Positions 1 through 44,986 of a DNA stretch of 44,986 nucleotides are shown here, one piece after another. The notes beneath the pieces were generated by a model, which worked only from the letters and a program-made list of their open reading frames with translations, had not been told where the DNA came from and did not search any database. The DNA is from Herpetosiphon geysericola (GTDB lineage Bacteria > Chloroflexota > Chloroflexia > Chloroflexales > Herpetosiphonaceae). How positions within the stretch are numbered: the stretch's first letter is position 1; each line of letters starts with the position of its first letter. Where the stretch lies: contig NZ_LGKP01000031.1 in assembly GCF_001306135.1 (NCBI RefSeq), positions 1 through 44,986 on the forward strand, read 5' to 3'. Position numbers and translations under genes: made by a program.

Positions 1-86
1 GCTGTTGTAGCTCAGTCATGGTATAGATTGTCTCCGTCTGGACTATCAATTGATAGGCCGCCACTCTCGTCTCGGATAGTATGCCA

Positions 87-109
87 GATCGGCGTTGTGA
101 GCGCCGATC
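87..109 (-). terminator. Hairpin downstream of tmRNA
   Basis: An 8-bp perfect stem (GATCGGCG/CGCCGATC) with a 7-nt loop lies just past the tmRNA 3' end. No T-tract follows on the minus strand, so it may be a processing or stabilising hairpin rather than a standard intrinsic terminator. Confidence 0.35.
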
Positions 110-117
110 CAGCGAAG

Positions 118-476
118 TGGTGGAGATGGCGGGAATCGAACCCGCGTCCAAAAAGTTAAACCGCAAGCATCTACAAGCGTAGTCTATTGATTAAATCTTA
201 TCGTAGCACCACCCGATAGACAAAGCGGGCCACGACCAGCCTGTTAATCTTAGCCCCTAGCCCACAGACATAACTAGGGGAGCGACCCGACTAAATGTCG
301 CCGCTACAAGCCCATCGGGCTGAGGCTAGTAGAGGCGTGTTGCCTTAATTAGGCAGCAAGCGCTACAGGAGCGCGGAAAGTGTTTTTGCCAGTTAATGGC
401 GTTGCCGATTTAACGAGGCTCAGCGTCTCGGCTTGCCACTTACGATCGGCCCTTCCTGTCGAAACCAAGCATCCCC
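118..476 (-). ncRNA. ssrA: Transfer-messenger RNA (tmRNA)
   Basis: This RNA rescues stalled ribosomes: it acts first as an alanine tRNA and then as an mRNA encoding a degradation tag, together with SmpB. Read on the minus strand, the 5' end GGGGATG pairs over seven positions (one G-U) with CATCTCC immediately before an encoded ACCA 3' end. The 5' part carries GGTTTCGACAGG and the 3' part carries the T-arm GGGTTCGATTCCCG, both hallmarks of tmRNA. The length of 359 nt is normal for a one-piece bacterial tmRNA. An internal tag reading frame ends in ALAA. A TATAAT box lies about 30 nt upstream of the 5' end, and the short leader between them contains the palindrome CCTCGAACGAGG, presumably removed by RNase P. 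Confidence 0.96.
349..390 (-). other. tmRNA proteolysis-tag reading frame
   Basis: On the minus strand this frame reads GKNTFRAPVALAA followed by TAA. The hydrophobic ALAA ending is the expected ClpXP-type degron of tmRNA tags. The resume codon is taken as GGC (Gly) from the frame and typical tag length. The alternative frame starting at GCA hits a TAG after eight codons and lacks the ALAA end. Confidence 0.8.
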
Positions 477-507
477 AGGTAGTAAGGCCCTCGTTCGAGG
501 TCTTTGC

Positions 508-513
508 ATTATA
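508..513 (-). promoter_or_regulatory. Extended -10 promoter of ssrA
   Basis: On the minus strand the sequence TGCTATAAT gives a perfect TATAAT with an upstream TG, an extended -10. No good -35 hexamer is visible. It lies about 30 nt before the mature tmRNA 5' end, the right distance for a short processed leader. Confidence 0.65.
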
Positions 514-1196
514 GCATATTCACCGCCATACTTTATAAGACTTTTGTTGGAATTCGGGCAAAGAACATAGAGCAAAGAACATAGAGCATAGGGTTCAGGG
601 TTCAGCGACTGAAACCACGAAGAGCACGAATAACGAGGGTTCAGGGTTCAGCGCGCGAAGCGCACGAAGAGTACGAAGACCGAGGGATCAGGGATCAGGG
701 TTCAGCAATTAGCAAGCAAATCAAATAAGGTTAAGCTATCACAACAACAATCCACAGCGCAAATATTTGGGGTGCAGGGGCTGAAAACCCCTGCGTCTCC
801 CTCCGGCGGAGGGACGGAAGGGTGGCGAAACGATGTTTGAGGATCGGTTGCTGGGCGTCGGGGATCAGGAACCGCGAAGAACGCGAAGAACGCGAAGAGA
901 ATGAGGCTCTAGGCTAGAGGCGTTTGGCTAGCGGAACATCATTGGAGTTGGCAACAGATGGTTGGCGTAGCACGGGATACCGATCCCCAGCCGCTGACCC
1001 CCAATCCCCATACTCAGACTTTTGATGGAATCTTAAAGGGCGTTGCTGGCCTTGATTATAACCAAGGCTAGGCTTTTAGGGCTTTGGGAACAAACAAAGC
1101 CCATGATCCGTTTGATGGATACTTGGATCCAGGCCTGCGAGGCCCAAAACGCTTTATGGTATGATGCGACACAATTACGCAATGAGGGTTCCGGTT
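514..1196. other. Repeat-rich spacer without a gene
   Basis: I see no convincing gene here. From 561 to about 900 it is made of short degenerate words such as 'agaacatagagc', 'gggttcag', 'gaagagcacgaa' and 'gaacgcgaag', which recur in other spacers of this window. It also contains a structured repeat copy (745-831) and a hairpin GGGCTTTG/CAAAGCCC at 1079-1102. The overlapping frames around 1043-1400 have no family resemblance. Confidence 0.6.
745..831. repeat. Two-hairpin dispersed repeat, copy 1
   Basis: This element of about 87 bp recurs at 38968-39056. It contains a first stem GCAGGGG/CCCCTGC (774-780 with 788-794, loop CTGAAAA), a second stem CCCTCC/GGAGGG with loop GGC (800-814), and the invariant tail ACGGAAGGGTGGCGAAA. 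The first stem differs in sequence between the copies but stays base-paired in both, so structure appears to be conserved. It could be a REP-like element or a non-coding RNA. Confidence 0.75.
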
Positions 1197-1496
1197 ATGA
1201 CAATAGTAGATGCTCCTCCTCCGAATACGGCGCGGGTTTTGCTTGATGGCGATTTGTTGGTCAACAAAATCAAAGTGCCAGTGCTCATCTCCGCAGGCAA
1301 TCATCGCTTGGTTGTGTTGCAATCGCAAGCACTCTACGACATTAAAGTTGGCGATAGCGGCATGTTGGTCAGCGAAGCTCGCGGCCAGCAAGAAGTGCTG
1401 ATTAGCGATATTGATCGGTTGGCCATGGTGATGCGTTACGAATTATCAACCCCAGCTCCTAGCGACGATGATTTTGTGCTGCCATCGCCAGAATAA
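1197..1496 (+). CDS. Conserved-looking protein of unknown function
   Basis: I do not recognise this 99-residue protein. It is a soluble, beta-rich sequence with alternating hydrophobic residues (ARVLLDGDLLVNKIKVPVLI) and a Ser/Asp/Pro-rich acidic tail. The start at ATG 1197 is chosen because a GAGGG ribosome binding site (1184-1188) sits 8 nt upstream; the in-frame ATG at 1161 lacks one. The 3' end overlaps the 3' end of the opposing Nudix gene by 61 bp, an unusually long tail-to-tail overlap, so one of the two C-termini may be non-native. Moderate confidence that it is expressed. Confidence 0.6.
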   Translation: MTIVDAPPPNTARVLLDGDLLVNKIKVPVLISAGNHRLVVLQSQALYDIKVGDSGMLVSEARGQQEVLISDIDRLAMVMRYELSTPAPSDDDFVLPSPE

Positions 1497-1981
1497 AATT
1501 GGCGAATCGTGGTCGTTGGTGGCTGAATTAGCTCATTGGCAATAATCTGGCGTGGACATGCCCGCCAATTGTGCTGAGAATCGCTCGGCAACATCGAGCG
1601 TAGCCATTGGGGATACAACTCAGCCAAATCGCTATCGAGGCTGAGCCAATCGGCGTAAATTGTTGGTTCCTCGCGAGAGCGCACCACAACCATGGGATCT
1701 TGCAAGTGCGCTCGGTAATAAAACACAATTTCGTGTTTGGGCTTGGGCTTTTTGCGCCCAGCCATAAACATGCCCTCGGCAATATACACTAGCCGCTCAA
1801 GCTGAATTGCCACGCCAAATTCTTCTGCAAACTCACGCACGACACATGCTTCGGTCGTCTCACCCACTTCGAGGTGACCACCTGGTAAGGCACAATAGCT
1901 GCTGCCTTGCTGCTCTGAGCGATGCACCAGCACTTGTTGATTGCGGATAATAATCGCCGCGACGCGCACAAAAAACTTCAT
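1436..1981 (-). CDS. Nudix family hydrolase
   Basis: Nudix enzymes hydrolyse nucleoside diphosphates linked to another moiety, using divalent metal held by the Nudix box. The full box GX5EX7REUXEEXGU is present at residues 35-57: G35, E41, R49-E50, E53-E54, G56. The fold begins with the usual strand FVRVAAIIIRNQQVLVHR. The ATG at 1981 is preferred because GGAGGG sits 7 nt upstream, whereas a longer frame to 2044 has no such site. The protein is 181 residues; the last ~40, rich in Thr/Ser, lie beyond the core fold, and the final codons overlap the convergent small gene. The substrate cannot be told from sequence. Confidence 0.88.
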   Translation of the reverse strand: MKFFVRVAAIIIRNQQVLVHRSEQQGSSYCALPGGHLEVGETTEACVVREFAEEFGVAIQLERLVYIAEGMFMAGRKKPKPKHEIVFYYRAHLQDPMVVVRSREEPTIYADWLSLDSDLAELYPQWLRSMLPSDSQHNWRACPRQIIANELIQPPTTTIRQFYSGDGSTKSSSLGAGVDNS

Positions 1982-2097
1982 TCGACAACCCTCCATAACG
2001 AAAGCACTAATCGTTGCCCGAAACTCAAAGGGGATAGCCAGCATTTGATCGTCTATGCTATCCTTAAGTGAATCATACCTAGGAAAGAGTGTCGTTT

Positions 2098-3276
2098 ATG
2101 GCTGATTTACGTCCTGCAATTCTTGGCGGTACGCCTTTGGCAACGTCGCCAATTCGCTTAGTTCGTCCTGTTTTGCCTGAGTTTGCAACCTTAGCCCCTG
2201 AAGTTGAGCAAACTTTAATCAGCGGCATGGTCACCAAGGGCCAGCATTTGGCTGCCTTTGAACAAGCCGTTGCCGACCACCTTGGGGTTGCCCATGCAAT
2301 TGCGGTTTCAAGTTGTACAACTGGTTTGGCCTTAACCTACCGCGCCTTGGGCTTAAACGGGCCAGTAATCGTGCCAAGTTTTACCTTTATGGCAACAGTC
2401 AGCGCCTTGATTTGGGCTGGGGCAACACCACGCTTCGTCGACATTGACCCTGCTACGACCAATATCGATGTCAAGGCAGTGCGGGCAGCGCTCACGCCAG
2501 AAGTTCAGGCAATCGTTGCAGTCCACAATTTTGGCAATCCTGCGGCAATTGCCGAGCTTGAAGCGCTAGCTAATGAGGCAGGCATTCCCTTAATTTTCGA
2601 TGCAGCCCATGGCTTTGGGGCGCAATACAACGGCCAACCTGTCGGCGGATTTGGCACCGCTGAATGTTTTAGCCTTAGCCCAACCAAGCTCTTGATTGCT
2701 GGCGAGGGCGGGATTGTCGCCACCAACAACGACGAATTGGCCCACAAAATTCGTACAGGCCGTGAGTATGGTAACGATGGTAAGTATGGCAGCGATTGGG
2801 CTGGGCTGAATGCTCGCATGGCCGAGTATAACGCCATTTTGGGCCGCCATAGCCTTGATCAACTAGAGCAAGCAGCCCGCCAGCGCAGCCAATATGCGGC
2901 CTTATATTGGGCAGCATTGTTTGCCACACCTGGGATTGGTTTTCAAGCAGTGCGCCCAAGCGACCGCTGTGCCTACAAAGATTATTCAATCACTATCGAC
3001 GAAACCTACTTTGGCTTGAGCCGCGACATGCTGCGCCAAGCGCTGGCTGCCGAAGGGATTGAAACCCGCGCCTACTACGATCCGCCAGTTCATCGCCATG
3101 CAGCCTATGCCCAATTTGCCCCAGTCGAGGGCAGCCTACCCAAAACTAATTGGCTGGTCAAGGCTAGTTTAAGCTTGCCAATGCACTCAGAAATGGAGTT
3201 CGACACAATCGAAACCGTCTGCAATGCGATCAAGCTGATTTGTGCCTATGGCGAGGAAATCGCAGCCAGCCAATAA
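2098..3276 (+). CDS. DegT/DnrJ/EryC1/StrS family aminotransferase
   Basis: This is a PLP-dependent sugar aminotransferase of the kind that aminates nucleotide-linked keto-sugars for surface polysaccharides or glycosylated metabolites. Family signatures are clear: the cofactor-contacting DAAH (about residue 168 from this start), the FSLSPTK segment with the Schiff-base lysine at about residue 197, and the following GEGGIV. The 392-residue length is normal. ATG 2098 is preferred over the GTG at 2089 because AGGAAAG (2081-2087) is 10 nt from the ATG but only 1 nt from the GTG. It lies upstream of an epimerase and a nucleotidyltransferase on the same strand, which supports a nucleotide-sugar role. 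The exact sugar is unknown. Confidence 0.9.
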   Translation: MADLRPAILGGTPLATSPIRLVRPVLPEFATLAPEVEQTLISGMVTKGQHLAAFEQAVADHLGVAHAIAVSSCTTGLALTYRALGLNGPVIVPSFTFMATVSALIWAGATPRFVDIDPATTNIDVKAVRAALTPEVQAIVAVHNFGNPAAIAELEALANEAGIPLIFDAAHGFGAQYNGQPVGGFGTAECFSLSPTKLLIAGEGGIVATNNDELAHKIRTGREYGNDGKYGSDWAGLNARMAEYNAILGRHSLDQLEQAARQRSQYAALYWAALFATPGIGFQAVRPSDRCAYKDYSITIDETYFGLSRDMLRQALAAEGIETRAYYDPPVHRHAAYAQFAPVEGSLPKTNWLVKASLSLPMHSEMEFDTIETVCNAIKLICAYGEEIAASQ

Positions 3277-3288
3277 AGCTGAAGTTAT

Positions 3289-3347
3289 AACGCAGAGGCG
3301 CAGAGAGTCTTTAAACTTTTAGCATTAAAACTCTGCGCCTCTGCGTT
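3289..3347. repeat. Perfect 17-bp inverted repeat between aminotransferase and epimerase
   Basis: The arms AACGCAGAGGCGCAGAG (3289-3305) and its exact complement (3331-3347) are separated by 25 nt of AT-rich sequence. The same word recurs singly in the spacer 29380-29974, so two oppositely oriented copies of a dispersed word have formed a hairpin. No T-tract follows, so terminator function is uncertain; it may attenuate read-through between the two genes. Confidence 0.8.
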
Positions 3348-3400
3348 AAACAAACCTGCTTCAAGGCTATCGTTGTGGCAACTAGGAAAGGAGCACTGCC

Positions 3401-4906
3401 TTGAAATTTTCACGCGCAATTGCAACAAGGCTGTTGGTCGATGCAATCTTGATTAATAGTGGTTTGCTCTTGGCCTTTGTGGTGCGCTATATCACAATTG
3501 TGTTGCACGAGCCACATTTAGCCGAACGCTTGATTTTGGATTATCGCAACCAATTTTTGAGCACCAGCTGGCTATTGACCAGCCTTGGTTTGGGCTTGCT
3601 GTGGATGTTTGGGGTCTATCACCACGTGCGCAGCTATGCTCGGCGCTTCAAAATCATCACCTTGCTGCAAGCCACCACCCTAGCCCACCTTGCCTATGGA
3701 TTCAGCTTTTTCTTTCTGCGCTTCTTACCGTTTGTGCCGCGTGGGGTGGTGGTGCTAAGTTGGGTTTTTAGCTCGGGGTTAATAATTGGCATTCGAATTG
3801 CGCGCAATGTTGTGCTTGCCGTCGATGCCTTGGAACGCCAAATGCCCAAAGCTGATCAGCCGATTAAGCATGTGCTGGTGATTGGCGGGGCGGGTTATAT
3901 TGGCTCGTTAGTGCTGCGCCGCTTGCTCAATCAAGGCTATCATGTGCGCTTGGTTGACTCGCTGATGTATGGCGATGGCGCAATTCGCGAGCTGTACAAC
4001 CACCCGCAATTTGAGTTTGTGCATGGCGATATGCGCCACATCGAAACCGTGGTGCGCTCGCTGGTTGGCATGGATGCGGTGATTCATCTTGGGGCGATTG
4101 TTGGCGACCCAGCCTGTGCGATTGATGCAGATTTCAGCACCGAAATTAACTTGATTGCCACCCGCATGTTGGCCGAAGCCTGCAAAGGCTATGGCATTCG
4201 GCGCTTTATTTTTGCCTCGACCTGTAGCGTCTATGGCGCCTCTGATGAATTGCTCGACGAACGGTCGGCGCTCAATCCGGTTTCGCTCTACGCCCAAACT
4301 AAAATCGACTCCGAGACGATTTTGCTAGGTTTGGCCGATCAGCAATTTGCGCCAACGATTCTGCGTTTTTCAACGATTTATGGCTTGTCGCCACGGCCAC
4401 GCTTTGATTTAGTGGTCAATTTGCTCACCGCCAAAGCTGTACGCGAAGGCAAAATCACGGTCTTTGGCGGCGATCAATGGCGGCCATTTGTCCATGCAGA
4501 TGATGCCGCCCGCGCGGTCGTAATGAGCTTAAACGCACCGCTGGCATCAGTGCGCGGCGAGATTTTCAATGTTGGCTCGGATGCTCAAAACTATACGATC
4601 AGCGCAATCGGCGAATTAATTGGCCAATTGATTCCTGAGGCTGAGTTGGTGTTGCAAGGCAGCGATGTTGATAAACGTAATTATCGCGTTTCATTCGCCA
4701 AAATTGCTAAAGTGCTTAATTTCAGCCCGCAGTACACAGTTGAAGATGGCGTGCGCGAGATCGAAGCAGCTTTGCGCAAAGGCACAATTGGCGATTATTA
4801 CGACCCAGCCTATAACAACCATAAATTCTTGACCAACGTTGATAACGCGCCATTGCTGCGCTTGGAAACGCCGTGGGTCAACCAGCGCGAATCAATCAAG
4901 CAATGA
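3401..4906 (+). CDS. Membrane-anchored NAD-dependent epimerase/dehydratase
   Basis: The 501-residue protein joins an N-terminal membrane domain (hydrophobic segments near residues 10-33, 53-73, 85-110 and 113-135) to an extended short-chain dehydrogenase domain. The Rossmann motif GGAGYIGS is at 162-169 and the catalytic YxxxK at Y297/K301, preceded by STCSVYG. It should epimerise, dehydrate or reduce a nucleotide-sugar at the inner face of the membrane. The membrane part recalls the N-terminus of CapD/PglF-type enzymes, but the catalytic part looks like a classical UDP-glucose-4-epimerase-type SDR, so this is a fusion. Translation starts at TTG 3401 with AGGAAAGGAG 7 nt upstream. Its stop overlaps the next gene's ATG by ATGA, implying translational coupling. 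Confidence 0.88.
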   Translation: MKFSRAIATRLLVDAILINSGLLLAFVVRYITIVLHEPHLAERLILDYRNQFLSTSWLLTSLGLGLLWMFGVYHHVRSYARRFKIITLLQATTLAHLAYGFSFFFLRFLPFVPRGVVVLSWVFSSGLIIGIRIARNVVLAVDALERQMPKADQPIKHVLVIGGAGYIGSLVLRRLLNQGYHVRLVDSLMYGDGAIRELYNHPQFEFVHGDMRHIETVVRSLVGMDAVIHLGAIVGDPACAIDADFSTEINLIATRMLAEACKGYGIRRFIFASTCSVYGASDELLDERSALNPVSLYAQTKIDSETILLGLADQQFAPTILRFSTIYGLSPRPRFDLVVNLLTAKAVREGKITVFGGDQWRPFVHADDAARAVVMSLNAPLASVRGEIFNVGSDAQNYTISAIGELIGQLIPEAELVLQGSDVDKRNYRVSFAKIAKVLNFSPQYTVEDGVREIEAALRKGTIGDYYDPAYNNHKFLTNVDNAPLLRLETPWVNQRESIKQ

Positions 4907-5889
4907 GCAAACCAGCATTGGCGTTGTTGATGGCGGTCTGGTCAAGCCAACCACAGCCAGATTTAGCCAAACTATGCGCTGCCTGCGACCCCAACGATTG
5001 GCGAGCGCTGGCGCAATTAGCTGATTATCATGAAGTTGAGGGCTTGCTCTGGTTTGGCTTACGCCAACAAGCCTTGCCAGCTGCCTTGGCTGAGCATTGG
5101 CGCGAACGCTATTATCTCGCTGCTTTGCGCAACGATTTGCGCTTAGAAGAATTTCAGCGCATTCAACAACTGCTCAAGGCTGAATCAATCGAGGTGGCGT
5201 TGCTCAAAGGTATGGCCTTCGCTCCAACGATCTATCGCTCGCTTGGCCAACGCCAAATGGGCGATATTGATCTGTTGCTTCGGCGCGATGATTTGCAACG
5301 GGCTTGCGCGGTGTTGTTTGCTGCTGGCTACGGCCTCAGCAATTACAGCATCAACACATGGCAACAACAGCGGCGCAGTGGTGGCGAAGTGCGCTTACAA
5401 ACTGCGAGCGGCGCGACGTTGGAACTACATTGGTGGCTATTTGCTGGGCATTGGTCGCGCTGGGCTGGATTACAGGCCTATCCGGCGTGGCAGATTGAGC
5501 AGATCCAATATCAATCCTTTGATTTGCCTGTGTTGGAGCCGATCAGCCAACTGCTGCATACCGCCCATCACTTGGTCGTTGGTAATCAATTTGGCGCTGG
5601 CATTGGCCGCATGCTGGCGGATATCGATCGCTTGATTGCAAACTATGCTTTCGATTGGCAACAGGTTTGGCACGAAGCTCAACGTTGGAGCTTAGCACAT
5701 ATGCTTTGGGGCGTTTTGCGCCTAGTTGAGCAGTGGTTTAATTCAGCAATTGAATGGCATTGGCAACCACAGACTTGGCGTAAACTGGCTTTAGAAACAT
5801 TGTTGCCAAGCCAAAAACTGTTGGGTGGCGCAGATCCACGCTTGCGGCCTTGGTGGCGCTACGCCATTTTGGCCTGCGCTTGGGGCTAA
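4903..5889 (+). CDS. Nucleotidyltransferase-fold protein (NTP_transf_5 type)
   Basis: The protein has the signature LLKGMAFAPTIYR followed by MGDIDLLL, the helix-Asp-x-Asp metal site of the nucleotidyltransferase fold in the NTP_transf_5 group, often found in polysaccharide and peptide-modification clusters. Downstream is a long helical, Trp-rich region without membrane segments. ATG 4903 overlaps the previous stop by ATGA; a GTG at 4873 is possible but would overlap 34 bp. It ends at RYAILACAWG right where the AT-rich island begins, so a slightly truncated C-terminus is possible. The transferred nucleotide and acceptor are unknown. Confidence 0.75.
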   Translation: MSKPALALLMAVWSSQPQPDLAKLCAACDPNDWRALAQLADYHEVEGLLWFGLRQQALPAALAEHWRERYYLAALRNDLRLEEFQRIQQLLKAESIEVALLKGMAFAPTIYRSLGQRQMGDIDLLLRRDDLQRACAVLFAAGYGLSNYSINTWQQQRRSGGEVRLQTASGATLELHWWLFAGHWSRWAGLQAYPAWQIEQIQYQSFDLPVLEPISQLLHTAHHLVVGNQFGAGIGRMLADIDRLIANYAFDWQQVWHEAQRWSLAHMLWGVLRLVEQWFNSAIEWHWQPQTWRKLALETLLPSQKLLGGADPRLRPWWRYAILACAWG

Positions 5890-6194
5890 TGTATAGCATA
5901 AATCCATACTATGTTAATATAATTACTCCTTCTAAAGTACCAAGGTTTGTATTAAATACTCTTGCTACGATAATCTAATTTAGATGTCTTAAGAGCGCTG
6001 GTTAGATTATTTATTCAGTATCAAATTAATGGTATGATAAAATAAAACATGATATCCCTACCCATGATTATAGCCACTATATGTTATGACAGTCTAAACT
6101 CTTGTTGTATTGCTCAGCATAGTATAGACATTATGGTCTCAACATGTACCATCTGTTTTCGCTGTAGAACAGAAAATCATAGGAATTCCTTAAA
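5890..6194. other. AT-rich leader of the defence island
   Basis: Base composition drops abruptly after 5889. No gene is visible. It holds an operator-like inverted repeat (5971-6009) and weak promoter-like pairs, the better one being TTGTAT (from about 5947) 16 nt before GATAAT (about 5969). A modest AGGA ribosome binding site at 6181-6184 precedes the GTG start of the methyltransferase. Confidence 0.5.
5971..6009. promoter_or_regulatory. Candidate operator with repeated TTAGAT half-sites
   Basis: TAATCTAA (5971-5978) and TTAGATTA (6002-6009) are perfect 8-bp inverted arms. A third half-site at 5980-5985 makes ATCTAA-T-TTAGAT with the left arm. The spacing of three half-sites near a weak -10 looks like a repressor-binding array, but no regulator gene is encoded in the island. 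Confidence 0.35.
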
Positions 6195-7733
6195 GTGAAA
6201 ACTAATAGTATCCATCCTGTTATCGATTTATTTGCAGGCCCGGGTGGATTAGGTGAAGGATTCGCCTCTCTTCATCATCCAACGCTGCCTAATAACTATG
6301 CTTTTAAAACAGCAATCTCTATTGAAAAAGATGTATCTTCACATCAAACACTCAAATTACGTCATTTTTACAGAGAGTTTCAATCAAATGCTGTTCCTGA
6401 TGATTATTATCGGTACCTTGAAAATAAGATTACGCTTGAAGAGCTATATAAACGCCATCCCATAGAATCAGATCATGCAGATCATACAGCATGGTTATGT
6501 ACACTAGGTGAAACACCTCATGAAGATGTAAAAAAAAGGATTATTGAAGCACTTAATAATCAGAAAAAGTGGGTACTTGTTGGAGGTCCACCATGTCAGG
6601 CTTATTCACTGGTAGGCCGCTCACGGATGAAAGGTCAAGAAAATTTTGAGAATGACCCGCGGCATTTTCTTTATAGAGAGTATTTACGCATATTAATCGA
6701 TCATAAACCGCCTATCTTTGTTATGGAAAATGTGAAAGGGCTAATTTCCTCAAAAATCCAAGGCCGATATGTTATCAATGATATCTTGCGAGACCTAAGT
6801 AATCCTGCATCAATTATTGATTCTAAATCATCTGATCTAGAATATAAACTTTATTCCTTATCGCAACCAGGTATTATGAATTCAACTGGTGATCCTAGTG
6901 ATTTTGTAGTTAAAGCTGAAGAATATGGTATTCCACAGGCCCGACATAGAATTTTCATTCTAGGTATTCGCAGCGATATTGATATCGTTCCTAAGATATT
7001 AGAGAAAGTGAATTTACGTAGCACCGTAAGTGATGCGATTGGTGATTTACCAAAAATTCGTAGCGGATTATCGAAGGGATTAGATAATAATTCTACATGG
7101 TTAGAAACCTTAAAAGAGGTGACACAACAATCATGGTTCAAACGTGAAAAAGAAAATGGCTTGGCAAGTTTAGCAGAGCATATAGAAATAGTTCTCGAGT
7201 CGATTGAAGAACATATGCTGGAGAAAGATTCTAGTACCTATTTACAACCAGATCATTTTATGCAGTGGTTTCATGATGAACGGTTAAAGATTTTACTTTC
7301 ACATGAAGCGCGATCTCATATGAAAAGTGACTTACAAAGGTATCTTTTTTCATCTATTTTTGCCCAAGTTTATGATATATCGCCTAAATTATCTAATTTC
7401 CCCAAAGAGCTATTGCCAGCACATAAAAATATTACTGAGGGAATTTCTGGAAAAAAATTTTCAGATCGCTTTCGTGTTCAATTATCCAATACACCGTCGA
7501 CAACTATTACATCCCATATATCAAAGGATGGACATTACTATATTCATTATGATCCAAGTCAGTGTCGTAGTTTGACGGTTAGGGAAGCAGCTAGATTGCA
7601 AACATTTCCTGATAACTACAAATTTGAAGGAAATCGAACGTCACAATATCATCAAGTTGGAAATGCTGTTCCACCACTCTTAGCCAATAAGATCGCATCA
7701 ATCGTATTCGATATATTAGAAAGAATGGAGTAA
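6195..7733 (+). CDS. C5-cytosine-specific DNA methyltransferase
   Basis: This 512-residue enzyme methylates cytosine C5 in DNA using S-adenosylmethionine. Ordered motifs are present: I (DLFAGPGGLGEGF, residues 11-23), IV (GGPPCQAYS, catalytic Cys134), VI (MENVKGL, 177-183), VIII (QARHRIFILGIR), and the C-terminal REAARLQTFPD and VGNAVPP of motifs IX/X. A long segment between motifs VIII and IX (about residues 270-430) is the variable target-recognition region. Start is GTG 6195. It is separated from the next gene by 131 bp, whereas the following four genes overlap or nearly touch, so the methyltransferase may be expressed separately. It probably modifies host DNA so that the other island proteins spare it. 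Confidence 0.95.
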   Translation: MKTNSIHPVIDLFAGPGGLGEGFASLHHPTLPNNYAFKTAISIEKDVSSHQTLKLRHFYREFQSNAVPDDYYRYLENKITLEELYKRHPIESDHADHTAWLCTLGETPHEDVKKRIIEALNNQKKWVLVGGPPCQAYSLVGRSRMKGQENFENDPRHFLYREYLRILIDHKPPIFVMENVKGLISSKIQGRYVINDILRDLSNPASIIDSKSSDLEYKLYSLSQPGIMNSTGDPSDFVVKAEEYGIPQARHRIFILGIRSDIDIVPKILEKVNLRSTVSDAIGDLPKIRSGLSKGLDNNSTWLETLKEVTQQSWFKREKENGLASLAEHIEIVLESIEEHMLEKDSSTYLQPDHFMQWFHDERLKILLSHEARSHMKSDLQRYLFSSIFAQVYDISPKLSNFPKELLPAHKNITEGISGKKFSDRFRVQLSNTPSTTITSHISKDGHYYIHYDPSQCRSLTVREAARLQTFPDNYKFEGNRTSQYHQVGNAVPPLLANKIASIVFDILERME

Positions 7734-7753
7734 ATATTATAGTTTAGGATAGA

Positions 7754-7766
7754 TTAGGATTCCTAA
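7754..7766. promoter_or_regulatory. Palindrome between methyltransferase and ATPase genes
   Basis: TTAGGA-T-TCCTAA is a perfect palindrome with one central base. TTAGGAT is also repeated in tandem at 7744-7750. It lies in the only sizeable gap of the cluster and could control a second transcript beginning with the ATPase gene. Confidence 0.35.
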
Positions 7767-7864
7767 GAAGGAAGTGATTTTGCAAGTTAATTTAATAACC
7801 CAAAAGATCTGTTGTTATGGTTCAGATATTTTTTAATCAATGAACGATTAGAAAGGATTCTTGA

Positions 7865-9340
7865 ATGCAAGAGAAGATATTATCACCTCATGCCGCATCT
7901 TTGAGTCAGTCAATGCGTGATTTAGGATACTCGCTAGAAACCGCAATTGCTGACCTTATTGATAATAGTATAACTGCAGGAGCAAGTAATATTCGGATAT
8001 TCCTAGATATGGATGATACTAACGATCCTTGTTTAGTTATCATTGATGATGGCTCAGGAATGAATGAGAACGAATTGTTTGAAGCTATGCGTCCAGGCTC
8101 AAGAAATCCGCGTGATAAGCGAGCTAAAGATGATCTAGGGCGATTCGGTCTTGGCCTCAAAACAGCTTCTTTCTCTCAATGCAAATCGCTCACTGTAGTT
8201 AGCCGCAAAGACCAGAATACATTTGCCGCTCGCTGGGATCTTGATCTAATCGCGGATCGGAATGAGTGGATTGTCACAATCCCAAGTATTGAAGATATTC
8301 TCATTGCTCCTTATATTAAAACTTTAGGTTTTCAAGGAACATATATCTTATGGCAAAAACTAGATCGATTTCTAGAAAATAGTATCAATGAGAGTAGTAA
8401 AATCAATTCTTATGACAAATTATCTGTGGTTGAGAAACATTTGGCATTAGTTTTTCATAGGTATATAAGTGGTGATTATAAAAGACATAAGATCAATATT
8501 GAAATTAATGGACATACTATTATAGCTTTTGATCCATTCTGTATTTCTAACAAAGCAACTCAACTATTACAAGAAGAAATCGTAAGAATTAATGGAAACG
8601 AAATTAAGATTCAACCTTATATTTTACCACATCACAGTAAACTATCAAAAAAAGAGTATGATTTTTATCGATCACGTGGTGATTTTGTAACTAATCAAGG
8701 AGCATATATATATAGAAATGGTAGATTAATGGCTTGGGGTGATTGGTTTAGATTAGTCCCGAAAAGTGAGGCAACAAAATTAGCACGAATTCAAATTGAT
8801 TTTACAAATGTTCTCGACGAATATTGGACAATTGATATTAAGAAATCTCGTGCACATCCTCCACCTCAGGTTCGAGAAAAACTAAAGCAGATTATTAATC
8901 GAATTACCGATCAAAGCAAACGGATTCATATTGGTAGAGGGAATCGTTTATTTGATAAACAATCACAGCCGTTATGGGTTCGCTTTAGTGATAGAGATAA
9001 AATCCGTTATGAAGTTAATAAAGAACATGTTCTTATAAATGCTTTTCTCAATAGAATTGATCCAGATAATGCATCAATACTTAGAGATGTTATTTCTTTA
9101 ATCGAACGTTCTATACCACTTGAAGCCATATATGCCGACTATTCTTCTGTTCCACAATCATTTGAGGAAAAAGAGCCAATTCAATATGAGGATTTGAAAA
9201 GCCAAATAATGCATTTCCATATTCTACTCACTTCTGATTTCTCAATGGATAAGGAGAATTTCAAAAAAACAATTTTCAGCATGAAACAATTTAATGAGAA
9301 TCGAGAATTGACACAAAAGATAATTGAGGAGTTACTATAA
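7865..9340 (+). CDS. GHKL (MORC/MutL-like) ATPase, HATPase_c_3 type
   Basis: The N-terminal 250 residues form a GHKL ATPase: N-box ETAIADLIDNSITA (residues 25-38, with E25 and N34), DDGSGM (61-66) binding the adenine, and the lid GRFGLGLKTASFSQ (92-105). This GHKL subtype is shared by MutL, MORC and related prokaryotic restriction-associated ATPases, which clamp onto DNA when ATP drives dimerisation. The C-terminal half (about residues 280-491) has no motif I can name. The start ATG 7865 follows AAAGGATT. The stop overlaps the Z1 gene by one base (TAATG), indicating coupled translation. In MORC/Z1 defence systems this protein is thought to work with the Z1 ATPase on incoming DNA. Confidence 0.9.
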   Translation: MQEKILSPHAASLSQSMRDLGYSLETAIADLIDNSITAGASNIRIFLDMDDTNDPCLVIIDDGSGMNENELFEAMRPGSRNPRDKRAKDDLGRFGLGLKTASFSQCKSLTVVSRKDQNTFAARWDLDLIADRNEWIVTIPSIEDILIAPYIKTLGFQGTYILWQKLDRFLENSINESSKINSYDKLSVVEKHLALVFHRYISGDYKRHKINIEINGHTIIAFDPFCISNKATQLLQEEIVRINGNEIKIQPYILPHHSKLSKKEYDFYRSRGDFVTNQGAYIYRNGRLMAWGDWFRLVPKSEATKLARIQIDFTNVLDEYWTIDIKKSRAHPPPQVREKLKQIINRITDQSKRIHIGRGNRLFDKQSQPLWVRFSDRDKIRYEVNKEHVLINAFLNRIDPDNASILRDVISLIERSIPLEAIYADYSSVPQSFEEKEPIQYEDLKSQIMHFHILLTSDFSMDKENFKKTIFSMKQFNENRELTQKIIEELL

Positions 9341-12054
9341 TGACAGATTCAGTAAAAATTAAAGAGGCCGAAAAGTTTTTATCTCAAATTATTCTTTCAC
9401 GTGGCAGTAATCTATCTAGTCAAGATATTATTACAATCGTCGAACAGTTTCGTCCTGTATTTCAAGATAACTACTATCAATTTAAATCAGAGGATTTTAA
9501 TACACTTATTAGATCGCTAGAAACCCAATATTTTACAACTATGGGAGCAGGTGTATCTCTTATCGATCTTGATATACCTCATGATGAGGAATGGTATCTT
9601 AAGCGTCAAATTAGTTGGGATTATGCAGAAGACTATGAGAAATATCTTATTACGCAAGGTTGGCCAACTCGAGTGATTGGCTCAATGGGTTCTGTTACTA
9701 ACCGAATTCTTGGTCTTCTACAAGACCCGCATAAAGATGGAGATTGGGAGCGAAGAGGATTAGTGATTGGTCATGTTCAATCAGGAAAGACCTCAAATTA
9801 CATTGGGTTGATTTCAAAGGCTGCTGATGCTGGCTACAAATTTATAATTGTTATTGCTGGAATTCATAATAATCTTAGAACACAAACTCAAGAGCGTATT
9901 GATGTAGGATTTATAGGTCGAGATAGTAGGAATAATAATCGCATTGGAGTAGGTCAGTTACGACCTAATCGTTCTATGCCTGTAACTGTTACTACAACTG
10001 AAAGCGATTTTAATAAAGCTCTTGCAAATAGATTCGGCATGGAATTAAAATCCCTTAATAATACATTTATACTCGTTATTAAAAAGAACGTAAGTACACT
10101 TGGTAGTCTCTACAATTGGTTAAAGGAATTGAATGTACGTCAAGGTATAGAGAAAATCTCTGATATTCCGATGTTATTAATTGATGATGAGGCTGATAAT
10201 GCTTCTATCAATACTAATAAACCAGAACTAGATCCAACGAGAACAAATAAAGAGATTCGCAGAATACTTAATTTATTCAAAAAACGTTGTTATATAGGCT
10301 ATACAGCTACTCCATTTGCCAATGTATTTATTAGTCCGGATAATAAAGATGATATGCTTGGTAATGATTTATTTCCAGCACATTTTATTCACTGCTTAGA
10401 TGCACCAACAAATTATTTTGGATCTGAAAAGATATTTTCTGGTAATGAATCAATCGATAACATTCTTATTAGAAAAATAGATGATGCAGATAAACATATC
10501 TCTATAGGACACAAGAAAGATGATTCAATTCATTCTCTTCCAGAAAGCCTAAAAAAGGCAATAAATTGCTTTATCCTTAGTAGAACAATTCGTAATATAA
10601 GAGGTGATAAAAATAAACATTGCTCAATGATGGTTAATATTTCCCGTTTTGTATCTATACAACGAGAATTCAAGTATCTTATTACAGAATATATTGAACA
10701 AGTAAAAAATGCAATACGTTTTAATTACAAATTACCAATTGAAAAGGCTTTAAAAGATGAACTTATACAACAAATATTTAAAACCTTTCAAGAAGAATAT
10801 ATTGATTGCGAAACAGAATGGATGGATATATTAGACGAATTGAATGAGGCAGCAAGTCTAATCAAAATCTTGTTAGTTAATAGCAAATCTGATGAAGCAC
10901 TCAATTATACAACTTATACAACTCAGGGGGATGGGCTTACCGTAATTGTAATTGGTGGTTTAAGCCTATCACGTGGCCTTACAATTGAAGGATTGACAAT
11001 CAGTTACATTTATCGTAACTCAAAGATGTATGATACGCTGATGCAAATGGGGAGATGGTTTGGCTATCGTGATGGATATGAAGATATATGTCGTATTTAC
11101 ATGTCAGATATTTCGTATGGCTGGTATTGTCATATTAGTGAGGCGACAGAAGAACTTCGGATGCAAGTAAAACGAATGAGTCGTGAACAGAAAAAACCAA
11201 GTGATTTCGGACTATATGTCAGAGCGCATCCAGATACATTAATTGTTACAGCACTAAATAAAATGCGTTATGCGGAAAATCGTTCATTCCATATTAGCTA
11301 TGATGGTAAGCTTATGGAGACCCATATACTACCTGCATCTATTGATAAAAATGAAAGTAATAGATCCTTTTTTAAATCTTTTTTTGATATATTAAGCCAG
11401 TCAAGCGCCCCTTATGTTGATGCAACTAACTCGCTTTTATTTAAGAATATAAATTGGGAAGATATTCAAAATTTCATTTTTAGATTTCGATTTCATAACG
11501 ATTTATCTGATTTGCAAGAAAATATTCCGAAATTTATCAAGGAAATTTCGGATATATATCCTTACTGGGACGTAGCATTCAGATCGTTGTCAGGAAAAGA
11601 ACCTGAAATAGGTTATATGATCGCAGCGCAGGAAAGAGATATAGGTCATGATACTTCTGGACAACCAAGAAAACCTAGCTCAGAGAATGGTTGGTATACA
11701 GGAAATAAAAATAGATTTTCAGGTAATAGTATGTTTAAAATAGGACTAGATGATAATCAAATTATGAGAGCACAAGGATTAGCAGCTGAGGCATCAAGGA
11801 AAAATCCTATCTTTAGTGATTATACAAATGTACGCGGTAAACCTTTGTTACTTTTACATCTTCTAAATTTAATTGATAGAAAAAAAGATGATCAAGTTAT
11901 CCAATCATTGGTTCCAGCTATTAGTCTAAGCTTTCCAAATTCAAACGATGTTCGAACAATAAGGTATGTAGTAAACTCAGTATGGCTCAAACAATTCGAA
12001 GAGAATCAATATGATTCTTCTAGTGAGGAAGATGACTATGACATTAATATTTGA
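9340..12054 (+). CDS. Z1-domain superfamily II helicase-like ATPase
   Basis: The 904-residue protein carries a P-loop GHVQSGKT (144-151), a DEAD-like Walker B LLIDDEAD (279-286), YTATPFANVF (321-330, like SF2 motif III) and QMGRWFGYR (569-577, motif VI arginine finger region) after LSRGLTIEG. These are the hallmarks of the Z1 domain, a helicase-like family found with MORC/MutL ATPases and AIPR proteins in restriction-type gene clusters. The region 580-904 is C-terminal to the motor and unassigned. Its start is coupled to the previous stop and its end overlaps the next gene by 17 bp. It probably translocates on or remodels DNA for the neighbouring nuclease-fold protein. Confidence 0.92.
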   Translation: MTDSVKIKEAEKFLSQIILSRGSNLSSQDIITIVEQFRPVFQDNYYQFKSEDFNTLIRSLETQYFTTMGAGVSLIDLDIPHDEEWYLKRQISWDYAEDYEKYLITQGWPTRVIGSMGSVTNRILGLLQDPHKDGDWERRGLVIGHVQSGKTSNYIGLISKAADAGYKFIIVIAGIHNNLRTQTQERIDVGFIGRDSRNNNRIGVGQLRPNRSMPVTVTTTESDFNKALANRFGMELKSLNNTFILVIKKNVSTLGSLYNWLKELNVRQGIEKISDIPMLLIDDEADNASINTNKPELDPTRTNKEIRRILNLFKKRCYIGYTATPFANVFISPDNKDDMLGNDLFPAHFIHCLDAPTNYFGSEKIFSGNESIDNILIRKIDDADKHISIGHKKDDSIHSLPESLKKAINCFILSRTIRNIRGDKNKHCSMMVNISRFVSIQREFKYLITEYIEQVKNAIRFNYKLPIEKALKDELIQQIFKTFQEEYIDCETEWMDILDELNEAASLIKILLVNSKSDEALNYTTYTTQGDGLTVIVIGGLSLSRGLTIEGLTISYIYRNSKMYDTLMQMGRWFGYRDGYEDICRIYMSDISYGWYCHISEATEELRMQVKRMSREQKKPSDFGLYVRAHPDTLIVTALNKMRYAENRSFHISYDGKLMETHILPASIDKNESNRSFFKSFFDILSQSSAPYVDATNSLLFKNINWEDIQNFIFRFRFHNDLSDLQENIPKFIKEISDIYPYWDVAFRSLSGKEPEIGYMIAAQERDIGHDTSGQPRKPSSENGWYTGNKNRFSGNSMFKIGLDDNQIMRAQGLAAEASRKNPIFSDYTNVRGKPLLLLHLLNLIDRKKDDQVIQSLVPAISLSFPNSNDVRTIRYVVNSVWLKQFEENQYDSSSEEDDYDINI

Positions 12055-13012
12055 CCCTTGGGCTGATATGACTCCAGCTCCCAAAAGACAGCTCGTTCGT
12101 CGTCGTGTTAAAATTGAGGTTGATTTTGCATTATTCTGGATACAAGATCATGAAGGTCGACCTGGTTTATTAATTGAAATTTCAAAGCTTGTTCCTAATA
12201 TTTCACTGCAAGAGGCAAAAATAAATATCCGAGATATTTCAGTGGATGTATTTGAATTCAATGATGATAATATAAGAGCATTAGTAGTAAAACTTGAACA
12301 TCGACAAAATCAAGATGTTTTTCTGAAATTATGTCTTGATCTTATTGAAAATATAAAAACCTATCACGATAAATATGATATATTTTATACTGTCTGTAAA
12401 AGATTAAAGAAATGGCAGTCATTATTTTCTAGTGGATTAAAAAATCTTCTTTCAAAAAATGAAATGCAAGGATTATACGCTGAATTATATTTTATTGCTA
12501 ATATGCTTGAAAATAATCTATTAGATGAAAATATATTGATCCAAGGATGGAAAGGTCCAGAAAAAAAGCATCAGGATTTTATTCTTAATGATAGTGCAAT
12601 CGAAATTAAATCACTGGCAGGAGATCAGCGGGATAAAGTACGCATTACATCTGAAGATCAACTCTATACACATTTAGAACATTTGTATTTACAAGTTTAT
12701 TTTTTATCAGAGACACAAAATAATGGTGAGAGCCTTAATACAATTACGAAGAGGATTATTAGTAATCTACGTAAGATTGAAATTATAAATTTATTTGAAC
12801 TCAAATTAGGAATTGCAGGCTATATTGATATTTCAGACTATGATTTACCTTTATTTAAAGTAAAAGATCATTATATGTATATTATTAAGGATGATTTTCC
12901 TAGAATTACAAGAAATTTTTTACCTGAAGGAATCGAATCTGTTACTTATGAACTTGTATTATCAAGTATTGAGAGATTCAGGACTAATAAATTAAACATA
13001 ATGGAGCAATAA
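12038..13012 (+). CDS. PD-(D/E)XK nuclease-fold protein (DUF4420 type)
   Basis: This 324-residue protein is likely the nuclease of the island. A plausible PD-(D/E)XK active site is E149 (GLYAEL), D180 (HQDFIL) and E189-x-K191 (AIEIKSL), followed by a conserved-looking Q208 in SEDQL. This pattern fits the DUF4420 group seen beside Z1 ATPases. Of three in-frame ATGs (12011, 12032, 12038) the last is best placed, 7 nt after GAGGAA (12025-12030). That gives a 17-bp overlap with the Z1 gene. The AIPR gene starts two bases after its stop. Nuclease activity is inferred from the motif only. Confidence 0.85.
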   Translation: MTLIFDPWADMTPAPKRQLVRRRVKIEVDFALFWIQDHEGRPGLLIEISKLVPNISLQEAKINIRDISVDVFEFNDDNIRALVVKLEHRQNQDVFLKLCLDLIENIKTYHDKYDIFYTVCKRLKKWQSLFSSGLKNLLSKNEMQGLYAELYFIANMLENNLLDENILIQGWKGPEKKHQDFILNDSAIEIKSLAGDQRDKVRITSEDQLYTHLEHLYLQVYFLSETQNNGESLNTITKRIISNLRKIEIINLFELKLGIAGYIDISDYDLPLFKVKDHYMYIIKDDFPRITRNFLPEGIESVTYELVLSSIERFRTNKLNIMEQ

Positions 13013-13014
13013 TC

Positions 13015-15084
13015 ATGGCATCTTTATCAATGGAAGAATTTTTACATAATTTCCGCCAAGAAATTCTAGCTAATGCAGAAGCAAATATGGATTTCTTGGA
13101 AGTTGAATTTACTCAGAACATTGCGGATGAGCTTATCGATTCAGGAATTATTGATGGATTTGAACTAGGTCATCATCGCCTAGCAAGTGGTGGAATGAGA
13201 GTCGATGGATATTGGTTTAACGATAACTCCCTTGACTTATTTATTTCAGACTTTGCTAATCGAGAAACGCTACAGTCACTAGCACGAGCAGAGATCTCAC
13301 TTATTTTCAAACGCCTAGAAAACTTTTTTACTGCAAGTGCTGAGAAAAATCTGTATCTTAACCTAGAAGAGACTTCTCATGGTTATGACCTTGCTCGTAA
13401 TATAGCTGAGAGGTGCGGCTCTTTTTCTAAAGTAAATTTCTTTCTGTTTTCTGAGCGTATACTAAGTACACAGGTGAAAGAACTTGAAGATAAACAATAT
13501 AATTCGTGGAATTTCTCTTATAATATTTGGGATATCTCTCGCTTACACCGATTACAAACTTCACGAGGCGCTCGTGAAGAATTAGAGATAAACTTTGCTG
13601 AAATGATTGATCCAGGACTACCATGTCTTCCAGCACATCTGGATTCAGCAACATATAAATCATATTTAGTTGTAATGCCAGCCAAAATATTGGCTGATTT
13701 ATATGGAAAATATGGTTCTAGATTATTGGAACAAAATGTTCGTAGCTTCCTTCAAGTAAGAGGAAATGTTAATAAAGGTATTCGTGTTACTATCATGAAA
13801 AATCCTGAAATGTTTTTTGCCTACAATAATGGTATTACTGCAACAGCTAGACATATTGAAATAGTAAAAACATCTAATGGATTTGCTATAGCATCACTTA
13901 AGGATTTACAAATTGTTAATGGAGGACAGACTACTGCATCGCTATTTCATACTAATCGTAAAGATAAGGCACCGCTTGAAAATATTTTTGTACAGATGAA
14001 ACTGTCAGTTATTGATGAAGAAAAAAGTGAAGACATTATTCCTCAAATCTCTGAGTATGCTAACACTCAAAATAAGGTTAACGCAGCAGACTTCTTCTCA
14101 AATCATCCATTTCATATACGTATGGAAGAATTCTCACGCCGGATATGGGTTCCTGCTCAACAAGGCTCACAGCGTGAGACAAAATGGTTTTATGAAAGGG
14201 CACGTGGACAATATACCGATGCTCAAGCAAAACTCACCCCTACTCAGAAAAAACGTTTTGAGGCAGAGTATCCTAAAACACAGATGTTTACCAAAACAGA
14301 TCTTGCTAAGTTTGAAAATGTATGGGAGGGGTATCCAATTTCTGTCAATCAAGGTGCCCAAAAAAATTTTGGGCACTATGTAGGACGTATTGGACAAGAA
14401 TGGGACAAAAATGCAGATCAATTTAACGAATTCTTCTTCAAGCGTGCAATAGCCCGAGCAATCATTTTTCGTAGAACAGAAAAAATAGTTTCAGCTCAGT
14501 TTTGGTACAACGGTGGTTATCGAGCAAATGTCGTAGCCTACACTATTGCAATGATATCTAAAATATGCTCTCGTCAGAGAAAATCTTTTGATTTTCTCAA
14601 GGTATGGCATAATCAAGATATTAGTCAAGCCACGATACAAGCAATAGAGATCACTGCAAAACTTGTATATGATCATATTATGCATCCTACGGGTACTATT
14701 TCTAATATTAGTGAGTGGTGTAAAAAAGAAGCTTGTTGGGTAACTTTACAGGAAAAACTATATACTTTAGAAGAACTTCTTCCTGAATCTTTTTTTGAAG
14801 ATTTAGCTTTTACAGATCAATTGGAAAATGAAGCAAGATCTTCAGCAAAAACCCAAAAAATGCTGAATGGAATTGAGGCACAGAAAATAGTAGTTGGAAT
14901 TCCTGGTGAAACATGGGCATATATCCTTGCAGAGGGTCGAGAAAAAGGACTCTTCTCAGTAAAGGAGCAAGGAATACTTCAGGTCGCAGCGCGACTACCT
15001 CAAAAGATTCCTTCAGAAAAACAATCTTTAATTTTAATTGATATACTTGAAAAAGCAAAACTAGAAGCAATTTATCAAAAATAA
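13015..15084 (+). CDS. AIPR family protein
   Basis: This 689-residue protein matches the AIPR (abortive infection phage resistance) family. Characteristic segments are FAYNNGIT (268-275) and IVNGGQTT (300-307), followed by a region rich in charged helices (SEYANTQNKVNAADF) typical of the family. The start ATG 13015 has TGGAGCAA upstream. It is the last gene of the island, and a hairpin follows. A perfect 10-bp inverted repeat lies within the coding region at 14354-14376. The family's biochemical activity is poorly defined; in MORC/Z1 clusters it is a constant partner, probably an effector or nucleic-acid-binding subunit. Confidence 0.92.
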   Translation: MASLSMEEFLHNFRQEILANAEANMDFLEVEFTQNIADELIDSGIIDGFELGHHRLASGGMRVDGYWFNDNSLDLFISDFANRETLQSLARAEISLIFKRLENFFTASAEKNLYLNLEETSHGYDLARNIAERCGSFSKVNFFLFSERILSTQVKELEDKQYNSWNFSYNIWDISRLHRLQTSRGAREELEINFAEMIDPGLPCLPAHLDSATYKSYLVVMPAKILADLYGKYGSRLLEQNVRSFLQVRGNVNKGIRVTIMKNPEMFFAYNNGITATARHIEIVKTSNGFAIASLKDLQIVNGGQTTASLFHTNRKDKAPLENIFVQMKLSVIDEEKSEDIIPQISEYANTQNKVNAADFFSNHPFHIRMEEFSRRIWVPAQQGSQRETKWFYERARGQYTDAQAKLTPTQKKRFEAEYPKTQMFTKTDLAKFENVWEGYPISVNQGAQKNFGHYVGRIGQEWDKNADQFNEFFFKRAIARAIIFRRTEKIVSAQFWYNGGYRANVVAYTIAMISKICSRQRKSFDFLKVWHNQDISQATIQAIEITAKLVYDHIMHPTGTISNISEWCKKEACWVTLQEKLYTLEELLPESFFEDLAFTDQLENEARSSAKTQKMLNGIEAQKIVVGIPGETWAYILAEGREKGLFSVKEQGILQVAARLPQKIPSEKQSLILIDILEKAKLEAIYQK

Positions 15085-15105
15085 CCCGAACGCAAAGAAG
15101 CAAGC

Positions 15106-15137
15106 AATGGTGCTAGATTAATTAATTCAGCACCATT
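15106..15137. terminator. Hairpin between convergent AIPR and copA genes
   Basis: A perfect 9-bp stem AATGGTGCT/AGCACCATT with a 14-nt AT-rich loop lies between two convergent stops. T-runs on both sides are weak. It is probably the original bidirectional terminator of copA, and the AT-rich island ends just before it. Confidence 0.55.
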
Positions 15138-15145
15138 GTTGTTGA

Positions 15146-17662
15146 TTAGGCGCGAGCTGGTTGGAGCGGCTCGTTGGTTGAGCTTGGCTGAGCATTCGGC
15201 AAGGTGGCTGCTCGTTTCAAACGCAGCGAATTGGTAATCACAAACACCGATGAGAAGGCCATCGCGCCAGCGGCCAAGAGCGGCGAAAGTTGCCAGCCAG
15301 TCAGGTTGTAGAACACACCAGCAGCAATTGGAATCCCAATCACGTTGTAGATAAAGGCCCAGAACAGATTCCAGCGAATCGTGGTCATGGTGCGGCGCGA
15401 AAGCTCAATTGCTTGGGCCACGCCCACCAAATCGCCACGCAGCAAGGTAATATCGCTGGCTTCAATCGCCACATCGGTGCCAGTGCCAATCGCCACCCCA
15501 ACATCTGCTTGAGCCAAGGCTGGCGCATCGTTGACCCCATCGCCAACCATCGCCACCAAGCCGCCTTCTGCTTGCAATTGCTTGATTTTGGCGGCTTTGT
15601 CTGCTGGCAGCACATCGGCAATTACATGTTCAACCCCAGCTTCGCGGCCAATCGCTTCGGCGGTACGTTGATTGTCGCCAGTCAACATCACAACTTTCAA
15701 GCCCAAATTGCGCAATTGTTTGATCGCCGCAGGCGAAGAAGCTTTGATCGTATCAGCAACCGCCAACACGCCAGCAAGCTGTTGATCAACCACTACGACC
15801 ATTGCGGTTTTGCCTTCGGATTGCCATTGATCGATTGTCGATTGAAGAGCACTCAAATCGTAGCCTTGCTCGCGAACCAAGCGCGGGCTGCCAATCACAA
15901 CCTTTTGTTGATTGACCTCGGCTTCAATACCACCACCAACAATTGCCTTGAAGTTTGTAGCTTGGCCAAGGGTTGCGCCACGAGCAGTTGCGCCTTGGAC
16001 AATCGCCTTGCCCAGCGGGTGCTCAGAGCCACGTTCGGCAGTGGCAGCAAGGCTCAGCAAATTGGCTTCATCAGCCAAGGCCAAAATATTGGTCAAGGTT
16101 GGCTTGCCTTCGGTAATCGTGCCAGTTTTATCGAGCACAATCGTTTGCAAACGCACAGCACGCTCTAGGCTCTCAGCATTTTTAATCAAAATACCATGTT
16201 GCGCGCCAACCCCAGTGCCAACCATAATTGCAGTTGGCGTGGCCAAGCCCAACGCACATGGGCAAGCAATCACCAACACGGCGACAGCAAAGATCAGCGA
16301 TTGGGTGAAGCCAACGCCGCCAACCCAATACCACAGGCCAAAGGTCAGCAAGGCAATCACAATTACAATCGGCACAAACACGCCCGAAATTTGGTCGGCC
16401 AAGCGTTGAATTGGCGCTTTGGAGCCTTGGGCAGCTTTGACTAAGTTAACAATTTGAGCTAAAGCGCTGGCCTTGCCAACCGCTGTCGCGCGTAATTGAA
16501 AACTGCCAGCATTGTTCAGCGTCGCGCCAAACACGCTATCGCCAACCCGCTTTTCAACTGGCAACGATTCGCCAGTCAGCATCGATTCGTCAACTGCCGA
16601 TTGGCCCATGGTCACAACACCATCAACTGGAATTTTCTCGCCAGGCCGCACCACCACAATCTCACCAGCCCGTACCTCGGCTACTGCCAACTCAACCTCA
16701 ACCCCGCCACGTAAAACCCGAGCAGTCGGCGGTTGCAGATTGATCAAGGCGCGAATTGCTGATGAAGTGGCGCTTTTGGCTTTGGCTTCGAGATATTTAC
16801 CAACCAAAATCAAAGCCACAATCATCGCGGCGGTTTCAAAGTAGACATGGCCGCTGAGCTTGAACAGCAAGACCGCCAAGCTAAAGCCATAGGCCGTGAG
16901 CGAGCCAAGTGCAATCAGCGTATCCATGTTGGCGCTGCCATGCTTGAGGTTAACCCACGCCCCGCGCAGGAAATCGCGGCCACTGTAAAAGACAACTGGA
17001 GTTGCCATCAAGCCAAATAGCCATGGCCAGAGATTGTAGAACGCTGGCATATGGTGGCCCATATCGCCCATATCGCGAGCGCTGCCCAGCCAAATTGGGC
17101 TAATCAGGCTAAAGTCATGCATCATTGAGAGAATCATCAATGGCACACCCAGCACAAGCGCCACAACCAGATTGGTGCGTTTGCGCTTGAGTTCAGCTTG
17201 GCGAGCTTGGGTTTCGCTATCTTCAGCGTCCTCATCCTCGCCAGTATCGATAACGCCATAGCCTGCTTTGCTAATTGCTGCTTTAATTTGCTCAAGGCTC
17301 GCCTGATCAGGCAGATAGCGGATACTTGCGCTTTCGGTTGCCAAATTGACCGTTGCATCCAATACGCCATCGACTTTGCGGGCAGCTTTTTCTACCCGCG
17401 TCACACAAGCGGCGCAGGTCATGCCAGTGATTGGCAAGGTGCGTTCGGCGGTAATAACGCCATAGCCGCCTTTTTCAACCGCTGCAATTAAGCTGGTTGG
17501 CGTAACCGCTGTAGGATCAAAGGCGACGGTCGCTGATTCGCTAGCTAAATTGACGCTAGCCTCAGCAACGCCGCTTACTTTTTTCAAATTGCGTTCGACG
17601 CGAGTTACACAAGCGGCACAGGTCATACCGGTCACTGGCAACGTAAGGGTCTTCGTATCCAT
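15146..17662 (-). CDS. copA: Copper-exporting P1B-type ATPase
   Basis: This 838-residue pump exports Cu(I) across the cytoplasmic membrane using ATP. Two N-terminal heavy-metal-associated domains each carry GMTCAAC (Cys15/Cys18 and Cys83/Cys86). The membrane CPC metal site is C467-P468-C469, the phosphorylated Asp is D511 in DKTGT, and TGES, SEHP and GDGVNDAP motifs are intact. The C-terminal helices have the YN and MxxSS residues of Cu(I)-selective P1B-1 pumps. The start ATG 17662 follows GAAGG; a longer frame to 17731 lacks a binding site and would run into copZ's end. It lies 73 bp downstream of copZ and is presumably co-transcribed. Confidence 0.97.
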
Positions 17663-17735
17663 AACTATACCTTCAGATCTGGCGCAATAAGTGGGATGGC
17701 GGGCTGACTGTACAACCCGACCCAGCCACAAGCCC

Positions 17736-17966
17736 CTAATTTAATGGAATTGAATTGGCGAATGGCGAAACATCATAGCCAGCTTCGCTGATTGCCGTCA
17801 CCAACTGGTCGCGGCTCACTTGCTCGTTGCTTTCGACTTTGACGGTTTTGCTAGCCAAATCGACCAGAACATTTTGCACCCCAGCGACGGCGCTTACTTC
17901 GGTGTTAATTGCGTTAACACAGTGTTGGCATGAGATGCCTGGAACGTTGAAGCTTTCGGTTTTCAT
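17736..17966 (-). CDS. copZ: Copper chaperone (HMA domain)
   Basis: A 76-residue single heavy-metal-associated domain with the metal-binding GISCQHC (Cys13, Cys16). It carries Cu(I) in the cytoplasm and delivers it to the pump encoded directly downstream. AAGGAG lies 6 nt before the ATG. It is the first gene of the copper operon, and the promoter and operator lie immediately upstream. No CsoR or CueR gene is in the window, so the regulator must be elsewhere. Confidence 0.95.
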
Positions 17967-17985
17967 TACTTACTCCTTATTAATA

Positions 17986-18006
17986 ACCCCCCCACCCAGG
18001 GGGGGT
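17986..18006. promoter_or_regulatory. CsoR-like G/C-tract operator of copZ-copA
   Basis: ACCCCCCC (17986-17993) and GGGGGGGT (17999-18006) form a perfect 8-bp inverted repeat around ACCCA, flanked by TA-rich ends. G-tract palindromes flanked by AT are typical of CsoR/RcnR-family copper sensors. It sits at about +1 to +20 of the predicted transcript, where repressor binding would block initiation. CsoR is inferred. Confidence 0.6.
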
Positions 18007-18014
18007 ATATCTAA

Positions 18015-18043
18015 ACCATAACATGCTGTTTAGGGCTTGTCAA
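18015..18043 (-). promoter_or_regulatory. Sigma70 promoter of copZ-copA
   Basis: On the minus strand TTGACA (18043-18038) and TATGGT (18020-18015) are separated by exactly 17 nt. The predicted start falls at the edge of the G/C-tract palindrome. This is one of the two best promoter matches in the window. Confidence 0.75.
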
Positions 18044-18088
18044 TCGAATTAGCAGCCAATTTAGCAGAATGTTAATTGGTTGGCACTA

Positions 18089-18111
18089 GAGAACATAGAA
18101 CATAGAACATA
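18089..18111. repeat. Tandem 'gaacata' spacer repeat
   Basis: About three tandem copies of 'agaacat', the same word as at 561-591 and 43730-43757. It lies in the 150-bp spacer between the copper promoter and the next gene's 3' end, with no gene visible. Confidence 0.6.
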
Positions 18112-18195
18112 AGGTTGGCTATGGGCTGGCACAATCATAATCTCAATAATCTGTGGAATCTGTGGCTAACGCATTGGCAGCTAATTGCTTTATAG

Positions 18196-18966
18196 CTAGC
18201 TAGCCTTTTTACGGAGATACCTCACGAGCACCAGCATAACAGCTTGGGTCAGCAATGCCGCGCATGTGGCAATCCCAAACGTCAAACCCACTCCCCAGTG
18301 TTCAATGCCACTTCCAATAACGATAAAGAACATTGCACAGGCAAAAGAACTTACAATGACCCCATGGAGAATTTGGCGCGCTGGACGAACACCCTGCAGG
18401 CTGTGCGCAAAGATCGTAAACACGGTTGCGAAAATCGGCAATGGCGCCAGTAAGCCGCTAAGCTGTGGCCCCAGCAAGCGAGCGCTACTAGTCAGAATAA
18501 CGACCATACTTGTTGCAGCACCCATTCTGCCCCATAACGCCCACGCCGGAGGCGCCATCGAGCCACTTTGGCTACTAATGCTTGGCCAGTAGGCTAAAAT
18601 TAGGCCAAGAACCATACTTAAAATCAAAAACACCAGCATAATCGGCACTGTAAGCTGATTCAGGATTAGGGTGCTTAGCCCAAACACTGCCCAGCCAATC
18701 AGCCAACAGCCAAGCCAATTGAGCCTTGACGCAAGCCAAGCATAGGTTATGCAAAATAGTGCCTGTGAAAGCAAACCCATGAGAATACCCAAAGCCATAT
18801 GGGCAGCGAACGCAGGGCCAACCTCGAACGCAACAAAAGCAGTAATTGGCGCCGAAGTCAATGGCAAGCCGATCAACCAGCCGCCAACGGTTGCGCCCCA
18901 GCGCTTATCAGCCAAACTAATTAGTCCAATCAGTAGTGGGGTGATTGTAAGTTTAAATATCAGCAT
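18196..18966 (-). CDS. Integral membrane protein of unknown function
   Basis: This 256-residue protein is almost entirely hydrophobic, with about eight predicted membrane segments, and ends in a basic RYLRKKAS tail on the cytosolic side. The N-terminal part contains DKRWGATVGGWLIGLPLTS between the first two segments, a conserved-looking loop. I cannot assign a family. ATG 18966 has AGGAAGG just upstream, unlike the ATG at 18993. The Lrp/AsnC-type regulator is divergently transcribed 137 bp away, so this may be an amino-acid or small-molecule exporter controlled by it, as in LrpC/ArgO-like pairs. That role is inference from position only. Confidence 0.75.
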   Translation of the reverse strand: MLIFKLTITPLLIGLISLADKRWGATVGGWLIGLPLTSAPITAFVAFEVGPAFAAHMALGILMGLLSQALFCITYAWLASRLNWLGCWLIGWAVFGLSTLILNQLTVPIMLVFLILSMVLGLILAYWPSISSQSGSMAPPAWALWGRMGAATSMVVILTSSARLLGPQLSGLLAPLPIFATVFTIFAHSLQGVRPARQILHGVIVSSFACAMFFIVIGSGIEHWGVGLTFGIATCAALLTQAVMLVLVRYLRKKAS

Positions 18967-19103
18967 GCGAGCCTTCCTTAGCGTGGTTAGCATTCAAGAG
19001 CTAGCTTAATCAAGCATAGTCTATGGCTTTGTTATGCGAGAATACAGCCTAATAGCACGCTCTTTTATCCTTTTATATTTAAAAACGAAAGGAAATTTGG
19101 CCT

Positions 19104-19592
19104 ATGACTAGCGATACTGAAAGATTGCTCGACGCAACTGGTTGGCAGATTCTAGTGGCTCTACAATCCGATGCACGCATCTCCTACAGCGAGTTAGGGC
19201 AGCACGTCGGCCTAATCGCGCCAGCAGTACGCGAACGCATCCGCAAATTTGAAGAGGCAGGCATTATTACTGGCTATCATGCAACAGTTAATCGCAGACT
19301 GGTGGGTCTCCCAGTGAGCGCGATTATTCGAATGGGATTACATGCATCCGAGAGCAGCGCGGCAACGATTGCAGCCTTGGATAGCATCGAGGAAGTGTTG
19401 GAATGTGCGCGAGTGATGGGCACTGATACGCTTATTCTGAAAGTGGGAGCGACTTCAATTGAGCATCTCGAAAAACTGATTGATCGGCTGCTCGTGTATG
19501 GGCCGTTGACAAGCGCAATGGTCTTGTCAACGCCAATTGAACGGCGTAATGTGACCCAAGCCATAACCATGCAGGCTCAAACTGAAGCATAA
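19104..19592 (+). CDS. Lrp/AsnC family transcriptional regulator
   Basis: This 162-residue protein has an N-terminal winged helix-turn-helix (about residues 12-60: GWQILVALQSDARISYSELGQHVGL then VRERIRKFEEAGIITGYHA), followed by a RAM/AsnC effector domain (about 65-150) that binds amino acids and drives oligomerisation. The order and length are typical. GAAAGG lies about 11 nt before the ATG. It is divergent from the membrane protein and probably regulates both itself and that gene from the shared spacer, where GCTTAATCAAGC near 19003 is a weak palindrome. Confidence 0.92.
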   Translation: MTSDTERLLDATGWQILVALQSDARISYSELGQHVGLIAPAVRERIRKFEEAGIITGYHATVNRRLVGLPVSAIIRMGLHASESSAATIAALDSIEEVLECARVMGTDTLILKVGATSIEHLEKLIDRLLVYGPLTSAMVLSTPIERRNVTQAITMQAQTEA

Positions 19593-19871
19593 GAATACTC
19601 TGGCCTAAAAATCATTCATGGAAGTAGTGACGAAAAATGTAGTCTTCGTGGCCCTTCGTGTCATTCGTGGAGCAATTGCTTAACGCAGAGTAACCGAAGG
19701 ATGAATCATGAAGGATGAGGGATGAAAGTCAGAAGTCAAAAATCAAAAGGCAGAAGCCCCAAAACCCATAGCGGATAGCTCAAAGTCATTTCCCCTTCGT
19801 GTCCTTCGTGTTCTTCGTGGTTTCGGTTGCTGACCCCTGACACCTACAGCCTGATCTCCAGCCCCTACTGC
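19593..19871. other. Repeat-rich spacer before the glycosyltransferase
   Basis: No gene seen. The stretch consists of 'cttcgtgg/ccttcgtgt' words (the complement of the 'cacgaag' family), 'aacgcagag' and 'gatgaa' words. The same families fill other spacers of the window. Confidence 0.6.
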
Positions 19872-19900
19872 TTGACATTTTGGCGATCGTGACGAAGATT
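19872..19900 (+). promoter_or_regulatory. Possible promoter of the GT4 gene
   Basis: A perfect TTGACA (19872-19877) is followed after 17 nt by AAGATT, a weak -10. It lies about 30 nt before the start codon. Confidence 0.4.
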
Positions 19901-19927
19901 GAACCAGAATTGTGTTGAGGTTGCACT

Positions 19928-21073
19928 ATGAAAATTGGCTTTGTCTTTGATGATCACATGCACCGCATCGGCGGCATTCAGGTATATATTCGTGGTTTGT
20001 ACCATTATTTTGAGAGCCTAGGCCACGAGGTAGTGATTTTTGCTGGTGGCAGCCAGTTTGATAACGCCAAATTGGCCGAGCGGATTATTCCGTTGGGCGT
20101 TTCGTTGCCAACCTATGGTAGCGGCTCGAATACCTCATTGCCAATCTGCCTTGAATCAAATCGGCGATTGCGCGAGCTGTTAGAGGCCGAGAACTGCGAT
20201 ATTTTGCATATTCAGACCTTGCACTCGCCAACCATGGGTGGGCGTATTTTGGCCAATTCTAAGGCTTGCCACATCTCGACCTTTCATAATCGGGTTGATG
20301 AGCCGTGGAAATTGCAGGCTTTGCGCATGGTCAAGTACATTTTGCCCGATTTCTTTCGCCATGTGCATGGCCGAATTGCTGGTTCGCAGGCAGCAAAGGA
20401 GACGGCGCAGGCGATTTTTGGCAAGCAAGACGAATACACCGTAATTGCGAGCGGCATCAATCTTGAGCGTTTCGAGGATGCAGCCAATTTGCCACGCTTA
20501 CACCAATATGACGACGATAAAATTACTCTGTTTACACTTGGGCGCTTGGAACAGCGCAAAGGTGTGGAGTATTTGCTGCGCGCTTATGCCTTGCTCCAAA
20601 AGGATTATCCCAACCAATTGCGGCTGGTGATTGCTGGTGATGGGCCGTTGCGCGAAGAATTGCAGACCTTGGCCAAGCAATTGAATTTGAGCAATGTAGA
20701 ATGGCTTGGCTATGTGACCGATTTGGCCTTGCCGCATTTGATGGCCAGCGCCGATATTTTTTGTGCGCCAGCAATTGGCCAAGAAAGTTTTGGCTATGTG
20801 ATTGTTGAGGCGATGGCGCTTGGTTTGCCAGTCGTGGCGGCAGCCAATGCTGGCTATGCAGGCGTTTTGGTTAATCATCCAGGCAACTTAGCGGTGCCGC
20901 CGCGCGATCCACGGGCCATGGCTGGAGCAATTGCCAGCTTTATCGCCAGCCCAGCAGCGCGCAAAAAAATTGGCCAAGCGAATCGCCAACAGGCCAAAAA
21001 CTATAGCTGGCAGGTGATTGGCGACCAAATTATGGAGTTTTACAAAAAAACTTTAGCCCAAACTGTGCAATAG
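19928..21073 (+). CDS. Glycosyltransferase family 4
   Basis: This 381-residue GT-B enzyme transfers a sugar from a nucleotide-sugar with retention of configuration. The N-terminal domain has the glycine-rich acceptor loop (HRIGGIQVYIRGL). The C-terminal donor domain opens with FTLGRLEQRKGVEYLL and carries the EX7E motif E286/E294 in QESFGYVIVEAMALG. The overall pattern resembles phosphatidylinositol mannosyltransferase-like and capsule GT4 enzymes; acceptor and sugar cannot be fixed. GAGGTTG precedes the ATG. It appears monocistronic, with a terminator immediately downstream. Confidence 0.93.
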   Translation: MKIGFVFDDHMHRIGGIQVYIRGLYHYFESLGHEVVIFAGGSQFDNAKLAERIIPLGVSLPTYGSGSNTSLPICLESNRRLRELLEAENCDILHIQTLHSPTMGGRILANSKACHISTFHNRVDEPWKLQALRMVKYILPDFFRHVHGRIAGSQAAKETAQAIFGKQDEYTVIASGINLERFEDAANLPRLHQYDDDKITLFTLGRLEQRKGVEYLLRAYALLQKDYPNQLRLVIAGDGPLREELQTLAKQLNLSNVEWLGYVTDLALPHLMASADIFCAPAIGQESFGYVIVEAMALGLPVVAAANAGYAGVLVNHPGNLAVPPRDPRAMAGAIASFIASPAARKKIGQANRQQAKNYSWQVIGDQIMEFYKKTLAQTVQ

Positions 21074-21082
21074 TGCCAAGCA

Positions 21083-21130
21083 ATTAAGCGCTTTTTTGTG
21101 TAGTTTGCATAACAGGCGCTTAATCTTTTT
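21083..21130 (+). terminator. Intrinsic terminator after the GT4 gene
   Basis: A perfect 9-bp stem ATTAAGCGC/GCGCTTAAT (21083-21091 with 21116-21124) is followed by CTTTTT. The loop is long (24 nt) but the T-tract is in the right place. Confidence 0.65.
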
Positions 21131-21131
21131 A

Positions 21132-21140
21132 TGCTATAGT
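21132..21140 (+). promoter_or_regulatory. Extended -10 promoter of the small HTH gene
   Basis: TGCTATAGT gives an extended -10 (TG-n-TATAGT). No clear -35 is visible upstream because the terminator occupies that position. Confidence 0.5.
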
Positions 21141-21214
21141 AAGGTCTATGCCAACGGTGGCAACGAACCCCAATGTGGTGGATTCTAACGATGAGCTATC
21201 TAGAGGAGGCGCAT

Positions 21215-21421
21215 ATGCGTTCCCATGATTATTCAATCGAAGAAGCCGCCGGATTAATGCAGCTTTCCGAAGATACCGTGCGGCGTTGGGTTAGCAAAAA
21301 GTTGATTGGCGCGTATCAACTTGGGCGTGGCTGGCGAATTTCCGAAGATGAGATTCAAAATATTTTGACGGCGCGGCACGAAATGGAGCAAGAACGCCAA
21401 TTTGCTCCAAGCGCCGCCTAG
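21215..21421 (+). CDS. Small excisionase-type (HTH_17) DNA-binding protein
   Basis: This 68-residue protein is a single MerR-like winged helix of the excisionase family: YSIEEAAGLMQLSEDTVRRWV then KLIGAYQLGRGWRISEDEI. A strong GAGGAGG (21203-21209) lies 5 nt before ATG 21215, excluding the longer frame from 21173. Such proteins act as phage/transposon excision factors or as small chromosomal regulators. No integrase is adjacent, so a regulatory role is as likely. It has its own promoter and a strong terminator. Confidence 0.88.
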   Translation: MRSHDYSIEEAAGLMQLSEDTVRRWVSKKLIGAYQLGRGWRISEDEIQNILTARHEMEQERQFAPSAA

Positions 21422-21450
21422 GTTTAAGCTATTTTGGCCGACAACCCAAA

Positions 21451-21488
21451 GCCCGCTGGATTCTTCACGAATCCAGCGGGCTTTTTTT
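21451..21488 (+). terminator. Strong intrinsic terminator of the HTH gene
   Basis: A perfect 13-bp stem GCCCGCTGGATTC/GAATCCAGCGGGC with a 5-nt loop is followed by seven T residues (21482-21488). Textbook Rho-independent terminator. Confidence 0.95.
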
Positions 21489-21507
21489 AATTTCAGGCGC
21501 TGAGGTC

Positions 21508-21526
21508 TTAAACATCGCTCCTTGCA
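21508..21526. repeat. Left 19-bp direct repeat flanking the SAP gene
   Basis: TTAAACATCGCTCCTTGCA, matched at 18 of 19 positions by the copy at 22667-22685. The pair brackets exactly one gene. Confidence 0.75.
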
Positions 21527-21626
21527 AATGCTATGGCCGAAGCAGAAAGTTGGATTAAATAGAGCTGCATGATGCAAAACACGCGATAGATTGTTATACT
21601 TAATGCTACTTTTGAGTGAGAATAGT

Positions 21627-22670
21627 ATGGACTTTTTCGAAAAACCTTTTGATAATAGCGCTAATCAAGCAGCTCAACCAACTCCCGTTGAGCCTAATCA
21701 ACCAACGATCCTTGATGATTGGCGCAAATTCCCTGCTCACTTTATGTTCCTCAACGAATTTCGATCTGCTACAAATCCACAAATCTTTGCCGATATTAAT
21801 CATGGCAAACCTTGGCGCTGGGTGCTCAATGAGCATCCAACTTTCACGATTGAGCGTTGGATTCAGGATGGAATCTTGGTTCGCCCTTCGATCAACAGGT
21901 TGCTTGACGAATTGACTGAGCCGCAACTCAAAACATTGGCCAAAGAACGGGATTTGGACCTATCAGGTCAAAAGGCTGATCTTATTGCTCGCTTGATTGA
22001 GGCTGATCCGGCGGGAATGGCTGCGATTGTAGCAGATAACCCATTGCTTATCCTAAGCGACTATGGGGAATCACTGGTTGAACCCTTTCTTGAGTATGAG
22101 GCCCAACAGCGAGTCATCGCAGAAGCAGCGTGTATGGCTGCATTGAACGAGGGTGAATTCTATCGAGCTGAGCAGATTGCATTGCATGAGTATCATTCGG
22201 GTGTGTTTCCAATAGATTTTTATAATGCTGACGTAGCGCTCTTGTTGAGCATATTTATGACCCATCCATTTAGTTATTTCGATCAGCTTGAAGATGCCGA
22301 TCAACACGCTATTCGCCTTGCTACGGCGATGCGCTTTTTATGGGGCAATGAGCTAAGCCGCTGGTTGCCTAATGCTACGGCTGGAGATAATCGTTTTAGC
22401 GCTGCCCAGCTAGCCCAGTTGTTGCATGACTATACGTTTCATATTGCAACCATACAGCTCTATACGAAGGATTGGATTGATACCACGGTTGAGATTGTGG
22501 CTAGCCCAGAAGCATGTCCTGTATGTCAAAAGCTTAACAACATCTATCCAGTAGCTGAAATTCCGATGTTGCCACCGAAGGATTGCCAGAGCCCACTCAG
22601 TTGCTATTTTGATTATATTGATCAAACTAATTATTTCAACCCAGATGGAACTTGCATTATAGGTAATTAA
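21627..22670 (+). CDS. SAP-domain protein with C-terminal Cys motif
   Basis: This 347-residue protein contains a SAP motif at about residues 94-126 (LDELTEPQLKTLAKERDL, then SGQKADLIARL), a helix-turn-helix fold that binds AT-rich DNA. The middle is helical and acidic without a known domain. Near the C-terminus CPVCQKLNNIYP, then LPPKDCQ and SPLSC, form a cysteine cluster that recalls the CxxC...P.LPP..C tail of phage Mu F/SPP1 gp7-type head proteins, a resemblance only. ATG 21627 is chosen over upstream starts that overlap a TTATACTTAAT promoter-like stretch; the binding site is weak (GAGTGAG). The gene is bracketed by a 19-bp direct repeat and may be an inserted cassette. Confidence 0.75.
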   Translation: MDFFEKPFDNSANQAAQPTPVEPNQPTILDDWRKFPAHFMFLNEFRSATNPQIFADINHGKPWRWVLNEHPTFTIERWIQDGILVRPSINRLLDELTEPQLKTLAKERDLDLSGQKADLIARLIEADPAGMAAIVADNPLLILSDYGESLVEPFLEYEAQQRVIAEAACMAALNEGEFYRAEQIALHEYHSGVFPIDFYNADVALLLSIFMTHPFSYFDQLEDADQHAIRLATAMRFLWGNELSRWLPNATAGDNRFSAAQLAQLLHDYTFHIATIQLYTKDWIDTTVEIVASPEACPVCQKLNNIYPVAEIPMLPPKDCQSPLSCYFDYIDQTNYFNPDGTCIIGN

Positions 22671-22685
22671 ACATCTCTCCTTGCA
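22667..22685. repeat. Right 19-bp direct repeat flanking the SAP gene
   Basis: TTAAACATCTCTCCTTGCA differs at one base from the copy at 21508-21526. It overlaps the SAP gene's stop codon and ends 6 bp before the ubiE stop. Confidence 0.75.
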
Positions 22686-22691
22686 GCGCGT

Positions 22692-23402
22692 TTATTTGGT
22701 GGCGATATGCACGGCAACTGCGCCCAAGCCCAATTGCTTCCAGGTCACATCGCGCCAGCCGCATTCGGCGATAATTTGGGCTAGCTCAGGTGGCTGGGGG
22801 AAAATCGATGCAGATTGGGGCAAGTAGGTATACGCCCGATTGTTGCCGCCAACGATGCTGCCAATTATTGGCACAATATTGTTGAAATAGAATTGATGAC
22901 CCCAGCGTACCAAGGGATTTTTGGGCCGCGCAACTTCTAAACATGCCAATTTGCCGCCTGGCTTGGTCACGCGCGCCATTTCGCTAAAGGCTTGGCGAAT
23001 ATCCACGATGTTGCGCATAGCAAAGCCAGTAGTCACAATATCAAACGATTCGTCGGCAAATGGTAAGTGCATACCATCGCCATTAACGAAGCTATGATCT
23101 GTTGTGTCTTGGTCGCGTTTGGCTTGACCCGCTGCCATCATTGCAAAGGTAAAATCCAGCCCAACCACGCCAACATTGGGCATGGCGCGTTGCAAAATCG
23201 GTAGAAAATCGCCAGTGCCAGAGCCAACATCCAAGGCCCATGTGGCGTCGGTTTGCTTGATGCGTTTGGTTGCCCAACGTCGCCAGCCTTGATCTAGCCC
23301 AAAGGTCATCAGCCGATTCATCAGATCATAGCGCTCGGCAATGGCTGTGAACATGGCGTTGACATAGACTGCTTTCTCATCAGATTGTGGCAAGACAGAC
23401 AT
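22692..23402 (-). CDS. ubiE: Demethylmenaquinone methyltransferase
   Basis: This 236-residue SAM-dependent enzyme performs the last C-methylation in menaquinone synthesis (MenG/UbiE). The first UbiE signature is at residues 18-43 (AIAERYDLMNRLMTFGLDQGWR), the SAM motif I DVGSGTGD at 58-65, and the second signature VTKPGGKLACLEVARP follows. Its ATG overlaps the ubiX stop by one base (TAATG), so the two are translationally coupled. An aerobic or respiratory Chloroflexota is expected to use menaquinone, so the MenG role is favoured over ubiquinone synthesis. Confidence 0.95.
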   Translation of the reverse strand: MSVLPQSDEKAVYVNAMFTAIAERYDLMNRLMTFGLDQGWRRWATKRIKQTDATWALDVGSGTGDFLPILQRAMPNVGVVGLDFTFAMMAAGQAKRDQDTTDHSFVNGDGMHLPFADESFDIVTTGFAMRNIVDIRQAFSEMARVTKPGGKLACLEVARPKNPLVRWGHQFYFNNIVPIIGSIVGGNNRAYTYLPQSASIFPQPPELAQIIAECGWRDVTWKQLGLGAVAVHIATK

Positions 23403-24001
23403 TATTCAAGCTCCAAGCCAGCCCATTGCTGGTTACTATCAAGCTCAGGGCTTAGCCCCAAGGCAACTAAAGCGCGGGCGGCCACAAAATCGACGACTTC
23501 GGCAACCGTAGTTGGGCGAGCATAGAAATTGGGCATCGGCGGCACGAGCCGCACGCCACGCTGCGCTAAACGTAGCATATTTTCCAAATGCACGCTCGAA
23601 AGCGGGGTTTCGCGCGGGACGACGACTAAGCGCCGTCCCTCTTTTTGGGTCACATCGGCCACGCGCAACAGCAAATTGTTGGCAAAGCCAGCAGCCAAGG
23701 CGGCAACCGTGCCCATCGAGCAGGGCACAATCAGCATGCCATAGACCGGATACGAACCGCTAGCAATCGTTGCCGCTTGATTATTGGGATTATGCTCGGT
23801 GATCAGGCCTGACGCCTGCCAACGCGCCACGGCCTCAGCCCAAGGGTAGCCTTGTTCTTGGCGCCAAACGATCCGAGCCGATGAAGTAGCAATCAACTCA
23901 ATCGGATGTTCCAAAGCGATCAAGCGCTCGATGACCCGATCGGCGAGAGCTGCTCCACTCGCGCCGCTAACCCCAACCACCACTGGCAAACGCTTACTCA
24001 T
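23402..24001 (-). CDS. ubiX: UbiX flavin prenyltransferase
   Basis: UbiX attaches a dimethylallyl group to FMN to make prenylated FMN, the cofactor of UbiD-type decarboxylases. The 199-residue protein has the flavin-binding GVSGASG (10-16), PCSMGT (93-98), the PRETPLS active-site segment (129-135) and the terminal MPNFYARP loop. Its start overlaps the upstream PHP-AlbA gene by 8 bp and its stop overlaps the ubiE start, forming a three-gene coupled unit. No UbiD partner lies within the window. Confidence 0.95.
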   Translation of the reverse strand: MSKRLPVVVGVSGASGAALADRVIERLIALEHPIELIATSSARIVWRQEQGYPWAEAVARWQASGLITEHNPNNQAATIASGSYPVYGMLIVPCSMGTVAALAAGFANNLLLRVADVTQKEGRRLVVVPRETPLSSVHLENMLRLAQRGVRLVPPMPNFYARPTTVAEVVDFVAARALVALGLSPELDSNQQWAGLELE

Positions 24002-26327
24002 CGTCCCATAGCTCCAATAATTCGCGCCATTCGTTTTCTAGCTCTTCGCGCCGAGCAGCATAGTAGATATGGTCAACGCCATCTTCATCGCGATAGACTA
24101 AATCGACCTGTGAGCGCATTGGCCGCATATAGCCGATGTTGCCCCACCAACGTACTGAGGCCTCATCGATTGGCAGATCTTCGAGGAACATACGGGCGGC
24201 ATACTCGCGCACCGTGCCTTGCTCAAGATCTAAATCGCGCCATGGGTCGCTGACTTCGCCGCTGCGCAAATTGCGGAAGCGGAAGGAGCGGCCAAAATCG
24301 CTTTCTTCCATTGCTACAACTTCGATGCCTGTGGTTGGGGGCTTGACCCGAATCAGATTGAGCCATGCTTCGGTCAATTTGGCGCGGGTTACGTCGTTGA
24401 AGGTTTGAAACTCTTCATCTTCTTTGTTTTTCATGGCAAGGTCGAAGCGAATTTTTTCTTCGTTGCCATAGATGCGCCATAAGCCGCCACGGCCCTTCCA
24501 ACGATATTTGCGGTCGCCCCACGGCAGCCAATTGTCTTCATTGTCCGATGCTGCATCGTCAATTGGGGCGCTAAAGCTGCGTGGTGCGCTGATTGGGGCA
24601 TGATCGTCGTTATCGTTGGCATCGACTGCAAAGCTATCGTTGATGCCAAGCAGCGAGCGCCAGCCCTCACCAAGCCCCCACTCGGAAACGCCATAAAAAA
24701 TATGGTCGATTACGCCTGAGGCATCGCGATGAATCAGATCATATTTGGTGCGATTGCCTTGTTGGAAGGTACGCCAAACGCCGAGCCGACCATACCAGCG
24801 TACATCTTCGTTGAGGTCAATTTTGGCATCGCGCAATTCTTCGTGGCGCGAGATGGCATAAGCCCACAAGCCTTGGGCGCGATCGCGTTCAACGCCGGTG
24901 GTAGTGCGCAAATCACGCACTTCATAGGTCCAAACTGCGTTGCGTTTTTGCTCGCTCACAATCTCGACGCCGGAGCGTGGCAATTCCAAATCTTCGCCAT
25001 TATCAAGTGGCGACATCATGCTGCGAACCAAGGCGCGACGAGCAAGTTGCAACAATTCTTCGCGGTTGGCAACCTGAGTTTGATCATCGCGGCGCACATA
25101 GACTGCACCATTGCTTGCAACATAGGGTGGCAATTCATCGGGCTTAACTTCAACCCGCACAACATCGCGTTCTTGATATTGCATTAATTCGAGGCTGAGG
25201 TTTGGTTGCGGGTCGAGGTATTGAGCCACAAGCTGTTTGATTTGCTCGCTTATGCTGCTTGCTGAGACAGTTTGCTCGCCATCGGTGCCAATTAAGATCA
25301 CCCCGCCATCAGCATTGGCAAGGGCTGCCACATCGTGCCAAACTTGCGCCAGATACTCCTCGGTTGCCGGACGGGCAATTAAGTGGCGCGAATCGCCATT
25401 CAGTCGCACGTTATCAATCTCCCATTGCTTTTGGTCGCGGCGTGGCACGCGCACCTTATCGATTTGCTTGCTACTCAACAAGGTTTTCAAGGCATCGAAT
25501 GAAGCTTCGGGCAAGAGCGCCTCGAAATAGCGGTCGCCAACGCCATAGAATTTTTTGCTTTCTTGGTCGTCGGCAGCGGCGCGATTGACGCGATGGGCAT
25601 CGGAGCCTTGAATACAGAACATTGGCCGTTCGTAATAGGTATGTTGGCCATTATAAAAGGTTGGGCTGAGGTAGCTTTCGTGGGAAGCGTAGAAATGGAC
25701 AAATTCGAGGGCGTGTAAATAGGGGCTTTGGGTCGCTGCAACGCGTGATTGGCCGCTATTGCCAAAGCGAATTGATTCGCTGACCACGCCGGAATGGGCA
25801 TTAACGTGGGCTGCAATCACAATGCCCCCAGCCCGATTGATAATTTCATAGGCTTCGGTAACGTGTTTGGTGTTGGAGATTGAGCACGAGCCAGCCTTTA
25901 ATTCTTGAGCTGGAATCCCCAATTGCAACAAGACTGCTTCAAGCACGCTGAGCGGCGTGGTTGGGGCAAAAAGGGCCAAAATATGCGAGCCATAGTGGCT
26001 AGTAAATTCAAAGCCTGGCAGCACAGTCAAGTGAGCCAACAATTGTTGATATTCGCCGTAGCGTTCGCGCTCCTCGGGCGTACAGCGATCTGCTTGCACA
26101 AAGCGTTCGAGCAAGGCTAGCTCATCGCGAAATTGTTCATAGCCGCGAATCGTGTTGTGGTCGGTAAAGGCAATAATATCAAGTTGATGGGCTGCTGCTG
26201 CCCGTAAAATATCGAGATAACTTACCTCTGGTTCTGCATAATCTTCAGATGCTGGCGTATGGATATGTAAATCTAAACGCATCCATCGCTCGGAAGGCGC
26301 AGATAACTGCTCATCGCTAAACGTCAT
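23994..26327 (-). CDS. PHP-domain and AlbA-like fusion protein with C-terminal repeats
   Basis: This 777-residue protein starts with a PHP phosphoesterase domain: HIHT at 21-24, TDHN at 55-58, then conserved His/Asp loops to about 290 (metal-dependent hydrolysis). A segment at about 325-425 (NADGGVILIGTDG and VYVRRDDQTQVANREEL) matches the AlbA_2/Schlafen-like domain, often linked to nucleic acid binding. The C-terminal half holds three repeats starting near 509, 608 and 725 (VRWYGRLGVWR, YRWKGRGGLWR, VRWWGNIGYMR), each followed by a yDL strand and a W..LL helix. ATG 26327 is taken as start; an in-frame TTG at 26417 would add 30 residues. It is coupled to ubiX. Function unknown; a nucleic-acid-directed phosphoesterase is inferred. 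Confidence 0.82.
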   Translation of the reverse strand: MTFSDEQLSAPSERWMRLDLHIHTPASEDYAEPEVSYLDILRAAAAHQLDIIAFTDHNTIRGYEQFRDELALLERFVQADRCTPEERERYGEYQQLLAHLTVLPGFEFTSHYGSHILALFAPTTPLSVLEAVLLQLGIPAQELKAGSCSISNTKHVTEAYEIINRAGGIVIAAHVNAHSGVVSESIRFGNSGQSRVAATQSPYLHALEFVHFYASHESYLSPTFYNGQHTYYERPMFCIQGSDAHRVNRAAADDQESKKFYGVGDRYFEALLPEASFDALKTLLSSKQIDKVRVPRRDQKQWEIDNVRLNGDSRHLIARPATEEYLAQVWHDVAALANADGGVILIGTDGEQTVSASSISEQIKQLVAQYLDPQPNLSLELMQYQERDVVRVEVKPDELPPYVASNGAVYVRRDDQTQVANREELLQLARRALVRSMMSPLDNGEDLELPRSGVEIVSEQKRNAVWTYEVRDLRTTTGVERDRAQGLWAYAISRHEELRDAKIDLNEDVRWYGRLGVWRTFQQGNRTKYDLIHRDASGVIDHIFYGVSEWGLGEGWRSLLGINDSFAVDANDNDDHAPISAPRSFSAPIDDAASDNEDNWLPWGDRKYRWKGRGGLWRIYGNEEKIRFDLAMKNKEDEEFQTFNDVTRAKLTEAWLNLIRVKPPTTGIEVVAMEESDFGRSFRFRNLRSGEVSDPWRDLDLEQGTVREYAARMFLEDLPIDEASVRWWGNIGYMRPMRSQVDLVYRDEDGVDHIYYAARREELENEWRELLELWDDE

Positions 26328-26474
26328 TTTCCGTTTTACTCCATCAAGATCAATGTTTTTTCTTTTGCCAAAAACTCTCGACTTCTCGTGTCGATTTTGT
26401 TCGTCATGATACCTCAATCTGGTCAGAGCGGCAATTTACTTAAATTTGACCAATGGGTCGCAAATATGTTCTAT

Positions 26475-26490
26475 TGTTTCCCGTGAAACA
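26475..26490. promoter_or_regulatory. parS-like site 1
   Basis: TGTTTCCCGTGAAACA differs from the bacterial ParB consensus TGTTTCACGTGAAACA at one position. The flanking T and A extend the palindrome to 18 bp. It is 38 bp left of the first DnaA box. Confidence 0.75.
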
Positions 26491-26528
26491 ATCTAACGTT
26501 GATCTAATGCAACTTAGTTATCAAGAAG

Positions 26529-26595
26529 TTATCCACAGCATGTGGATAACTTTGGTTAATTGCTAATGTGGAAAAGCTGTGGGAAATGTGTATAA
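26529..26595. promoter_or_regulatory. Cluster of four DnaA boxes
   Basis: TTATCCACA (26529-26537, plus), the same box inverted (26541-26549), TTTTCCACA (26567-26575, minus) and TTATACACA (26587-26595, minus). All fit TTWTNCACA. The first two are separated by only three bases, forming a perfect 21-bp palindrome apart from the centre. No comparable cluster was noticed elsewhere in the window. Confidence 0.75.
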
Positions 26596-26740
26596 CTCGG
26601 CCAATTTAGGCGCTAAGGTTAATTCGTGATTAAGCAATTGTGGATCGTCGTGCAGATGTTCACATTGATCCAGCATATTCAAAGCTATAAAAACAACGTG
26701 CTGTTATTTAGGCAGCACGCTGTTAATCCAACTGGTTAAA

Positions 26741-26756
26741 TGTTTCCCGTGAAACA
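26741..26756. promoter_or_regulatory. parS-like site 2
   Basis: TGTTTCCCGTGAAACA, identical to site 1, with one mismatch to the ParB consensus. It ends one base before the stop of the MBL-fold gene. Confidence 0.75.
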
Positions 26757-26757
26757 T

Positions 26758-27483
26758 TTAGGCGGAGTACGTCCACGCTTGGCCTGGTTGCAAGGCCACA
26801 ATTTCTGTTTTCAACTCAAGCTTGTTCAACTCGTTTTGCAAGGCTTCAGGGTTGCCCTGCAAGGCAGGGAAGGTACCGTAATGCTCTGGAATCGCGAATT
26901 GCGAGCCGATTAATTTGAGGGCATGGGCTGCTTGACGTGGCCCCATGGTGTAGAAATCGCCAATTGGCAAGATTGTGACATTGGGCTGGTAAATTTCGCC
27001 CATCAAAGCCATATCGCTGTGGACACAGGTATCGCCAGTGTGATACACCACGCAGCCATCGGAAAATTCGAGGATAAAGCCACACGGATCGCCCAAATAG
27101 AGCGAAACATTGCCGCTGGTAATGCTGCTGCTATGGTGCGCTGTCGTCAAGGTTGCTTTGATGCCAGCAATCTCGATGCAACCACCTTTGTTGTAGCCAA
27201 TACATTGTGTCGCAGCAACACCTTGGCCTTGCACCCAACCGATTAATTCGACAATCCCAGCAATTGGGGCTTTGGTTTGGTTGGCAAGCTCAACCGCGTT
27301 ACCAGTATGATCCATATGACCGTGGGTCAGCAAAATCGCATCAAGCTGCTCAAGCTCAGCTTTGGCCGCTTCAGAAAAGCTTGGATTGCCTGCATACCAA
27401 GGATCAAGCACAATCCGCTTGCCTTCGGGCGTGACGAATAGAAAGCTGGCGTGACCAAGCCAAGTGATGGTCGTGTTGGCCAT
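26758..27483 (-). CDS. Metallo-beta-lactamase-fold hydrolase (UPF0173 type)
   Basis: This 241-residue cytosolic protein has the MBL zinc motif HGHMDH (His54, His56, Asp58, His59) after an N-terminal WLGHASF strand, then TAHHSSSI, HTGDT and PEHYGTFPAL supplying the remaining ligands. This pattern fits the UPF0173 metal-dependent hydrolase family, small enzymes whose natural substrate is generally not known. AAGGAGA lies 8 nt before the ATG. It is 45 bp downstream of the GH31 gene and may be co-transcribed with it. Confidence 0.9.
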   Translation of the reverse strand: MANTTITWLGHASFLFVTPEGKRIVLDPWYAGNPSFSEAAKAELEQLDAILLTHGHMDHTGNAVELANQTKAPIAGIVELIGWVQGQGVAATQCIGYNKGGCIEIAGIKATLTTAHHSSSITSGNVSLYLGDPCGFILEFSDGCVVYHTGDTCVHSDMALMGEIYQPNVTILPIGDFYTMGPRQAAHALKLIGSQFAIPEHYGTFPALQGNPEALQNELNKLELKTEIVALQPGQAWTYSA

Positions 27484-27528
27484 GAAATGATCTCCTTACA
27501 CACCAAATACGGCTAACTCGCTAAAATT

Positions 27529-29379
27529 CTACCACAGCCGTTCGAATAAGGGCATGGTTTCCAATGGCGCTGGATAATTGTAAAGCCAGGTTTCGCCATC
27601 GAATTTCTCGCCAGTCCAATAATCGCGCCAGCCACCTTCGGGCAAGTAAATATCGCGTTGGTAGCGCTTGGCTTGAAGAATCGGCGCAGCCAAATATTGC
27701 TCGCCAAACAGCCATTGGTCGCCAATAAAGCGGGTGCTAGCATCGTCGGGATAGTGCCACCACAATGGGCGCACGAGCGGCGTGCCTTCAGTCGTCGTTG
27801 CTTGCAACAATTCAGCAATATATGGCTCTAGCTCGGCGTGTAATTGGGCATAACGCTGGCAAATCTGGCTGGTTTCAGCATCGTATTGCCAAGGCGCAAT
27901 TGAGAATTGCATGGCAGGCAAGAGCGCAGTCACTTGCGTCCAGCGAATCAGCAATTCGCGTTCGGGAAATTCGCCATTATAGGCATTGCCGCCAATCATA
28001 TCGGGCAACACGTAGGGATAGCCGATCACGCTCATAGCAAGTGCTTGAGTTATGACCGCATGCAAGCCATTATCCATACCCCAGCGGCTCCATTTATCCC
28101 ATTCGCGGAAGAAGATTGGCTGTTGTTGTGAGCGCCAACCAGTGCGCACCTCGGTCCATTGCCACGATTGGGCTACGAAGGCAACGTAGCGATCGCTATA
28201 TTGATTGGGCGTCATTGGGAGATAGGTTTTGGCCTCTGCTGGCAGGAAATTGCCTTCAGCACCATCGAATTTAAAGCCATCGATACCATACAAGCTTTGC
28301 AAGCGTTCTAAGCCAGCTTGCCACCAGGCTAACGCTGCCGGATTTGAAACATCCAACAAGCCGCCCCAACCTTGCCACCAACGAGTCAAATAGGGTTGAT
28401 CATTGCCAGGATGTTTGACCAAATAGCCATGGGCTGCTGCTTCGGCAAACGCTGCACTTTTGGGATCAAAGAATGGTGGAATCCACAAGGTTACTTTATA
28501 ACCAAGCTGATGCAATTGATCGACCATTGCCTTGGGATCGGGAAACTTGCGCCGATCGAATTCAAGATCGCCGTAAGCTGTTTGCCAGCGATCATCGATT
28601 TCGAGCACAGAGTAAGGATACTGATGATCGATGATTTCTTGGGCAAAGGCCAAGGTTTGGGCTTGATCGATATCCATTTTATAGCGTGCCCAAGTTGTCC
28701 AGATTGGCTTGCTGAACATGGCCAAGGGCGGTGCAGCTTTGGGATAACCAAGTTTTTGAATAATTTGTTGCGCGGCGAGGCTCACATTCTCAGCAATCAC
28801 GAGATCGAGCACCAAGCGCGTGCCTGCATAATGAATTTCGCTACCATCTAAGCCTGCGCCGAATGGGGTTGGCGAAGGAAATTGAAGTAAACGAATAACG
28901 CCAGCAGGATCGCTATCGATCGTAACGTGCAATGGCCCAGTATCTTCAGCGACCATCAAGGCCACACCATTTGCGCCAATCCACACCGGCGTAACAATAT
29001 TAAGTGTGCCATCATCGGCGTGATCGTAGGTAATGAAGGGTTGGCTTTGCACGCCAGCCAAATTAAGCGGCCAGCTTTGGATCACTCGTTCGCCCATGCC
29101 ATACCACGAGCCTGCTGGCTGAATGCCGATTGCAAGGCCAATTTGAGCAACTTGATGTTTCACGTGAAACACCAAGCGATAGCCAGTTGATGTGGTTTTC
29201 AGATTCAATTCAAAGCTTTGGTTATCGAAGCTGGTGTATTGCACTGTATCGGGCTGGGTTTGCACGCCCATTGCGGCAAACTGCGAGCCATATTGAGCCA
29301 AATAGGGCTGAATCGTCAGCACCTCTTCATCATCGCGTTGAAATACCAATAAGCCTGTTGATTCAAGGGTATATGCCAT
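27529..29379 (-). CDS. Glycoside hydrolase family 31 enzyme
   Basis: This 616-residue enzyme hydrolyses alpha-glycosidic bonds with retention. The N-terminal beta-sandwich (to about 215) precedes the TIM barrel. The catalytic nucleophile is D372 in FKFDGAE, and the likely acid/base is D436 in GMDNG. IDDRWQ and KVTLWIPPFFD match the MYORG-like or alpha-galactosidase branch of GH31 rather than the classic alpha-xylosidases. A proximal beta domain ends the protein. No signal peptide, so it acts on imported oligosaccharides in the cytosol. GAGGTAT precedes the ATG. The coding sequence contains a perfect parS site (29156-29171), read in frame as FHVKH. Confidence 0.92.
   Translation of the reverse strand: MAYTLESTGLLVFQRDDEEVLTIQPYLAQYGSQFAAMGVQTQPDTVQYTSFDNQSFELNLKTTSTGYRLVFHVKHQVAQIGLAIGIQPAGSWYGMGERVIQSWPLNLAGVQSQPFITYDHADDGTLNIVTPVWIGANGVALMVAEDTGPLHVTIDSDPAGVIRLLQFPSPTPFGAGLDGSEIHYAGTRLVLDLVIAENVSLAAQQIIQKLGYPKAAPPLAMFSKPIWTTWARYKMDIDQAQTLAFAQEIIDHQYPYSVLEIDDRWQTAYGDLEFDRRKFPDPKAMVDQLHQLGYKVTLWIPPFFDPKSAAFAEAAAHGYLVKHPGNDQPYLTRWWQGWGGLLDVSNPAALAWWQAGLERLQSLYGIDGFKFDGAEGNFLPAEAKTYLPMTPNQYSDRYVAFVAQSWQWTEVRTGWRSQQQPIFFREWDKWSRWGMDNGLHAVITQALAMSVIGYPYVLPDMIGGNAYNGEFPERELLIRWTQVTALLPAMQFSIAPWQYDAETSQICQRYAQLHAELEPYIAELLQATTTEGTPLVRPLWWHYPDDASTRFIGDQWLFGEQYLAAPILQAKRYQRDIYLPEGGWRDYWTGEKFDGETWLYNYPAPLETMPLFERLW
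29156..29171. promoter_or_regulatory. parS site 3, perfect consensus, inside the GH31 gene
   Basis: TGTTTCACGTGAAACA is identical to the ParB consensus palindrome. It lies in coding sequence, as parS sites often do. Confidence 0.85.
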
Positions 29380-29974
29380 AAATACCTCAGGTAGTGATCA
29401 ATCGTTGCAAGTATTATAGTTGGGGATCGGGGATCGGGGGTCGGGGATTAGGCTATGGGCTTTGGGAGAATAGAATTCTAATAATCTGTGGCAAAAACAG
29501 CCTTCGCGATCTTCGCGGTTTCAATCCTGCGTCGATCGAATTTTTAACGCAGAGGCGCAGAGAACCGATGGCTCTCTTGGCTTTGGACTATCGGAAGATA
29601 ATCACAATAATCAATGCTCATCTGTGGCGAAAAATCGTGCTTCGTGGATTAATTTTTAACGCAGAGGCGCAAAGAACTAAAGGATGAAGTACGAGGGATG
29701 AAATTCTAACAGGATTAGCATTTGAGTGTGTGGTTAGGGCAATAATCAACATAATCTGTGTAATCTGTGGCTAAAAATGGCTCTTCGTGCAATTCGTGGC
29801 TAAAGTTTCACGTGAAACATGGCTGCGATCAAAATAGATCAGATTTTAGTTACCAATTGAGCCTTCAAAATAGTCAAAACATCTACCAATCAGTATGTTT
29901 TTATCCCTTTACAACAATATATTTTTATATTGATTGTAAGTGTTTTTACTTTATTTAAAACCTCGTTCGTTCAG
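29380..29974. other. Repeat-rich spacer with a parS site
   Basis: No gene seen. It contains runs of 'gggatcgggg', two copies of 'aacgcagaggcgca', 'aatctgtgg' words and 'ttcgtgg' words, then an AT-rich stretch (29820-29970). It separates the minus-strand block to the left from the plus-strand GH13 genes to the right. Confidence 0.6.
29804..29819. promoter_or_regulatory. parS-like site 4
   Basis: AGTTTCACGTGAAACA matches the ParB consensus except for the first base. Confidence 0.75.
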
Positions 29975-30003
29975 TTGACAAAGTATTAGCAGTAGGCTAT
30001 GAT
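29975..30003 (+). promoter_or_regulatory. Sigma70 promoter of the first GH13 gene
   Basis: TTGACA (29975-29980) and TATGAT (29998-30003) are separated by exactly 17 nt. About 85 nt of leader follow before the ATG. This is a near-consensus vegetative promoter. Confidence 0.8.
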
Positions 30004-30088
30004 CGCTGCACCGCTAAAGTTTGTTTGACGACGCAACAAATCAAGGACAATGTAGTTCAAATAAAAACCCTTACCAAAGGAGCCGTCC

Positions 30089-33000
30089 ATGCGTGACACA
30101 GCCCATCGTCGGAGCCTGATCAGTAGAAGCTTGCTGGTCAGTATGCTATTGGCGTTAATGATCCCCACGCTTAGCCCTCAAACTCCCGTGGTTGCCGCCC
30201 AACCCACTAAGGTTGATTTGGCTAGCAACGCTCCCACTATTTCCAATGCCTTAGTTAATTGGTGTTTCGCTGGTGCTTTCCAAGGCTGGAACAATGGCTC
30301 AACCCAAGCCAACGATGAAGGTCTCAATGGCGATCTAGTCGCTGGCGATGGCATCTATTCACGTGATGTTGTCGTTCCAAGTGTAAATGTTGGTATCTCT
30401 GGATGGAAGGCTGTAGTTTGTGATAGCTGGAATCCTTCAGTACCTGCTGGAGCACTCGATTCTTGGATGCACACAACTCAAGCTAATCAAACAGTCAAAT
30501 TGACCCTCGATACCAACAATTACAGTTCCAATGCTGGCAATCATGGCCTGCCAAGCCAAAATATTCTTCATGCCTACGATTCAGGCTTTGCCAATTGGAC
30601 GGCTGTTGGCTCGTTCCAAAGCACTGCTTGGACAAACAACGATCCTGCTACGGCTATGACCGACATCGGCAATGGCTGGTATTCGTTGGTCTACACTGTG
30701 CCTAATGCAGGAAGCTACCAAGGCAGAGTTGAACGAACAGGTGATGCGACCACTCGCTATACCACAGTTGGCCGTGTAATTGGTTTTGATGATGGCAACA
30801 TTAGCTTTACCACGACCGAAGCCAACCAAAAAGTAACCTTTTTGCTCGATACCAACACCAGTCGCTTGACGATTCGCCCGCAAACCGCTGGCAACACTGG
30901 CCCTTGGTGTGCGCCAGGCAATTATCAAGTGCCAACATGGGACCCACCAATGAATCCATTATTTGATAACGGAACCCAAGGCGACTTGGTTAGCGGCGAT
31001 GGGGTTTTTAGCCGCGATGTGATTGTTCCGGTTTCAGGAACATATTCATGGAAGGTTAACGCATGTAGCTGGGCAACAGCATTTCCTGCCGCTGATGCTT
31101 GGATCTACACAACGCAGCCAAGTCAAACTGTAAAATTGTTGTTCGATAGCAACAATCACGCAAACGATACTGGCTGGGAACTTAAACCAGCTCAAAACAT
31201 CGTCAATGCGCTCGATTCATCGAATGATTTCACGGTGGTTGGCTCGTTTCAAGGTATTTGGGATAATGATGATCCTGCTACCAAAATGACCCAAATCGCC
31301 CCAAATCAATTTGTGTTACGCTATACCGTAGCCGCACCTGGCGATTATGCTGCTAAATTCACCCGCACTGGCTCATGGACAGAGCAATACAATGCTCAGG
31401 GTCGGGTGTTCGATGCTGGTGAGCCAGCCCCAATTGGTTTTACGACAACCACATTGAATGAAACTGTCGTGTTTTATTTAGATAATCGCACAGGCCGCGT
31501 AGCGATTACCCCGCAACGCGATGGCCAAATTCCCGATTCAGTCATTGGCGATGGCGTGATCAATCGCGATGCAATTCAGCACCACAGCCGCGAATCGCTT
31601 TATCGCGTACCATTCGGCGCTGAGCCGCTCAACCAAGCAGTCAAATTGCGCTTGCGCACCGCTGCTCACGACATCACTCAAGCGCGCATTCGCTTGTATT
31701 ACACCGCCAACAACGGCCAAAGTATTCAACGCATGACCAAAGTGGCCAGCGATGAAAGCTACGATTATTGGGAATACACCATGCCAGCCCAAACCGTGCT
31801 GGGCGTGGTTTACTATCGTTTTATCATCGAAGATGGCAGCACAACCCTCTTCTATGAAGATGATAGCTTGTTCGATGGTGGCTTAGGCGAGGTGGTCAAT
31901 ACTAGCGCTGATCGCTCGTGGAACATCTACATCTACGACCCAGCGTTTACCACGCCTGAATGGGCACAAAACGCCACGATTTATCAAATTTTCGTCGAGC
32001 GCTTCCGCAATGGCGATGCAGGCAACGACCCAACTGGCGTAGCAACCGACACGACCTATCCCGGGCGCGGCTGGTTCTACCCAACCGAGCGCGGCCACCG
32101 CTTCCCAGTCACGCCATGGAACTCGATTGTGCCCGATCCAGAGCCATTTACCGACCCGAGCAACCCATGGTGGTCGACTTACAGCAGCACAATGTATGGT
32201 GGCGACTTGAATGGGGTCCAAGATAAGCTCGATTATTTGCAAGAGTTGGGCGTAACCACGCTCTATCTCAACCCAATTTTCGATAGCCCATCGAACCACA
32301 AATACGATGGCCGCAACTATCGCACGGTTGACCCAGCGTTTGGTGGCCAAGCTGCATTCGATGCTTTGGTAGCCGATGCGCATAATCGGGGCATGACCGT
32401 GGTGCTCGACGGCGTGCCAAACCACGTCAGCAGCGATAGCCCATTCTTCGATCGCTTTGGCCGCCACGCTGAAGTTGGCGCATGCGAAAGCGTCACTAGC
32501 CCTTATCGCTCGTGGTTCTTCTTTGAACCAGCTGCCGAGCCAGGCACCGGCGTTTGCGCAGGCGATACCAACTATCGCGGTTGGTTTGGCGTAGCAACCT
32601 TGCCGCAAATCAACACCAATCATCCCGAAGTAATGGCCTATTGGTTTGGCACGCCTGGTGGCAACCCCAACTTGCCAACCAACACCGCCAGCTACTGGGT
32701 CGATGGCGAAAACAAGGCCGACGGCTGGCGCATCGACGTTGTGCCCGATGTGATTGGGGTCAACCCAACCTTCTTTGAAACATGGCGCGACGTGATGAAA
32801 GCCGCCAATCCCGATTCCGTGCTTTACTCCGAAACCTGGAGCGAAGGCGATGTACGTGATCGAGTGCTTGGCGATGAATTCGACAGCACCATGAACTATC
32901 GTTATCGCCGCGCGGTGTTGGGCTTCTTGCGCGATACCCGCTGGGTCGATGGCGACGGTGGCCAAGAGATCGATCCGCTCTTGCCAAGCCAATTTGTCAA

Positions 33001-35365
33001 CAGCTTTGAAACCATCCGCGAGGATTATCCAGCGCCAGCCTATAACGCAGCCATGAACTTGATCGATAGCCACGATACCAATCGGGCCGTGCATGTGCTG
33101 AACGAATTGGGCTTTACGGGCGAGGGCTACGATCGCCAACCAGTTGATAATTTTGTTGATGCGCGCCATCGCTTATCGTTGGTTGCAGCTTTGCAAATGA
33201 CCTTGCCAGGTGCGCCAACCATCTATTATGGCGATGAAGTTGGGCTAACAGGCTATGGCTTCGATGTGCCACGCGACGATCCATACAACCGCCAACCCTA
33301 CCCATGGACTGACCAAGCAGGCTACAACAGCTTGCCAGAATGGCGCAAAGCAGACACCAATTTGTTGGCGACCTACAAACGCCTAGGCCAATTGCGCCGC
33401 GATTATAGCTACTTGCGCACTGGCTCGTTCGATGTGCTGAGCGCCGACGATGCTAACAAAGTCTTGGCCTATGGCCGCAAAGACGAAAATGGTGCAGCAA
33501 TTGTGGTCTTCAACCGCGATAGCCAAGCGCATACGGTCGAGTTGAATTTGGCTGGCTATGTGCCAACTGGCACCGTGCTGACCCGCACCATGCCATTGAG
33601 CCAAACTGGCTTGTTGCCAGCAACTGATGTCACAACCTATACCTTCAGCGTTGCGCCCCAAAGCGTTGGCATTTGGTTGACTCCTGATAGCGTTGATATG
33701 AGCGCGCCTGCTGCCCCAACTAACTTGCAAGTGACCAACCAATTGTCACAAAGCATCGATCTTAGCTGGAATAGCGTTGCAACGGCTCAAAGCTACAACA
33801 TCTATCGCTCGCTTGTTAGCGGCGGTGGCTACGAGTTGATTGGGAACACAACCAATACCAACTTTAGCGATGCAGGGCTAACGCCAAGCCAACGCTACTA
33901 CTATGTCGTCAAAGCGCTGCGCAATGGCTTGGAAAGCGCCACCAGCAACGAAGCTTCTGGCTTGCCGTTCTATACAATCAACTGGTCGAATCTGCAATTC
34001 CCAAGTTTGATCAACCACACGATCAGCATTACCAACCCAACGACCAACATTTACGGTCAGGTCTATATCGAAGGTGTGACTAGCGAAGCTGGTGCAACGC
34101 CGAGCCTGTTGGCCGAAGTTGGCTATGGCCCCGATGGCTCGCAACCAAGCGCTGCTAGCTGGCAGTGGTTTGATGCCAGTTTCAATGTTCAAGTTGGCAA
34201 TAACGATGAATTTGTTGGCAATCTTCTGCCCACCAGTGTTGGCACCTTCGATGTTGCCTATCGTTATAGCACCGACGGCGGCATAAGCTGGATTTACGCC
34301 GACCTCGATGGCTCCGCCAATGGCTACTCGCCAGCGCAAGCAGCCAGCTTAGTTGTTGCGGCAAGCAGCGACACGACAGCACCAACAGCGCCACTTAACT
34401 TGCACGAAGTGCGGCGCTCAGCAGCCCAAATTGTAATTGGCTGGGATGCGTCAAGCTCAAGCGACACCTATCGCTACGATGTATACCGCGATGGCAATGC
34501 AATTGCCTCGGTCTTGCACCCAACCACGATCTTCACCGATACTGAGGTAACCGCAGGCATTACCTATACCTATCAATTGAAGGCGCTCGATGGCTCGTTC
34601 AATCAATCGGGCTTCTCGAATAGCGTCGATATTCGCGCCGAACAACGGGTTGTCGATGTGACCTTCCGGGTCAAAGTGCCCACCGAAACGCCAAGCAACG
34701 AAAGCGTGTATATCGCTGGCAACGATGGCGCGGTGTTCAACGGCGCTTGGTCGGCCAACGGCCAAATTCTGCAACGCGTGCTGACCGATACTTGGGAATT
34801 TAGCAAGCCAATTCTCGAAGGCACGGTTTTGGATTACAAATACACTCGTGGCACGTGGGAACGGGTCGAATCGTGGGGCACGATCGAAGGCTTCAACAAT
34901 CGCCGCGTGACAATTGAATATGGCAACGACGGCCATTTTATCGTGAACGATACGAATACCAATTGGGGCACTGGCGACGACAACCGCAAGGCTGTTCAAG
35001 CCTGGCGCGACCCGTTGGTCAGCAGCAGCTCAATTGCCAACAACGCAGTTGAGGTTGCGCCAAACGCCAACATCTCAATTACATGGTCGCAAGCTGTCAC
35101 GGCAACTATGCCGATCAGCAACGTATTGGTCTTGACCAATGCCCAAAATCAGCCCGTTGCTGGAACAGTGGTCGCTACCAGCCCTACAACCTTCAGCTTC
35201 ATCCCCGCAGCACCACTGCCAAACGGAAACTATACGCTAACTGCATTCAATGTTCGGCGGGTCATTGGTGATCCATCGCCAATGCAACAACGCTACGTTG
35301 TGCGCTTCACGGTTGGTCGCGAAGGCTTCAAAATCTTCCTGCCAATCGTTGGACGAACCAACTAA
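30089..35365 (+). CDS. Secreted multidomain GH13 pullulanase/amylase-type enzyme
   Basis: A 1758-residue exported starch- or pullulan-degrading enzyme. A signal peptide (about 1-38, ending VVAAQ) precedes two pairs of repeated beta domains resembling the N-terminal modules of pullulanases (WCFAGAFQGWNN, VGSFQ). A GH13 N-domain begins at GDGVINRDA (about 486). The TIM barrel starts at about 625: D774-GVPNH (region I), nucleophile D883 in GWRIDV, acid/base E915 in SETWS, and H995-D996 in DSHDTNR. Two fibronectin III domains (about 1207-1292 and 1430-1520) flank a beta domain. Then come a CBM20-like starch-binding domain (about 1521-1640), a bacterial Ig-like domain and a C-terminal FLPIVGRTN tail. 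AAAGGAG lies 6 nt before the ATG. Confidence 0.93.
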   Translation: MRDTAHRRSLISRSLLVSMLLALMIPTLSPQTPVVAAQPTKVDLASNAPTISNALVNWCFAGAFQGWNNGSTQANDEGLNGDLVAGDGIYSRDVVVPSVNVGISGWKAVVCDSWNPSVPAGALDSWMHTTQANQTVKLTLDTNNYSSNAGNHGLPSQNILHAYDSGFANWTAVGSFQSTAWTNNDPATAMTDIGNGWYSLVYTVPNAGSYQGRVERTGDATTRYTTVGRVIGFDDGNISFTTTEANQKVTFLLDTNTSRLTIRPQTAGNTGPWCAPGNYQVPTWDPPMNPLFDNGTQGDLVSGDGVFSRDVIVPVSGTYSWKVNACSWATAFPAADAWIYTTQPSQTVKLLFDSNNHANDTGWELKPAQNIVNALDSSNDFTVVGSFQGIWDNDDPATKMTQIAPNQFVLRYTVAAPGDYAAKFTRTGSWTEQYNAQGRVFDAGEPAPIGFTTTTLNETVVFYLDNRTGRVAITPQRDGQIPDSVIGDGVINRDAIQHHSRESLYRVPFGAEPLNQAVKLRLRTAAHDITQARIRLYYTANNGQSIQRMTKVASDESYDYWEYTMPAQTVLGVVYYRFIIEDGSTTLFYEDDSLFDGGLGEVVNTSADRSWNIYIYDPAFTTPEWAQNATIYQIFVERFRNGDAGNDPTGVATDTTYPGRGWFYPTERGHRFPVTPWNSIVPDPEPFTDPSNPWWSTYSSTMYGGDLNGVQDKLDYLQELGVTTLYLNPIFDSPSNHKYDGRNYRTVDPAFGGQAAFDALVADAHNRGMTVVLDGVPNHVSSDSPFFDRFGRHAEVGACESVTSPYRSWFFFEPAAEPGTGVCAGDTNYRGWFGVATLPQINTNHPEVMAYWFGTPGGNPNLPTNTASYWVDGENKADGWRIDVVPDVIGVNPTFFETWRDVMKAANPDSVLYSETWSEGDVRDRVLGDEFDSTMNYRYRRAVLGFLRDTRWVDGDGGQEIDPLLPSQFVNSFETIREDYPAPAYNAAMNLIDSHDTNRAVHVLNELGFTGEGYDRQPVDNFVDARHRLSLVAALQMTLPGAPTIYYGDEVGLTGYGFDVPRDDPYNRQPYPWTDQAGYNSLPEWRKADTNLLATYKRLGQLRRDYSYLRTGSFDVLSADDANKVLAYGRKDENGAAIVVFNRDSQAHTVELNLAGYVPTGTVLTRTMPLSQTGLLPATDVTTYTFSVAPQSVGIWLTPDSVDMSAPAAPTNLQVTNQLSQSIDLSWNSVATAQSYNIYRSLVSGGGYELIGNTTNTNFSDAGLTPSQRYYYVVKALRNGLESATSNEASGLPFYTINWSNLQFPSLINHTISITNPTTNIYGQVYIEGVTSEAGATPSLLAEVGYGPDGSQPSAASWQWFDASFNVQVGNNDEFVGNLLPTSVGTFDVAYRYSTDGGISWIYADLDGSANGYSPAQAASLVVAASSDTTAPTAPLNLHEVRRSAAQIVIGWDASSSSDTYRYDVYRDGNAIASVLHPTTIFTDTEVTAGITYTYQLKALDGSFNQSGFSNSVDIRAEQRVVDVTFRVKVPTETPSNESVYIAGNDGAVFNGAWSANGQILQRVLTDTWEFSKPILEGTVLDYKYTRGTWERVESWGTIEGFNNRRVTIEYGNDGHFIVNDTNTNWGTGDDNRKAVQAWRDPLVSSSSIANNAVEVAPNANISITWSQAVTATMPISNVLVLTNAQNQPVAGTVVATSPTTFSFIPAAPLPNGNYTLTAFNVRRVIGDPSPMQQRYVVRFTVGREGFKIFLPIVGRTN

Positions 35366-35405
35366 CTCTCATTCCAACCCGCTAATTGAATACCGATAAT
35401 GGTGT

Positions 35406-35447
35406 CGGGGTATTGTCGCTGGCCTAGCCAGCGCGATACCCCGTTTT
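35406..35447 (+). terminator. Intrinsic terminator of the first GH13 gene
   Basis: A two-part stem, CGGGGTAT/ATACCCCG (35406-35413 with 35436-35443) around CGCTGGC/GCCAGCG (35417-35423 with 35427-35433), is followed by TTTT. The strong stem and short T-run make it a likely terminator. Confidence 0.8.
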
Positions 35448-35588
35448 GCACCGCTCAATGGTGAGGCTCTGTTGGTTGTTGTGAGGATGGTCTAGGCCGC
35501 CATCGTTGCGAGCACCAACAGGGAGCATAGGAAGCTGAGCGCTCGACGCTAGGTTTGGTGTGCCTAAAATTTGGCGCACGGCTCCTAT

Positions 35589-35606
35589 TGAAACGTTGGT
35601 GTTTCA
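35589..35606. promoter_or_regulatory. Candidate operator upstream of the second GH13 gene
   Basis: TGAAAC and GTTTCA form a 6-bp inverted repeat with a 6-nt spacer, overlapping a TTGAAA -35-like hexamer about 40 nt before the start. It could be a carbohydrate-responsive repressor site; no regulator is adjacent. Confidence 0.3.
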
Positions 35607-35644
35607 CGACAAATACTCTAACAACGCTGTAAACGGAGTTATTT

Positions 35645-38365
35645 ATGCGCAATAAACGATTTGGCGGATTGCTCGCGTTGGTGCTGTTGGTTTTGGCATT
35701 GCTGCCAACTCCTAAGTCGGTCGCTGCTGGCGATAATAATGTGCATTGGGATGAGCTGTATCATGCTGCTCCCAACGCCAACCCACGCACCGAACTTGTG
35801 CCAGGCGAGAGTTTCAGCTTTCAACAAGGGGCGAGCAATGGCACGATTGTGTCAACGACCAATGTCCAAATTTCAATTCTGGCGCTTGCTGGCGATTTGA
35901 CCAGTGCCCAAATTCGCTATTGGAACGGCAGCGAGCAGTTGGTGGCGATGACCAAAGTCAAAACCCTCAGCGCCAGCTTCCGCAATACCGCCAACACCAG
36001 CTACGATCTGTGGCGCGGCACAATTCCCGCCCAAGCAGCAGGCACGACAGTTTATTATCGGGTTCGGGTCTACGATGGCAGCGTTTTGGCCTTGCTCAAA
36101 GCCCAAAATGGCACCTATGTTAATCCACGAGGCCAGCATGTACGCGGCACAAACTATGATCCCGACGATTATAGTTTTACCGTCCAAAGTGGCACGAACC
36201 CAACTGCTACGCCAACCACTGCCCCAACCGCAACCAGAACCCCAACTCCAGGAGCGACCGCGACCAAAACGCCAACCGTGGTTGCAACGCCATCGCGCAC
36301 GCCAACCGCAACTAACCCGCCAATCCCAACGGTTTCAGCCACGCCAACGGGGGCGTGTAGCGGCGCAGCAGTCGGCAATAACGCCATCATCAGCAGCGCG
36401 ATTTATCACGATAGCACCAACAGCATGTATCGCGACCCGCTTGGTTCGCTGCAAGCTGGGCAATCGGCTAGCATTCGTTTGCGCACTTGTAGCAACGATG
36501 TCAGCGCAGTAAGTTTGTCGGTGTGGTTAACTGGCGCGCCCTATAGCCAACCATCATTCAACTATCCCTTGAGCGTGGTTAGCAATGATGGAACCTACGC
36601 TATGTGGCAGGCCAGCGTGCCAGCGCCCAGCACTTCAACCGATCAGTGGTATCAATTCAAGCTTAACGATGGCTCGACGCTTGGCTATTATGTAGTTGCC
36701 AACACCAGCAACACTGGCCCGGGCGTTTGGAGCGCAACGGCGCTTGATCGTTCGTGGAAGTTGGGCACGGTTCCAGCGCCGCCCCAAGATTACGCCGTGC
36801 CAACGTGGCTGCAAGATGCAGTCATCTATCAAATTTTTCCCGATCGCTTTCGTGATGGCGATAGCACTAATAATTTCAACAATGTGCGGGTGTATGGTCC
36901 CAACACCTGCAACGGCTATAGTGGCGCAGGCGCACCCAACTGCGTGGCATCGATTCACAGCAATTGGAATGAAACGCCAACCACCCCAGGCTATGGCATC
37001 GATTTCTATGGCGGCGACTTGCAAGGCATCGTCGATAAAATCAATGCTGGCTACTTCAACGACCTAGGCGTAAATGTGTTGTATCTCAATCCGATTTTTG
37101 ATGCTTCGTCGAACCATGGCTACGATACCAACGATTATTATGGCATCAACCCACGCTTTGGCAATTTGGCAAAATTCGACGAGCTGATCGCCGCCGCCGA
37201 TGCCAAAGGCCTCAAAGTGATTCTCGATGGCGTGTTCAACCACGCTGGGATGGATAGCATCTACCTGCAAGGCTATCCAGGCTACAAAACCGACCGCTGG
37301 ACAGGCATCAACGGCGCCTGCGAATCGGCTGCATCGCCCTACCGCAGTTGGTTTACCCAAGGCTCTGCTGGCACTAGCGGCACGTATCCATGTGTTGGTA
37401 GCTGGGGCTGGAAGGGTTGGTATGGCTATGAAACCATTCCCGAATTTATCGAAAACGACCCAGTTAAGCAATTTTTTTATCGCGATGGCAGCGCCCAAAG
37501 CCCAAATGGCAAATCGGTTACTCGTTTCTGGCTCGAACGTGGCATCGCTGGCTGGCGCTTCGATGTAGCCCAAGATATTACCCACGCGTGGTGGAGCGAT
37601 ATGCGGCCCTACGTCAAAAATGGCTATGGCGATAGCGAGAGTTTATTGCTTGGTGAAGTCACGGGCGGCTGTGATTGGGGCTTATATCGCGCCTATCTCA
37701 ACCAAAACGAGCTTGATTCGGTGATGAATTATTGTTTCCGCGATTGGGCGGTGAGCTTTGCCAATGGCAATGCGCCTAGCTCATTCGACAGTAGCTACAA
37801 TGCCTTTCGTGCGCAAATGCCTGCTACCCCATGGTTTGGCATGATGAACTTGGTCAGCTCGCACGATTCGACCCGCGCCTTGCGCTTGCTCAACGACGAT
37901 AAAACCCGCATGAAATTGATGGTGTTATTGCAAATGACCTTACCAGGTGCGCCATCGGTGTATTATGGCGATGAAGTTGGAGTAACTGGCGGCGGCGATC
38001 CCGACAATCGCCGCACTTATCCTTGGGCTGATAAAGGCGGCAGCCCAGATACAGCGATGTATGCCCATTTCAAAAAACTAATCGGGCTGCGTCGCAGCTA
38101 TCCAGTGCTTAGCAGTGGCGATGTTGCAACCTTGCTGGTCAACGATGCCAGCAAACTGTATAGCTATCGGCGTTGGAAGGGCACGCAAGACGCGGTCGTT
38201 GTGCTCAATAACGGCACTGCCAACCAAACTGCGACCGTCAACGTGAGCCATTTAGCCAATGGCACAGTCTTGACCGATCGCTTGAATGGTGGCAGCTATA
38301 CCGTTAGCAACGGCCAATTAACTGTGCCTGTTGCAGCCCAATCGGGCGTCGTATTGGTTAAGTAA
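35645..38365 (+). CDS. Secreted GH13 alpha-amylase/neopullulanase-type enzyme
   Basis: A 906-residue exported amylolytic enzyme. A signal peptide (about 1-28, ending SVAAG) leads into a beta domain. A Thr/Pro linker (about 181-237) follows, then a second beta domain and the GH13 barrel (from about 385, WLQDAVIYQIFPDRF). Catalytic residues are nucleophile D640 in GWRFDV, E671 in LLGEV and H740-D741 in SSHDSTR; region I is DGVFNH. A C-terminal beta domain closes the protein. Unlike its neighbour it lacks fibronectin and CBM20 modules and the FLPIV tail. ACGGAGTT precedes the ATG. The two adjacent GH13 genes share barrel segments (GDEVG, QMTLPGAP), so they are distant paralogues with different accessory modules. 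Confidence 0.93.
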   Translation: MRNKRFGGLLALVLLVLALLPTPKSVAAGDNNVHWDELYHAAPNANPRTELVPGESFSFQQGASNGTIVSTTNVQISILALAGDLTSAQIRYWNGSEQLVAMTKVKTLSASFRNTANTSYDLWRGTIPAQAAGTTVYYRVRVYDGSVLALLKAQNGTYVNPRGQHVRGTNYDPDDYSFTVQSGTNPTATPTTAPTATRTPTPGATATKTPTVVATPSRTPTATNPPIPTVSATPTGACSGAAVGNNAIISSAIYHDSTNSMYRDPLGSLQAGQSASIRLRTCSNDVSAVSLSVWLTGAPYSQPSFNYPLSVVSNDGTYAMWQASVPAPSTSTDQWYQFKLNDGSTLGYYVVANTSNTGPGVWSATALDRSWKLGTVPAPPQDYAVPTWLQDAVIYQIFPDRFRDGDSTNNFNNVRVYGPNTCNGYSGAGAPNCVASIHSNWNETPTTPGYGIDFYGGDLQGIVDKINAGYFNDLGVNVLYLNPIFDASSNHGYDTNDYYGINPRFGNLAKFDELIAAADAKGLKVILDGVFNHAGMDSIYLQGYPGYKTDRWTGINGACESAASPYRSWFTQGSAGTSGTYPCVGSWGWKGWYGYETIPEFIENDPVKQFFYRDGSAQSPNGKSVTRFWLERGIAGWRFDVAQDITHAWWSDMRPYVKNGYGDSESLLLGEVTGGCDWGLYRAYLNQNELDSVMNYCFRDWAVSFANGNAPSSFDSSYNAFRAQMPATPWFGMMNLVSSHDSTRALRLLNDDKTRMKLMVLLQMTLPGAPSVYYGDEVGVTGGGDPDNRRTYPWADKGGSPDTAMYAHFKKLIGLRRSYPVLSSGDVATLLVNDASKLYSYRRWKGTQDAVVVLNNGTANQTATVNVSHLANGTVLTDRLNGGSYTVSNGQLTVPVAAQSGVVLVK

Positions 38366-38369
38366 CAAT

Positions 38370-38399
38370 AATGGGCGCTAGTAATTGCTAGCGCCCATT
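38370..38399. terminator. Bidirectional terminator between GH13 and ATL genes
   Basis: A perfect 12-bp stem AATGGGCGCTAG/CTAGCGCCCATT with a 6-nt loop lies between convergent stops, with AT-rich sequence on both sides. It probably ends both transcripts. Confidence 0.85.
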
Positions 38400-38731
38400 T
38401 AAAATTCAAGCTCGCTGGTTTCAAGCCAGCCATAACGCTGCCAGCTGATATAGCCGCGATCATCAAACTCAATGCCCTCGGCCTCTAAGCGCTGGCGTTG
38501 CTCAATCGCCGTATGCACCGGACAATTGGTCGAAATTCGGCCCTCGCGATTGACCACGCGCCACCAAGCCACATCAGGATATTGCTCATCCAACGAGTGG
38601 AGCGCTTTACCAACGGCTCGCGCATAGCCAGGATAGCCCGCCGCCAAAGCCAAGCGCCCATAATTTACAATTCGGCCTGTGGGTACTTGCTTGAGGGTTT
38701 GATAAATTGCGCTCAAAAATTCTGTGCTCAT
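38399..38731 (-). CDS. Alkyltransferase-like protein (ATL)
   Basis: This 110-residue protein is the DNA-binding half of the O6-alkylguanine-DNA alkyltransferase fold. The catalytic PCHRV motif is replaced by AWWRV (residues 55-59), so the acceptor Cys is Trp56 and it cannot remove alkyl groups itself. The arginine finger region ARAVGKAL is kept. ATL proteins bind O6-alkylguanine tightly and hand the lesion to nucleotide excision repair. ATG 38731 is preferred; a GTG 11 codons upstream is possible, and neither has a strong binding site. Confidence 0.9.
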   Translation of the reverse strand: MSTEFLSAIYQTLKQVPTGRIVNYGRLALAAGYPGYARAVGKALHSLDEQYPDVAWWRVVNREGRISTNCPVHTAIEQRQRLEAEGIEFDDRGYISWQRYGWLETSELEF

Positions 38732-38967
38732 ACATTCACTCGCTACTAAATCACCTATCAGCACTTTAGCACGGAACTACGAAGCAGACAGAAGTTTTGA
38801 TCCACGAAGCGCACGAAGCGCACGAAGAACGAAAACCGCGAAGAACGCAAAGTACACAAAGCACATTTTTTAGCCACAGATTGCTCAGATTAGGGGATAG
38901 TATTCAGGGGTTAGGGATTAGGAGATAGAGATGAGAGACCGCGAAGGTTGGGTTTATAGAAACGTGA
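38732..38967. other. Repeat-rich spacer
   Basis: No gene seen. It holds 'cacgaagcgcacgaag', 'gaacgaaaaccgcgaagaacgc' and similar words, then the second copy of the structured repeat. Confidence 0.6.
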
Positions 38968-39056
38968 TAACAATCCAGAACATGAATATTTGGGGGTGCC
39001 GGGGGATGAAAACCCCCGGCGTTTCCCTCCGGCGGAGGGACGGAAGGGTGGCGAAA
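38968..39056. repeat. Two-hairpin dispersed repeat, copy 2
   Basis: Matches the copy at 745-831. The first stem is GCCGGGGG/CCCCCGGC (38998-39005 with 39013-39020), longer and with different bases than in copy 1, yet still fully paired. The loop ends TGAAAA in both. The second stem CCCTCC/GGAGGG and the tail to GGGTGGCGAAA are identical. Located just downstream of the permease stop. Confidence 0.75.
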
Positions 39057-39086
39057 TGACTTTAATTCTAATAAATGATTTTGGAT

Positions 39087-40322
39087 CTAACGTCCACTAT
39101 TTTCGCGGCGTGCCCGTGAAGCAGCATCGATCGTAACTGCCAGCAACAACACCGCGCCAGTTACAATAAATTTGATCGATGATTTGAGCGCTAGCAAATC
39201 CATGCCATTGGCAATTGCCCCAATTACCAGCGCGCCCAACAAGGCCGACCAAATGCGGCCCCGCCCACCAAACAAGCTCGTGCCGCCGATGACTGCTGCC
39301 GCAATTGCGTTCAACAGCACATCGCCGTCGCCTGATGATTGATTGGCTGCGTTCAAACGCGAAGCTGCCAAAATCCCGCCACAGGCAGCTAAGGCCGAAG
39401 CCAGCATAAAAATCGTAATTCGGATGCGCTTAACATTGATCCCTGCGCGGCGTGCAGCCTCGGTATTGCCCCCAACTGCATACACATAGCGGCCAAAACG
39501 GGTGCGCTGGGTAATAAAATCGAAGATAATCAAGAAGGTCAAGAAGATAATGACTGCGCTAGGCACGCCTTGGATTGGATTGCCCGCAGCGTTGGCATTG
39601 CGGTTGACACTCATCATGGCAACACCAGCCAAGACACTCGCGCCAACCACTCCAACCCGCCAAAACACGCCGTTCAACGAGCCAGTTGGCAATTCGGCAG
39701 CGCGGCGGCTGCGATATTCGTTGAACACAATCAAGGTATAAACGACCACGCTGACAATCCCCAAAACCCAGCCAAGCCAAATTGGCAGTTTATAGTTGGC
39801 AATATCATTAATAAATTTATTGGTGATGTTGATGGTGCCTGTGTCGCCAAGCACTCGTAGCCGTGAGCCTTGCCAGGCTAGCAACCCTGCAAGCGTAACC
39901 ACGAACGACGGCACACGGAAGGATGAAATCCACCAGCCTTGCAATAAACCAACCAAGGCTCCAACCACAATTGCCCCAATAATCGCCACACCCGCAGGCA
40001 GATTATGCCGCGAAACCAACACCGCCATCACTGCTGCTGCCAAACCGCTCACCTGGCCCGCTGATAAATCAACCTCGCCAAGCAGCAAAATAAGCACAAC
40101 CCCAGTTGAAATTGTACCCATTGCAGCAATTTGGACCATCAAGTTGGTCAGATTAAGCGGCGTAAGAAAATTTTTGTTGATGCTTTGAAACACAATTGCA
40201 ATAATAATCAGGCCAATAATGACTGGCAGCGAGCCTAAATTGCCTTGGCGAAAGCGTTCTGCTAATGCTTCGCGCCAATTGTTGGGCGCAGCAGCAAGAT
40301 TCGTCGGTTGCGTTTTCATCAT
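39087..40322 (-). CDS. Sugar ABC transporter permease (XylH/RbsC type)
   Basis: This 411-residue membrane protein belongs to the branched-chain-amino-acid/ribose permease superfamily that includes XylH and RbsC. About ten or more hydrophobic segments are seen, including GLLQGWWISSFRVPSFVVTLAGLLAWQG split by loops, and the EAAxxxG-like cytoplasmic loop (NTEAARRAGINVKRIRI) that contacts the ATPase. Its ATG overlaps the ATPase stop by ATGA, so it is translationally coupled. Together with the two upstream genes it forms a complete sugar importer. Confidence 0.93.
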   Translation of the reverse strand: MMKTQPTNLAAAPNNWREALAERFRQGNLGSLPVIIGLIIIAIVFQSINKNFLTPLNLTNLMVQIAAMGTISTGVVLILLLGEVDLSAGQVSGLAAAVMAVLVSRHNLPAGVAIIGAIVVGALVGLLQGWWISSFRVPSFVVTLAGLLAWQGSRLRVLGDTGTINITNKFINDIANYKLPIWLGWVLGIVSVVVYTLIVFNEYRSRRAAELPTGSLNGVFWRVGVVGASVLAGVAMMSVNRNANAAGNPIQGVPSAVIIFLTFLIIFDFITQRTRFGRYVYAVGGNTEAARRAGINVKRIRITIFMLASALAACGGILAASRLNAANQSSGDGDVLLNAIAAAVIGGTSLFGGRGRIWSALLGALVIGAIANGMDLLALKSSIKFIVTGAVLLLAVTIDAASRARRENSGR

Positions 40323-41110
40323 TCGGCCTCTCCATAGGCATTGCTGGGCAGCATTGCCCCAGTAATCGCGCCAATCACTTGTTCGTTAGTGCTGCGGGCG
40401 GTGTGGAAGGTAGCGACCCGCCGCCCCAGCCGCATCACAATAATTCGATCGGATACTTCAAATACATCGGCAACATTATGGCTAATTACCACCACAGCCA
40501 AACCACGATCACGCAAACGCATAATTAAATCTTTGACTTGGCGGGTTTGCTCAACGCCCAGCGCCGCCGTTGGCTCATCGAGCAGCACAACTTTGGAGTT
40601 CCACATAACCGAACGGGCAACCGCCACCGATTGGCGTTGACCGCCTGAAAGATTGGCAATTTGCACCCGCACACTCGGAATTTTGACGCTCAGATCGCGC
40701 AGCACTTCAGTCGCTCGGCGTTCCATCTCGGTTTCATTCAGCAGATCGAGGTATTTAAGCCCACTGCGGCGCACGTTTTCGCGGCCAAGATAGAGATTGG
40801 AAACCACATCGAGATTATCGCACAAGGCCAAATCTTGGTAGACCGTTTCAACGCCGAGGTCGGTAGCATCGCGTGGGCTATTGACTGAAACGACCTTGCC
40901 TTCAAAGACATAATCGCCCTCGTCAGGTTTGTAGGCTCCGGCGATGGTTTTAATCAGCGTCGATTTACCTGCGCCGTTATCACCAACCAGCGCCACCACT
41001 TCATTCGAATAAACTTCGAAATCGACGTTGGAGAGGGCTTGAACCGCACCAAAGCGTTTGCTAACTTGGCGCAATTGCAAGACAGGCATCGCTGCTTCTG
41101 TTGCTGTCAT
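40319..41110 (-). CDS. Sugar ABC transporter ATP-binding protein
   Basis: A 263-residue single ABC domain with Walker A GDNGAGKST (43-51), Q-loop YQDL, signature LSGGQ (154-158), Walker B VVLLDEP and switch His211. Classic XylG/RbsA proteins carry two fused ABC domains (about 500 residues); this one has only one and presumably works as a homodimer. ATG 41110 follows AAAGGAA; a longer frame to 41170 has no binding site. It lies between the binding protein and the permease. Confidence 0.93.
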   Translation of the reverse strand: MTATEAAMPVLQLRQVSKRFGAVQALSNVDFEVYSNEVVALVGDNGAGKSTLIKTIAGAYKPDEGDYVFEGKVVSVNSPRDATDLGVETVYQDLALCDNLDVVSNLYLGRENVRRSGLKYLDLLNETEMERRATEVLRDLSVKIPSVRVQIANLSGGQRQSVAVARSVMWNSKVVLLDEPTAALGVEQTRQVKDLIMRLRDRGLAVVVISHNVADVFEVSDRIIVMRLGRRVATFHTARSTNEQVIGAITGAMLPSNAYGEAE

Positions 41111-41195
41111 GACTCTATTCCTTTTGCTGTGGGTCAGTGGAGTGGCCGCTGGGCTGGCGTTGTGAGCCATGCCAACCCAGCGACGAGGAGGCTAC

Positions 41196-42320
41196 TTATT
41201 GAATACCGGCATCAGTACAGGCTTTGGCGAAGTCGCCAGCACAGATCTGATCAACTTTGTGGAATTGGTCTTTGATAATGGTGTCTTTGACGTTGGCTTT
41301 GGTCACTGAAATTGGGGTCAGCAAGATTGAAGGAACATCAATTTTGCCGTTGTTGACTTTACCAGTTGCCTTGTCGGAGGTTTTGCCGTTGATCAAGGCG
41401 AAGGCCAACTCGGCTGCTGCTTCAGCTTGGGGCTTGATCGCTTTGTAGACGGTCATGTATTGGTCGCCAGCCAAAATCCGTTGAATGGCTGCCAATTCTG
41501 CATCTTGGCCAGTTACTGGAGGCAATGGCGAGAGACCACCGGCCTTCATGGCTGCAATTGCGCCGCCACCAGTCCCGTCGTTAGCTGCATACACGCCGTC
41601 AACTTTGTTGCCAAGGCTGGTCAAGGCTTGTTGCATTTGGTCTTGGGCTTTGTCTGGGCTCCAGTCTGGCGTGTCGTATTCGTTGGCAATCGTCAATTTG
41701 CCAGCGCTCACTAATGGATCAAACACACTGTGCGCGCCTGCTTTGAACAATTTGGCATTGTTATCAGTTGGCGAGCCGTTGATCATCACGATGGTTGGGT
41801 TGGCAATGCCTTGTTTGGTCAATTCGGCGACCAAGCTTTCTGCTTGCAATTTACCAACTGATTCGTTGTCGAATGAAATGTAGTAGCTCACGCCATCTGA
41901 GTTGAGGATCAAGCGGTCGTAGGCGATGACTGGCACATTTTGGGCTTTGGCTTTGTCGGCAATCGAGGCAGCAGCAGCTGAATCAACTGGGTCGAGCACC
42001 AAAACTTGGGCGCCGTTGGTCAAGGCCGCTTCAGCTTGTTGCAATTGCAAGCTAGCATCTTGGTTGGCATTGTTGTAAATCACTTGGCAATCGGGGCAAA
42101 GCTCTTTCATTTTGGCTTCGAAATAGGGGCGGTCGGCAGTTTCATAGCGAGCTGTCTTTGCATCGGGCAAGAACAAGGCAACAACTTTGCTGCCGCCGCT
42201 GGTGGTGCCACCAGTGCCCGTGGTTGGAGCAGTGGTTGCGCTTTCGCTGCCACAGGCTGCAATCACGCCTGAGAGAAGCACAAGCAAGAGGGAGGTGAAT
42301 GCGCTACGCCGCACGTTCAT
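41196..42320 (-). CDS. Sugar-binding lipoprotein of ABC transporter (XylF type)
   Basis: A 374-residue extracellular lipoprotein. The signal peptide (MNVRRS, then hydrophobic core) ends at the lipobox with lipid-anchored Cys23 (VIAAC). A Thr/Gly-rich linker precedes a periplasmic-binding-protein type 1 fold with the segments VLVLDPVDS, VIAYDRLI and ANDGTGGGAIAAMKAGGL, close to D-xylose-binding XylF proteins. AAGGAG lies 8 nt before the ATG. It is first in the transporter operon. Xylose is the best guess for the ligand. Confidence 0.93.
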   Translation of the reverse strand: MNVRRSAFTSLLLVLLSGVIAACGSESATTAPTTGTGGTTSGGSKVVALFLPDAKTARYETADRPYFEAKMKELCPDCQVIYNNANQDASLQLQQAEAALTNGAQVLVLDPVDSAAAASIADKAKAQNVPVIAYDRLILNSDGVSYYISFDNESVGKLQAESLVAELTKQGIANPTIVMINGSPTDNNAKLFKAGAHSVFDPLVSAGKLTIANEYDTPDWSPDKAQDQMQQALTSLGNKVDGVYAANDGTGGGAIAAMKAGGLSPLPPVTGQDAELAAIQRILAGDQYMTVYKAIKPQAEAAAELAFALINGKTSDKATGKVNNGKIDVPSILLTPISVTKANVKDTIIKDQFHKVDQICAGDFAKACTDAGIQ

Positions 42321-42689
42321 AGAGTGGACTCCTTCGTCTGTTAAGACCTACAATCATCATTGATACCGAGTTGTGCGAACAAAAAGCCAACTAAATCGAC
42401 CGAACCTGCTCCTTGTAGGAGCGCACCACTGCCCTATCCCAGCACCAAAGCTACGTTGAGCGAACCATTGCTTTTTTCTGTAGGTGTAGTTTTGCCATGC
42501 TGGGTAGTTGGTTGGTGGTGGGTTGCCTAAGTTGCGTAAATACGCCGCTTATGGCACGATATTCCGTGCTGACTGATGTAACCCAAGTGTACGCCAAAGC
42601 CGTTGGTCAACAAAACCCCCAATCCCCCAATCTTCCTAGGGTCTTTCCCCTAGTCCAATGGGGGGATTTCCCCTAAAGCGAGGAATTTC
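42321..42689. other. Divergent regulatory region between transporter and response regulator
   Basis: No gene seen. It should contain both promoters. Visible structures are a small hairpin GCTCC/GGAGC near 42410, and C- and G-runs just before the response-regulator gene. I found no convincing -35/-10 pair for the transporter. Confidence 0.5.
42662..42673. promoter_or_regulatory. G/C-run palindrome before the response regulator
   Basis: GGGGA-TT-TCCCC is a short perfect inverted repeat, 16 nt before the ATG, following other CCCC/CCTAG runs. It may be a binding site for autoregulation. Confidence 0.3.
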
Positions 42690-43721
42690 ATGCAACTCAA
42701 TGGCGAGCGTCAGATCCGAATTGTGGTCGCCGATGACCATGCCGTGGTGCGGGCGGGCATTTCAACGGCCTTAAGCGATTTGCCCAATGTGCAGATCGTA
42801 GCCGAGGTTGGCGATGGCCCAGGGGTTTTAGCAGCGCTTGATTTACAACCAGATGCCTTGGTGATCGATGTGAGCATGCCGCAATTCGAGCCGTTGCAAA
42901 CGATTCGCCAAATTCGTATGTATTATCCGCAGCTCAAAATTCTCGTCGTCAGCGCCTACGACGACGATGTGTATGTGCAGGGTTTGTTGCAGGCAGGCGT
43001 TGATGGCTACCAACTCAAGGATCAGCCCTTGGCTGATATACGGCTAGCCTTGCAACGGGTGCTTGCTGGCGAGCGCTGGGTTTGCACGCCCTTGCTTTCC
43101 AAGCTGATGCGCGGCGTGCCTTTAGTTGATACAGGCCTCACCCCGCGCCAACGCGAATTGCTCTGGTGTTTGCAGCAAGGCGACGATAACCACGCAATTG
43201 CTCGCCGCATCGGCCTGAGTGTCAAAACCGTTGAAAATCACCTAACCCGCTTGTATCGCCAAATTGGGGTCCAAAGTCGGCTTGAAGCTGTCCATTATGC
43301 AGCCCAACACCCGCAACTGCCAATGATTCCAACCAGCAGCCAAAACCTTGGCCCCAGCCAAGCCCTCAATGTGTTAATTGTTGATGATAATTTGCGCTAT
43401 CGCCAACACGTTAGCCGCATGATTAGCAAAATGCAGCCCAATTGTGCTGTGGTTGAAGCCGCGCATCAAGCAGAAGCATTGGCAGCAGTCAGCCAACGCT
43501 CACCAGATTTGGCCTTGGTCGATGTGGTCTTGGGCGATGAGGATGGCATCGGCTGTGCCGCTCAAATCAAGCAGCAATCACCAAATACACGGGTTTTGCT
43601 GGTCAGTGCCTACCCTGATCGCGAGTTTCATCGGCGTGGCTTGGCGGTTGGCGCAGTGGCCCTGCTCGATAAAAAAGATCTCGATGCAGCCTCGCTGCGC
43701 CTACTACTAGAGGATGTGTAG
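42690..43721 (+). CDS. Response regulator with REC-LuxR HTH-REC architecture
   Basis: This 343-residue protein starts as a NarL/FixJ-type regulator: receiver domain 8-125 with acidic pocket D15-D16, phospho-acceptor D60 and K110, then a LuxR-type helix-turn-helix at about 147-207 (LTPRQRELLWCLQQGDDNHA and GLSVKTVENHLTRLY). A second receiver domain (226-343) follows with D232-D233, phospho-acceptor D278 and K328. A second receiver placed after the DNA-binding domain is unusual. GAGGAA precedes the ATG. No histidine kinase is adjacent, so it is an orphan here; control of the divergent sugar transporter is a positional guess. Confidence 0.92.
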   Translation: MQLNGERQIRIVVADDHAVVRAGISTALSDLPNVQIVAEVGDGPGVLAALDLQPDALVIDVSMPQFEPLQTIRQIRMYYPQLKILVVSAYDDDVYVQGLLQAGVDGYQLKDQPLADIRLALQRVLAGERWVCTPLLSKLMRGVPLVDTGLTPRQRELLWCLQQGDDNHAIARRIGLSVKTVENHLTRLYRQIGVQSRLEAVHYAAQHPQLPMIPTSSQNLGPSQALNVLIVDDNLRYRQHVSRMISKMQPNCAVVEAAHQAEALAAVSQRSPDLALVDVVLGDEDGIGCAAQIKQQSPNTRVLLVSAYPDREFHRRGLAVGAVALLDKKDLDAASLRLLLEDV

Positions 43722-44002
43722 CCGAGAAGAGCATAGAACATAGAGCATAGAGCATAGGGGATGGCGATCCACGAAGAGCACGAAGAGCACGAAGATGTGG
43801 CTATAGGCTTATGGGCTATGGGCTGTTGCTTTCATCCCTCATAATTCATACTTCATCCTTCGGTCGCTCTGCGCCGCTGCATTAAATTTGGTTATGCAAG
43901 CATCAACTCAACAATAACTTCGTGCTCTTCGCGGTTAAATTTCATCCTTCATCCCTCTCTCCCCTTTTTCGACTTTTGCTTTTTGATTTCTGCCTTTTGA
44001 TC
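43722..44002. other. Repeat-rich spacer
   Basis: No gene seen. It is built from 'agagcatagaacatag', 'gaagagcacgaag', 'ttcatccttc' and 'ctttttgatttctgcc' words, like the other spacers. Confidence 0.6.
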
Positions 44003-44110
44003 TTACTTACGGCGCACAATTACGCCCAACACGAGCAAGAGCATGGCAACCGAGGCCCAAGCCCAGCCATAGCTTGGTCGGGTGCTGCTGGTATCAGGCA
44101 AGGTAGTTAA
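44003..44110 (-). pseudogene. C-terminal sorting-signal remnant of a surface protein
   Basis: On the minus strand this frame reads TLPDTSS, a short linker, a hydrophobic helix (WASVAMLLLVLGVIV) and RRK before TAA at 44003-44005. That is the tripartite layout of a sortase-type (LPxT-like) cell-wall anchor. The frame runs into an in-frame stop a few codons further upstream, exactly where sequence turns AT-rich. No start codon or body is present, so it is the 3' stump of a gene cut by an insertion. Confidence 0.65.
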
Positions 44111-44207
44111 TAAAATTACCTATTGGTTTTTAACTTTTTTCTGCTAGAATAAGGTAAATTTTTAGCCTAACAATTACTATATCCTCTTTACATCCTAATC
44201 TATAGAA

Positions 44208-44256
44208 TGATATATCGCTGATTCTATATCAAATAACATTACTGTTTGTGCAGTAA
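44208..44256 (+). promoter_or_regulatory. Two inverted repeats before the AT-rich gene
   Basis: TGATATA/TATATCA (44208-44214 with 44225-44231) and TTACTG/CAGTAA (44239-44244 with 44251-44256) lie just upstream of the GAGAGG ribosome binding site. They could be an operator and a leader hairpin. Confidence 0.35.
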
Positions 44257-44267
44257 GAGAGGTTAAT

Positions 44268-44873
44268 ATGAAGAGTTTGCCTAAGAAAACTGTTGGTGCA
44301 TGGTTAGTCCATCATTCTTCGAAACTTCAGCAGATATCGAATGTTACATCTTTTGATTCCATAGCATTGGCAGGAAAGGCTGGATTACTCTTATCTACTT
44401 TATGTGAATCAGAAAGCCAAAGCACACTTTCGAAGGAAAAAGTAGATACTTTAGCACGCAGTGCAGGTATTAGTGCAGTATTGGAATTACCCACTCTATT
44501 AAATAAACTGGAAAGTCAAAGATTAATAAGTATTAGTAATACTGGTGATATAGAAACACTTGGTTTAACAACATCAGCAGTCTTGCAACATACTCATGAT
44601 ATATTTATTTCTTCAAATCCTCAAAAAGAAGAATTTATTGCAATAGACATAGCAGAAAGAACATCTCAGTATCCTTATCAAGGTAATTTATTAAAAGAAT
44701 ATATAAGCGATACATATCAAACAACAAATTTAATAACAGATGAAATATTTTCTCAATCCGAAGAGATTGGGTTTATTGATCATGAAGACTTTGAGAATCA
44801 AAAAATCTACTTTAACGGAAATCTTTTCAGAACAAATGACCCTAAGAAAATGCTATCTATACGCTTGATGTGA
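44268..44873 (+). CDS. AT-rich gene of unknown function, probably truncated
   Basis: I do not recognise this 201-residue protein. It begins KSLPKKTVGAWLVHHSSKL, then has a helical region compatible with a winged helix (KVDTLARSAGISAVLELPTLLNKLESQRLI). It ends abruptly with FNGNLFRTNDPKKML followed by a few residues and a stop, just before mobile-element-like sequence. The abrupt end suggests the original frame was cut. Composition is strongly AT-rich, like the defence island and unlike its surroundings. GAGAGG lies before the ATG. Confidence 0.6.
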   Translation: MKSLPKKTVGAWLVHHSSKLQQISNVTSFDSIALAGKAGLLLSTLCESESQSTLSKEKVDTLARSAGISAVLELPTLLNKLESQRLISISNTGDIETLGLTTSAVLQHTHDIFISSNPQKEEFIAIDIAERTSQYPYQGNLLKEYISDTYQTTNLITDEIFSQSEEIGFIDHEDFENQKIYFNGNLFRTNDPKKMLSIRLM

Positions 44874-44892
44874 GTTATGATGAAAGCATTGC

Positions 44893-44957
44893 TTGACAAA
44901 CAAGGACGGAAGTCCCACGATGGAAGTGCTTACCCACCATCCGAAGGAGTTCCGTCC
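44893..44957 (+). promoter_or_regulatory. Promoter-like box and RBS-sequestering hairpin
   Basis: TTGACA (44893-44898) precedes a nested inverted repeat: GGACGGAAGTCC (44904-44915) pairs with GGAGTTCCGTCC (44946-44957, one mismatch), and GATGG (44919-44923) pairs with CCATC (44937-44941). The right arm contains most of the GAAGGAG ribosome binding site (44943-44949) and touches the ATG. A read-through transcript would hide the start signal. Confidence 0.5.
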
Positions 44958-44986
44958 ATGGCTAGTATAGCATTTTCTGACCTGAT
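44958..44986 (+). CDS. Start of a gene running off the window, possible transposase
   Basis: Only nine codons are visible (MASIAFSDL). GAAGGAG is 8 nt upstream of the ATG. The preceding inverted repeat masking the RBS is a known way of limiting transposase synthesis, and the upstream gene seems interrupted here. The assignment is an inference. Confidence 0.35.

Follow-up and report, generated by a model that had tools for sequence, protein, structure and literature searches.

Between a PHP/Schlafen gene and an MBL-fold hydrolase gene, the Herpetosiphon genome analysed here carries a compact and nearly invariant array of DnaA boxes located among parS sites. We consider it somewhat probable, judging from sequence comparison, that this array is a DnaA-binding element of the parS centromere region and that the main oriC lies about 27-30 kb away, at a larger box cluster next to a gene with a bifunctional-nuclease (BFN) domain, perhaps together with a further group of boxes at pyrD. 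The window, i.e. the whole stretch of DNA that was analysed, is a complete contig (C25) of 44,986 bp; the genome is a 46-contig draft of 6.14 Mb. Coordinates of the features are collected in Table 1.

Table 1. Boxes, parS sites, genes and other features of the window
Feature	Position	Strand	Remarks
PHP + Schlafen AlbA_2 gene	23994..26327	-	downstream of boxes; ORF and domain matches
parS-like site TGTTTCCCGTGAAACA	26475..26490		one mismatch to consensus
Conserved core around boxes	26513..26596		80/84 columns invariant in 6 Herpetosiphon
DnaA box TTATCCACA, left arm of inverted pair	26529..26537	+	exact match; invariant in 6 Herpetosiphon
DnaA box TTATCCACA, right arm of inverted pair, 3-bp gap	26541..26549	-	exact match
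30-bp array TGTGGAAAANCTGTGGGNAATGTGNATAAC, box triple, fixed 11/9-bp spacing	26567..26596	+	in 8 of 9 family genomes at up to 3 mismatches
DnaA box TTTTCCACA, right-hand triple no. 1	26567..26575	-	exact match
Weaker box TTTCCCACA, right-hand triple no. 2	26578..26586	-	read from sequence
DnaA box TTATACACA, right-hand triple no. 3	26587..26595	-	exact match
parS-like site TGTTTCCCGTGAAACA	26741..26756		one mismatch to consensus
MBL-fold metal-dependent hydrolase gene (NF001911)	26758..27483	-	ends at second parS
GH31 gene	27529-29379		contains perfect parS at 29156
Perfect parS TGTTTCACGTGAAACA	29156..29171		inside GH31 gene
parS-like site AGTTTCACGTGAAACA	29804..29819		one mismatch to consensus
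C25 right end	44108..44986		adjoins left end of C9 by synteny with H. giganteus

DnaA boxes and parS sites in the window

An earlier note on this DNA had listed four exact matches to TTWTNCACA within 67 bp at 26529-26595. All four are present, with no further match anywhere in the 44,986 bp. The two boxes described there as an inverted pair three bases apart form a perfect pair, TTATNCACANNNTGTGNATAA, that occurs at a single place in the genome. A weak box TTTCCCACA (26578-26586), absent from the earlier note and beyond the reach of a one-mismatch scan with TTATNCACA, lies between the last two exact matches; it reads TTACCCACA in two other genomes (G022 and G025). The box at 26587..26595 is replaced by TTATGCACA in three other Herpetosiphon, a difference at the free N position only.

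The number of TTWTNCACA matches across the window (4 vs a shuffle mean of 4.88) is unremarkable, thus the signal is in their clustering. Under a first-order Markov model the 430-bp intergenic stretch has 0.11 matches on average; of 20,000 simulations, 0 had at least four and 5 had at least three. Genome-wide, TTATNCACA was found in 72 + 62 occurrences, vs 28 + 35 for the reversed control. The box cluster is real, and its clustering beyond chance is confirmed.

The cluster is intergenic, located between the probable start of the PHP/SLFN gene and the end of the MBL-fold gene (26758). As the start of the PHP/SLFN gene we took the probable ATG at 26327; the listed ORF extends to 26417, from a TTG. 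The MBL protein is 90-92% identical to its relatives in three named Herpetosiphon species, which assigns the organism to this genus. At its N-terminus the product of the PHP + Schlafen AlbA_2 gene (23994-26327) weakly matches models of TrlF and of anti-phage Ppl, with scores far under the NCBIfam cut-offs. Gene orientation had been put forward as a sign of a bidirectional origin, with the genes on the left (22692-29379) running leftward and those from 30089 rightward. The genes of 22692-29379 do run leftward and those of 30089-38365 rightward; however, the leftward direction returns at 38399-42320, the genes of 19928-22670 run rightward, and the cluster sits within the leftward run instead of at the point of divergence.

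Two other features of the window were observed. A low-GC block at 6195-15084 (about 31-37%), with matches to DrmMII/cytosine methylase, MzaB, MzaC, MzaD and MzaE models, is a probable Mza-type anti-phage system. Counterparts of window positions 5889 and 15136 stand about 36 bp apart in H. giganteus, so the block is an insertion relative to that species. A tmRNA gene with tag GKNTFRAPVALAA occupies 118-476 on the minus strand.

parS is a 16-bp palindrome, and sites were called by comparison with its consensus. The bracketing of the boxes by two parS sites, which the earlier note had pointed out, was reproduced: the sites at 26475 and 26741 are each one mismatch off the consensus. At up to one mismatch the 6.14-Mb genome has four parS sites, all at 26475-29819 and within 3.3 kb of the boxes, and the whole-genome scan detected no further place at this threshold. 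Since the four parS sites of the genome are found here, the region is probably origin-proximal. TGTTTCCCGTGAAACA at 26475 and 26741 looks like a hybrid, with one half from parS and the other from a Noc site.

In H. aurantiacus (6,346,587-bp complete chromosome; G018) four parS-type sites occupy 5,533,012-5,536,454. One more one-mismatch site, the single TGTTTCCCGGGAAACA at 2,593,631, is close to the skew maximum of that chromosome, which could be chance. The window's own genome gave two ParB-domain matches, of which the better, at C1:167760, stands beside a ParA-like gene; this genome's ParB (L251 7392-9130, C1) scored 221 bits with the Noc model (cut-off 315) vs 187 with the general parB model. 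The parB gene is about 600 kb off the parS cluster in H. aurantiacus (6134311) and less than 1 kb from parS in Chloroflexus aggregans.

Conservation of the array

With up to three mismatches, TGTGGAAAANCTGTGGGNAATGTGNATAAC was identified in eight of nine family genomes (seven with none and G010 with three); it was not found in G028, a genome that is 75% complete. Among the other genomes of the order, 3 of 73 have it, each at exactly three mismatches. As a control, the best match in 79 H. aurantiacus stretches had seven mismatches.

In six Herpetosiphon genomes the four boxes are invariant in 35 of 36 columns, the variable column being the N position of box 4. Outside the conserved core (Table 1), the flank 26641-26738 keeps only 34 of 103 columns invariant in the same six genomes; the stretch 26328-26470 beside the PHP gene is well conserved too (127/143). 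In two genomes of other genera (G025 and G010) the triple again sits in the MBL-PHP intergenic region; the far end of this region carries a parS-like site in G025, and six parS-type palindromes occur within the region in G010. On our reading of the sequences by eye, without alignment, the rest of the region appears unlike between genera.

The BFN-linked cluster described below, examined in the window's own genome and in H. aurantiacus, gave no match to the triple better than nine mismatches. By its sequence the window element is a conserved array of putative DnaA boxes, tied to the centromere in the Herpetosiphon family and distinct from the BFN cluster.

The BFN-linked cluster and the position of oriC

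At C9:11766-11997 of the same genome is a larger cluster, 10 boxes at up to one mismatch in 232 bp, flanked by a BFN-domain gene (PF02577) on one side and a response-regulator/ANTAR gene on the other. About 250 bp past the cluster, two windows of 50 bp have a GC content of 28%. When 700- and 1100-bp stretches were searched for the least stable 80 bp, the BFN cluster gave -86.2 kcal (99.88th percentile of H. aurantiacus windows) and the window cluster -96.4 kcal (98.7th percentile).

Positions C25 44108 and C9 2466 map less than 100 bp apart on the H. giganteus genome (G002). From this synteny we infer that C25 meets the left end of C9 with its own right end in the genome analysed here, which would place the BFN cluster about 27-30 kb from the window boxes. 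The corresponding distance is 33,329 bp in H. aurantiacus and 26.8-31.7 kb in three other Herpetosiphon genomes. The BFN cluster of H. aurantiacus (5.5663-5.5666 Mb) has, relative to the window cluster, an orientation opposite to that in G002, G014 and G022, which suggests a local inversion around the likely origin. Five further boxes at pyrD (L249 9592-9864, own C9; also present in H. aurantiacus and H. giganteus) are about 2 kb from the BFN cluster, thus the origin may be bipartite.

To rank clusters we used a score of our own, in which a perfect box counts 3 and a one-mismatch box 1, within 300 bp. The top clusters in 1.6 Mb sampled from H. aurantiacus were the BFN cluster (11), the window-type cluster (10) and the pyrD group (8); the best reversed control had 6. 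Clusters of this kind are rare, as the idea of an origin here had presupposed: three with a score of at least 8 in the 1.6 Mb, two of them in the BFN-pyrD region.

The BFN gene is present in 57 of 60 genomes of the order. We took the 30 best-scoring loci of the 57 genomes with a match (the window's own genome, H. aurantiacus, H. giganteus and G010 were examined separately), and 29 of these 30 have a box cluster scoring at least 7 in the 1.5-kb flanks of the gene or at its edge; one locus (G026) has no box cluster. In control pieces, all from C. aggregans, such a score was reached in 0 of 100. With more boxes, a less stable stretch and recurrence across the order, the BFN locus is, on these comparisons, more likely to be oriC than the window cluster, which therefore ranks low as main oriC.

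The earlier note also held that the origin would be unlinked to dnaA. The dnaA gene of this genome is indeed on another contig (C12:274841), and in H. aurantiacus the DnaA domain is at 470 and the window-type cluster at 5,533,065, about 0.8 Mb from dnaA. The region upstream of dnaA was considered as oriC and rejected. Its one perfect and four one-mismatch boxes all have the same direction (L086) and look more like an autoregulated promoter; the least stable 80 bp of this region is in the 98.6th percentile. A genome of another family (G007, f3) has a pair of boxes upstream of dnaA plus a BFN cluster.

Cumulative GC skew, which had been named as a check on the cluster, was calculated in several ways for H. 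aurantiacus. None of them puts the minimum at the window cluster (5.533 Mb), but the results differ from one calculation to the next and the trough is a flat one. The chromosome-wide minimum is at 4.41 Mb (2-kb bins) or 5.91 Mb (20-kb stretches). A profile restricted to 5.50-5.58 Mb reaches its low point in the bin ending 5.566 Mb, the site of the BFN cluster; this minimum holds only inside its 80 kb, since in the 20-kb profile both 5.62 Mb (-2168) and 5.91 Mb (-2718) are below 5.56 Mb (-2043). The amplitude is significant (reached in 0 of 2000 shuffles). The maximum stays near 2.6 Mb (2.5-2.8 Mb in 496 of 500 subsamples), while the minimum is a flat trough at about 4.1-6.2 Mb, placed by subsamples at 5.9 Mb (248 of 500), at 5.6 Mb (117) or at scattered positions. 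Minima of TA and GC+TA skew are both at 4.77 Mb (2-kb bins).

The best GC step fit is at 4.56/2.64 Mb. Step fits barely separate an origin near 5.53 Mb from one near dnaA: GC favours the former (residual 0.001185 vs 0.001209), and TA (0.002067 vs 0.002035) and GC+TA (0.004384 vs 0.004369) slightly favour the latter. In 60 bootstraps of the fit the origin was spread across a large part of the chromosome. The k-mer polarity is mostly negative to 5.56 Mb and mixed beyond, with several stretches of wrong sign at 4.16-5.12 Mb. In H. aurantiacus the skew is weak and too flat for placing the origin.

In C. aggregans, where BFN is at 2,627,765, parS at 2,630,045, parB at 2,630,919 and dnaA at 619, a sample of 22 stretches (9% coverage, denser near 2.6 Mb) has its GC-skew minimum at 2.64-2.65 Mb, near BFN and parS, and its maximum at 0.28-0.39 Mb, with dnaA nearby. 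The amplitude was equalled in 3 of 2000 shuffles of the stretches. The minimum stayed at 2.6-2.8 Mb in 300 of 500 subsamples, the others being spread over 2.0-3.7 Mb (12 commonest values); for TA and GC+TA skew the minimum falls at 2.198 Mb.

Proposed role of the array and competing readings

If the array serves the centromere and replication starts at the BFN locus, DnaA would be expected on the paired high-affinity boxes and on the ordered triple, beside ParB-covered parS. The replication fork would copy the array soon after initiation; its sites would double early and leave less DnaA for re-initiation at oriC. Through this early duplication the array would divert DnaA from oriC, mark the centromere for segregation or do both. 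Placed among parS sites, it could also let DnaA act on the ParB complex, as a review describes for Caulobacter (PMC6399470). With their register fixed, the boxes speak more for an ordered DnaA complex than for a loose sink. The locus that fires, the binding of DnaA and ParB, titration and the coupling to segregation are all things that we infer. The window cluster of H. aurantiacus scores near the BFN cluster (10 vs 11), which counts against this assignment of roles.

The chief rival explanation makes the boxes an element of the promoter of the PHP/SLFN gene (23994-26327), through which DnaA regulates it, with their proximity to parS being incidental. We find this unlikely. The boxes begin some 200 bp ahead of the gene's probable start and could belong to its promoter; the would-be leader contains a terminator-like stem (26378-26394) downstream of a promoter-like match (26434-26406, minus strand), and the gene stays beside the array in three genera. 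Promoter-like matches, however, are not commoner than in shuffles (1 vs a mean of 1.5; terminator-like 3 vs 0.4), and the centromere would also account for the kept synteny.

It is unlikely, in our judgement, that the window cluster is itself the main chromosomal oriC and the BFN cluster an accessory site. Such a role would fit the four closely spaced boxes, two of them a perfect inverted pair, the flanking parS sites, the strong conservation and the second-highest cluster score in 1.6 Mb of H. aurantiacus; still, the BFN cluster is richer in boxes, has the less stable stretch and the lowest skew within 5.50-5.58 Mb, and its counterparts span families, while the window array is nearly restricted to one. 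What stands of the candidate origin proposed earlier is thus the neighbourhood and its separation from dnaA; as main oriC this particular cluster probably gives way to the stronger one at BFN. A second, weak or former origin, still able to fire, is also unlikely: no stretch here is as AT-rich as by the BFN cluster, and in the 5.50-5.58 Mb profile the cumulative skew keeps falling beyond the cluster to about 5.566 Mb, even if the inverted pair and the ordered triple are like origin arrays and the local 80-bp stability is in the 98.7th percentile.

The preferred reading, a centromeric array apart from a BFN-linked oriC, has a close likeness in Caulobacter crescentus, where centromeric DnaA sites are coupled to segregation (Mera et al. 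2014, as cited in PMC6399470). In both cases DnaA boxes are in the parS region, near the origin yet, in Herpetosiphon probably, separate from it. The same arrangement was found here, with the boxes between parS 26475 and 26741, and the array and parS-type sites occur together in G025 and G010. The differences are that Herpetosiphon belongs to another phylum and that its array is fixed, nearly invariant and ~27-33 kb from the likely oriC; the two systems are likened by description.

In Bacillus subtilis, six clusters of DnaA boxes lie away from oriC (Okumura et al. 2012, via the review PMC5295017). Like these, the Herpetosiphon cluster lies outside the likely oriC and is expected to hold free DnaA; unlike them, it is one tight array embedded in parS. 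According to the same review, datA and DARS of Escherichia coli are non-origin loci of DnaA boxes that tune initiation, with which the array shares its proposed position outside the origin, but it differs from them in being placed at parS. Vibrio cholerae rctA/parS2 likewise combines initiator-binding sites and a centromere near an origin; there the initiator is RctB, not DnaA (PMC6399470).

In the open-licence PMC literature that we consulted (including PMC10225481 and PMC6667618), neither a parS-located array of DnaA boxes in Chloroflexota nor an oriC linked to BFN was reported. The H. aurantiacus paper orients a map to dnaA and measures the positions of gene clusters from the replication origin (PMC3368417); the C. 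aurantiacus paper puts oriC at twelve o'clock and gives dnaA as Caur_0001 (PMC3150298).

A bolder proposal is that the family has a dedicated centromeric DnaA element that gates segregation, a second independent case after Caulobacter, and that in Herpetosiphon and Chloroflexus oriC is at BFN and not at dnaA; going by the sequences compared here, we hold this to be possible, if doubtful. Should oriC be at BFN, contrary to the published genome papers, maps and dosage arguments would shift, in C. aggregans by more than 2 of 4.7 Mb. A conserved centromeric DnaA array far from the phylum of Caulobacter would, if true, make the coupling of initiation to segregation testable as a recurrent design.
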